43,000 nt of DNA from contig CAMDDO010000019.1 in the NCBI GenBank assembly GCA_945892755.1, positions 1 to 43,000 on the forward strand, given 5' to 3'. The translations under genes and the position numbers were made by a program. A model generated the notes under the pieces. That model saw only the letters and a program-made list of their open reading frames with translations. It did no database searches and was not told the origin of the DNA. This document shows positions 1-43,000 of this stretch, in pieces. This DNA comes from Rhizobium sp. Q54 (GTDB taxonomy: Bacteria; Pseudomonadota; Alphaproteobacteria; UBA828). Numbering within the stretch: the first letter of the stretch is position 1; each line of letters starts with the position of its first letter.

Positions 1-1
1 G

Positions 2-550
2 ATCGAACGCCTTGCCGCGCATCGCATTTGCCAAAGCGGCGTCGCCCGCACCTTTCAGAAGGAGACCACGTTCGATTCGCTGTCCGCCTATCAGAACGTG
101 CTGCTCGGCGCGGTCTATGGTCGCGGGCGAGGCGACGCGGCGCGCCTGGCGGCACGGGCGCGCGAGGCGCTCGGCTTCGTCGGTATCGCCGAGGCTCAGC
201 ACGACCGCCCGGGCGGCGAGCTTTCGGTCTTCGACAAGAAACGCCTGATGATCGCGTCAGCGCTGGCGACCGAGCCGCGTATCCTTCTGCTCGATGAACC
301 GGCCTCCGGCCTGACCAAACCTGAAGTCGACGAGACGGCGGCACTGGTGCGCCGGGTCAATCAGCTTGGCGTCACCGTGCTGATCATTGAACATGTCCTG
401 CCGCTACTGCTATCGCTTTCGGAGCGAGTCATGGTGCTCAATCAAGGCCGTGAGCTGACCACCGGCCTGCCCCAAGACGTCATGCGCGACGAGCGTGTCG
501 TCGAGGCCTATCTGGGCACGCGGAGGGCGCATGGCGCAGCCCATCCTTGA
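2..550 (+). CDS. livG: Branched-chain amino acid-type ABC transporter ATP-binding protein (LivG-like), 3' part
   Basis: The reading frame is open from the left edge, so the N-terminus and Walker A lie outside the window; about 182 codons remain. The visible part starts near the Q-loop region (GVARTFQ), has a Walker B stretch ILLLDEPA and ends in the LivG-like tail EAYLG. LivG ATPases power import of branched-chain amino acids, amides or urea with LivF, LivH and LivM, which follow directly. The stretch that should carry the ABC signature reads GGELSVFDKKR rather than the LPYGxQRRLEIARAL seen in the second LivG of this window, so the signature is degenerate. The stop lies 20 bases inside the next gene, a translational-coupling arrangement. 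The family call is firm; the substrate is unknown. Confidence 0.9.
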   Translation: MERLAAHRICQSGVARTFQKETTFDSLSAYQNVLLGAVYGRGRGDAARLAARAREALGFVGIAEAQHDRPGGELSVFDKKRLMIASALATEPRILLLDEPASGLTKPEVDETAALVRRVNQLGVTVLIIEHVLPLLLSLSERVMVLNQGRELTTGLPQDVMRDERVVEAYLGTRRAHGAAHP

Positions 551-1250
551 GATCGATGATCTGGTCACCGGCTATGGCCGCACTCAGGTGCTGTGGGGCG
601 TCACGCTCGCGTTGAATGAGGGTGAGCGAATCGGTCTGTTCGGCCCGAACGGGCACGGCAAATCGACGCTGCTGAAAACCGTCTCGGGCCTTCTGAAGCC
701 CTGGCGCGGCGCGATCCGCTTGAACGGCGAGAGCATCGGCGGGGTCCAGCCGCGCGCGGTGGTCGATCGCGGGCTGATCCATGTCCCTCAGGGCAATGTG
801 CTGTTTCCCCAGCTCACGGTCGTCGAGAATTTGCGTCTCGGCGCCTATGCGAGGCGTGCGCGCGCCGAACGCGAACCAAATCTCGCGCGCGTTTTCGAGC
901 TGTTCCCGCGCTTGGCCGAGCGTCGCCGCCAATTGAGCCGCACGCTCTCGGGCGGCGAGCGCCAGATGTTGGCGATCGGTGTCGGGCTGATGGGCGCACC
1001 CAAGCTTCTGATGCTCGACGAGCCGACGCTCGGGCTTGCTCCTAAGCTCAAGGACGAATTGCTGGACGCGATCGGAAAAATCTCGCGCGTCGGCGTGCCC
1101 TTGGTGCTGGTGGAGCAGGATGTCGAATTCCTCGTGGCGCTGACCGATCGCCTCTACATGATCAATCACGGCGCCGTGGCGCTCGACATCGCGTCGACCG
1201 ACCGACTTGATCATGGCGAGATCATGCAGATGTATTTCGGCAAAGGGTAG
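531..1250 (+). CDS. livF: Branched-chain amino acid-type ABC transporter ATP-binding protein (LivF-like)
   Basis: A 239-residue cytoplasmic ATPase of the LivF family. Walker A is GPNGHGKST at residues 38-46, the signature is LSGGERQ and Walker B is LLMLDEPTLGL. The start at 531 is preferred because GGAGG sits at 522-526 and homology begins at once (MAQPILEIDDL); an in-frame start at 495 would add 12 residues without similarity. It overlaps the end of livG by 20 bases and is followed after 9 bases by livH, so the four liv genes form one operon. LivF is the second ATPase of the LivGF pair. The imported compound cannot be read from this gene. Confidence 0.92.
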   Translation: MAQPILEIDDLVTGYGRTQVLWGVTLALNEGERIGLFGPNGHGKSTLLKTVSGLLKPWRGAIRLNGESIGGVQPRAVVDRGLIHVPQGNVLFPQLTVVENLRLGAYARRARAEREPNLARVFELFPRLAERRRQLSRTLSGGERQMLAIGVGLMGAPKLLMLDEPTLGLAPKLKDELLDAIGKISRVGVPLVLVEQDVEFLVALTDRLYMINHGAVALDIASTDRLDHGEIMQMYFGKG

Positions 1251-1259
1251 GCCGGCACC

Positions 1260-2132
1260 ATGGCGACTGCGCAATCGGTCTTCCTGAGCGGAATCGTGCT
1301 CGGTTCGCTCTACGCCATGATGGCGACCGGGCTCTCGCTGGTCTGGACGACGCTTGGAATCTTCAATTTCGCGCATGGCATCTTCATGGCGGTCGGCGCG
1401 CTGGTGGCCTGGCAAGTCGGCACGGATCTCGGCTGGGGCCTCGGGCCCGCCGCCGGCCTCGCGATTGGCGTCGCGGTTCTGGTCGGCATTGGCTTCCTCT
1501 CCGAACTCGTCGTGGTCCGCCCGTTCCTGGCGCGCCGCGATGTCGTGCTGATCGCGGTGATCACGACACTGAGCGCCTCGATATTTTTCGAGAACGGCAC
1601 GCTTCTGATCTGGGGCGCGCGCTACAAGCAGCTCGAACCGTTGATCCCCGGCAAGGTCGATCTCTTGTCGACCGCGATCTCGGCCCACGAGGTGTTGATC
1701 ATCGTGATCGCGCCGTTGACCCTGGTTTTGCTTTGGCTGTTCCTCAAGTTCACCCGGATCGGCTCAGCCATCCGCGCGGTGTCGCAGAACCGCGAGTCGG
1801 CGCTGCTGATGGGCATGAACGTGTCGCTGCTTTATAGCTCTGCCTTCGCCCTCTCGGCCGGCCTCGCGGGGCTCTCGGGTATTCTCCTGGGTTCGGTCCG
1901 TTTCATCACGCCCTCGCTCGGTGCCGAGCCGCTGGTCAAGGCGCTGATTGTCGCGATCTTCGGCGGCCTCGGCAGCCTAGGCGGTACGATCGGCGCGGCC
2001 TATGTGATCGGCTTGCTCGAGGCGATCAGCGTCTATTTCATCGGGCTCTACTGGACGCCTGCGCTGTTGTTCGGCGTGATGATCCTCGTTCTTCTTGTCC
2101 GCCCGACCGGGCTATTTGGCAGGAAGGGGTAG
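1260..2132 (+). CDS. livH: Branched-chain amino acid-type ABC transporter permease (LivH-like)
   Basis: A 290-residue inner-membrane permease of the LivH family with about eight hydrophobic segments. The family hallmark GIFNFAHGIFMAVGALVAW lies near residue 37, and the EAA-like cytoplasmic loop follows in the AIRAVSQNRESALLMGMN region. The end (RPTGLFGRKG) is the standard LivH C-terminus. It sits 9 bases after livF and 3 bases before livM. Together with LivM it forms the translocation channel. No substrate-binding protein gene is visible on this side; it may lie upstream of the window. Confidence 0.93.
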   Translation: MATAQSVFLSGIVLGSLYAMMATGLSLVWTTLGIFNFAHGIFMAVGALVAWQVGTDLGWGLGPAAGLAIGVAVLVGIGFLSELVVVRPFLARRDVVLIAVITTLSASIFFENGTLLIWGARYKQLEPLIPGKVDLLSTAISAHEVLIIVIAPLTLVLLWLFLKFTRIGSAIRAVSQNRESALLMGMNVSLLYSSAFALSAGLAGLSGILLGSVRFITPSLGAEPLVKALIVAIFGGLGSLGGTIGAAYVIGLLEAISVYFIGLYWTPALLFGVMILVLLVRPTGLFGRKG

Positions 2133-2135
2133 GCC

Positions 2136-3107
2136 ATGCGCCTCAATCTGACCGGCCCCGATGGCGCGCGCCTGCTGTGCCTGGCGGTGCTCGTCGTGCT
2201 GCCCTTCTTCGTGCCCTCGGCCTATGTTCGACATCTGATCATCGTTGCCGTGGTCTACGGCGTGGTTGCCTCCAACTGGAATTTCAGCCTCGGCTATGGC
2301 GGCATATTCAATTTCGGCCATCTCGCCTTTTTCGGGCTCGGCGCCTATGCCTCGGCAATCCTGGCGAAGACGGTCGGCATCACGCCCTGGGTGACCATCG
2401 TGCTCGCCGGCGTTGTCGCGGTCATCGCCGCGATCATCGTCAGCGTTCCCGTGCTGCGGCTGAAGGGCATCTATGTGGTGCTCGTGACCTTTGCCTTCTC
2501 TCAGCTTTGCCTACAGCTGATCATGAGCCAACAGGGCATGACAGGAGGCTCGCAAGGCTTTCCTCTGGTGCCTCAGCTCAAGCTCGGCGACTACAGTTTC
2601 GCGAGCGATGACAAGTTCGGTTACTACTTCGTGGCGCTGTTCCTGCTGGTGATCTCGACGCTTTACCTTGAGCGCCTGGTACGCTCGAATTTCGGCATCA
2701 GTGTCGTGGCGCTCCGCGACAACGAGGACTATGCGGTCAGTCGGGGCATCTCGCTGGCACGCCAGCGCCTGCTCACGCTGGTCGCCAGCGCACTGTTTAC
2801 CGGGATGGCCGGCGGGTTTTTCTCGACCTATACACGGGTCGCCTCGCCAGAGATCTTCGGCTTCGGGCCGCTTTCACTCGCGCTCTCGATGATGCTCTTG
2901 GGCGGCACAGGAAGCATCTACGGCCCGATCGTCGGCGCCTTCGTGATCACCATCGTCTCGGAATTGATGATCGATCTGGGGCCCGCGCGGTTCCTGATCA
3001 TCGCGGCGATGATCATTCTCGTCCTCTTGTTCTATCCCGGCGGCATTATCGTGGGCCTGCGCCGGGCCTATGATGAACTTCTGAAGCTGCGGCCGACGCG
3101 CGCCTGA
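2136..3107 (+). CDS. livM: Branched-chain amino acid-type ABC transporter permease (LivM-like)
   Basis: A 323-residue permease of the LivM family, partner of LivH. The hallmark LGYGGIFNFGHLAFFGLGAY lies near residues 50-70, followed by the cytoplasmic coupling-loop region VALRDNEDYAVSRGI. Length and the PGGIIVGLRRAY ending fit the family. It is the last gene of the left liv operon. The stop is only 3 bases from the stop of the convergent amidase gene, so no independent terminator separates them. Probable roles are uptake of amino acids, amides or related nitrogen compounds; the neighbouring amidase would fit an amide substrate, but that is inference. Confidence 0.93.
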   Translation: MRLNLTGPDGARLLCLAVLVVLPFFVPSAYVRHLIIVAVVYGVVASNWNFSLGYGGIFNFGHLAFFGLGAYASAILAKTVGITPWVTIVLAGVVAVIAAIIVSVPVLRLKGIYVVLVTFAFSQLCLQLIMSQQGMTGGSQGFPLVPQLKLGDYSFASDDKFGYYFVALFLLVISTLYLERLVRSNFGISVVALRDNEDYAVSRGISLARQRLLTLVASALFTGMAGGFFSTYTRVASPEIFGFGPLSLALSMMLLGGTGSIYGPIVGAFVITIVSELMIDLGPARFLIIAAMIILVLLFYPGGIIVGLRRAYDELLKLRPTRA

Positions 3108-3110
3108 TTC

Positions 3111-4565
3111 TCAGTTCGCGCTTGCGTGAACCGGTGGCAGGCGATGGCGCCACGGCGTCGCGCGTTCGATCTGCGCGGCCAGCGCGAGCAGCGTCGCCTC
3201 GTCGCTCTCGCCGCCGACGAATTGCATGCCGATCGGCAGACCGTCGCTCGACAGGTGCAGCGGTAGCGAGATCGCGGGTTGGCCGGACACATTGAACGGC
3301 GCGGTGAACGCCACGTCCGGACCGAGGCGCTCGTCGGTATAGGTGCTCGGCTCGAGCTTGTACATGTCGTAATAGCCATGCTTGCGCGGCGGGTGGCGCA
3401 TCACCGGCAAGAGGTGCACGTCGGCGACGGTCGTCTCCGCCACGATCTTGCGGCCGAGCAGACGCATCATATCGACGTCTTGGGAATGTTGGATGCCGCT
3501 GATCGCGCGGCCGTCCTGGATCTGCGCCCAAATGGCTGGCGAGACCTCGCTTTCGCGAACTTCGTGGCCGATGGCGGGCGCCATATCGGCGAAGCCCGTC
3601 GCGTTCTTGACGGCGCAGATGCGCGTGAAGGTTTTCCAGAACAAGCCGTAGTCGAGATCGATATCGCGCTCCTCGACCCGGTGCCCAAGGTCCTCGCACA
3701 ACTTGGCGGTCTTCTTGACCGCCTCGGCGACCTCCGGGTGGACCTCGAAGCCGCCCGGCGCCTTGGTCGAGAAGGCGATGCGGAGACGTGCCGGCGCCCG
3801 CTCGATGACCGAGGCATAGCGACGATGGGACGGCCGAGAGTAATAAATGTCGCCCGGCCAGCGGCCCGCGACGCCATCAAGATAGTGCGCCGTGTCGCGC
3901 ACGCTCCGGGTGACGCACAGGAAAACCGCGGCGCCGTACCAGAAGTCGGCATATTGCGGCGCGAGCGTGACCCGCCCGCGCGAGGGCTTCAGCCCGACCA
4001 GGCCGCAATGGCTCGCCGGAATGCGGATCGAGCCGCCGCCATCGCTGCCGTCGGCGAGCGGCACCAAGCGCGCCGCCACCGCCGAGGCGGCGCCGCCGCT
4101 CGATCCGCCCGGACCAAATGCCGTGTTCCAGGGATTGCTGGTTTTTCCGTAGATCGCCGGCTCGGCGGCGATGCACCAGCCAAGTTCCGGCGAATTGCTC
4201 TTGCCGACCAGCACAACGCCGAGGCGCTTGATGCGGCGGACATATTCCATGTCCTCGGTCGCCACGAAATCCTTGAAATAAGGGCAGGCGTTGGTGGTCG
4301 GCACGCCGGTCCAGAGCGTGCCGAGGTCTTTCAACAAGAACGGCACGCCCTTGAACGGGCCATCGGGCAAAGCGGGGTCCCGCGCGGTCTTGCGCGCGAT
4401 CTCGTAAGTCTTGATACAAACGGCGTTGAGTGTCGGATTGAGCGCCTCGACGCGCCGGATCGCCTCCTCGGCAAGCTCCGCCGGCGAAACCGCGCCCGCG
4501 CGGACCAGGTCGCCCAGTCCTGTCGCGTCGTTCGAATCGAAGATCGTCCCAATAGGTCCCGCCAT
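3111..4565 (-). CDS. Amidase signature family hydrolase
   Basis: A 484-residue cytoplasmic amidase signature enzyme, which hydrolyses C-N amide bonds with a Ser-cisSer-Lys triad. The triad is visible: Lys79 in PFLLKDLG, the cis-serine Ser155 in GGSSGG (153-158) and the nucleophile Ser179 in DGGGSIRIPAS. Full length for the family, so probably active. Start: ATG at 4565 with GGGAGG five bases upstream. It converges on livM and is divergent from the CoA-transferase gene. It lacks any GatB/GatC neighbour, so it is a catabolic amidase rather than the GatA transamidosome subunit. The substrate is not predictable from sequence; the liv transporter may deliver it. Confidence 0.9.
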   Translation of the reverse strand: MAGPIGTIFDSNDATGLGDLVRAGAVSPAELAEEAIRRVEALNPTLNAVCIKTYEIARKTARDPALPDGPFKGVPFLLKDLGTLWTGVPTTNACPYFKDFVATEDMEYVRRIKRLGVVLVGKSNSPELGWCIAAEPAIYGKTSNPWNTAFGPGGSSGGAASAVAARLVPLADGSDGGGSIRIPASHCGLVGLKPSRGRVTLAPQYADFWYGAAVFLCVTRSVRDTAHYLDGVAGRWPGDIYYSRPSHRRYASVIERAPARLRIAFSTKAPGGFEVHPEVAEAVKKTAKLCEDLGHRVEERDIDLDYGLFWKTFTRICAVKNATGFADMAPAIGHEVRESEVSPAIWAQIQDGRAISGIQHSQDVDMMRLLGRKIVAETTVADVHLLPVMRHPPRKHGYYDMYKLEPSTYTDERLGPDVAFTAPFNVSGQPAISLPLHLSSDGLPIGMQFVGGESDEATLLALAAQIERATPWRHRLPPVHASAN

Positions 4566-4642
4566 GATTCCCTCCCGATTGACCGCGCGTGCTTCTTGAC
4601 GCGCCTCTCCACACTAACCGTGGCGCGGGCCGGGATCGAGTC

Positions 4643-4670
4643 TTGTTGGGCGCCCGCACGGCGGGATAAT
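4643..4670 (+). promoter_or_regulatory. Putative sigma70-type promoter for the CoA-transferase gene
   Basis: TTGTTG at 4643-4648 and GATAAT at 4665-4670 are separated by 16 bases, in the 195-base divergent gap between the amidase and CoA-transferase genes. The -10 matches five of six consensus positions and the -35 only three. Nothing else is evident in this gap apart from the amidase ribosome-binding site. Confidence 0.35.
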
Positions 4671-4760
4671 AGCTAAATCGAGGTGCGACGTTTGATGCAG
4701 CGGCCCCGCCGCTCCTCTAGATTGAGCCGGCGTTTCCCGAAACTGGCGGGCCGATCCGTG

Positions 4761-5963
4761 ATGACCGACAAACCCCTTACAGGCCTTCGCGTGCTCGATC
4801 TGGCGACCTTTGTCGCGGCACCGTTCGCGGCGAGCCTGCTCGGCGAGTTCGGCGCCGAGGTGATCAAGATCGAGCAGCCGGGTGGTGGCGACCCGTTACG
4901 CAGCTTCGGCACGCGCGTTTCGAAGGATTCGACCCTCGTCTGGAAAAGCGAGGCGCGGAACAAGAAGTCCGCCTGCCTCGATTTGCGCAAACCCGAAGGC
5001 GCCGCGCTGTTCAAGCGCCTGGTCGCGATCAGCGATGTCGTGTGCGAAAATTTCCGTCCCGGGACGTTGGAAAAATGGGGCCTCGGGTTCGATGCGCTCT
5101 CGGCGCTCAACGCCGGCCTCGTGCTGCTCCGAATTTCCGGCTATGGCCAGACGGGGCCCTACGCCGAGCGGCCCGGCTTCGCGCGCATCGCGCACGCCAT
5201 GGGGGGCCTCACCCATTTGGCCGGCATGAAGGGTGAGGCGCCGGTCACGCCGGGCTCGACCTCGCTCGCCGACTATGCCGCCGGGCTCTATGGCGCCTTC
5301 GGCGTGCTGACCGCGCTGCGCCAGCGCGACAAGAGCGGGCGCGGCCAGGTCGTCGACGTGGCGCTCTATGAGGGGATTTTTCGTTTTCTCGATGAGGTCG
5401 CGCCGGCCTTCGCGCGCAACGGCACGATCCGCGGCCGCGAAGGGCTCTACACCGTAACCGCTTGCCCGCACGGCCACTACCCGACCAGCGACGGCAAATG
5501 GGTCGCGATCGCCTGTACAAACGACCGCATGTTCGAGCGCTTCGCCGCGCTTGTCTCGGCCCATGGCGCGCCGCCGCCGGCCCATTGGTTCAAGGGCGCG
5601 AGCCGCGTGCCGGAGCGCGATGCGGTCAATGAATGGGCCGCGCGCTTCACCGCGACACTCGATCGCGACGCGTTGATCGCGGCCTGCGTCGACGGTGAGA
5701 TTCCATGCGCGTCGGTCGCCGATATCAGCGACATTTTCGCCGATCCGCACTATGCCGCGCGTGAGGTGCTTCGCCGCATCACCGATCTGAGTGACGGCCA
5801 AACCTATGTCGTGCCGAACGTGGTGCCGCGCCTCTCCGAAACGCCGGGCTCGGTCGACACGCTCGGTCCGCCGCTCAATAGCCACGCCGACTACGTGTTC
5901 AAGGAATTGCTCGGCTTGAGCGAGGATGAGATCGACAAAGCGCGCGCGGCCGGCGCGATCTAA
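4761..5963 (+). CDS. Class III CoA-transferase (CaiB/BaiF family)
   Basis: A 400-residue family III CoA-transferase, which moves CoA between an acyl-CoA and a free carboxylate through an aspartyl-CoA thioester. The N-terminal PLTGLRVLDLATFVAAPFA and GAEVIKIEQP are typical. Asp171 in SLADYAAGLYGAFG aligns with the catalytic Asp169 of formyl-CoA transferase. The start at 4761 is chosen because family similarity begins there; an upstream in-frame ATG at 4683 would add 26 Arg-rich residues that look non-coding. Its stop overlaps the stop of the convergent monooxygenase by 3 bases. It probably activates a carboxylic acid in a degradation route; partner acids are unknown. Confidence 0.9.
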   Translation: MTDKPLTGLRVLDLATFVAAPFAASLLGEFGAEVIKIEQPGGGDPLRSFGTRVSKDSTLVWKSEARNKKSACLDLRKPEGAALFKRLVAISDVVCENFRPGTLEKWGLGFDALSALNAGLVLLRISGYGQTGPYAERPGFARIAHAMGGLTHLAGMKGEAPVTPGSTSLADYAAGLYGAFGVLTALRQRDKSGRGQVVDVALYEGIFRFLDEVAPAFARNGTIRGREGLYTVTACPHGHYPTSDGKWVAIACTNDRMFERFAALVSAHGAPPPAHWFKGASRVPERDAVNEWAARFTATLDRDALIAACVDGEIPCASVADISDIFADPHYAAREVLRRITDLSDGQTYVVPNVVPRLSETPGSVDTLGPPLNSHADYVFKELLGLSEDEIDKARAAGAI

Positions 5964-7225
5964 ACTCGGCCATAATCGGACAAAGGCGAGTCAGACGGCG
6001 GCATGGAGATCGCGCGAATGACGTTCTCGGGCCGTCGGAAATACTCGCCCCGGCGCACCTCCTCGTCGGTCCTGAGACCGGTGTCGATCTGGGTTCCGAG
6101 CTGGCGCGCGCAGTGCACCAGATAGCGGCCATAGCGGCAGCGTTCGGCGTCATAGACGCTGAGGGCGCGGGCCAGGTCGCCCGGGCTGGCCTGGATCGCC
6201 TCGGCGAGCGCCACGGCATCACCGACCGCCTTGATCACGCCCATGCCCGGATGCGGCCGCGCGACGAACGCGCCATCGCCGAGCAGCGCGACCCATCCAT
6301 CCACCATGCTCGGCAGCTCGAGATCGACGATGGTCTGAAAGAACGGCTCCCGAATCAGGCGGATCACCTCCGCATAGGGCGGTGCCAGGGTCTCGCTCGC
6401 CGCCTGCTTCATTTCGGTGACAACCGCCGGATCGATCCGATCCGGCGGGATGCCGCCTTCATAGAACCTGCCGGCGCTGTCGGTCATCATGCGCTTGAGC
6501 TTTGCTTCGCTCGCCGCGCGGTACCAGACGAAATTGAAGCGGCGCTTGCCGGGGCGCGTGTCGCCGTCGAGTCCGGCGACCGGGTAGCCGACCATGTGTT
6601 CGCCGGGTGGCAGGCATACGACGAAGCGGGTGTACAAGATACGATGAGACTCAGGCGAGAAGCGGCTCTCCTCGACCGTGCCGCGCCACGCCACGTAGCC
6701 GGCGTAGCGCGGGATCGACGAGGGCCAGAACTGCGCGCGAACGCTCGATCGAATGCCGTCCGCACCGATCAGAAGGTCCGCATCGATGGCGCTGCCGTCG
6801 CTGAATAAGACGCGCACGCCCTTGTCCATTTGCTGGGCACGCTCGAAGGTCGAGCCGGCAAAATAGCGCGCGCTCGGAAACTTGCCCTTGAGGCTGCGAT
6901 AGAGGCTGCCCCAGGTCCCTTGAATTTGCGCCTTGTGGTAGCGCGCCAGAACCTGTCCGTCGCGCCCGAGCATGAGCCGCTCCTCGATCGGCACGCCAAA
7001 TCTGTCATCGACCGGAATGCCGATGCGCTCGAACGCGCGGTGCAGTTCCGGGTGCGTCGCGATGCCGGCGCCGCGCTCGGCCAGTTCAACGCCGACCCGT
7101 TCATGTACCGTCACGTCGCAGCCCGCGCGGTGCAGCATATTGCCTGCGAGCAATCCGCCAAGCGAGCCGCCGACCACCACGACGCGAAGCCGCTTTGAGG
7201 GCGGTTCGACGGCTCGCTCAGTCAT
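5960..7225 (-). CDS. FAD-dependent aromatic monooxygenase, 2,6-dihydroxypyridine 3-hydroxylase-like
   Basis: A 421-residue class A flavoprotein monooxygenase. The FAD-binding Rossmann start is VVVVGGSLGGLLAG (residues 15-28), the DG motif is GADGIRS (154-160) and the second FAD motif is GDGAFVARPHPGMGV (316-330). The stretch RPGKRRFNFVWYR (224-236) and the RPHPGMG variant resemble, from memory, 2,6-dihydroxypyridine hydroxylase of nicotine degradation rather than p-hydroxybenzoate hydroxylase. Such enzymes hydroxylate an electron-rich ring using NADH and O2. The start is 12 bases after the stop of the upstream permease, so it is probably the last gene of the transporter operon. Urate or salicylate hydroxylase-type activity remains possible. 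Confidence 0.85.
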   Translation of the reverse strand: MTERAVEPPSKRLRVVVVGGSLGGLLAGNMLHRAGCDVTVHERVGVELAERGAGIATHPELHRAFERIGIPVDDRFGVPIEERLMLGRDGQVLARYHKAQIQGTWGSLYRSLKGKFPSARYFAGSTFERAQQMDKGVRVLFSDGSAIDADLLIGADGIRSSVRAQFWPSSIPRYAGYVAWRGTVEESRFSPESHRILYTRFVVCLPPGEHMVGYPVAGLDGDTRPGKRRFNFVWYRAASEAKLKRMMTDSAGRFYEGGIPPDRIDPAVVTEMKQAASETLAPPYAEVIRLIREPFFQTIVDLELPSMVDGWVALLGDGAFVARPHPGMGVIKAVGDAVALAEAIQASPGDLARALSVYDAERCRYGRYLVHCARQLGTQIDTGLRTDEEVRRGEYFRRPENVIRAISMPPSDSPLSDYGRV

Positions 7226-7237
7226 TGCCCGTCAGGA

Positions 7238-8194
7238 TCACGCTTGGACTTTCGCCGCGCGTCCATAGGTCAGCAACATGATGATGATCACGCCGCCATA
7301 AATGATCTGTTTATAGCCCTCGGGCATCTGCAGAACAGAGAGCACACTTGAAAGCAGGGTGAGCAACAGCACACCCATGACGGTGCCCGAGTATTTGCCT
7401 TGCCCGCCCAGAATGTGCGTGCCGCCGACCACGACAGCGGCAATCGTCGGCAGCAAATAGGGATCGCCCATCGCCTGATAGGCCTGGTCGGCATAGCCGG
7501 CGAGCAGCACGCCACCAAGCGCACTGCAGAAACCGCCCCATACGAAACAGAGCATGATCACACGGCGCGTTCGCACGCCCGAGAGATAGGTCGCCGTCTC
7601 GCGATTGCCCGTGGCGTAGATGTATCGCCCAAGCGGTGTGCGCCGCAGGATGAACACCATTACGAGCGAGATCAGAATCCAGACAAAGAGGGCATTCGGG
7701 ATCGGACCGATCAAACGCCCGATCGCGATGGCGCGCATGAAGTCCGAGGCCGTGCCCTGTGGCGCGAACCCACCGGTGTAGAACACCTGCATGCCAAGCA
7801 AGACCGCATTGACGCCGAGTGTCCAGATCATCGAGGGCACACGGAGAAAGGCGACGCCGAGGCCGTTCACCAGCCCGACGAGGCACCCGAAGATGAGTGC
7901 CGCCGGCACCGAGAGCCCGGCAATCGCATTTTCGCCGCCAGGACCCGCGATCGCGGTTGACATGATGGCCGCGACCGACATGGTCCAGGGGATCGAGAGA
8001 TCGATGTGGCCGAGCAGGATCACCATCATGGCGCCCGAGGCGAGCACGCCGAAATAGGATGCGATCTGAAGCTGCTGCAGCAGATATTTGCCCGTCAGCA
8101 TTTGGGGAAACATCGTCGAGCCAATGAAGTAGATCGCCAGGATCAGGATCCCGGTGATCAGCAGCGGCCGGTCGATGCTCCGGGCGAAGTTCAT
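7238..8194 (-). CDS. Sugar-type ABC transporter permease (RbsC family), second permease
   Basis: A 318-residue inner-membrane permease of the RbsC/BPD_transp_2 family. Characteristic parts are SGAMMVILLGHIDLSIPWTM near residue 55 and the coupling loop TPLGRYIYATGNRETATYLSG near residue 185. The end is VVVGGTHILGGQGKYSGT followed by the last membrane helices. It starts 2 bases after the stop of the other permease, so the two are translated together and probably form a heterodimeric channel. The LGHIDLS motif replaces the TGGLDLS of the sister permease. The flavin monooxygenase follows after 12 bases. The family imports pentoses and hexoses but also nucleosides, autoinducers and other solutes. 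Confidence 0.9.
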   Translation of the reverse strand: MNFARSIDRPLLITGILILAIYFIGSTMFPQMLTGKYLLQQLQIASYFGVLASGAMMVILLGHIDLSIPWTMSVAAIMSTAIAGPGGENAIAGLSVPAALIFGCLVGLVNGLGVAFLRVPSMIWTLGVNAVLLGMQVFYTGGFAPQGTASDFMRAIAIGRLIGPIPNALFVWILISLVMVFILRRTPLGRYIYATGNRETATYLSGVRTRRVIMLCFVWGGFCSALGGVLLAGYADQAYQAMGDPYLLPTIAAVVVGGTHILGGQGKYSGTVMGVLLLTLLSSVLSVLQMPEGYKQIIYGGVIIIMLLTYGRAAKVQA

Positions 8195-8196
8195 GC

Positions 8197-9168
8197 CTAG
8201 CCCATGACCTCAAGGCGGTTGCGTATGCCGATCAGGCGAAGCGCGCTCGCCATGAGGGCGAAGATCAACACAGCACCCTGGAACAAAGGCTGGGCCAGCG
8301 AAGGCACACCGCTAAACAACAAGACGCTGTTGATGATGCGCAGCACATAGGCGCCATAGATCGAGCCGACCAGCCCGCCAGTGCCGCCAAACAGCGAAGT
8401 GCCGCCGATCACGACCGCGGCAATCGAGTTCAGCGTATAGGTGACGCCGCCATTGGCATCGCCGCTCAAGGTCTGGAAACCAAGGAAAAGCCCGCCGAGC
8501 GCGGCGAAGAAACCAGACCCCGTATAGGCGGCAAGGCGGGCGCGTTTGACCGGCACGCCTGACATAAAGGCGGCGATCTCGGATGAGCCGACCGCATAAA
8601 TTCCCCGGCCGATGATCGAGTTCTTGAGCGGCATCCAGACCAGCAGCACGAGCCCAATGAAAATGAACACCGGCGTTGGGATCACGCCGAAGACCGAGTA
8701 GGTGATGGCCTCGCTCAAGCCTTCATCGATCTCACCACCTGGCGCGGGACGAACGAGCAGCGCGAGGCCGGTATAAACGGCACCAGTCGCAAGCGTCGCG
8801 ATGATCGGCTGGATGCGGCCATAGACGACGATCACGCCGTTGATCAGGCCACATACGCAACCAAGCGCGATGACTGCGAGCAGACCGAGCGCGATCTGCC
8901 AGGGCGAACCGGTCAGCAGCTCGGAACCGAGCGAGTTGGTCAGCGCCATTATGGCGCCGATCGAAAGATCGAGCCCACCCGTCAAGACAGGCAGTGTCTG
9001 GCCCATCGCGATGAGCGCAAGCGCGCCGCCCTGATTGGCGGTCGCTTCAAGCGCCAGCATGTTGAAACGCGGATGGATGACGATGAAAACGACGAGAAGC
9101 ACCGCGAACAGCGCGAGCGCGATCAGCCCGCCGGAATTGTGACGCAGGCGGATGACGAGATCAGCCAT
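8197..9168 (-). CDS. Sugar-type ABC transporter permease (RbsC family), first permease
   Basis: A 323-residue permease of the RbsC family. The hallmark MGQTLPVLTGGLDLSIGAIM occurs near residue 70, the coupling loop SIIGRGIYAVGSSEIAAFMSG near residue 195, and VVIGGTSLFGGTGG near 260. The start at 9168 is preferred because its ATG overlaps the ATPase stop by eight bases, a common coupling arrangement; a possible start at 9213 would add 15 residues lying inside the ATPase gene. Transcribed after the ATPase and before the second permease. Confidence 0.9.
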   Translation of the reverse strand: MADLVIRLRHNSGGLIALALFAVLLVVFIVIHPRFNMLALEATANQGGALALIAMGQTLPVLTGGLDLSIGAIMALTNSLGSELLTGSPWQIALGLLAVIALGCVCGLINGVIVVYGRIQPIIATLATGAVYTGLALLVRPAPGGEIDEGLSEAITYSVFGVIPTPVFIFIGLVLLVWMPLKNSIIGRGIYAVGSSEIAAFMSGVPVKRARLAAYTGSGFFAALGGLFLGFQTLSGDANGGVTYTLNSIAAVVIGGTSLFGGTGGLVGSIYGAYVLRIINSVLLFSGVPSLAQPLFQGAVLIFALMASALRLIGIRNRLEVMG

Positions 9169-10720
9169 GGGCGGCGCCTGTGGTTTGGGTCGCGCGCTTG
9201 CCAAGGTCGACATTGAGCGACGCGGCGACGATGTTCTGTTCGGTGATGTCGTCGCCCACGAGGGTGCGAATGATCTCGCCGTGATAGAGGATCGAGATCC
9301 GATCGCACATGCCGATCAGCTCGTCATAGTCGGTCGAATAGAAAAGTATCGCAGCACCGTCATCGGCCAGCTTTCGCATCAGCGCGTAAATTTCCTGCTT
9401 GGTGCCGACGTCGATACCACGGGTGGGATCCATCAACAGCAACACCTTCGCCTCGGTCATCAGCCATTTGCCGATGACAACTTTCTGCTGATTGCCGCCG
9501 GAGAGCGTACGCACGGGGTCGGACGGCGCGCCGATCTTGATCCGCATGGTCTCGATCATCGCATCGACCCGCGTGCTCTCAAGCGAGCGGTTGATCACGC
9601 CTGTTTTGACGAAGCGCGACAGGCTCGCGATCGAAAGATTGTCGCGAATCGACATCGGCAGCATGAGACCTTCGGTCTTGCGATCCTCGGGGATCATCGC
9701 GATCGCGTTCTTCGGGTGTTTGGCCGTGGCGGGGCTGCGAACGGCGGCGTCGCGTCCATAGAGCTTGACCGAGCCCTTGAGACCACGCAGCACACCAAAG
9801 AGCCCAAGCAGGATTTCGCGCTGGCCCTGCCCATCGAGACCGCCAAGGCCAACGATTTCCCCCGGCCGGATCGAAAAGGAAATCCCGTTCAGCCGGTCCT
9901 CCCAGGCAAGATTGTCGACCTCGAGGGCCGGCTCGGGCAAGGCACGCGGCTTCGGCTTCGGTGGATAGATCTGCGTGATCTCGCGCCCGATCATGAGCTG
10001 GACGACCTGCTCGGGCGTCCGCTCGCCCTGACGGAAGGTCTGGATGTAGCGGCCGTTGCGAAAAACCGTGCAATGATCGGCGATCGCCTCGATCTCGGCC
10101 ATGCGGTGCGAGATGTAAAGAATGGCGGTGCCTTGATCGCGGAGCGTTCGGAGGATGGCGAAGACCTTTTCGACATCCGCCGCGGTGAGCGCCGAGGTGG
10201 CCTCATCGAGGATCAAGAGTTTGGGCGCGCGGCCTAGCGCCTTAGCGATTTCGACAAGCTGCCGGCGCGAAAGTGGCAAATCGCGCACCCGCGAGATGGG
10301 ATTGACGTCATTGCAGCCGACCCGGGCCAGCAATGATTCGGCGCGCTGGCGCTGGGCGCGTTGTGCGATGAAGCCGCGGCGTCCGGGCGGGTTGGTGATG
10401 CAGATATTGTCGGCGACGCTCAGGTCCGGCATCAGGCTGAGCTCTTGAAAGATGCACACAATGCCTGCGCGCGTGGCGTCAACCGGCGTGAAGTGGTGAA
10501 CCTCCTTGCCTTCGAGCATCATGCGACCGGTATCGGCGCGCGCGACCCCGGCCATGATCTTGATCAGCGTGCTCTTGCCCGCACCATTTTCGCCGAGGAC
10601 CGCGTGGATGCTGTGGCGCTGGCAGGCAAAGTGGACATCGTCCAGCGCGACGACGCCGCCATAATGCTTGGAGATGCCTTCCATGCTGAGGAAGGCAGGG
10701 TCAGATTGCGCGTCGCGCAT
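9161..10720 (-). CDS. Sugar-type ABC transporter ATPase with two nucleotide-binding domains (RbsA/MglA family)
   Basis: A 519-residue fused double ATPase. Domain 1 has Walker A GENGAGKST (residues 43-51), a signature-like LSRRQLVEIAKAL and Walker B LLILDEATSAL. Domain 2 has the degenerate Walker A GLDGQGQRE, the signature LSGGNQQKVVIGKWL and a Walker B ending LLLMDPTRGID, where Asp431 is followed by Pro and the usual catalytic Glu is absent. Such asymmetry is common in this family. No strong ribosome-binding site is seen before the ATG at 10720. It follows the binding-protein gene after 64 bases containing a hairpin and overlaps the first permease gene. Confidence 0.92.
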   Translation of the reverse strand: MRDAQSDPAFLSMEGISKHYGGVVALDDVHFACQRHSIHAVLGENGAGKSTLIKIMAGVARADTGRMMLEGKEVHHFTPVDATRAGIVCIFQELSLMPDLSVADNICITNPPGRRGFIAQRAQRQRAESLLARVGCNDVNPISRVRDLPLSRRQLVEIAKALGRAPKLLILDEATSALTAADVEKVFAILRTLRDQGTAILYISHRMAEIEAIADHCTVFRNGRYIQTFRQGERTPEQVVQLMIGREITQIYPPKPKPRALPEPALEVDNLAWEDRLNGISFSIRPGEIVGLGGLDGQGQREILLGLFGVLRGLKGSVKLYGRDAAVRSPATAKHPKNAIAMIPEDRKTEGLMLPMSIRDNLSIASLSRFVKTGVINRSLESTRVDAMIETMRIKIGAPSDPVRTLSGGNQQKVVIGKWLMTEAKVLLLMDPTRGIDVGTKQEIYALMRKLADDGAAILFYSTDYDELIGMCDRISILYHGEIIRTLVGDDITEQNIVAASLNVDLGKRATQTTGAAHG

Positions 10721-10736
10721 GGTTGGTGCGCAAGAT

Positions 10737-10769
10737 CGCCGCGGCTGAGGCTACACCCCAACCGCGGCG
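10737..10769 (-). other. Stem-loop between binding-protein and ATPase genes
   Basis: CGCCGCGG at 10737-10744 and CCGCGGCG at 10762-10769 form a perfect 8-bp GC stem with a 17-base loop. It lies in the 64-base gap after the binding-protein stop. No T-tract follows on the minus strand, so it is more likely an mRNA-stabilising or processing hairpin that lets the binding protein be made in excess than a full terminator. Confidence 0.5.
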
Positions 10770-10784
10770 TCACTTGCTCAGAGC

Positions 10785-11912
10785 CTAGGTGTTGTCGCTG
10801 CTCTGATTGAACAACTCGTCCGGCGTCAGCGGCTTGAAGCACGCCGGATAGCCCGTGCCGGTGTTGAAGCTGGCCGGCAGGTCCGGGAAATAATGCTCGC
10901 CAGCCTTCATATCGCTGCCGAGCACGCCCGTGCTTGGAAGCGCAACCAGCACCGGCAGCTCGTGGCCCTGCAGGAGCTTGATCGCGCCATCCATGGCGAC
11001 CGCGCTCATCGCCGGATGTTGCTCGACCGAGATGAACGGCACCTTGTTCTCGACCGCCATGCGGCGGGTGCCGTTCTCGCCGTCGAGACCCATCGGAACC
11101 ATCTCATGGCCCGCGGCCTTGAACGCGTTGATCAGGCCTTGCCCGCCGTGCTGCGACATAACGGCGTCGAACTTGGGGTGAGCCGCGAGAGCATCGGCGA
11201 CGACCTTTTGCACCGTGCCGGTATCCCAATTGCCAACCACCGTGACGATCTCAACACCGTCCTTCTCGAACACCTTGTGCATGCCGATCGAGCGGTCGCG
11301 ATCGACCGAGTTGCCGGGTAGGCCGCGCACCTCAAGCACGCGAATGCCCTTGGTCTTGCCCGCCGCTTCGAGCTGCGCCCAAACGTACTTGCCCTTGGTC
11401 TCCTCGAACTCGATCTGCTTTTGGTTGACCTGGAACACCTTGTCGGTGTCGAGGATGTTGTCGAACGGCACCAGCACGGTGCCGGCACGCTCGGCGCGCT
11501 TGATCACGGCGTCGAACGCCGTCGGGTTGACCGCGATGAACGATATGGCGTCGAAACCGGCCGCGATGAAGTTGTCGATCGCGGCGATCTGGGCGGCCAC
11601 GTCGGCGCCCGTGCTGACCACTTTGAGCTCTTTGATGTTGGCCGCGTTCTCGGGCCGCGCCGCCCAGGCCTTCAGGCTTTGAATCATCTGGATGCGCCAG
11701 TCATTGCCGGCGAAGCCATTGACCAGCGCGAGGCGATAGGGGCCTTCCTTCGCCGGATAGCTGATCATTTTCGTCGTGTCTTCCCAAGGCCGGAAGCATT
11801 CCGGAATGGGATTCGGCTTCGCGTCGGCGGCGAAAGCGGCGCTCGCCGAGATCGATATAGTCACGGCAAGCGCGGCCGCGGTAAACAGCATGTTTCGAGC
11901 CAGTCTGATCAT
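10785..11912 (-). CDS. Periplasmic substrate-binding protein of the sugar-type ABC transporter
   Basis: A 375-residue exported binding protein of the periplasmic-binding-protein type I group used by RbsB-like systems. A Sec signal peptide is clear: MIRLARN, a hydrophobic run, then SASAAFA before ADAKP. The mature protein has LALVNGFAGNDWRIQMIQSL at the start of lobe 1, DAISFIAVNPTAFD in the middle and DAVMSQHGGQGLINAFKAAG in lobe 2. The start at 11912 has GGGAG seven bases upstream. It is the first gene of the transporter operon. The extended mature N-terminus (PIPECFRPWEDTTKM) is unlike simple ribose-binding proteins and points to a different ligand, which the sequence does not reveal. Confidence 0.92.
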   Translation of the reverse strand: MIRLARNMLFTAAALAVTISISASAAFAADAKPNPIPECFRPWEDTTKMISYPAKEGPYRLALVNGFAGNDWRIQMIQSLKAWAARPENAANIKELKVVSTGADVAAQIAAIDNFIAAGFDAISFIAVNPTAFDAVIKRAERAGTVLVPFDNILDTDKVFQVNQKQIEFEETKGKYVWAQLEAAGKTKGIRVLEVRGLPGNSVDRDRSIGMHKVFEKDGVEIVTVVGNWDTGTVQKVVADALAAHPKFDAVMSQHGGQGLINAFKAAGHEMVPMGLDGENGTRRMAVENKVPFISVEQHPAMSAVAMDGAIKLLQGHELPVLVALPSTGVLGSDMKAGEHYFPDLPASFNTGTGYPACFKPLTPDELFNQSSDNT

Positions 11913-12050
11913 CTATAGTCTCCCATGTTCAACGTCGCCCCTTGCTTGGAAGGAGCAGTTCAAGTACCGGCCGACGCGCGTTTCGGTGGAGTTCTTGTTG
12001 GAGCGCCGACAAACCCGTTTTAAGGCGATGCTCCGCCCACAGGCCGAGGG

Positions 12051-12079
12051 ATTGAGACAGCAAGCCAAAATCGTGTCAA
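12051..12079 (-). promoter_or_regulatory. Putative promoter for the binding protein-ATPase-permease-monooxygenase operon
   Basis: On the minus strand a perfect TTGACA (12079-12074) is followed after 17 bases by CTCAAT (12056-12051), a weak -10. It lies in the 188-base gap between the LLM oxygenase stop and the binding-protein start and would give a leader of about 130 bases. The rest of this gap shows nothing recognisable. Confidence 0.4.
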
Positions 12080-12100
12080 GCAAGCCCGTGGCTGCCAAAC

Positions 12101-13252
12101 TCAATTGCGCAATCCCGCCTGGCGCATCAGCGGCATGACTTTCTCGCCGAAATACTTCATCTCTTCATAGTAGTCGAGCCATGACAGAATGAAGCCCTCG
12201 ACCCCGGTTTCGGCGATCGCGAGCATTTTCTCGACCACTTGGTCGGGCGTGCCGACCAGGGGATAGCCGCCCCAACCCGCAATGAAGCGCTCGCCCATGG
12301 CGCGGATTTCGTCTTGGTTGCTACCATAGGAATAATTCTCGCCCTGCATCAAATCGATGATCGTGCGGGTCGCGCCCCAATCGCCTTCGGCGACGATGCG
12401 GTCATAGAGCGCTTTCGCTTCTTTCTCGGTGTCGCGACAGCAGACCAGGCCATAGCTCATCACGCCGCATTGTCGGCCATGGCTCGCCGCGCGCCGATGA
12501 ATGTCCTTGGCCATGTCGGCGCCTTTTTCGAGCGACGGAATCGAGACGAAATTGAAATCGGCATGGCGTGCCGAAAAATCACGCCCGGCCGGCGAGCTGC
12601 CGGCATTGATGATCACCGGATGCGGCTGTTGAATTGGCTTTGGCGAGAGCCAGCCTTGGTTGATCGTGAAGTACTCGCCCTTGTGACTGAACTCATCCTC
12701 GGTCCACAGCCGTTTCATGCAGGTCAGCCATTCATCGGCCACCTCATAGCGCGTGTCGTGGCCGAGCTGCTTGACGCCGAACATCTCCATTTCGGGCTTG
12801 AACCAGCCGCACACGACATTGAGGCCGAAGCGGCCATTCGAAATGTGATCGATTGTCGCGGCCTGCTTGGCGGCGAAAATGGGGTGCACGGTCGGCACGT
12901 GCGAGGTGGCGAACACCATGATGTTTTCCGTGTGGCAGGCCATCGCGGTCGCCCAGGTGAACACCTCCATATTGGTGCCGTTGAATTTGGTCGAGCCGCC
13001 AAAGTGCTTCCAGCGCCCGACCGGCACCAGAAGCTCGAAGCCAAGCCTATCCGCCAGCTTGCTGATCTTGACGCTGTGCTCGTAACTCGGCTCGAAGGTC
13101 GTTTCGGCATGGGTGATGGTGCAGCCATTGCTACAATTCTGGCCGAACACGCCGAGCTTGAAACGATTGGCGTTATAGACCGGCAAACGATCTCGCCGCC
13201 ATTGTTTCAGATCGTCGGGATGTTTCGGTTCCCGCGCCAATTCAACCACCAT
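12101..13252 (-). CDS. LLM class flavin-dependent monooxygenase (RutA/SsuD-like)
   Basis: A 383-residue luciferase-like TIM-barrel monooxygenase using reduced FMN supplied by a reductase. Typical blocks are KLADRLGFELLVPVGRWKH, the ATSHVPTVHPIFAAKQAATID segment, NGRFGLNVVCGWFKPE and INAGSSPAGRDFSARHADF. From memory these match the branch with RutA pyrimidine oxygenase and dimethylsulfone-type monooxygenases. The ATG at 13252 is chosen because GGTGGAG lies six bases upstream; a GTG at 13267 would add five residues. It begins 28 bases after the molybdenum hydroxylase stop, so the two are co-transcribed. Likely role: oxidative cleavage of a heterocycle or C-S/C-N bond. No flavin reductase gene is visible nearby. 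Confidence 0.88.
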   Translation of the reverse strand: MVVELAREPKHPDDLKQWRRDRLPVYNANRFKLGVFGQNCSNGCTITHAETTFEPSYEHSVKISKLADRLGFELLVPVGRWKHFGGSTKFNGTNMEVFTWATAMACHTENIMVFATSHVPTVHPIFAAKQAATIDHISNGRFGLNVVCGWFKPEMEMFGVKQLGHDTRYEVADEWLTCMKRLWTEDEFSHKGEYFTINQGWLSPKPIQQPHPVIINAGSSPAGRDFSARHADFNFVSIPSLEKGADMAKDIHRRAASHGRQCGVMSYGLVCCRDTEKEAKALYDRIVAEGDWGATRTIIDLMQGENYSYGSNQDEIRAMGERFIAGWGGYPLVGTPDQVVEKMLAIAETGVEGFILSWLDYYEEMKYFGEKVMPLMRQAGLRN

Positions 13253-13280
13253 GCCACGCTCCACCACTTGATCGTTGAGG

Positions 13281-15623
13281 CTAAGTTTGTTTCTTCGCGT
13301 CGCTCATGGCGCGCCAAACTCGTTCCGGGCTCGCCGGCATATCGAAATTTCTGATCCCGAGCGGCGCGAGCGCGTCGTTCACCGCGTTCATCACGGCGGG
13401 CAGCGCGCCGACCGTGCCGGCCTCGCCCGCGCCTTTGACACCCAAGGGATTGTTCGGCGTCGGAACCTCGTTCGCAGCGACGGAGAAGAAAGGCAGATCG
13501 TCCGCGCGCGGCATGGCGTAGTCCATGAACGTGCCGGAGAGCAATTGGCCCGAGCCGGAATCATAGACAATGCGCTCGCACAGCGCTTGGCCGACGCCCT
13601 GCGCCACGCCGCCGTGAATCTGGCCATCGAGCAACAATGGATTGACCACGCGGCCGACATCATCGACCACGGCATAGCGCGTTAGCGCCAACGCACCGGT
13701 CTCGGGATCGATTTCGACCTCGCAGACATGACAGCCATTGGGGAAGGTGGCATTGGGCGGTGTGATGATGGCGCTGGCCGATAGACCTAGCTCGACGCCG
13801 GGTGGCAAGGCTCGTGGCGAGAATGCGGTTCGCGCCACTTCATCGAGGCCGACCGAGCGATCGGTGCCGATCACCGTGAAGCGCCCGTCGCGAAACGCCA
13901 AATCACCCGCCGCCGCTTCCAGGAGATGCGCGGCGATAAGCTTGCCCTTGGCGATGATTGTTTCAGCGGCGCGCAACACCGCCGCGCCGCCGACACCGAC
14001 CGAGCGCGAGCCGAACGTGCCCTTGCCGTGATAAACTTGGTCCGTATCGCCATAAACGATACGCACGCGCTCGGGCGCGAGGTCAAAGATGTGGGCGGCG
14101 AGCTGGCGAAACACGGTCTCGTGCCCTTGGCCATGCGAATGCGTGCCGAGCAAGAAGGTCGCCTCGCCCGAGGCGTCGAAACGAATTTCCGCCATTTCCT
14201 CGAATGGCGCGTCTTGCGGTCCGCCGGCGACCTCGATCGCATAGGCGATGCCGAAGCCGAAAAGTTTGCCGCGCCGCTTGGCATCGTCGCGTCGTCCTGG
14301 CACGCCGCTCCAATCGGCAAGCTCCAGCGCCATCGTCATTGTTTCGGCGAAGTCGCCAGAGTCATAACGATGGAGAAAGCCGGTATCGAACGGCATGGCC
14401 ATCGGCGGGATCATATTGCGCTGACGCAGCCCGATAGGATCGAGGCCCAGCTCGCGCGCGGCTTCATCGATGATTCGTTCGATGCAATAGGTCGCCTCGG
14501 GTCGCCCGGCACCGCGATAGGCGGAGATGGCATGCGTATTAGTGAAAACGCCGGTGACCTCGACATCGTAGCTACCGATCACATAGGGGCCCGCAAGCCC
14601 GCCCAGATTATTGCTGGCGGTCCAAACGCCGAAGGAATCGAGATAGGCGCCCATGTTCGCGACGGTGCGTACGCGCAAGCCGAGGAATTTTCCGTGCTCA
14701 TCAAGCGCGAGCGCGACCGTCGATAAATTATCGCGCGAATGGTGATCAGCCAGAAAGGCTTCGGCGCGCCCGCTCTGCCAGCGTACGGCTCGGCCGGTTC
14801 GCTTCGCCGCCCAAAGCACCAAGGCAAGTTCCGGGTAGGCCGAGACCTTGAGGCCAAACGCGCCGCCGATATCGGGCGAGACAACGCGCAATCGGCTCGG
14901 GCTCATGTGAAAGATGCTTCGTGCCAATTCATCGCGCAACAAGTGCGGGGCCTGCACGCCGGCATGGAGCGTGTAGCGCTCATCACGCGGGTCATAGATG
15001 CCAATGGCGCTCCGTGTTTCCATTGGGTTCGCGATCACGCGAGAGATATCGAAGCGCCGTTCGATCACACGTGCCGCGCGGGCGAAGGCCGCTTCGGCCG
15101 CCGCCGCATTGCCGGCCCGATGCACGAAGCAGACATTGCCGGGTTCTTCATCCCACACGGACGGCTGGCTCTCTTGCGTCGCGATGACGGCGTCGATGAC
15201 GGCGGGTAGGGGGTCGATCTCGAGCCCGATCAAATCCAGCGCATCCTCGGCCTCGTGCTCACTCTCGGCGATCACCAGGGCGACCGGCTCGCCAATATGG
15301 CGGACACGATCAAGCGCCAGCACCCGATAGGGCGGTACGAAATTCGGCGTGCCGTCGGCCCTCCGGCGCGCAAGAAACGACGTGAAGCAGCCCAGGCCGT
15401 CAGCCGCGGCGTCCGCCCCGGTCAGAACATCGATCACGCCCGGTGCGGCGCGGGCGGCGGTGACGTCGAGGCGCCTGATGTGCCCCGCGGCGTGGGCGGC
15501 TCGTAGAATCTTGGCGTGCACGAGACCGGGCAGCGCGATATCGCCAACATAGCGGCCGCGGCCGCGAACGAACCGATCGTCTTCAAACCGCCTGACGCTC
15601 TGGCCGAGATCGAATTCCCGCAT
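13281..15623 (-). CDS. Xanthine dehydrogenase family molybdopterin-binding large subunit (CoxL-like, form II type)
   Basis: A 780-residue molybdenum hydroxylase large subunit. The N-terminal a/b hammerhead domain (RRFEDDRFVRGRGRYVGDI) is followed by two molybdopterin-binding parts with GGAFGLK at 253-259. The active loop reads AYRGAGR (368-374) instead of the AYRCSFR of true form I CO dehydrogenase. The catalytic Glu734 lies in GAGEAG. Such enzymes hydroxylate N-heterocycles or aldehydes with water as oxygen source. The FAD (CoxM) and 2Fe-2S (CoxS) subunits usually needed are absent from the window. It is the first gene of the minus-strand block and divergent from the 2-oxoglutarate oxygenase across a 145-base gap in which I see no strong promoter. 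Confidence 0.9.
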   Translation of the reverse strand: MREFDLGQSVRRFEDDRFVRGRGRYVGDIALPGLVHAKILRAAHAAGHIRRLDVTAARAAPGVIDVLTGADAAADGLGCFTSFLARRRADGTPNFVPPYRVLALDRVRHIGEPVALVIAESEHEAEDALDLIGLEIDPLPAVIDAVIATQESQPSVWDEEPGNVCFVHRAGNAAAAEAAFARAARVIERRFDISRVIANPMETRSAIGIYDPRDERYTLHAGVQAPHLLRDELARSIFHMSPSRLRVVSPDIGGAFGLKVSAYPELALVLWAAKRTGRAVRWQSGRAEAFLADHHSRDNLSTVALALDEHGKFLGLRVRTVANMGAYLDSFGVWTASNNLGGLAGPYVIGSYDVEVTGVFTNTHAISAYRGAGRPEATYCIERIIDEAARELGLDPIGLRQRNMIPPMAMPFDTGFLHRYDSGDFAETMTMALELADWSGVPGRRDDAKRRGKLFGFGIAYAIEVAGGPQDAPFEEMAEIRFDASGEATFLLGTHSHGQGHETVFRQLAAHIFDLAPERVRIVYGDTDQVYHGKGTFGSRSVGVGGAAVLRAAETIIAKGKLIAAHLLEAAAGDLAFRDGRFTVIGTDRSVGLDEVARTAFSPRALPPGVELGLSASAIITPPNATFPNGCHVCEVEIDPETGALALTRYAVVDDVGRVVNPLLLDGQIHGGVAQGVGQALCERIVYDSGSGQLLSGTFMDYAMPRADDLPFFSVAANEVPTPNNPLGVKGAGEAGTVGALPAVMNAVNDALAPLGIRNFDMPASPERVWRAMSDAKKQT

Positions 15624-15768
15624 TGCCGCCTACCCCAACGCGCCACCGCGCGGCGACGCTAGAGCAATCGGCCGTCGGATGCCATGGTCCGGCAGCCACG
15701 CCCTTGTGGCGGCTCGGCCGATACGGGCATATTAGGGTCTAGGCCTGTATTTTGGGAGCGCAGGTGCC

Positions 15769-16779
15769 ATGGTTTCGGCAATTCCGGTAATCGATATTGC
15801 GCCGTTCACGCAGGGCGGCGCGGCGGGCCATCAGGCTGTCGCCCAAGCGGTCGACCGCGCCTGTACCGATCTTGGTTTCCTCATCATCTCGGGGCACGGC
15901 GTGGCCGAGACGCTCGTCGATGACATGCGGGCCGTCTCACGCCAATTCTTTGATTTGCCGGTCGATGAAAAAATGCGCTTGCGCATGCCGCCCGATCGTT
16001 ATCGCGGTTATATCGCGTTCGGCCATGAGGCGCTGGCCAATAGTCTGGATCAGGCTTCGCCGCCCGACCTCAAGGAGTCGTTCTCGATCGGGCCGTCCGA
16101 TTTCCCCGATGATGCCTATCATCGCGCGGCGAAGCCGGGAAACTTCTTCGCGACCAATCTCTGGCCGAACAGCCCGGCAAACATGCGGGCGATTTGGGAA
16201 AAATATTTTCGCGAGATGGAGCGCGTCTCGACGCTGTTGATGCGTATCTTCGCTGTTGGGCTCGGCATAGACGAGCACTTTTTCGACGACAAGATCGACC
16301 GCCACATTACGAATTTCAGCGTAATCCATTATCCCGAACAGCCCGGCGAGCCCTTGCCCGGTCAGCTCCGCGCCGGCGCGCATACTGATTATGGCAGCCT
16401 GACCATCGTGAAACCCGATGCGGCGCCGGGCGGCCTTCAGGTGCTCGGCAAGGATGGCGGCTGGATCGACGTGCCGGTCATCGCGGGCACGTTTGTCGTA
16501 AATCTCGGCGACCTAATGGCCGAGTGGACCAATGATCGCTGGGTCTCGACGCTCCATCGCGTGGTCAACCCGCCGCGCGACAAAGCGCGCGGCAGTCGGC
16601 GCCTATCGACCACCTTCTTTCACCAGCCGAATTATGACGCTGTCATCGAGTCTCTGCCGACCTGCACCGATGCCGCCCGTCCGCCGCGTTATGGGCGGAC
16701 CACCTCGGGCGAGCACGTCTGGATGAAAGTCAACAAGCACCGCCAGCCCGAGCTCGACAAGATCAAACGAATCGGATAG
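15769..16779 (+). CDS. 2-oxoglutarate/Fe(II)-dependent oxygenase, isopenicillin N synthase-like
   Basis: A 336-residue non-haem iron oxygenase with the N-terminal DIOX_N region (IPVIDIAPF, DLGFLIISGHGV) and the C-terminal double-stranded beta helix. The iron triad is visible: His205 and Asp207 in GAHTDYGSLTIV and His263 in LHRVVNP. Arg278 and Ser280 form the RxS motif that binds the 2-oxoglutarate carboxylate (or substrate in IPNS). Full length, so probably active. It couples 2-oxoglutarate decarboxylation to hydroxylation, desaturation or ring closure of an unknown substrate. It is divergent from the molybdenum hydroxylase and 118 bases upstream of the second liv operon, with which it could be co-expressed. 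Confidence 0.9.
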   Translation: MVSAIPVIDIAPFTQGGAAGHQAVAQAVDRACTDLGFLIISGHGVAETLVDDMRAVSRQFFDLPVDEKMRLRMPPDRYRGYIAFGHEALANSLDQASPPDLKESFSIGPSDFPDDAYHRAAKPGNFFATNLWPNSPANMRAIWEKYFREMERVSTLLMRIFAVGLGIDEHFFDDKIDRHITNFSVIHYPEQPGEPLPGQLRAGAHTDYGSLTIVKPDAAPGGLQVLGKDGGWIDVPVIAGTFVVNLGDLMAEWTNDRWVSTLHRVVNPPRDKARGSRRLSTTFFHQPNYDAVIESLPTCTDAARPPRYGRTTSGEHVWMKVNKHRQPELDKIKRIG

Positions 16780-16826
16780 CGGGATCGGCAACCGCGCCGC
16801 GTTGGACAAATACGCTTGCCACAAAG

Positions 16827-16841
16827 GTCTAGAATCTAGAC
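16827..16841. promoter_or_regulatory. Perfect 15-bp palindrome upstream of the second liv operon
   Basis: GTCTAGA and TCTAGAC are perfect inverted repeats around a single A. The dyad lies in the 118-base gap between the 2-oxoglutarate oxygenase stop and the livG start and contains TAGAAT (16830-16835), a five-of-six match to a -10 hexamer, although no good -35 lies at standard distance. It looks like an operator for a dimeric regulator; no candidate regulator gene is adjacent. Confidence 0.45.
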
Positions 16842-16897
16842 GATGGATCGGGAAAGACAGCGTGCTGCCGATTGGCCGCCGCTCGTGGGGGGGGGTC

Positions 16898-17680
16898 ATG
16901 GCACGGCTCGATGTGGAGCGTGTGTCCAAGCATTTCGGCGGCGTCTATGCGCTTCGCGATGTCTCGTTGCATTGCGAGTCCGGCGAAATCGTCGGCTTGA
17001 TCGGGCCAAATGGCGCGGGCAAGACCACGCTGCTCAATGTGGTCTCCGCGGCGCTTCCGGTCGACCAGGGCTCGGTCACGCTCGATGGCAAGCGGCTCGA
17101 TGGCACGGGGCCGCGCAATTGCGCGCTGATGGGAATCGGCCGCACGTTTCAGAACATCCGTCTGTTTGGCCGGCTCACGGTGCGACAGAACATTGATGTT
17201 GCATACTCCACCGCGCTGGCTCATCGAAGGGCCAGACTCAAAGATACCACGGTCGACGGTCTGCTCGAGTTCATGAGCCTGTCGGCGGCACAACATCGTC
17301 GCGCGCGCGAATTGCCCTATGGCCAACAGCGCCGGCTCGAGATTGCCCGTGCGCTCGCGCTCGCGCCGGATTTTCTATTGCTCGACGAACCGGCGGCCGG
17401 CATGAACGAGGCCGAATCTGAACGCTTGATCGGCTCGATCCGCGCGGTGCGCGATCGCAGCGGCTGCGGCATCATCGTGATCGATCACGATCTGCGCTTC
17501 ATCATGACGGTTTGCGAGCGCATCCACGTCATGCACATGGGCGAATTGATCGCGCATGGTCCGCCTGAAATTGTTCAAAAAGATCCGCGCGTCATCGAGG
17601 TATATATCGGCGGGCGCGGGCGCGCGAAAGATAGAACGCGCAAAGAAGCATCGAATGCGGAGGCTTTGGCGGCTCACTGA
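16898..17680 (+). CDS. livG: Branched-chain amino acid-type ABC transporter ATP-binding protein (LivG-like)
   Basis: A 260-residue LivG ATPase: Walker A GPNGAGKTT, the ABC signature region LPYGQQRRLEIARALALAP and Walker B FLLLDEPAAGM. The C-terminal part (EVYIGG) is LivG-like, with an Arg/Lys-rich tail. The start at 16898 follows a long G-run acting as ribosome-binding site, and homology starts at MARLDVERVSKHFGG; the upstream in-frame extension to 16802 lacks similarity and overlaps the palindrome. First gene of the second liv operon, followed after 28 bases by the binding-protein gene. Confidence 0.92.
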   Translation: MARLDVERVSKHFGGVYALRDVSLHCESGEIVGLIGPNGAGKTTLLNVVSAALPVDQGSVTLDGKRLDGTGPRNCALMGIGRTFQNIRLFGRLTVRQNIDVAYSTALAHRRARLKDTTVDGLLEFMSLSAAQHRRARELPYGQQRRLEIARALALAPDFLLLDEPAAGMNEAESERLIGSIRAVRDRSGCGIIVIDHDLRFIMTVCERIHVMHMGELIAHGPPEIVQKDPRVIEVYIGGRGRAKDRTRKEASNAEALAAH

Positions 17681-17708
17681 TCGATCGATAAACAAGGGAG
17701 ACGGAACA

Positions 17709-18908
17709 ATGGGCAAGGAATTGAAATCATGGCTCTATCGTTGTACCGCCGCGGTGGCGCTCGGCGCATTTTCGTTCGGCGCAACGGGCGCGGCCTCGGC
17801 CGCCGATGACATCACGATCGGCTATTACGTCGCCGCGACCGGCGAGCTCGCGCCCTATGACAGCGAACCCGGCGCGCGCTGTATGGTCGACATCATCAAT
17901 GACAAGGGCGGCGTGCTCGGCGGCAAGAAGTTGAAATTGATCGCCAAGGACATGAAGGGTGATCCCGCTCTGTCGGCGACCGTCGCGCAGGAATTGATCG
18001 ACGAAGGGGCGGTCGTGCTGCTCGGCCCGCCGACCGACACGACGCTGATCCCCGGCGGCCAGATCGCCGCGCAATCGCAGATCCCGGTGCTTTCGGTCGG
18101 CTCGACCCAGGTGCAATGGCCCGCGGCGGTTCCCGAGGTCGGCTACCTCGTGCCCTATGGCGACAACGCCTCGGCCTCGGCGGTGGCCGAATGGGCGATC
18201 GCCCAGGGCTACAAGACGGCCTATTTGCTGGTCAGCCACGACATTGGCAGCTATTCGCTGGTGACGCCGCAATATTTCGGCGACGCCTTCGAGCATCTTG
18301 GCGGCAAGGTGCTCGGCCAGCTCAACTGGAACTTCGGCACCAACGACTATTCCCCGCAAGTGACCGAGATCAAGAATCTCAATCCACGACCCGATGTCGT
18401 GTTCGCGGCCTGGATCATGCCTGATGGTGGTGTGTTCGCGCGCCAGATGAAGGCGGCCGGGCTCGACATGCCGATCCTCGGCACGGATGGTCTCGATGAC
18501 CCGAGTCTGATCGAGGTTGGCGGCGAGGGCGCCAATCTTGTGACGTTCGGCACGCATGGTTTCGATTCCGAGGGGTCGACGCTGAAGAGCTTCTATGACG
18601 AATGCAAGAAGCGCGACTTCACCGTGCAGAATATTTTCTTCGGTCTGGCCGGCGAGGCGGTCGAAGTGATCCGGCTCGCGATCGAGAAGGCTGGCTCGGC
18701 CGAGCCAGCGGCGATCAATGCCGCGATTAAGGAACTTGAAAACGTCAAGGGCGTGACCACCGACAGCATGACCTTCAAGGATCGCGGTGGCGTGCCACTC
18801 AAAGAGCTTGCCATCGTCGGCGTACGCGACGGCAAGCCGACCCTGATTCAGCGCATCCTGCCTAAATACGTGGCGGATGGCGCCACCAAGTGGGCGGTGA
18901 CTAAGTAG
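17709..18908 (+). CDS. livK: Periplasmic branched-chain amino acid-type substrate-binding protein (LivK-like)
   Basis: A 399-residue exported binding protein of the Peripla_BP_6 type. The signal peptide is MGKELKSWLYRCTAA then a hydrophobic stretch ending GAASAA before DDITIGYYV. The mature protein opens with the strand ITIGYYVAATGELAPYDSEP; VVLLGPPTDTTLIPG and PVLSVGSTQVQWP outline the ligand cleft. The ATG at 17709 has AGGGAG upstream (spacing about 8), so a longer in-frame opening from 17556 inside livG is rejected. It lies between livG and livF, giving gene order G-K-F-H-M. The aminotransferase at the operon end suggests that the ligand is an amino acid or amine. Confidence 0.92.
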   Translation: MGKELKSWLYRCTAAVALGAFSFGATGAASAADDITIGYYVAATGELAPYDSEPGARCMVDIINDKGGVLGGKKLKLIAKDMKGDPALSATVAQELIDEGAVVLLGPPTDTTLIPGGQIAAQSQIPVLSVGSTQVQWPAAVPEVGYLVPYGDNASASAVAEWAIAQGYKTAYLLVSHDIGSYSLVTPQYFGDAFEHLGGKVLGQLNWNFGTNDYSPQVTEIKNLNPRPDVVFAAWIMPDGGVFARQMKAAGLDMPILGTDGLDDPSLIEVGGEGANLVTFGTHGFDSEGSTLKSFYDECKKRDFTVQNIFFGLAGEAVEVIRLAIEKAGSAEPAAINAAIKELENVKGVTTDSMTFKDRGGVPLKELAIVGVRDGKPTLIQRILPKYVADGATKWAVTK

Positions 18909-18915
18909 CGCGCCC

Positions 18916-19650
18916 GTGCTCGTCATCGATCAGCTCTCGGTCTCCTACGGGGCGATCAAGGCGGTTCGAGAGGTGTCGCTTCGGGTCGAGAAGGGCGAGA
19001 TCGTCGCCCTGCTCGGCCCGAACGGCGCCGGCAAGACCAGCCTGATCTCAGCGATCATCGGTCTCGTCCCGGCCTCCGGCGGCCGGGTCGTGCTCGACGG
19101 CGTGGACATCACGCGCCGCCGCACCGAGGACATCGTCCGCCTCGGCGCGACCGTGACTCCCGAAGGGCGTCATATTTTCGCCGATCTGTCGGTCGGCCAG
19201 AACCTCCGGCTCGGCGCGGCGACGCGGCGCGATCGCGATGGTATCGCGGCCGACACCGAGCGCATGCTCGCGATGTTTCCGATCCTCCGGGAGCGGTTTG
19301 CAAGCCGGGCGCAGACACTCTCGGGCGGCGAACAGCAGCAGCTTGCCATCGCGCGCTCGATGATGTCGCGGCCGAAGCTCCTGATGCTCGACGAGCCTTC
19401 GCTAGGGCTCGCGCCCAAGCTGGTCGAGCAAATCTTCGGCCTGATCACCGAGCTTCGGACCCAAGGCCTGACCCTCTTGGTGGTCGAGCAGAACGCCTAT
19501 GACGCGCTTGCCATGGCCGACCGTGCCTACATCATGAATTCGGGACGCCTGCAATTCTCCGGTCGCTCGGAAGAATTGCTTGCCTCCGATGACCTGATGG
19601 AGCTCTACCTCGGCACGGGCACCGGCGTTCATGCCGGCGCGGCAAGCTAA
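18916..19650 (+). CDS. livF: Branched-chain amino acid-type ABC transporter ATP-binding protein (LivF-like)
   Basis: A 244-residue LivF ATPase starting with GTG at 18916, seven bases after the binding-protein stop. Walker A is GPNGAGKTS, the signature is LSGGEQQQLAIARSMM and Walker B LLMLDEPSLGLAP. The H-loop region is LLVVEQNAYDAL. It pairs with the LivG above. The C-terminal GTGTGVHAGAAS is short and variable. Followed after nine bases by livH. No other start codon gives a better fit to the family N-terminus (LVIDQLSVSYGAIKAV). Confidence 0.92.
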   Translation: MLVIDQLSVSYGAIKAVREVSLRVEKGEIVALLGPNGAGKTSLISAIIGLVPASGGRVVLDGVDITRRRTEDIVRLGATVTPEGRHIFADLSVGQNLRLGAATRRDRDGIAADTERMLAMFPILRERFASRAQTLSGGEQQQLAIARSMMSRPKLLMLDEPSLGLAPKLVEQIFGLITELRTQGLTLLVVEQNAYDALAMADRAYIMNSGRLQFSGRSEELLASDDLMELYLGTGTGVHAGAAS

Positions 19651-19659
19651 AGGTCCGGT

Positions 19660-20565
19660 ATGGATTATGTGATCCAACAGGTTCTCAACGCCGCCTCGAT
19701 CGGCGGTGAATATGCGCTGCTCGCGCTTGGTCTTGCCATCGTGTTCAGCGTCATGGGGCTGGTGAATTTCGCGCATGGCGAGCTCATCACGATCTCTGGT
19801 TTCACGATGTACGCGATTTTCATTTTCGCGGCTCCGACCTCGGCCTGGGGCCTGCTGCCGGTCGGGATCATCGCGGCGATTGCTGCCGCAGTGGTGTTCG
19901 AGCGCGTCGCTTTTCGCCCGGTGCGGAACGCGCCCGCGACGACCGGGCTCCTAACGGCGTTCGGCCTCTCGATCGTGGTCAAGAATTTTTTCGTCTCGGT
20001 GGTCGGCGCGACACGTCCGCGTGCCGTGCCAACGCCGGATTGGTTGTCGAGCCATATCGAGATCGGCGCGGTCCACATCCAGACGCTCCAATTGCTTGAG
20101 GCGGCGGTCACGGCGGTTGCCCTTATGGCGCTGCTCGCGCTCCTCCGCGGCACCAATATCGGCCTCGCCATGCGTGCCGCCGCGAAGGACTTCAACACGG
20201 TACGCCTGATGGGCATTCGTGCTAATCAGGTCGTGCTGGCGGCCTTCGTGATCTCGGGCCTGCTCGCGGGCCTGGCGGCGGTCTTCATCATGGCGCGGCG
20301 TGGCGCGGTCGATCCTTTCATGGGTTTCACGCCGGTGCTGAAGGCGTTCGTCGCGGCCGTGCTTGGCGGCTTTGGCAGCCTCGGTGGCGCGGTGGTTGGT
20401 GGCCTCGCGCTCGGCGCCGCCGAGGTGTTGTTCCAGATCATCCTGCCCGAAAGTATCGCGGGTTATCGTGACGCCTTCGTCTTCCTCTTCGTCGGTGGTG
20501 TTCTGATTCTCCGCCCGCAAGGTCTGTTCGGGCGCAAACACCAGTTCGGAGACAAAGAAGGATGA
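19660..20565 (+). CDS. livH: Branched-chain amino acid-type ABC transporter permease (LivH-like)
   Basis: A 301-residue LivH permease with the hallmark GLVNFAHGELITISGFTMY near residue 31 and the coupling-loop region MRAAAKDFNTVRLMGIRAN near residue 170. About eight membrane segments. The end RPQGLFGRKHQFGDKEG is usual for the family. An AAAGGT ribosome-binding site precedes the ATG. Its stop overlaps the livM start as ATGA (20562-20565), so the two permeases are translationally coupled. Confidence 0.93.
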   Translation: MDYVIQQVLNAASIGGEYALLALGLAIVFSVMGLVNFAHGELITISGFTMYAIFIFAAPTSAWGLLPVGIIAAIAAAVVFERVAFRPVRNAPATTGLLTAFGLSIVVKNFFVSVVGATRPRAVPTPDWLSSHIEIGAVHIQTLQLLEAAVTAVALMALLALLRGTNIGLAMRAAAKDFNTVRLMGIRANQVVLAAFVISGLLAGLAAVFIMARRGAVDPFMGFTPVLKAFVAAVLGGFGSLGGAVVGGLALGAAEVLFQIILPESIAGYRDAFVFLFVGGVLILRPQGLFGRKHQFGDKEG

Positions 20566-21650
20566 CGGCGCTCTTGTCTCAGCTGGGCCTCGGCCGGCAG
20601 TCGCTGTTCGGCAGCCTGATGCTCGCCGCGCTGGTGGTGCTGATCGGCCTGATCGTGATGGCGGTGGCGGAGAAAGCCCAAATCCGCGTCGCCAATGTCT
20701 TCTTTGTCAATCTGATCCTGGTCTTCGGCCTGCAGATCACGATGGGCAACTCGAACGTCGCCAATCTCGGCCATATCACGTTCACGGGCGTGGCCGCCTA
20801 CGTCGTCGGGATTTTGGTTTTGCCGCTCGCGATCAAGGCGACGGGGATCCCCAATGCACCCTTTGGCCTCGCGGAAGTCCTGATTCATTTCGTGCCGGCG
20901 GCGATGATCGCCGTGGTCTTCTCGACCGCGCTTGCCTTCATCACCGGTCTGGTTCTGACGCGGCAAACCGGCATCGCCTATACGATCGCGACCCTGGCCT
21001 TGCTCGTCATCGTGCACACGGTGTTGACCAATTGGGTCGATCTCACGCGCGGCCCCATTGCGATGTATGGCATCCCGATCAGGGCCAATACGGTCTCGCT
21101 CATGCTGATCGCGGGCGCCTGCGCCATTGTCGCCCGGCTGTTCCGTGATTCACGCTGGGGCCTTCAGCTTCGCGCCAGCGGCGAAGACGTACTGGGAGCG
21201 GAAGCGAGCGGGGTTTCGGTTCGAACGCTCAGGCTTGTGGCTTGGACGCTGTCAGGCTTCGTGCTCTCGATCGGCGGCGTCATGTACGCCTATATGGTCG
21301 GCACGATCAATCCGAAGAGCTTCTATTTCGACGCGGTCTTTCTCACCTTGGCGATGCTGATTCTCGGCGGAATGCGTTCGGTCTCCGGTGCCGTGGTCGG
21401 TGCCGTTATTGTCACCCTCGGCACCGAGCTGATGCGCTGGCTCGAAGGTGCCCCGGTGATTTTCGGCGGCAAAATGCCGCAAATCTTCGGCCTGACCGGT
21501 TTCTTCCTCGGCGTCGTGATTGTATTGTTCATGGCGCTCAGGCCCGATGGCCTGGTCGGCGATGAGGAACTCGACGAGATGGCACGGCGGCTCTGGCGCG
21601 AGCGTCGGACCAAAGGCGCCAAGGAGCAAGCCCAAGAGAGCGAAACCTAG
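20562..21650 (+). CDS. livM: Branched-chain amino acid-type ABC transporter permease (LivM-like)
   Basis: A 362-residue LivM permease. The family region ITMGNSNVANLGHITFTGV lies near residues 64-82, and the coupling loop SRWGLQLRASGEDVLGAEAS near 197-216. It differs from the first LivM of the window in having an N-terminal extension and a C-terminal charged tail (LWRERRTKGAKEQAQESET). It is coupled to livH by an ATGA overlap and followed after 52 bases by a class III aminotransferase gene with its own strong ribosome-binding site, so that enzyme probably belongs to the same transcript. Confidence 0.92.
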   Translation: MTALLSQLGLGRQSLFGSLMLAALVVLIGLIVMAVAEKAQIRVANVFFVNLILVFGLQITMGNSNVANLGHITFTGVAAYVVGILVLPLAIKATGIPNAPFGLAEVLIHFVPAAMIAVVFSTALAFITGLVLTRQTGIAYTIATLALLVIVHTVLTNWVDLTRGPIAMYGIPIRANTVSLMLIAGACAIVARLFRDSRWGLQLRASGEDVLGAEASGVSVRTLRLVAWTLSGFVLSIGGVMYAYMVGTINPKSFYFDAVFLTLAMLILGGMRSVSGAVVGAVIVTLGTELMRWLEGAPVIFGGKMPQIFGLTGFFLGVVIVLFMALRPDGLVGDEELDEMARRLWRERRTKGAKEQAQESET

Positions 21651-21702
21651 GGTCAGCGGCGGCGCCGCACCCAAATTCAGACTTGGACAAAGGGAGTTCA
21701 TC

Positions 21703-23055
21703 ATGGAGCACGGACGTAACATCGACGCGTTGGCCGCGGATGCAATCGACCACTACATGTTCGGGCTGGCGCGCATGGAAGACATCCGCCGCGACGGCCC
21801 GCTGATTTACACCGAGGGCAAAGGCCTCGAGGTGAAGGACGCCGCCGGCAAGTCCTATCTCGACATGATGAGCATGCAGACGCGGGCGACCTCGCTCGGC
21901 TTCGGCAATGAGGAGATCGCCAAGGCGATCTACGATCAGCTGTGCAAGCTGCACTATGCGGGCTGCTTCGCGAACGTCGCGGACACCACGATCCGGCTTT
22001 CGGTCGAGATCGCCAAGCGCGCGCCCAAGGGCATGACCCACACCTGCTATGGTGGCTCGGGCTCAGAAGCGAACGAGCTCGCGTTCAAGGCGGCCAAGCA
22101 ATACCACCACGCCACGGGCAGGAAGCCGCGCGCCTACAAGATCATCGCGCGTTGGAACGCCTATCACGGCGCCACCATGGGCGCGCAGGCGGCGACCGAT
22201 TCGCTCGGCACGCGCCACGCCAGCGAACCCGGCGTGCCCGGCTATAGCCATGTGCCCGCGCCGCTCAACTATCGCAATCCGTTCGGCATGGAGCAGCGCA
22301 AGTACTACGATTTCTGCATTGACTATCTCGAGCAGCAGATCCTGCACGAGGGTCCCGACTACGTCGCCGCGTTCATCGGCGAGCCGATCATGCAGACGTT
22401 CGGCGTGCAGGTGCCGCCCGACGATTATTGGCCGCGCGTGCGCGAAATTTGCGACAAGTACAACGTGCTCCTGATCGCCGACGAAGTGATCTCCGGCTTC
22501 GGGCGCACCGGCAAATGGTTCGCCATGCAGCACTGGGGTGTCACGCCCGACATCATCACCTTCGCCAAAGCGGTAACCGCCGGCTACTTTCCGCTCGGCG
22601 GAATCCTCGTCAAGAAGGAGATCGCCGAGGCGATCCCTCATTTCCTGCACATCCAGACCTATCAAGGCCATCCGGGCGGGTGCGCCGCGGCGCTCAAGAC
22701 CATCGAGATTCTCGAGCGCGACAAGCTGGTCGAGAAAAGCCTCAGCAACGGTGCCTATTTCCTCGACAAGATGAAGCGCCTCGACAACCTCGCGATCGTC
22801 GGCGAGACGCGCGGGCTCGGCCTCTGGACGGCGATCGACTTCACCTCGAACAAGAAGACCCGCGCCACGTTACAGCAGGAGCAGGTCGGCAAGATCGCGA
22901 AGCGCATGCGTCAGCACGGCGTGCTCGCCGGCCAGAACGTCTATGGCATCGAGCTCGCGCCCGGCCTGATCGCGACTCAGAGCCAGCTCGACCGCTGCGT
23001 AGACGTTGCCGAACAATCGATCAAGGAGGTCATGAAGGAGGAGCGTCTCGGTTGA
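21703..23055 (+). CDS. Class III pyridoxal-phosphate aminotransferase (omega-transaminase type)
   Basis: A 450-residue fold-type I aminotransferase. PLP-site residues are visible: GGSGSEANELAFKAA (phosphate cup, from 117), Asp260 in LLIADEVISGFGRTGKW binding the pyridine nitrogen, and the Schiff-base Lys289 in DIITFAKAVTAGYFPLGG. The family moves amino groups from omega-amino acids, amines, taurine or diamines to pyruvate or 2-oxoglutarate; the exact donor is not readable. The start at 21703 has AGGGAG six bases upstream. Last gene of the second liv operon. The stop codon lies in the loop of a perfect hairpin. Confidence 0.92.
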   Translation: MEHGRNIDALAADAIDHYMFGLARMEDIRRDGPLIYTEGKGLEVKDAAGKSYLDMMSMQTRATSLGFGNEEIAKAIYDQLCKLHYAGCFANVADTTIRLSVEIAKRAPKGMTHTCYGGSGSEANELAFKAAKQYHHATGRKPRAYKIIARWNAYHGATMGAQAATDSLGTRHASEPGVPGYSHVPAPLNYRNPFGMEQRKYYDFCIDYLEQQILHEGPDYVAAFIGEPIMQTFGVQVPPDDYWPRVREICDKYNVLLIADEVISGFGRTGKWFAMQHWGVTPDIITFAKAVTAGYFPLGGILVKKEIAEAIPHFLHIQTYQGHPGGCAAALKTIEILERDKLVEKSLSNGAYFLDKMKRLDNLAIVGETRGLGLWTAIDFTSNKKTRATLQQEQVGKIAKRMRQHGVLAGQNVYGIELAPGLIATQSQLDRCVDVAEQSIKEVMKEERLG

Positions 23056-23065
23056 GCCGAGACGC
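23043..23065 (+). terminator. Perfect 9-bp hairpin enclosing the aminotransferase stop codon
   Basis: GCGTCTCGG (23043-23051) and CCGAGACGC (23057-23065) pair perfectly around the five-base loop TTGAG, which contains the TGA stop. A second small dyad, TCGACC/GGTCGA, follows at 23089-23104. Both lie between convergent genes. No T-tract follows, so this is a terminator or 3'-end stabilising structure without the classical U-run. Confidence 0.5.
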
Positions 23066-23125
23066 CGTCGCCCTCAAAGCGTCGCCCGTCGACCCGCCGG
23101 TCGAAAGCGTGAGCGGCCCGCCGGC

Positions 23126-24025
23126 TCAGGCGTCGAGCAGGTCGCCGATCTTGGTGCCGCACCAGCCTTGCTCGCGAAGGCGCCAATAGCTGTCCATCAG
23201 CTGGCTCGTCACCATGCCTGGCGCGCCGTTCCCGAGCGGCTTGTCATCGACCGCGGTGATCGGCATGACGCCGCCCGCCGAAGACGTGGCGAAAGCCTCG
23301 TCGGCGCCGCGCAGCTCATCGGGGTGGACCTTGCGGGTTTCGCACCGAATGCCGGCCATGCCGCACAGCTCGATCACGGACTTGCGCGACATGCCGAGCA
23401 GGCAGTTCGCGTCCGGGGTCGCGCACACGCCGTTCTTGACGATCCAGACGTTGAAGCCGGGGCCTTCGGCCACATTGCCGTCGGGGCCGCACAGCACGGC
23501 GTCGTCGCGGCCTGCCTCATAGGCTTGGTATTGCGCCTGGATCAGGTCGCCCCAATGGAAATTCTTGAAGCGTGCGTCGACCGCCTTGCTCGAGACGCGC
23601 TCGACGCTGGCCATGTGGACGTTGACGCCGCTCTTGCTCTTCTTGGGGCCCCAGAGCCAAACATAGGGCACGACGTAACAGGCGAACTGGTTTTCGCAAA
23701 GCCGCGGGTCGCGCGAGCCTTCGGCATATTTGCCGCGGGTGACGTGCATGTGGATGAAGCCGCCGTCCTCGCAGCGGGCTTTGCGGGTGCATTCGGCAAG
23801 CAGCTTGGCGGTCTCGGCCTTGGAATAGGGGTTTTTCAGATGAAACCCGGCGCAAGACGCCGCGAAACGCTCCAAGTGCTCATCGAGCTTGAAGATGTAG
23901 CCCTGCCACGACGTGGTGACGTCATAGACCACATCGCTGTGCAGGAAGCCCGTGTCGAAAATGGACATCTTGGCGTCGTCGAGCGAAACGAACTCGCCGT
24001 TAATATGTACGCAGCCGGCAGACAT
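23126..24025 (-). CDS. Class IV aminotransferase, (R)-amine transaminase-like
   Basis: A 299-residue fold-type IV PLP enzyme. Numbering from the ATG at 24025 (GGAGG five bases upstream), the Schiff-base lysine is Lys154 in RFKNFHWGDL and the cofactor Glu187 is in AEGPGFNVW. The blocks SIFDTGFLHSDVVYDV, FKNFHWGDL, SSAGGVMPITAVDDKPLGNG and VTSQLMDSYWRL match, from memory, Arthrobacter-type (R)-selective amine:pyruvate transaminases more closely than IlvE. It lacks an obvious branched-chain signature. Convergent to the class III enzyme and divergent from the SDR gene. D-amino acid transaminase or IlvE activity remains possible. A GTG at 24031 would add two residues. Confidence 0.87.
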   Translation of the reverse strand: MSAGCVHINGEFVSLDDAKMSIFDTGFLHSDVVYDVTTSWQGYIFKLDEHLERFAASCAGFHLKNPYSKAETAKLLAECTRKARCEDGGFIHMHVTRGKYAEGSRDPRLCENQFACYVVPYVWLWGPKKSKSGVNVHMASVERVSSKAVDARFKNFHWGDLIQAQYQAYEAGRDDAVLCGPDGNVAEGPGFNVWIVKNGVCATPDANCLLGMSRKSVIELCGMAGIRCETRKVHPDELRGADEAFATSSAGGVMPITAVDDKPLGNGAPGMVTSQLMDSYWRLREQGWCGTKIGDLLDA

Positions 24026-24249
24026 CTGCACCTCCCTCTTTGTACGGCGTTAGTTCCCTAGCCTGATCCGTCTTTCTTTGGTAGGCAACGAGATATGATC
24101 GGCGCGGCCGCAATTTCTTGGGCTCGCCGCACGCGGCCGATCGGCACGGGGCAGGGGTCCGCGAGCGGCGCGCCCGCGCGCGACGCAAGGTCCTCCGGTG
24201 CAACCGATCAGCCTTGGTCGGAATAGGTGCGGGCAGCAAGGAGCCGGAC
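24026..24249. other. Divergent intergenic region between class IV aminotransferase and SDR genes
   Basis: This 224-base gap is the longest in the window. It holds the GGAGG site of the aminotransferase at its left end, the AAGGAG site of the SDR at its right end, and a 7-bp inverted repeat GATCGGC/GCCGATC (24097-24103 and 24136-24142) next to a GCGGCCGC palindrome. I see no convincing promoter and no coding potential. Confidence 0.3.
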
Positions 24250-25017
24250 ATGGTCGCGAGCAACATCAGTTTCGAATTCAGGGGCAATGCCGCTTTGGTG
24301 GCGGGCGCTGGCGGCGGCATGGGGCTTGCCATCGCAAACGCGCTGATCAAGGCGGGTGGCGATGTGATGCTGGTCGATATCAAGCCGAAGCCCGAAGGCA
24401 TCGAGAGCGGGCCGGGTCGGCATCATTACGTCCAGGGCGATTTGACCGACGACGCCCTGATCAAGCGCGCGGTCGGCGAGACCGTGACACGATTCGGCGG
24501 GCTCGATTTGCTGGCCAATACGGTCGGCGTGCTCTGGCTCGGCCGCGATACCTCCGCCGTCGATATTGATCTCGGCGTGTGGGATCAAGTCATGGCGATC
24601 AATCTGAAATCCATGGTGCTGACCGCGCGTCACGCCGTGCCCGAGATGAAGAAGCGCGGCAAGGGCGCGATGGTTCATGTCTCGTCGATCCAGGCGCTGC
24701 GTGGCGACACCAAGGTGCAGGAGGCCTATGGCGCCTCCAAGGGCGCGATCCGCTCGCTCTCGAAGTCGCTCGCCATGCAGTTCGCGGCCGAGAGCATCCG
24801 TTCGAATTGCATTCTGCCGGGCTTCATCCACACGCCGATGCAAGCGCGACTCGACGATCCGGCGGTCAAGGCGAAGTTCGCCGAGTTCGTGCCGCTGCGC
24901 CGCGTTGGCACGGCCGAAGAGGTCGCCGCGCTCGCGCTATATTTGCTTTCGGACGCCGCCGGCTTCGTGACCGGCGCCGAGTTCGTCATCGATGGCGGCC
25001 GTACCGCGCTGCCCTGA
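24250..25017 (+). CDS. Short-chain dehydrogenase/reductase (classical SDR)
   Basis: A 255-residue NAD(P)-dependent oxidoreductase. The nucleotide-binding glycine motif is GAGGGMG (19-25), the catalytic Ser lies in HVSSIQAL (145/146), Tyr160 and Lys164 form YGASK, and Asn118 in MAINLKS completes the tetrad. The usual NNAG is replaced by ANTVG. Asp43 in LVDIKPK after beta-2 favours NAD(H). The start at 24250 has AAGGAG seven bases upstream, so a longer opening from 24118 is rejected. It probably oxidises or reduces a hydroxy/keto intermediate such as a product of the adjacent transaminases. Confidence 0.9.
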   Translation: MVASNISFEFRGNAALVAGAGGGMGLAIANALIKAGGDVMLVDIKPKPEGIESGPGRHHYVQGDLTDDALIKRAVGETVTRFGGLDLLANTVGVLWLGRDTSAVDIDLGVWDQVMAINLKSMVLTARHAVPEMKKRGKGAMVHVSSIQALRGDTKVQEAYGASKGAIRSLSKSLAMQFAAESIRSNCILPGFIHTPMQARLDDPAVKAKFAEFVPLRRVGTAEEVAALALYLLSDAAGFVTGAEFVIDGGRTALP

Positions 25018-25102
25018 ACCGTTCGCCGGGTGGCCGAGAAAGGGCCGCTCATTTCGCGCGCGGCTTGAGCACGATTCGCCGATCGCGGGCTATGCACAAC
25101 CG

Positions 25103-25962
25103 CTAGTCGTCGCTCGTATAAATCGCCTGGACCTGCTTGGCGGTCGGAAAATTCTCGACCATGAGCTCAAGCTGACAGCCGGGCTCATGCGGCGTCTTGT
25201 AGCCGCGCTCGATAAAGCTCGGCTCCACGAGGTTGTTGTAGCGCAGGCTGAGCGCGAGCCTGATGCGCTGGTCGCCTTGCGCGCCGGTACGATGGACCAG
25301 GAATCCCGAGAATGCCACCACGTCGCCCGGCTCGACCATGACCGGCACATAGTCCTCGTCGCGAACACCCGTGTCGTTCACCGCCGGGGTCACAGGGTGC
25401 GGTACCGTATCGAGCAGACCCTGGCGATGCGAGCCTGGGACCACTTCGAGCGGATAGGAAGCCGCATCGATAGCCGTTAGCGGCAGCCAAATGACGCAGC
25501 CATCGAGGCTGCCTTGCATGGTGCGCCAATCCTGATGGGGCGGGGCTTTGTCAACGCCGCCCGCGTGGCACAGATCGTCGGTCATGAAATGGCAGCTCGG
25601 CCCGCTCGCCAGCACTGGCTCGCTCAGGCCAAGCTCGCGCAGCAGTTTCAGCAGCGGCGGGCTGACGGCCAGCGCGTTGAGCGCGGGGAGGCGCTGGCAC
25701 TGGCGCAGGGCCGCGCGATAGGCCTCGACGCTGACGCCGAACAGACTGATCAGATTAGCTCGCCACAACCGACCTGGGTGGCGAAATCGTGGACCGGCAG
25801 GCTCTGGGCGCGGAGCAGATGAGCGAAAACGCGCGCCAGGTCGGCGCGCACGCTCGCGATCGCCGAGGTAGAAAACAGACCGTCCGCGATGACATAACCA
25901 TCGCGGGCGTAACGGCCGAGGCGCTCGGAAACGGGGACCAGTTGTGGCTGCACCAGCGTCAA
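25103..25962 (-). pseudogene. Phytanoyl-CoA dioxygenase (PhyH)-type Fe(II)/2-oxoglutarate oxygenase, frameshifted
   Basis: Two overlapping minus-strand frames together make one PhyH-family protein. The first (25962-25750, about 70 codons, TTG or GTG start) has the N-terminal helix-strand start YARDGYVIADGLFSTSAI and ends in VGCGELI then TGA. The second (from about 25768 to 25103) continues with ISLFGVSVEAYRAAL and carries the iron motif HQD (PPHQDWRTMQG) and distal histidine in FSGFLVHRTG. Two adjacent near-identical 5-mers, ATCAG (25749-25753) and ATTAG (25754-25758), suggest a 5-base tandem duplication; removing one joins the frames as GELISLFG. Either a recent pseudogene or a sequencing/assembly error. 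Programmed frameshifting is less likely because no slippery heptamer is seen. Confidence 0.75.
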
Positions 25963-26043
25963 CCTTCGCTTAACGATCGCGGCCTTGCAGTCCCTTGATA
26001 GCCGAGCCTCCTTTACAATCTGTGAAACAAGGGCCGCCGAATC

Positions 26044-27270
26044 TCAGGTCGCGGCGCCACGCCTGACCGCTGTTTCGAGATTTGGCAGGAACACAGCGAC
26101 CAAGCCGATTGCCGGCAAATACGAACACACCCGATAGACGAACTCGATGCTGGTCAGATCGGCCAATTCGCCCAGCGCGCCCGCGCCAATGCCGCCCATG
26201 CCGAAGGCAAGGCCGAACAAAAGGCCGGAGATCGCGCCGACGCGCCCGGGCAACAGCTCCTGGCCGTAGACCACGATGGCAGCGAAGGCCGACGAGATGA
26301 TCAGGCCGATCACGATGCTGAGCACGATGGTCCAGCTCAAACCGGCATATGGCAGGATCAGCGTGAATGGCAACACGCCGAGAATCGAGCCCCAGATCAC
26401 ATATTTGCGGCCGAACCGATCACCGATCGGCCCGCCGACAAAGGTGCCCGCGGCCGAGGCACCGAGAAAGACGAACAGATAGATCTGCGCGCTCTGGACC
26501 GAGATTTGGAATTTCTCGATCAGATAGAACGTGTAATAGCTGCCGATGCTGGCCGTGTAGAAGAATTTCGAGAAAATCAGCGCCAATAATATGCAGAGCG
26601 CAAACCACACTTTGCGTCTCGGCAGAGGCGAGCGCTCGGCAACCGAGCCAGCCCGTCCGGCGCCACGTGGCACATAGTTTCGTTTGTACCAGCCGCCGAC
26701 CGAGATCAACAGCACGATGCCGGCGAACGCAACGATCGAAAACCACGCGATACTGCCCTGGCCGCGCTGTAGCACCACGAACGCCGCAAGCAGCGGCCCG
26801 ATCGCAGAGCCGACACTGCCGCCGACCTGAAACAGCGATTGCGCGAAGCCGTGCCGTCCGCCCGACGCCATGCGCGCCACGCGCGAGGCCTCGGGATGGA
26901 ACACTGACGAGCCCATGCCGATCAACGCGGCGGCGAGCAATATGAGGCCGAACCGATCGGCCATCGAGAGCACGACCAGGCCAACCAGAGTCAAGCCCAT
27001 GCCGATAGCGAGCGAATAAGGCCGCGCCCGGCGATCGGCATAAAGCCCAATCACCGGCTGCAAAACCGACGCGATCAATTGATAGGCCAGCGTAATCAGG
27101 CCGATCTGCCCGAAATCGAGCGCCAGACTGCCTTTCAGCATCGGATAGATCGCGGGCAGCAGCGACTGCAGCATGTCGTTGATCAGGTGACAGGTGCTGA
27201 TCGCCACCAGAACTCTGAGAACGGGGCCGTCCAGATACCGCCTTGGGGCCGCCGCCGCTGTTTCGCTCAA
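26044..27270 (-). CDS. MFS transporter, fosmidomycin resistance protein (Fsr)-like
   Basis: A 408-residue 12-helix inner-membrane transporter. The block IGMGSSVFHPEASRVARMAS followed by FAQSLFQVGGSVGSAIGPLLA is the hallmark of Fsr-type exporters, and the early HLINDMLQSLLPAIYPML is also typical. The start is TTG at 27270 with AGGAG six bases upstream; an out-of-frame ATG GCT TGA overlaps it. Known members export fosmidomycin and related compounds; natural substrates are mostly unknown. It shares a 182-base divergent region with a class IV aminotransferase, so it could export an amine or amino-acid-derived product. Confidence 0.9.
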   Translation of the reverse strand: MSETAAAAPRRYLDGPVLRVLVAISTCHLINDMLQSLLPAIYPMLKGSLALDFGQIGLITLAYQLIASVLQPVIGLYADRRARPYSLAIGMGLTLVGLVVLSMADRFGLILLAAALIGMGSSVFHPEASRVARMASGGRHGFAQSLFQVGGSVGSAIGPLLAAFVVLQRGQGSIAWFSIVAFAGIVLLISVGGWYKRNYVPRGAGRAGSVAERSPLPRRKVWFALCILLALIFSKFFYTASIGSYYTFYLIEKFQISVQSAQIYLFVFLGASAAGTFVGGPIGDRFGRKYVIWGSILGVLPFTLILPYAGLSWTIVLSIVIGLIISSAFAAIVVYGQELLPGRVGAISGLLFGLAFGMGGIGAGALGELADLTSIEFVYRVCSYLPAIGLVAVFLPNLETAVRRGAAT

Positions 27271-27291
27271 GCCATACTCCTCGTGGACGCG

Positions 27292-27320
27292 AGGCCCGCC
27301 CCGTCCATTGGGGCAGGCCT
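27292..27320. promoter_or_regulatory. Inverted repeat in the Fsr/aminotransferase divergent region
   Basis: AGGCCCGCCCC (27292-27302) and GGGGCAGGCCT (27310-27320) form an 11-bp dyad with one mismatch and a 7-base loop. It lies 22 bases upstream of the MFS start codon. It may be an operator for the divergent pair or an mRNA leader hairpin of the MFS gene. The remaining part of the gap up to the aminotransferase ribosome-binding site shows nothing clear. Confidence 0.45.
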
Positions 27321-27452
27321 AGCATGGCGTGGCTGGCACGGACAAGGAGAGGCGGGCGCCGTCGGCTCGCTTCCGCGCTTGATCTACCGCCACCGTCGCC
27401 ATTACCCTCGATCCAGCGCAAACGCCGAGACGCCCAGACGCAGGAGTGGATC

Positions 27453-28358
27453 ATGGCCGCCGAAAGCACCGCCTATTTCGAAGGGCGCTATATGCCTTTG
27501 ACCGAAGCGAAGATCTCGATCTTCGACCCTGTGGTGACCAAGAGCGACATCGTGTTCGATGTCGTGTCGACCTGGGATCGCACGTTCTTCCGGCTCGACG
27601 ATCACATCGAGCGCTTCGAGAATTCATGCAAGGCAGTACGCATTCGCCCGCCGGTCAGCGCCACGGAGATAGCGCGCATTTCGGCTGAATGTGTCGACAG
27701 GTCCGGTTTAGACAATTCGTGCGTCTTCATGTGCGGCACACGCGGCAAATATAAGGGTGGTGCCGCGCTTGGCGATCCGCGCGAATGCGAGAATGGCTTT
27801 TATGCCTATGCGGTGCCTTATTACTGGGTGGTTGCGCGCGAGCGGGCGGAGAGCGGCGTGCATCTCCATATCGCCGAAACACGCCGCGCCCCCAATGAGG
27901 CGATCGATCAGCGCGCGAAGAATTTCAACCGCATGGATCTGACCAAGGCAACCTTCGAGGCGCTCGACCATGGCGCCGACGCCTCCGTGCTGCTCTCGAT
28001 GGATGGCAATTTGACGGAAGGGCCAGGGTTCAATGTCTGGATCGTGCGCGGTAAGACGCTGCTGACGCCGGGCGATAATTTGCTCGAGGGCATCACGCGC
28101 CGCACGGTCTTCGATCTTGCCCAGGAAGCGGGGCTCCGAACGGAGGCGACCGATCTCAAGCCGGACGATCTCTTGAACGCGCCCGAGGTCTTCATCTCAT
28201 CGACCGCGGGCGGTATCATGCCCGTGACTCGCATCAATGATCGCCCGCTCGGCAATGGCGCGCCGGGCATCACGACCGGGCAAATCAAGACCCGCTATTG
28301 GGACAAACGCAAAGCGGGTTGGCACGGCAGGCGGGTCGACGACCTGATCAAGCACTGA
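27453..28358 (+). CDS. Class IV aminotransferase, (R)-amine transaminase-like (second paralogue)
   Basis: A 301-residue fold-type IV PLP enzyme, collinear end to end with the one at 23126-24025 (shared SIFD, RGKY, VPYxW, GPGFNVWIV, SSTAGGIMPVT, RPLGNGAPG). The Schiff-base lysine is Lys156 in QRAKNFNRMDL. Active-site differences from the paralogue include KSDIVFDV in place of HSDVVYDV and KNFNRMD in place of KNFHWGD, so substrate preference probably differs. The start at 27453 has AGGAG six bases upstream; an in-frame extension to 27243 is Arg/Pro-rich and rejected. Followed after 38 bases by a hydroxyisobutyrate dehydrogenase-type gene. Confidence 0.87.
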   Translation: MAAESTAYFEGRYMPLTEAKISIFDPVVTKSDIVFDVVSTWDRTFFRLDDHIERFENSCKAVRIRPPVSATEIARISAECVDRSGLDNSCVFMCGTRGKYKGGAALGDPRECENGFYAYAVPYYWVVARERAESGVHLHIAETRRAPNEAIDQRAKNFNRMDLTKATFEALDHGADASVLLSMDGNLTEGPGFNVWIVRGKTLLTPGDNLLEGITRRTVFDLAQEAGLRTEATDLKPDDLLNAPEVFISSTAGGIMPVTRINDRPLGNGAPGITTGQIKTRYWDKRKAGWHGRRVDDLIKH

Positions 28359-28396
28359 GGCCCGCGGCCACAAACGCCGACCATTGGGAATTGTCA

Positions 28397-29281
28397 ATGA
28401 CGCAAGGAATGCGGGTCGGCATCGTCGGTGTCGGCTTTATGGGGCATGGCATCGCTAAGAATGTTCTGAAGCACGGCCACCAACTGACATTCCTGAATCA
28501 CCCGGGCAATCAACCGGTCGCCGATTTGGTCGCGGCTGGGGCGGCGCGCACGGATTCGGCCGCCATGCTCGCCGCGGCTAGCGAGGTGATCATTCTTTGC
28601 GTGACCGGCAGCCCACAGGTCGAAGACGCCATGTTTCGGCAGGATGGCGTGCACGGCGGCCTCAAGCGCGGCGCCATCGTTCTCGACTGTACAACCGCGA
28701 TCCCGACTTCGACCGCAAAGGTGGCGAAGGCCATCGAGGCGGCTGGCGCGCGATATCTCGACACCGCGATGACGCGAACCTCGAAAGAGGCCGAGGAGGG
28801 TCGCATCGGGTTGATCGTCGGGGGCGAGGAGGCGCTGTTCAACGAAGTTGAACCGTTGCTACGCTGCTTCGCCGAGAGCATCACCTATGCCGGCCCAGTT
28901 GGCAGCGGCCACAAACTGAAGCTGCTGCACAATTTCGTTTCGCTCGGTTTTGCCGCTCTGCTCTCCGAGGCGACCGCGTGCGCCCAGCGCGCGGGCGTCG
29001 ATTCGCGGGTTTTCCTCGACGTGCTGGAGAAGGGCGCGGGCGATGGCGTGGTCTATCGCCGGCTGAAGCCGTTCATTGAGACCGGCGACGCGTCGGGGTT
29101 GCGCTTCACCATCGCCAATGCGCTGAAGGATTTGTCCTACTACAACGCCATGGCCGGCGATGCGGGCGCCCATCGCGCGATCGCCGAAGCGGCTCGCCAC
29201 ACGTTTGAGGTCGCCGCCGAGAGCGGCCACGCTCAGGCTCTCGTGCCGGAGCTGATCGCCGCGCTGGCGAAACACTCTTAG
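28397..29281 (+). CDS. 3-hydroxyisobutyrate dehydrogenase-family NAD(P)-dependent oxidoreductase
   Basis: A 294-residue beta-hydroxyacid dehydrogenase. The Rossmann motif VGIVGVGFMGHGIA opens the protein (7-20), and the catalytic Lys175 with Asn179 lies in GSGHKLKLLHNF. The substrate-binding motif DxPVSGG is changed to DTAMTRTSKEAEEG, so the substrate is probably not plain 3-hydroxyisobutyrate; tartronate semialdehyde reductase, imine reductase and succinic semialdehyde reductase share this fold. Start at 28397 at the family N-terminus; the longer frame from 28298 overlaps the aminotransferase and is rejected. Its stop overlaps the pyrF stop by three bases. Likely co-transcribed with the aminotransferase upstream. 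Confidence 0.88.
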   Translation: MTQGMRVGIVGVGFMGHGIAKNVLKHGHQLTFLNHPGNQPVADLVAAGAARTDSAAMLAAASEVIILCVTGSPQVEDAMFRQDGVHGGLKRGAIVLDCTTAIPTSTAKVAKAIEAAGARYLDTAMTRTSKEAEEGRIGLIVGGEEALFNEVEPLLRCFAESITYAGPVGSGHKLKLLHNFVSLGFAALLSEATACAQRAGVDSRVFLDVLEKGAGDGVVYRRLKPFIETGDASGLRFTIANALKDLSYYNAMAGDAGAHRAIAEAARHTFEVAAESGHAQALVPELIAALAKHS

Positions 29282-30024
29282 GCGGAACGCGCTCCAACCG
29301 CGGTGAGCTCCGCCCGAATTCGCCGTGCGGCTCCGGCGGGGTTCGGTGCACCGGTGATCGGTCGGCCGATGACCAAGACATCGGCGCCGGCCTGCGCCGC
29401 CTCGGTGGGCGTCATGACTCGCTTCTGATCGCCGGTCGCGGCCCAATCGGGGCGAATACCGGGCACGACCAGCTCGAGGGCGGGGCCGAGCGCCTGGCGC
29501 AGCGCCACGATTTCTCTTGGCGAGCACACCGCGCCGTCGATTCCCGCGCTCTTGGCCAGCGTGGCCAGGCGCACCACCTGCGCCTCGGGCTCGGAGGCGA
29601 TGGCTTGGGCCGCGAGATCGCCGGCGTCGAGGCTGGTCAGCACGGTCACGGCCAGGAGCTTGGGGCGCGCCACACCGCGTTTCGCCGCTTCGTCGCTCGC
29701 CGCCTCGATCGCCGCCTGCATCATGGCGACGCCGCCGCCGGCATGGAGCGTGAGGTATTTGGGCGCGAGCGCCGTCGCGCTCCTGACCGCGCCCGCCACC
29801 GTATTCGGGATGTCGTGCAATTTGAGGTCGAGGAAGATCGGCCGGCCCAGCGCCTTGAGCGCTTCTACCCCAGCCGGTCCCTCGGCGACGAAGAATTCGA
29901 GCCCGAGCTTGAAACCGTCGACCTCGTTGATGAGGGGTCGCGCCAACGCAAGCGCCGCGTCGCGCGAGGCGACATCAAGCGCGCAATAGAGAAGCGGCAT
30001 GGCGGCACGGTTTGATTCGGTCAC
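29278..30024 (-). CDS. pyrF: Orotidine 5'-phosphate decarboxylase
   Basis: A 248-residue cytoplasmic enzyme that decarboxylates OMP to UMP, the last step of de novo pyrimidine synthesis. The active-site tetrad motif is DLKLHDIPNTV with Asp66, Lys68 and Asp71; the substrate phosphate loop is VVPGIRPDW. The start is taken as GTG at 30024 because AGGA lies six bases upstream; an ATG at 30000 (MPLLYCALD) is the alternative and lacks a ribosome-binding site. Divergent from pyrE across 59 bases, so two consecutive pathway genes share a control region. Confidence 0.95.
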   Translation of the reverse strand: MTESNRAAMPLLYCALDVASRDAALALARPLINEVDGFKLGLEFFVAEGPAGVEALKALGRPIFLDLKLHDIPNTVAGAVRSATALAPKYLTLHAGGGVAMMQAAIEAASDEAAKRGVARPKLLAVTVLTSLDAGDLAAQAIASEPEAQVVRLATLAKSAGIDGAVCSPREIVALRQALGPALELVVPGIRPDWAATGDQKRVMTPTEAAQAGADVLVIGRPITGAPNPAGAARRIRAELTAVGARSA

Positions 30025-30083
30025 GGCGCATCCTGTTGTAGAGTGTCGCCCAATAAAAGCGACGTTTTCGACTGGAGCGAAGG
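30025..30083. promoter_or_regulatory. Divergent pyrF/pyrE control region
   Basis: A 59-base gap must contain the start signals of both pyrF and pyrE. It is relatively AT-rich in the centre (CCAATAAAAG) and holds a short dyad GTCGC/GCGAC (30045-30049, 30059-30063) followed by TTTT, 17 bases upstream of the pyrE start. No convincing -35/-10 pair is visible on either strand. Confidence 0.35.
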
Positions 30084-30740
30084 ATGCCCGATATGCCTGC
30101 TGAAATCACCGCCCGTGCGCTTTTGGACGCCGGTGCGTTCCTGATCCGCCCGGAGCAGCCCTTCAGGCTCACTTCGGGCCTCTTGGCGCCGTTCTATGTC
30201 AACTGCCGTCAGATTCTGTTTCATCCCGAGCCGCGCGGGCGCATCGCCGATGCGCAGGCCGTCGCGATCCACAAGGCGCTGCCGGGCGATGCGGTCGAGA
30301 TCATCGCGGGCGGCGTGACCGCGGGCGTGCCGTTCGCCACCATGGTCGCCGATAGGCTGACGCTTCCACTCGTCTATGTGCGGCCCGAACCGAAGGAACA
30401 CGGCACCGGGGCGCAAATCGAAGGCGGCGACGTTTCGGGCAAACGCGTGCTTCTGGTCGAGGACCTGATCACGACGGCCGGCAGTATTTTGAAGTTCGTC
30501 GGCGCGCTGCGCGCGGCAGGTGCGCTAGTCGATCACGTCTCGGTGGTCTTCACTCGCGCGGGCGACAGCGCACGAACCGCGCTCACCGAGGCCGGGCTGC
30601 GCCTGCACGCGCTGTGCGAGCTCGACACGCTGCTCGAGGTCGCGCTCAAAGCCGGCATAATTGATCAGGCGAAATTGGCCGACGTGCGCGCTTTCCTCGC
30701 CGACCCCGAAAGCTGGTCGAAGCGTCGCGGAATGATGTGA
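30084..30740 (+). CDS. pyrE: Orotate phosphoribosyltransferase
   Basis: A 218-residue type I phosphoribosyltransferase making OMP from orotate and PRPP. The PRPP-binding motif VLLVEDLITTAGSI (122-135) has the acidic pair Glu126-Asp127; the flexible catalytic loop is RPEPKEHGTGAQIEGG. N-terminal FLIRPEQPFRLTSGLLAPFYVNCR is typical. ATG at 30084 has GGAG five bases upstream. Divergent from pyrF and convergent with aceA, separated from it by a bidirectional hairpin. Confidence 0.95.
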   Translation: MPDMPAEITARALLDAGAFLIRPEQPFRLTSGLLAPFYVNCRQILFHPEPRGRIADAQAVAIHKALPGDAVEIIAGGVTAGVPFATMVADRLTLPLVYVRPEPKEHGTGAQIEGGDVSGKRVLLVEDLITTAGSILKFVGALRAAGALVDHVSVVFTRAGDSARTALTEAGLRLHALCELDTLLEVALKAGIIDQAKLADVRAFLADPESWSKRRGMM

Positions 30741-30741
30741 G

Positions 30742-30781
30742 AAGCGACCCCTCCCTCTTGGCCGCCAGGGGAGGGGCGCTT
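30742..30781. terminator. Hairpin terminator between convergent pyrE and aceA
   Basis: CCCCTCCC (30748-30755) pairs with GGGAGGGG (30769-30776); after one bulged A the stem continues for five more pairs (AAGCG/CGCTT). The GC-rich stem of 13 bp in a 45-base convergent gap fits a bidirectional terminator, although only three T residues follow on the plus strand. Confidence 0.6.
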
Positions 30782-30785
30782 TCCG

Positions 30786-32096
30786 CTATTCCGCCGCGGT
30801 CGCGAAGGTTGCCTTCTTCTTGAACTGCTCGGCCTCGGTCGAGTCTTTCAGCGCGGTGGTGGACGACGCGCCGCCCGAGATCGCCATCGAGATCGCGTCG
30901 AAATAGCCGGTGCCGACCTCGCGCTGATGGCGCGTCGCGGTATAGCCATTGGCCTCGGCCGCGAACTCGGCCTCTTGCAGCTCGCAATAGGCGCCCATGC
31001 CGCGCTCGCGATAGCCGCGCGCGAGCTCGAACATGCTGTGATTGAGGCTATGGAATCCGGCCAGCGTGACGAACTGGTATTTGTAACCCATCGCGCCGAT
31101 TTCGCGCTGGAAGCGCTCGATGGTCGCGACATCGAGATTGGCGCGCCAATTGAACGAGGGCGAGCAATTATAGGCGAGCAGCTTGCCGGGGAACTTCTTG
31201 TGCATGGCCTCGGCGAAGGTCTTCGCCTGATTGAGGTTCGGCTTCGACGTTTCCATCCAGATCAGATCGGCATAGGGCGCGAAGGCAAGCCCGCGCGCGA
31301 CGCAGCGCGCCATCGCGTCGCCCTCGTTTTGACGCAGACGATAGAAGCCTTCTGGCGTGCGCTCGTCCGTAATGAACGGCCGATCGCGCTCATCGACGTC
31401 GCTGGTCAAAAGCTGCGCGCTTTCGGCGTCGGTGCGCGCGACGATCAACGTCGGCACGCCCATAGTATCGGCGGCAAGACGCGCGGCATTCAGGTTGCGA
31501 ATATGGGCCTGAGTCGGGATCAGAACCTTGCCGCCCATGTGGCCGCATTTCTTCTCTGACGCGAGCTGGTCCTCATAGTGGACGCCGGCGGCGCCCGCCT
31601 CGATGTAGTTCTTCATCAGCTCGAAGGCATTCAGCGGCCCGCCGAAACCGGCCTCGGCGTCGGCGACGATGGGTGCGAACCAGTCGATCGAACCCTTGCC
31701 TTCGCAATGCTGGATCTGGTCGGCGCGCTGCAGCGCCTTGTTGATGCGCCGGCACAATTCGGGGCCGCTATCGGCCGGGTAAAGGCTTTGGTCGGGGTAG
31801 GTCTGGCCCGCCGTGTTGGCGTCCGCCGCGACCTGCCAGCCCGAGAGATAGATCGCCTTCAGCCCGGCGCGCACCATTTGCACGGCCTGATTGCCGGTCA
31901 TCGCGCCGAGCGAGTGGACATAGTCGCTGCCCTTGAGCAGAGCCCAAAGCTTGTTCGCGGTGTGCTCGGCAAGCGTGTGGGAAACGCGCAATGAGCCACG
32001 CAGCCTCGCGACATCGCCCGGCGAATAGTCCCGCGTGATGCCGTCGAAACGGCCCAGCGGCGCGGTTGGAACGAGCGAGTCAAAGGGGGTGGTCAT
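30786..32096 (-). CDS. aceA: Isocitrate lyase
   Basis: A 436-residue glyoxylate shunt enzyme splitting isocitrate into succinate and glyoxylate. The catalytic signature [11 protein letters not shown] has Lys183-Cys184-Gly185-His186. Other conserved parts are [21 protein letters not shown] and YNCSPSFNW. Length matches the bacterial 430-residue form. AAAAAAGGAG lies seven bases before the ATG. It follows malate synthase by 23 bases on the same strand, so aceB-aceA is an operon, probably controlled by the ScfR-type regulator encoded divergently upstream. It lets the cell grow on acetate, fatty acids or other C2 precursors. Confidence 0.97.
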
Positions 32097-32119
32097 GGCA
32101 CGTCTCCTTTTTTGAGCTT

Positions 32120-33772
<1,653 letters not shown>

Positions 33773-33788
33773 CTGAGCGGCTCCTTTT

Positions 33789-33801
33789 GTTGCGCCGCAA
33801 C
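33789..33801. promoter_or_regulatory. Candidate operator dyad in the aceB leader
   Basis: GTTGCGCCGCAAC is a perfect 6-bp inverted repeat around one base, just upstream of the aceB ribosome-binding site. A related 13-mer (10 of 13 identical) lies at 33918-33930 before the regulator gene. Suggested binding site of the divergent ScfR-type regulator; inference only. Confidence 0.4.
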
Positions 33802-33906
33802 GTGCCGAGATCATCGGCGTTTATTGCGGAGCTGTCCATAAGTCATTGATATAAAAAAGGATCACATGTACGCGTGGAAAATTTATCACCAGTCAATTTG
33901 TAAATC

Positions 33907-33935
33907 TTGTCAATTTCATTGCGTCGCGACATAAT
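33907..33935 (+). promoter_or_regulatory. Promoter of the ScfR-type regulator gene with embedded dyad
   Basis: TTGTCA (33907-33912) and CATAAT (33930-33935) are spaced by 17 bases; each matches five of six consensus positions. The spacer contains ATTGCGTCGCGAC (33918-33930), resembling the dyad in the aceB leader. The -10 ends five bases before the ATG, so the transcript would begin at or next to the start codon. The surrounding stretch 33840-33935 is clearly more AT-rich than the rest of the window and includes a near-palindrome TTTGTAAA (33897-33904). Confidence 0.55.
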
Positions 33936-33940
33936 GCCTC

Positions 33941-35371
33941 ATGGCTGAACGGAAAGTCATGGTCGGACAACGGGTTCGCCGGCTCCGGCGGGAGCGCGGC
34001 CTGACCCAGGCGCAGATGGCGGAGCGCCTTGGCGTCTCGACCAGTTACCTTAATTTGATCGAGCGCAATCAGCGCCCGGTCACGGTCCAATTCTTGCTCA
34101 AGCTCGGTCAGGTCTTCGATATCGACCTGCAGCGCTTCGCCGCCGATGACGAGGCGCGCGTCTTCGCCCTGCTCACGGAGGTCTTTTCCGACCCGCTCTA
34201 CGCCCGCCACGAGCTTGCCACGCAAGATATCCGCGATATGGCCGCGTCGAGCCCGCTGCTCGGCGAGGCCGTCTTCACGCTCTACCGCGCCTATCGCGAG
34301 CTGCTGGCCAACACGATGAGCGGCGCAGAACAGCTGAGCGATCGGCCGCACGAGCCGATCGCGGCGCTCGCGCCGTTTCCTGGAGAGGAGGCGCAGGACT
34401 TCTTCCAGGCCAATGACAATTATTTCGGCGCGCTCGAGGAGGCCGCTGAAGGGCTATGGAAGGACGCGCAGTTCGACAAGGATACGCTCGAGGAAAGCTT
34501 GAAGCAGCACCTTGAGCGCACGCACGCGATCAAGGTCAAGATTCTGCCGCACGAGGTGATGGATGACACGGTGCGCCGCTTCGACCGGCATGGTCGCCGC
34601 ATCCTCTTGTCGGAGGTTTTGGCGCCGGCCGGCCGCACCTTTCAACTGGCCTATCAGACTGCCTTGCTCAGTCTCGGCGAGCCGATCGATCGCCTGATCG
34701 AGGGCTCGAACAATTCATCACCCGAGGCGCGGCGCGTGCTTCGCATCGGTCTCGCCAATTATGTCGCGGGCGCGCTCGTCATGCCCTACGAGCGCTTTCA
34801 CGAGGCCGCTCTCGCGCTGCGTTACGACATCGACCGTCTGACCCAGCGCTTCCAGGCCAGCGTCGAGCAGGTCGCCTATCGCATGACGACGCTGCAGAAG
34901 CCCGGCGCCAAGGGCATGCCGCTCTTTTTTGTGCGCATGGATTGCGCCGGCAATGTCTCGCGTCGCTATAGCGCGGCGGGCTTTCACTTCGCGCGTTTCG
35001 GCGGGCTGTGTCCGCGCTGGGGCATCCATCGCACCTTCCGCACGCCGGGCGAAACCCGCGTCGAAGTCGTGCAAATGCCGGATGGCGCGACCTATTTCAC
35101 CGTGGCGCGGCTGGTCGAACGGCCGGGCGCCGGCCATGCCATGCCATCGCAACAATTCGTGGTCGCGCTCGGCTGCGACATCGCCCATGCCGGGCAAATG
35201 GTCTATTCGGATCGCGTTGCTTTGAATGCCAGTAACCTCGCCACACCGATCGGCGTGAACTGTCGGCTGTGCGACCGGATCGATTGCAACCGGCGCGCCT
35301 TTCCGCCGCTCAACCGTCGTCTGGTGATCGACGAGAACCATCTCGGTTTCGCGCCGTATTTCTTTACCTGA
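33941..35371 (+). CDS. ScfR/RamB-type transcriptional regulator (XRE HTH, IrrE-like and C-terminal cysteine-rich domains)
   Basis: A 476-residue DNA-binding regulator of the short-chain fatty acyl-CoA regulator family. The N-terminal XRE helix-turn-helix spans about residues 9-64 (RVRRLRRERGLTQAQMAERLGVS, given here in part as GLTQAQMAERLGVS). The middle has the ImmA/IrrE-like fold but without the HExxH zinc motif (FQLAYQTALLSLGE). The C-terminal part carries Cys441, Cys444 and Cys449 in CRLCDRIDCNRRAFPP, which in Mycobacterium PrpR is linked to an iron-sulfur cluster. Relatives RamB, PrpR and PccR control glyoxylate shunt, methylcitrate and propionyl-CoA genes. Divergence from aceBA strongly suggests control of that operon and autoregulation. 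Confidence 0.92.
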   Translation: MAERKVMVGQRVRRLRRERGLTQAQMAERLGVSTSYLNLIERNQRPVTVQFLLKLGQVFDIDLQRFAADDEARVFALLTEVFSDPLYARHELATQDIRDMAASSPLLGEAVFTLYRAYRELLANTMSGAEQLSDRPHEPIAALAPFPGEEAQDFFQANDNYFGALEEAAEGLWKDAQFDKDTLEESLKQHLERTHAIKVKILPHEVMDDTVRRFDRHGRRILLSEVLAPAGRTFQLAYQTALLSLGEPIDRLIEGSNNSSPEARRVLRIGLANYVAGALVMPYERFHEAALALRYDIDRLTQRFQASVEQVAYRMTTLQKPGAKGMPLFFVRMDCAGNVSRRYSAAGFHFARFGGLCPRWGIHRTFRTPGETRVEVVQMPDGATYFTVARLVERPGAGHAMPSQQFVVALGCDIAHAGQMVYSDRVALNASNLATPIGVNCRLCDRIDCNRRAFPPLNRRLVIDENHLGFAPYFFT

Positions 35372-35475
35372 AGCGATGCGTTGTCGGCCGCGGGCACGCG
35401 ATCGTGGCAGCGAAACCGCGACGGGGTCGGCAAAGCCGTGTAAAACAGACGCGCACAAATCATAGCGTTCCCGCC

Positions 35476-36801
35476 ATGGCCGAACCGCTTCGACGCACCA
35501 TCATTTCCGTCCTGCCCCTGTTCGCGGGCCTGGCGCTGCTTGTCATCGGCCACGGCCTACAGAACACGCTGCTGCCGCTGCGCGCGTCGGCCGAAGGCAC
35601 TATCGCGCGTGACGTCGGCTTTCTGATGTCGGCCTATTATGTCGGCTTTGTCGCGGGCTGCGTCGTCGTGCCACGGGTCGTGCAAAACACGGGGCACGTC
35701 CGCACCTTCGCGAGCTTTGCCGCGCTCGGCGCCGCGATCGCGCTCGGCTACGGCCTGTTCATCAACCCGATCTACTGGGGCGTGCTGCGCGCCCTCAACG
35801 GCTTCTGTTTCGCCGGGCTTTTCATGGTGATCGAAAGCTGGTTGAACGAACGTGTCGCCGACGAGGCGCGCGGCCGCATGAACTCATTCTACCGGGTGGT
35901 CGATTTGGCGGCGCTCACCGGCGGTCAGGCTCTGATCGTCGTCGCGCCGGTGCTGAGCCATCAGCCATTCATGTTCGTCGCCATCGCGATAGCGCTCGCG
36001 CTGGTTCCGGTCACGCTCTCTGCGTCCTCGGCGCCCATGCCGATCGCCACTGCGCGGCTCCCCTTTGGTGCGCTGTTCCGCGCCTCGCCGATCGGCGTCG
36101 TCGGCTGTCTGGCCATCGGCCTTTCCAATGGCGCCTTTTGGAGCCTGGGTCCGCTCTTCGCCATCGGCGAGGGTCGTGACGAGGGTTTCGTCGCGGCGTT
36201 CATGGGCCTGGCCGTGATCGGTGGCGCGGTCGCGGCCTATCCGATCGGCATTGTGTCGGACCGGCTCGACCGCCGCCGCATCATCGCCGTTGCGATGTTC
36301 GCGACGACTTGCGCCGCGGCTTTGCTCGCGCTCGCCGAGATCTATTGGCACGACGCGCTTTTGCCGCTCGTGGCGCTCTATGGCGGCGCCATGTTGCCGC
36401 TCTATTCGCTCTGCGTCGCGCACACCAACGATCGACTCGCGGCGGGCCAATTCGTCTATGCGAGCCGCGGTCTGTTGCTTGTCTTCGGTGTTGGCGCGAG
36501 CATCGGCCCGAGCGTTGCGGCGGCGCTCGTCCAGGGTCTCGGCCCGTGGGCGCTGTTCGGCTATACCGGGGTAGTGTTCGGCTTGGCCGGCTGCTTCACG
36601 CTCTACCGCATCGTGCGGCGCGAACCTGCCATAGCGAGTGAGCCGGTCGGCTATGCCGGCCTGACCGGCACGACCCCGAGCGCCTTTACGCCGGAGCCGC
36701 AAGGCGCGCCGTCCGCCGAAATATTGGCGCCCGATTCGGAGACCCCGGTCGATGAAATCGCGCCCGCCGCGGAAGGGCGCACTGAGCCGGCGCGTGAGTA
36801 A
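35476..36801 (+). CDS. MFS transporter (YcaD-like)
   Basis: A 441-residue major facilitator with about 12 membrane helices, starting MAEPLRRTIISVLPLFAGLALL. Blocks such as GLQNTLLPLRA, LNGFCFAGLFMVIESWLNER and GRMNSFYRVVDLAALTGGQ resemble the YcaD/UMF subgroup of predicted MFS transporters. The last 50-60 residues after the final helix form an acidic, Pro/Ala-rich tail (DSETPVDEIAPAAEGR) outside the usual fold. The ATG at 35476 fits the family N-terminus, although no strong ribosome-binding site precedes it; a longer frame from 35269 overlaps the regulator gene and is rejected. Substrate unknown. 104 bases separate it from the regulator; no terminator is evident. Confidence 0.85.
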   Translation: MAEPLRRTIISVLPLFAGLALLVIGHGLQNTLLPLRASAEGTIARDVGFLMSAYYVGFVAGCVVVPRVVQNTGHVRTFASFAALGAAIALGYGLFINPIYWGVLRALNGFCFAGLFMVIESWLNERVADEARGRMNSFYRVVDLAALTGGQALIVVAPVLSHQPFMFVAIAIALALVPVTLSASSAPMPIATARLPFGALFRASPIGVVGCLAIGLSNGAFWSLGPLFAIGEGRDEGFVAAFMGLAVIGGAVAAYPIGIVSDRLDRRRIIAVAMFATTCAAALLALAEIYWHDALLPLVALYGGAMLPLYSLCVAHTNDRLAAGQFVYASRGLLLVFGVGASIGPSVAAALVQGLGPWALFGYTGVVFGLAGCFTLYRIVRREPAIASEPVGYAGLTGTTPSAFTPEPQGAPSAEILAPDSETPVDEIAPAAEGRTEPARE

Positions 36802-36819
36802 GCCCTTGCTCGTGCCGCG

Positions 36820-38043
36820 TCAATTGGCGATGGCGCCGGTGCATACGATGGTCGTTGGCTTATCGCATTCGCCCTTGAGAAAGCGGCTGCGCTGCTGCCA
36901 TTGCCAGGCACGAACCGCGTCATAGGGCCGCTCGGCATAGGCTTCGATGAAATCGGCGGGGCCGATGACCTGGGCGCGGCGCACGATGCCTTCGCCAACC
37001 GCGAGCGCCAAGGCCGAATCACCTTCGAAAACCAGTTGGCGCGGATCGACCATGATATGGAAGCCGAGCCCGACCGCATCGCGGATCGTGGTCGGGCCGA
37101 AGAAAGGCAGCACGACATAAATGCCATCGCCTACGCCCCAGCGATGCAGCGTTTGGCCGAAATCGGATTTATGCGCGGGCAGGTTCATCGAGGTGGCGAC
37201 GTCGAACAGGCCGAGAATGCCGAAGGTGGTATTGAAGATGAAGCGGCCGAGCGCGATGCCCGCGCGCTCAAACTCGAGTTGAAGGAGATCATTGATCATG
37301 GTCATCGGCAGGCCGAGATTGTCGTAAGCGCGGCCCAACGCGTCTTCCGCTGGATCGGGCATGATGGCCTTGTAGGTCAGCGCGATCGGCTCGAACAATA
37401 TGTAGTCGAAGGTGCCATTGACGTAGAAGATCGCCTTGTTGATTGGCTCGAGCGGATCGATCTCGGCATAACCGTCGGCCCCGCCTTCCTCGGGTAGGAT
37501 CGGGTAGTCGGCCGGCCGCTCCGAGACCGGGATGAACGGCGTGCCATTCGGCGGTGAATCGAGAAAGATCACGGTGTCGTAGACCGCGTGGGTTTTCTTC
37601 TTCTTCGGCGGCCGGCCGTCCTCGCCATAGCGTGTGGTTGGATCCGGCAGCGCCGCGGCCGCGATCATTTGTCTGCGCCAGTCGGGATTGGCGTCGAGTT
37701 TCGCACCGAGTTCGGGGAAGCGCGCGCGGACCTGCTCTAGCAGCACGTCGCGGCCCTTCGGATCGGCCTCGATCGCCGCCTCGACATAGACGAGCCCCAG
37801 CGCGGGCTCTCGCTCGATCGCCGCGAGCACCGTCTGGTTGAGCAAGCGATTGCCCTGCTTGTCGTTCGGCGCGTTGCGCCCCGACCGACCGTCGTCGAGC
37901 GCGCGACCAGCGACTGATGCGCCCACGATCTCGCCGATCGTCTCGCCCGGCAGCGCGGAGCCCATCGCCGCCTCGACCGGGTTCAGCATCGCGACAATCG
38001 GCGTCGCGATGAGAGCAAGCATGAGGATGAGAGACTTAGGCAT
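36820..38043 (-). CDS. MlaA (VacJ)-like outer-membrane phospholipid-removal protein with N-terminal extension and no lipobox
   Basis: A 407-residue protein. The MlaA core runs from about residue 196 (DPLEPINKAIFYVNG) through NDLLQLEFERAGIALGRF, TFGILGLFDVA, DFGQTLHRWGVGDG and LPFFGPTTIRDAVG. MlaA removes mislocalised phospholipids from the outer leaflet of the outer membrane with the Mla system. The N-terminus is a Sec signal (MPKSLILMLALIATPIVAML, cleavage after VEAA) with no cysteine, so the usual lipid anchor is missing. Residues 30-190 form an extension with a KKKK run. The ATG at 38043 overlaps the upstream dehydratase stop; GGAG lies 10 bases before it. No other mla genes are present here. 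Confidence 0.82.
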   Translation of the reverse strand: MPKSLILMLALIATPIVAMLNPVEAAMGSALPGETIGEIVGASVAGRALDDGRSGRNAPNDKQGNRLLNQTVLAAIEREPALGLVYVEAAIEADPKGRDVLLEQVRARFPELGAKLDANPDWRRQMIAAAALPDPTTRYGEDGRPPKKKKTHAVYDTVIFLDSPPNGTPFIPVSERPADYPILPEEGGADGYAEIDPLEPINKAIFYVNGTFDYILFEPIALTYKAIMPDPAEDALGRAYDNLGLPMTMINDLLQLEFERAGIALGRFIFNTTFGILGLFDVATSMNLPAHKSDFGQTLHRWGVGDGIYVVLPFFGPTTIRDAVGLGFHIMVDPRQLVFEGDSALALAVGEGIVRRAQVIGPADFIEAYAERPYDAVRAWQWQQRSRFLKGECDKPTTIVCTGAIAN

Positions 38044-39061
38044 TGTTGGCATGCTCCAGAGCGAGACGATAGGTCGCGGGATCGACATTGCCGCCCGAAG
38101 CGACCACGACAACCGTGCGGCCCGCGATCTCGACCTTTTTCGCGAGCACGGCGGCGAGCGCGATCGCGCCGCCCGGCTCGATCACCAGTTTGAGGTCCGC
38201 GAACCCGGCTGCCATGGCGCGAAACACCTCGGCGTCGCTGACCACGAGGCCGCCGGCGAGTCGCGCCTGATTGATCGGGAAGGTGATCTCGCCGGGCTCG
38301 GCGGCGAGCAAGGAATCGCACAGCGTCTTGACGCTGGGGTCCGGCGCCTTGAGTCGCGCGCCGGCCGCGAGCGAGAGGGCGTGGTCATGCCAGCCAAACG
38401 GTTCGGCAGCATAGATTTTGGCGCCGCAGCTTTCCGCCTCGAGACCAAGCGCGGTGCCGGCGATCAACCCGCCGCCGCCCGCCGGCACGACAACCAGATC
38501 GGGCGCGATGCCTTTGGCGCGACATTCCGTCGCGATCTCGAGCCCTATCGTGCCCTGGCCCGCGATCACCATCGGATCGTCATAGGGCTTGACCAGCGTC
38601 ATGCCGCGTTCGGCCGCGAGCGTTCGTCCGATTGCCTCGCGATCGTCATGGATCCGATCGTAAAACACGATCTCGGCGCCCTGCCGACGCGTGCCGGCGA
38701 CCTTGATCGCCGGCGCATCCTTCGGCATCACGATGACCGCCCGCGCGCCGCATAGTTTGGCCGCGGCGGCGACCGCCTGGGCGTGATTGCCGGACGAATA
38801 GGCGACCACGCCGCGCGCGAGGGCCGGCTTGTCGAGCCGGCTGATGCGGTTGAAGGCGCCGCGAAATTTGAAGCTGCCGGTGCGCTGCAGCGGCTCGGCC
38901 TTGACGTAAAGCCGGCAGCCGAGCGCCTCGCTCAAGGCCTCCGCGTGGAGCATTGGCGTTCGCGTCGCCACGCCTTCGATCTGACGCGCCGCCGAACGCA
39001 CGTCATCGATGCCCGGCGACATGGTCGGCATGGGCCTGTCAGAAGCGGGCAAGGAAGCCAT
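38036..39061 (-). CDS. Threonine/serine dehydratase-like PLP enzyme
   Basis: A 341-residue fold-type II PLP enzyme. The Schiff-base lysine is Lys65 in SFKFRGAFN, the substrate loop is SSGNHAQAVA, and the phosphate-binding glycine loop is PAGGGGLIAG. There is no C-terminal ACT domain, so it is the catabolic (TdcB-like) or serine racemase-like form and not the feedback-regulated IlvA. The start is taken at 39061, with GAGG six bases upstream, overlapping the preceding hydrolase by 23 bases; 39031 is an alternative. It deaminates threonine or serine to the 2-oxo acid; related enzymes act on hydroxyaspartate. Overlaps the mlaA-like start. Confidence 0.9.
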   Translation of the reverse strand: MASLPASDRPMPTMSPGIDDVRSAARQIEGVATRTPMLHAEALSEALGCRLYVKAEPLQRTGSFKFRGAFNRISRLDKPALARGVVAYSSGNHAQAVAAAAKLCGARAVIVMPKDAPAIKVAGTRRQGAEIVFYDRIHDDREAIGRTLAAERGMTLVKPYDDPMVIAGQGTIGLEIATECRAKGIAPDLVVVPAGGGGLIAGTALGLEAESCGAKIYAAEPFGWHDHALSLAAGARLKAPDPSVKTLCDSLLAAEPGEITFPINQARLAGGLVVSDAEVFRAMAAGFADLKLVIEPGGAIALAAVLAKKVEIAGRTVVVVASGGNVDPATYRLALEHANNA

Positions 39062-39932
39062 CGATCGCCTCGCTAGATTCAGGTTCGTCGAGCAGCGGCA
39101 TGTGACCGACCCCCGCCACGGTGACCGCCAACAGGTCGGGCTTCGCCGTTTTCATGCGTTCAAGCGTTTGCTCGGTCAGGATACGCGAAACCGCACCACG
39201 CAAGACCAGCGTCGGCACCGCGCGCAGCGTGCCGAACAGGCGCCACAGATCCGGCGTATCAGAGCTTCCGCCGCCGCGCATCATGGCCTTGAGCGGCTGG
39301 CCGATCGCCGGGTCGAAGTCGAGCCGCAACGAGCCGTCCGGCGCTTCGCTATAGCTCTGACGCGCGAGGCGGAGCCAGGTTGCATCATCTTGGCGTGCCC
39401 AATCGCGGCCGAGCAACTCGCGGCCGTGGCGTGCCGCCGCGTCCCAGCTCGGTTGGGGCCGATGTTCGGCGATATAGCCTGCGATCGTGTCGATCTCGCC
39501 CGGGTCGACCTCGGGTCCGACATCATTCAAAATGACGCCTACGAGCGAGCGCGGCCGCGCGGCACCGAGCCCCATCGCCAAGAATCCGCCGAACGAAGCG
39601 CCCAACACGATCGCCCGCGCCATGCCGAGCGCGTCGAGCAGATCGATCACGTCCTCGAGCAGGGATGTCGGCGAGTAACGAGTAGGGTCGGTGGTGCGAG
39701 GCGAGCGGCCGCGTCCGCGCAGGTCGGGGCAAACAACGCGCCGGCTGCCGGCGTGACGCAAAGCGACCTCATGGAAATCGCGCGAATCGCGCGTGAAGCC
39801 GGGCAGGCAAAACAACGGCGTTCTCGAGTCAAGCGGCTCGCCATAGTCGCGCACATAAAGCGCCGCGCCATCGCGTGCCGAAACGGTGCGCTCCCGATAA
39901 GAGCGCGCGCGTGAGATGACCGCGTCACTCAA
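39039..39932 (-). CDS. Alpha/beta-fold hydrolase
   Basis: A 297-residue alpha/beta hydrolase. The oxyanion region is FCLPGFTRDSRDF, the nucleophile Ser113 lies in VLGASFGGFLAM and the catalytic His277 in GVGHMPLLDEPE. The position where relatives carry the catalytic acid (typically SDIL or SDLL after LRG) reads SRILT with Arg250, so the acid is missing or supplied elsewhere. Starts with TTG at 39932, overlapping the TGA of the preceding gene, with GAGGTG about five bases upstream. Part of a tight minus-strand run from the transglycosylase to the MlaA-like gene. Substrate unknown. Confidence 0.85.
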   Translation of the reverse strand: MSDAVISRARSYRERTVSARDGAALYVRDYGEPLDSRTPLFCLPGFTRDSRDFHEVALRHAGSRRVVCPDLRGRGRSPRTTDPTRYSPTSLLEDVIDLLDALGMARAIVLGASFGGFLAMGLGAARPRSLVGVILNDVGPEVDPGEIDTIAGYIAEHRPQPSWDAAARHGRELLGRDWARQDDATWLRLARQSYSEAPDGSLRLDFDPAIGQPLKAMMRGGGSSDTPDLWRLFGTLRAVPTLVLRGAVSRILTEQTLERMKTAKPDLLAVTVAGVGHMPLLDEPESSEAIDGFLARF

Positions 39933-40363
39933 GGCGTCACCTCGTACTGATCGCCGTTGACGACGATGCGAAAGATCACGTAGACGACGTGTCCGTTGTC
40001 GTCCTGGCCGCTATAGGTGTAGGCGAAAGTTTCCTCGGGCCCGAGGGGCTCGATCACCGCGTTCTCACGCACGAACGACTGATTCGCCTCGATCCGGTAA
40101 TTGACCGGCTGGCCGTTGCAGACGCCCGAGGTGAAACAAACCTGACCCTGGGTCAGCGTGACGCCGACGCCACCGCTTTCGATGAACGCCCGATCATGGA
40201 GGAAGCGGAACGCGACCGCAGTCTTTTCGACCCTGACATTGCGGAGTTCGACGGAAACGCGCCCGCTTGCCTTGCCTTCCGCCGCGCCAGCAAACCCGCC
40301 AAGGCAAATCGCCAAGGCGAACGCCGGAAGCGCCGTCCCAAGCCAAACCGCATGCCTTGTCAA
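39929..40363 (-). CDS. Small secreted protein of unknown function
   Basis: A 144-residue protein that I do not recognise. The N-terminus is a signal peptide (MTRHAVWLGTALPAFALAI, cleavage near FAGAAEG). The mature part of about 118 residues is predicted beta-rich and contains one Cys pair (VCFTSGVC) that could form a disulfide in the periplasm. It ends FRIVVNGDQYEVTP. The best start is TTG at 40363; GCGAG lies a few bases upstream. Its stop overlaps the TTG start of the alpha/beta hydrolase, so the two are coupled. It follows the transglycosylase gene by 73 bases. Confidence 0.7.
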   Translation of the reverse strand: MTRHAVWLGTALPAFALAICLGGFAGAAEGKASGRVSVELRNVRVEKTAVAFRFLHDRAFIESGGVGVTLTQGQVCFTSGVCNGQPVNYRIEANQSFVRENAVIEPLGPEETFAYTYSGQDDNGHVVYVIFRIVVNGDQYEVTP

Positions 40364-40436
40364 ATCGTACTCGCCCCAATCGCAACCATTGGTCGGACGA
40401 GGCTACACGGCGCCGGGTTGTCCGCCAAGTGCCGCT

Positions 40437-42563
40437 TCAGCAAACCGTCTTGAGCGTCGTCGCGCGGGCCAATAGCTTCGGTTTCGCCTTGCAACGCGCT
40501 GCAACCGCCACTGGTGCGACTCCACGTATCAGGTCACGTTCGAGCCGTGCGCCGCTGCTTGGTTGGCCCAGCCGCCAGCGATAGACCTGCACGCCCTCGA
40601 GGACGCGCTGGACATAGTTGCGGGTCTCCTCGAAGGGGATCGATTCGATCCAGTCGATCGGGTCGACCGCGCTGTCGCTCAGCGGACTTCCGTTCGCCTC
40701 GATCCAACGACGAACATTGGCGGGGCCGGCATTGTAGGACGCGATCGCGAGAACGTAGGAGCCGTCGAAGCCGTCGATCAAGTTGGCAAGATAATGGCTA
40801 CCAAGCTGAACATTGAGCGCGGGTCGTCGGGTCAGGTCGGCGTCGCGCACCTTGACGCCGAGCTTCTTCGCGACTTGTTGCGCGGTCGCCGGCATGAGCT
40901 GCATCAGACCGAGCGCGCCGGCGGAGCTCTTCGCCTTGGGGTCGAACTGGCTCTCTTGGCGCGCGATCGCGAGCACGAGCGGGTGCTCGAGGCGCGGGTC
41001 GGCCTCGATCAATGGCAAGTCGGCGACCGGGTAGAGCGCATTGACCGAAACGAAGCCGCGCGAGGCGGCGAGCTTCGCCGCGCGCACCGCAAGGTCCGGC
41101 CGGCCGATGTCGATCGAGACGGTCGCGATCAGAACATGGTCGGCAGCGCTTCGGGCGAGTTCGCCCAACCTAAGAATGAACGGCGTCACCAACTCGTCCT
41201 CGCCAAGCAGTGCCAACATGCGTGCGGCACTCAGCAGCTCATGGCCCGGCAACGTATCCTCGCGGCTTGCCACTTCACCGACGGCGGCGTCGAGCAAAGC
41301 TTGGTTCTTGCCATGAATGTGGGCGGCCGCCAGCTGGCCGTAATAGCTTGCCGGCCAGGCCGCCGCGCGCTCAAACCAAGCCTTCGCGTCGATCGCGTTG
41401 TTTGACGCCTCGGCGGCACGGCCTGCCCAATAGGCCGCGCGCGCCAGGCTGATCGGCGCGCTGACGCCCTCATGCATGCGCGTGAAATGCACAAGTGCCG
41501 TCTTGGCGTCGCCGCGATGACGGAGCGCGATCCAGCCGGCCAACCATTCGGCATCGGCGAACGCGCTGCCTCCGGTCAGTCCATGGGTTGCGACAAGCCG
41601 ATAAGCGTCGCGCGTGGCGCCTTTTTCGAGCGCATCGCGCGCCAGAATTCGGCGCTCCTGCCACCATAGGTTGGCGTGATCGTCGACCGCTTTGACGCCG
41701 ATCAGAAGCGCGCGTGCCTCGTCATCCTTTTCCTTTAGTCGGCGCCAGCGCACGCGCTCATAGGTCAGCCCGGGATCACGCTTGAGCTTTGCCGGAACCT
41801 TGGCGAGCAGTTTGGGTGCGTTCTTGGTTCCGGCGCGCAGTGCTATGCGAGCCTCGGCGAGCGCTTCGGCGCCGTCGTCGACGAACGGGAAGAGGCGACG
41901 GGCGGCGGTCGCCTTGTCTTCCCAGACGAGGCGATTGAGGCGCGCCCAGTGGTCCGCCGGTCGAAGCAGGTCGCGATAGCGCGCCAGAAATTCTTTCTCT
42001 TCGTCGGCGCCGAAATCGTCTTCGAGCCAACTCAGCCGTGCAAACTGCGCGGCGCGCCCTGGCTGGTTCGAGTTGAGCGCGGCCTCGACCAGCTGCGCCC
42101 GCCCATCGCGCGTGATCGGGTCCTTGTGTTCGAACCAGGCGAGCACGGTCGCATAGGTGATGCCGAGTGCCATGGCGCGCTCGGCGCTGGCCTCGATGCG
42201 GTCGAGATTGGGCCAATCAGGATTTTCCGAAATGAACGCCGCAACATCGCTGAAGGACGCTTCCGAGTCGTCGCGCCGATAGTCAAGCCACCGCGCGATC
42301 TTGAGCGGCAATGGACTGATTGCCCGGCCGGCGATCTTTCGGGCACGCGCATAATCCTTTCCTTCGGTCGCGGTGAGCGCGTCGCGCAGGATGGTGAAAT
42401 CGTCCTTGGACGACGGTGGCGGCAATGGCTCGACGGCCAAGGCGGCGCGACCGAGCAAGATCGCCGCGAGCAGGATCAAGATGAAATGGGCGGCCCGGTG
42501 CGCCCCGGAGGGACTCCCGGGGCGGCGCCGGGGCAGCCCGCCGCGATTGAAATTCGATTCCAT
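40437..42563 (-). CDS. slt: Soluble lytic murein transglycosylase (Slt70-like)
   Basis: A 708-residue periplasmic peptidoglycan enzyme. An N-terminal signal/anchor segment (FILILLAAILLGRAALA) is followed by a long helical superhelix of about 450 residues and a C-terminal SLT domain. The catalytic Glu537 lies in AIARQESQFDP, with GLMQLMPATAQ and IASYNAGPANVRRW after it. It cleaves the MurNAc-GlcNAc bond to 1,6-anhydro products during wall turnover. The ATG at 42563 is chosen; GAGGG lies close upstream, and an in-frame extension to 42662 would put 33 residues before the basic N-region. Divergent from dapA, an arrangement common in Alphaproteobacteria. Confidence 0.92.
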   Translation of the reverse strand: MESNFNRGGLPRRRPGSPSGAHRAAHFILILLAAILLGRAALAVEPLPPPSSKDDFTILRDALTATEGKDYARARKIAGRAISPLPLKIARWLDYRRDDSEASFSDVAAFISENPDWPNLDRIEASAERAMALGITYATVLAWFEHKDPITRDGRAQLVEAALNSNQPGRAAQFARLSWLEDDFGADEEKEFLARYRDLLRPADHWARLNRLVWEDKATAARRLFPFVDDGAEALAEARIALRAGTKNAPKLLAKVPAKLKRDPGLTYERVRWRRLKEKDDEARALLIGVKAVDDHANLWWQERRILARDALEKGATRDAYRLVATHGLTGGSAFADAEWLAGWIALRHRGDAKTALVHFTRMHEGVSAPISLARAAYWAGRAAEASNNAIDAKAWFERAAAWPASYYGQLAAAHIHGKNQALLDAAVGEVASREDTLPGHELLSAARMLALLGEDELVTPFILRLGELARSAADHVLIATVSIDIGRPDLAVRAAKLAASRGFVSVNALYPVADLPLIEADPRLEHPLVLAIARQESQFDPKAKSSAGALGLMQLMPATAQQVAKKLGVKVRDADLTRRPALNVQLGSHYLANLIDGFDGSYVLAIASYNAGPANVRRWIEANGSPLSDSAVDPIDWIESIPFEETRNYVQRVLEGVQVYRWRLGQPSSGARLERDLIRGVAPVAVAARCKAKPKLLARATTLKTVC

Positions 42564-42624
42564 GATCCCTCGATGATAGTGACGCATCGTGCCGGTGCAA
42601 CCCCATGCCCGGCGGCGCCATATC

Positions 42625-42653
42625 TTGTGGAGCGACGGGGCTGCCTCTATGCT
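42625..42653 (+). promoter_or_regulatory. Putative promoter for dapA
   Basis: TTGTGG (42625-42630) and TATGCT (42648-42653) are 17 bases apart in the 134-base gap between slt and dapA. The -35 matches three and the -10 four of six positions. It would give a leader of about 38 bases with GGAG at 42684-42687. No other signal is clear in the gap. Confidence 0.3.
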
Positions 42654-42697
42654 CGCTCTCAACTGTAGAAAAATCGTTACACTGGAGCGCGTCTTCG

Positions 42698-43000
42698 ATG
42701 TTCAAGGGCTATTTTACGGCGCTGATCACGCCCTTCAGGAACGGCAAAGTCGACGAGGCGGCCTATCGCGCGCTGATCGACTGGCAGATCGCGGAAGGCA
42801 TAGGCGGCCTTGTGCCCTGCGGCACGACGGGAGAATCGCCGACTCTCAGCCATGAAGAACACCGCCGGGTGGTGGAAATCTGCATCGATCAGGTGAAGGG
42901 GCGTGTGCCGGTGATCGCCGGCTCGGGGTCGAACTCGACCGCCGAGGCGGTCGAGCTGACGCGTCATGCCAAGCAGGCCGGCGCGACGGCGGCCCTCTTG
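42698..43000 (+). CDS. dapA: 4-hydroxy-tetrahydrodipicolinate synthase, 5' part
   Basis: The first 101 codons of DapA run off the right edge. The N-terminus [16 protein letters not shown], the active-site segment [17 protein letters not shown] and [19 protein letters not shown] are diagnostic. The enzyme condenses pyruvate with aspartate semialdehyde in lysine and diaminopimelate synthesis; the catalytic lysine lies beyond the window. GGAG at 42684-42687 precedes the ATG by ten bases. Divergent from the lytic transglycosylase gene. Confidence 0.94.

Follow-up and report, generated by a model that had tools for sequence, protein, structure and literature searches.

The electrons of molybdenum hydroxylases leave through the enzyme's own iron-sulfur (S) and FAD (M) subunits, and CoxL-like genes in genome surveys are taken as working molybdenum hydroxylases or CO dehydrogenases, with lone copies regarded as assembly gaps. 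The large (L) subunit of form I CO dehydrogenase, CoxL, has the active-site motif (A/S)YRCS(F/L)R, and a form I survey put partnerless CoxL in MAGs down to incomplete recovery (PMC13240472). Flavoenzymes of the RutA-type (flavin-N5) group C share the dioxygen motif F/L-T/S-NxV-A-F/L/Y (PMC8234197). In the hxn nicotinate regulon of Aspergillus nidulans, a Mo hydroxylase and class A flavoenzymes occur together with an amidase and the thymine-7-hydroxylase-like 2-oxoglutarate (2OG) oxygenase HxnY (PMC9304392).

The locus described here lies in a 43 kb stretch of DNA (the window) and comprises seven intact, co-directional ORFs on the minus strand (5960–15623), whose products carry Pfam domains scoring far over cut-off; the common orientation, span and close packing given in the preliminary description were all confirmed. 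MoL (13281–15623), a molybdenum-hydroxylase large (Mo-pterin) subunit with a form II-type AYRGAGR loop, as judged from Pfam domains, motifs and a tree, is followed after 13 bp by LLM (12101–13267), an FMN-dependent luciferase-like monooxygenase resembling SfnG and RutA. A 188-bp gap separates LLM from the gene for a CUT2/RbsB-type periplasmic binding protein (SBP, 10785–11912). After a further 64 bp come a CUT2 double ATPase of RbsA/AraG type (9161–10720), whose ORF overlaps that of permease A (8197–9213), and permease B (7238–8194, after 2 bp), these three being identified with Pfam and NCBIfam. The last gene, 12 bp on, encodes a class A flavoprotein monooxygenase (FMO, 5960–7225). The flanks hold an amidase of the signature family (3111–4565, minus strand), a type III CoA-transferase (4683–5963, plus strand), convergent with FMO and overlapping its end by 4 bases, and a 2OG-Fe(II) oxygenase related to thymine-7-hydroxylase (15769–16779, plus strand), divergent from MoL. 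The 15-nt element CTTGCTGTCTCAATC (12050–12064, minus strand) precedes the SBP start codon by 137 nt, and both its sequence and this spacing are identical in the sister species G002. Because the LLM–SBP gap carries this element, conserved upstream of the sister-species transporter, MoL–LLM and transporter–FMO probably form two transcription units. The gap contains no inverted repeat, and a promoter and terminator scan returned about the shuffled expectation (found versus shuffled, 3 vs 2.1 and 13 vs 9.0).

MoL has the domains of the xanthine oxidase family (Ald_Xan_dh_C, MoCoBD_1 and MoCoBD_2) and its catalytic glutamate, kept within KGAGEAG in 21/21 MoL-type sequences, which are full-length ORFs with all Mo-pterin motifs present. 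It falls under every NCBIfam equivalog cut-off, including that of the nearest model, glyceraldehyde dehydrogenase alpha. Form I CO dehydrogenase was rejected as an identity, since the loop reads AYRGAGR, the form II or general motif, instead of the form I motif and neither coxM nor coxS lies beside the gene. No [2Fe-2S] and FAD subunits or domains are encoded alongside MoL: the iron-sulfur-subunit motif is absent throughout the window and in six MoL–LLM loci, and tblastn found no S or M gene within 1.5 kb at 27 of the 30 L loci nearest to MoL, spread over 21 genomes; the other three have partners. The molybdenum hydroxylase originally proposed stands as a large subunit with full Mo domains, not as a complete enzyme. 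Its own genome encodes 14 L and 10 S subunits, so that 10 L belong to complete sets and 4 stand without partners; one partnered sister enzyme lies on contig C8 (S near 4705, L at 4976–7330). L outnumbers S in 19 of 20 genomes of the family, with equal numbers in the remaining one. On sequence grounds we place MoL in a partnerless subfamily of Mo-hydroxylase large subunits.

The survey's explanation for form I CoxL, carried over to MoL, would make it a remnant, either decayed through loss of its S and M genes or deprived of them by incomplete assembly, and the MoL–LLM pair non-functional. We regard this as very unlikely: partners are lacking at loci within contigs, flanked by further genes, in many genomes, and also at loci on complete plasmids (plasmid records) from cultured strains of Salipiger, Celeribacter and Azospirillum; the ORFs, Mo-pterin motifs and catalytic glutamate are kept; and partnerless sequences cluster strongly on the tree (the label changes 2 times, compared with 9.7 when shuffled). 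We tentatively suggest that Alphaproteobacteria may hold a functional Mo-hydroxylase subfamily without its own [2Fe-2S]/FAD pair, in which either many L subunits share one S/M electron module or an unconventional acceptor takes the electrons. At least two branches would then each go with a constant redox partner gene, namely LLM here and, in the C10-type branch, a flavoprotein that passes the TcuA (PRK08274) cut-off. Literature searches returned no description of partnerless CoxL or of clusters of an LLM with a Mo hydroxylase.

MoL and LLM are adjacent in seven genomes from three genera (G000, G002, G005, G008, G010, G016 and G018), and their gene order marks the pair as the old, stable core of the locus; in g5, LLM is kept and MoL is missing. 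The best NCBIfam and PDB matches of LLM are SfnG and RutA, with scores below both cut-offs (dimethylsulfone monooxygenase SfnG, TIGR04021, 221.8 vs 382.95 bits; pyrimidine monooxygenase RutA, TIGR03612, 187.3 vs 498.3 bits). Mapping of the RutA O2-pocket residues (PMC7662398) identified equivalents of Thr105, Asn134, Val136 and Phe224, with Leu65 replaced by valine, and the Thr and Asn equivalents are conserved in 21/21 aligned LLM sequences. Against the group C dioxygen motif, mapped at four positions with the A position left out, T, NxV and F are present and the first position is V, not L or F. An LLM resembling RutA and SfnG, with the pocket Thr and Asn-x-Val retained, fits the ring chemistry first proposed. 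Two pathway assignments were rejected: the pyrimidine (Rut) pathway, as the RutA cut-off is missed and no rut genes occur among the scanned proteins, and riboflavin catabolism, in which RcaE is also an LLM, as the published lumichrome operon, found via a search for P450, amidases and catechol dioxygenase (PMC12746152), is unlike the locus described here.

Distant LLM relatives in Rhizobium and Agrobacterium adjoin CUT2 importers that are not orthologous to that of the window, and one genome of the same family, G009, has a CUT2 importer near LLM; these cases suggest an LLM–importer link commoner than a random mosaic would give. They support the preliminary description in so far as RbsABC-type importers, though not orthologous ones, accompany relatives of LLM. 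In G011, FMO lies one gene away from LLM, an arrangement that we count, like the importer beside a complete Mo hydroxylase in g44, against a mosaic.

The importer is a CUT2 system, of the class that carries sugars and sugar acids, and has a conserved upstream element to itself. A Peripla_BP_4 binding protein, a double ATPase and two BPD_transp_2 permeases follow one another in the order usual for CUT2 systems (SBP–ATPase–permease–permease), so that the complete RbsABC-type transporter with two permeases reported earlier was upheld. Compared with known CUT2 (RbsABC) importers, it reaches no sugar equivalog model, and it stays below the NCBIfam ribose cut-offs for the RbsB (43.7 vs 337), RbsA (408 vs 745) and RbsC (141 and 148 vs 398) models. 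Its relatives adjoin otnK/otnC/ltnD threonate genes in Rhizobium, lie with GntK and LacI in 4/4 genomes of g44 and also occur beside an SMP-30 (lactonase) gene; in g44 the importer moreover adjoins a different, complete Mo hydroxylase. These neighbours, and the glyceraldehyde dehydrogenase model nearest to MoL, would fit a sugar or sugar-acid pathway in which the importer brings in an aldose or aldonate, MoL acts as an aldehyde or aldose dehydrogenase and the flavoenzymes are helpers or unrelated neighbours. Such a pathway is nonetheless quite improbable, as the g44 Mo enzyme is just 26% identical to MoL and belongs to another subfamily, neither a sugar kinase nor an aldolase nor a LacI/GntR regulator occurs among the window proteins scanned, and the conserved partner of MoL is LLM, a class of enzyme for which we know of no sugar role.

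FMO passes the PRK07236 subfamily cut-off (NF005566; 447.3 vs 333 bits), and its best PDB match is 2VOU, 2,6-dihydroxypyridine hydroxylase (E 3e-42), in agreement with the likeness originally proposed; yet it is distant from 2VOU and falls in a broad subfamily. Near FMO, nicotine-pathway genes were recognised in none of the relatives. The FMO–2OG oxygenase–amidase neighbourhood recurs in genus g6 (loci L104 and L105, with FMO–amidase in L103 and L106), and gene order points to these three as a second conserved neighbourhood. The flanking genes had been suggested as possible processors of products; the g6 neighbourhoods back a link of the 2OG oxygenase and the amidase with the block. The type III CoA-transferase was not found in FMO or MoL–LLM neighbourhoods of relatives above 31% identity.

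The genus offers one other genome that is well recovered, that of the sister species, a draft of ~400 contigs in which the transporter locus is visible up to permease B. It has MoL–LLM on contig C108, followed by an SDR gene; the transporter on C11, downstream of genes for a chalcone-isomerase-like protein and an amidase; and FMO on C119, beside an oligopeptide-type (SBP_bac_5) binding protein and with an upstream neighbour other than permease B. With the genes thus spread over three contigs and set among other neighbours, the seven do not form one conserved unit, and the single unit first envisaged finds no support in this check of co-occurrence. We consider it fairly probable that the locus is a species-level mosaic of three catabolic modules (MoL–LLM, importer and FMO) rather than one conserved seven-gene pathway. 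Conservation is not limited to the transporter, as MoL–LLM and FMO–2OG oxygenase–amidase are conserved as separate modules.

A single operon devoted to importing an N-heteroaromatic (or its riboside) through a specific RbsABC system and oxidising it completely would account for the tight packing on a common strand, the RutA-related LLM with its O2-pocket residues, the relatedness of FMO and the 2OG oxygenase to 2,6-dihydroxypyridine hydroxylase and thymine-7-hydroxylase, and the CUT2 importers beside a ~47%-identical LLM in Rhizobium tropici and Agrobacterium. The CUT2-like 'putative B6 ABC transporter' model of NCBIfam sets a precedent for heterocycle cargo, with the importer matching it far below cut-off. 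Such an operon is unlikely, however, given the separation of the genes in G002, the LLM without MoL in g5, the sugar-acid genes adjoining importer relatives and the lack of S and M beside MoL; nor does a flavin reductase, ring-opening dioxygenase or regulator adjoin the block among the window proteins scanned. Of the N-heteroaromatic route first proposed, the oxidative enzymes fit ring chemistry, whereas an N-heterocycle as importer ligand does not sit well with relatives placed among sugar-acid and gluconokinase genes.

Under the mosaic reading, ring oxidation is plausible for the MoL–LLM and FMO modules. With its Mo-pterin and conserved glutamate, MoL would hydroxylate an aromatic or heteroaromatic compound at a carbon (or act on an aldehyde) and pass electrons to another acceptor or to S/M subunits that belong to a sister enzyme and are encoded elsewhere in the genome. 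LLM may receive FMNH2 from a reductase encoded elsewhere, form a flavin-N5 peroxide and cleave an activated C-N or C-C(=O) bond. FMO would hydroxylate the ring, the 2OG oxygenase oxidise a side group and the amidase release ammonia, and placement of the importer and FMO downstream of MoL–LLM in this species may co-regulate uptake with oxidation. The preliminary description is thus partly supported: the locus overall is probably a mosaic whose core appears to be of a new variant type. The case cautions against taking packed, co-directional genes for a pathway before a sister species has been compared. The lone large subunits form a stable, clustered subfamily in relatives that are also rich in LLM oxygenases and, if they work, would be a natural exception to, or a sharing scheme for, the textbook route of electron exit.

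Compared with form II CoxL and the xanthine oxidase family (CODH form II, quinoline 2-oxidoreductase and 6-hydroxypseudooxynicotine dehydrogenase), MoL shares the three Pfam domains, the AYRGAGR loop, the Mo-pterin motifs and the catalytic glutamate, and differs in lacking adjacent coxS and coxM; as it is not form I, we make no claim of CO oxidation. Unlike the RutA and SfnG systems, the window has no rutB–F and no flavin reductase among the proteins scanned. The locus on Rhizobium tropici pRtrCIAT899a and an Agrobacterium salinitolerans plasmid is alike in that the gene for an RbsB-type binding protein follows that for an LLM (47% identity), and a CUT2 ATPase and two permeases are encoded nearby. 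It differs in its flavin reductase and carboxymuconolactone decarboxylase family genes (and ribB in Agrobacterium), in flanks that, as far as read, carry no feature annotated as MoL or FMO, and in transporter proteins merely 24–34% identical to the window importer. The hxn regulon belongs to another organism and has another gene order and no LLM, and no counterpart of HxnW or HxnM was identified in the window; it nevertheless brings together the same kinds of enzyme as the locus described here, a likeness compared by kind and kept solely as an analogy.

ORF calling and domain searches placed seven ORFs at 5960-15623, each of them read from the minus strand, and confirmed the domains assigned to them in the preliminary description. 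They encode the large subunit of a molybdenum hydroxylase (MoL), a luciferase-like monooxygenase (LLM), a binding protein (SBP), a CUT2 ATPase, two permeases (permA and permB) and a class A flavoenzyme (FMO). MoL and LLM are separated by 13 bp, LLM and SBP by 188 bp, and each gap from SBP onward to FMO is at most 64 bp. The molybdenum enzyme is present as its large subunit but not as a complete hydroxylase; no ORF in the window carries the motifs of the [2Fe-2S] subunit (S), and the identical search recovers S of two other sets in the same genome. No flavin reductase was detected among the window proteins scanned. MoL scores under every NCBIfam equivalog cut-off, and its AYRGAGR loop, which denotes form II or another molybdenum hydroxylase rather than form I CODH (PMC13240472), rules out a form I CODH identity. 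LLM scores under the cut-offs of its closest models, SfnG and RutA, and FMO clears the PRK07236 model, its closest PDB entry being dihydroxypyridine hydroxylase. The block is flanked by two branched-chain-amino-acid-type ABC transporter sets (1-3107 and 16802-21650); after the latter come an aminotransferase class III gene and, at a greater distance, a gene of PhyH type. An ordinary glyoxylate-shunt cluster at 30786-35371 comprises adjacent genes for isocitrate lyase, malate synthase and a ScfR-type regulator.

We conclude that the locus is a mosaic; its conserved core pairs a partnerless molybdenum hydroxylase subunit with the LLM oxygenase. In a search of 95 genomes at E 1e-100, LLM matches came from 14, namely Rhizobium sp. 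Q54 and 13 relatives, none of them outside the family. MoL directly adjoins LLM, with small gaps, in seven genomes of genera g1, g4 and g6 (Q54, G002, G005, G008, G010, G016 and G018), and does not in the six g5 genomes with a readable flank (G006, G009, G011, G015, G017 and G019), a count that leaves out G020, whose contig is cut at the LLM flank. The 3.27 Mb Q54 genome encodes 14 large subunits and has 18 LLM matches, so that a single such contact could arise by chance; one conserved across three genera could not. LLM has equivalents of RutA Thr105, Asn134, Val136 and Phe224, with Val replacing Leu65 (for residue roles see PMC7662398). The Thr and Asn equivalents are invariant in all 21 aligned LLM sequences and the Val equivalent is found in 20. 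MoL and its relatives retain the catalytic Glu and the Mo-pterin motifs.

Q54 encodes 14 MoCoBD_2 proteins versus 10 Fer2_2 proteins, every one of the latter near a large subunit; four large subunits, MoL among them, have no S nearby. In 19 of 20 same-family genomes the large subunits outnumber the S subunits, and in the remaining genome the two are equally numerous. Neither S nor the FAD subunit (M) occurs in the flanks, a few of them shortened by contig ends, of 27 of the 30 closest large-subunit loci (21 genomes); both are present at three (L139, L152 and L158). Partnerless copies also occur on plasmids recorded for cultured strains of Salipiger, Celeribacter and Azospirillum. In a tree of 28 sequences, the partnerless label required 2 changes, versus 9.7 when shuffled; since near-copies favour clustering, we read this as clustering, not a single origin. 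A second partnerless branch is tied to a TcuA-like flavoprotein. At Q54 locus L065 (contig C10, 2890-4362 and 4455-6791), a partnerless large subunit is divergent from a flavoprotein clearing the TcuA (PRK08274) cut-off, a pair retained in G002, G006, G009, G013 and G019 (62-82% identity). Two further partnerless Q54 copies, L066 (C66, 5448-8693) and L067 (C6, 6202-9420), are each directly followed by a PhyH-type oxygenase. Another, on a Neorhizobium plasmid (L113, 6998-9298; 49% identical to MoL), has genes for a UbiD-type decarboxylase and a UbiX-type prenyltransferase in its vicinity, which suggests aromatic acids.

Orthologues of the window transporter lie beside none of the LLM genes of the relatives. 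In the sister species G002, a draft genome in which the transporter locus is visible as far as permB but not beyond, MoL-LLM, transporter and FMO are on three separate contigs. The pair is followed by an SDR gene (C108); a chalcone-isomerase-like gene and an amidase come before the transporter, which is 85-92% identical (C11); and FMO, 74% identical, is beside an SBP_bac_5 binding protein (C119). The 177 bases upstream of this FMO (L094, 9924-10100) do not encode permB and have no library match; they resemble what we take to be the tail of an IS630-type transposase, a possible cause of rearrangement.

SBP matches at E 1e-80 occur in nine of 385 genomes of the class. In all four g44 genomes (L111, L126, L127 and L128) a CUT2 importer accompanies LacI, a complete M-S-L molybdenum hydroxylase and a gluconokinase of the GntK type, which scores 155 bits against a cut-off of 114. 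The arrangement suggests a route of sugar oxidation that depends on molybdenum. SBP relatives on rhizobial and other plasmids neighbour otnK, otnC, ltnD and otnI, and others SMP-30 and Ldh, or an aldo/keto reductase. In G002 as in the window, the 15-base element CTTGCTGTCTCAATC lies 137 bases 5′ of the SBP start codon, although the upstream genes differ. Together, this element and these neighbours make it most likely that the importer has its own control region and, judged from neighbour genes, that its ligand is a sugar or sugar acid. Against this count non-orthologous CUT2 importers in Rhizobium tropici and Agrobacterium that lie beside LLMs of 47% identity, the binding protein directly following the LLM, and another ~3.5 kb from LLM in G009, with a hydroquinone dioxygenase subunit also near; the importer class is thus not foreign to LLM chemistry. 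The earlier view of the block as a single operon for uptake and oxidation of an N-heterocycle is partly supported at best, favoured by CUT2 importers beside LLM relatives but opposed by the three contigs of G002.

Agrobacterium and Rhizobium plasmid loci (L062/L164, L161 and L162) combine flavin reductase, carboxymuconolactone decarboxylase, LLM and an RbsB-type binding protein, with CUT2 ATPase and permeases in two of the three and ribB or ribBA in L164 and L161. LLM relatives on Peribacillus (L163) and Variovorax (L063) plasmids accompany flavin reductase and a LeuCD-type dehydratase, L063 adding an isochorismatase-like hydrolase, a PEP-mutase-family protein and ribBA; we read these as a putative degradation pathway.

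In genus g6, homologues of FMO (55-57%), the flanking 2-oxoglutarate oxygenase (15769-16779, plus strand; 60-62%) and the flanking amidase (3111-4565, minus strand; 51-53%) are neighbours, alongside a MetE-like gene, MarR, PhzF and an aminotransferase. A single gene, a CmcJ/NvfI-family oxidoreductase, separates FMO from LLM in G011. From the observed gene content, modules, conservation and residues, we infer that MoL may perform a hydroxylation, passing electrons to borrowed S and M subunits or another acceptor; LLM would catalyse N5-peroxide cleavage with FMNH2 from a distant reductase; FMO would hydroxylate the ring; the 2-oxoglutarate enzyme could oxidise a side group; and deamidation may be a further step. 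Both the 2-oxoglutarate oxygenase and HxnY, an enzyme of the nicotinate regulon of fungi, are relatives of thymine-7-hydroxylase; that regulon brings together comparable enzyme classes (PMC9304392), a resemblance by analogy only.
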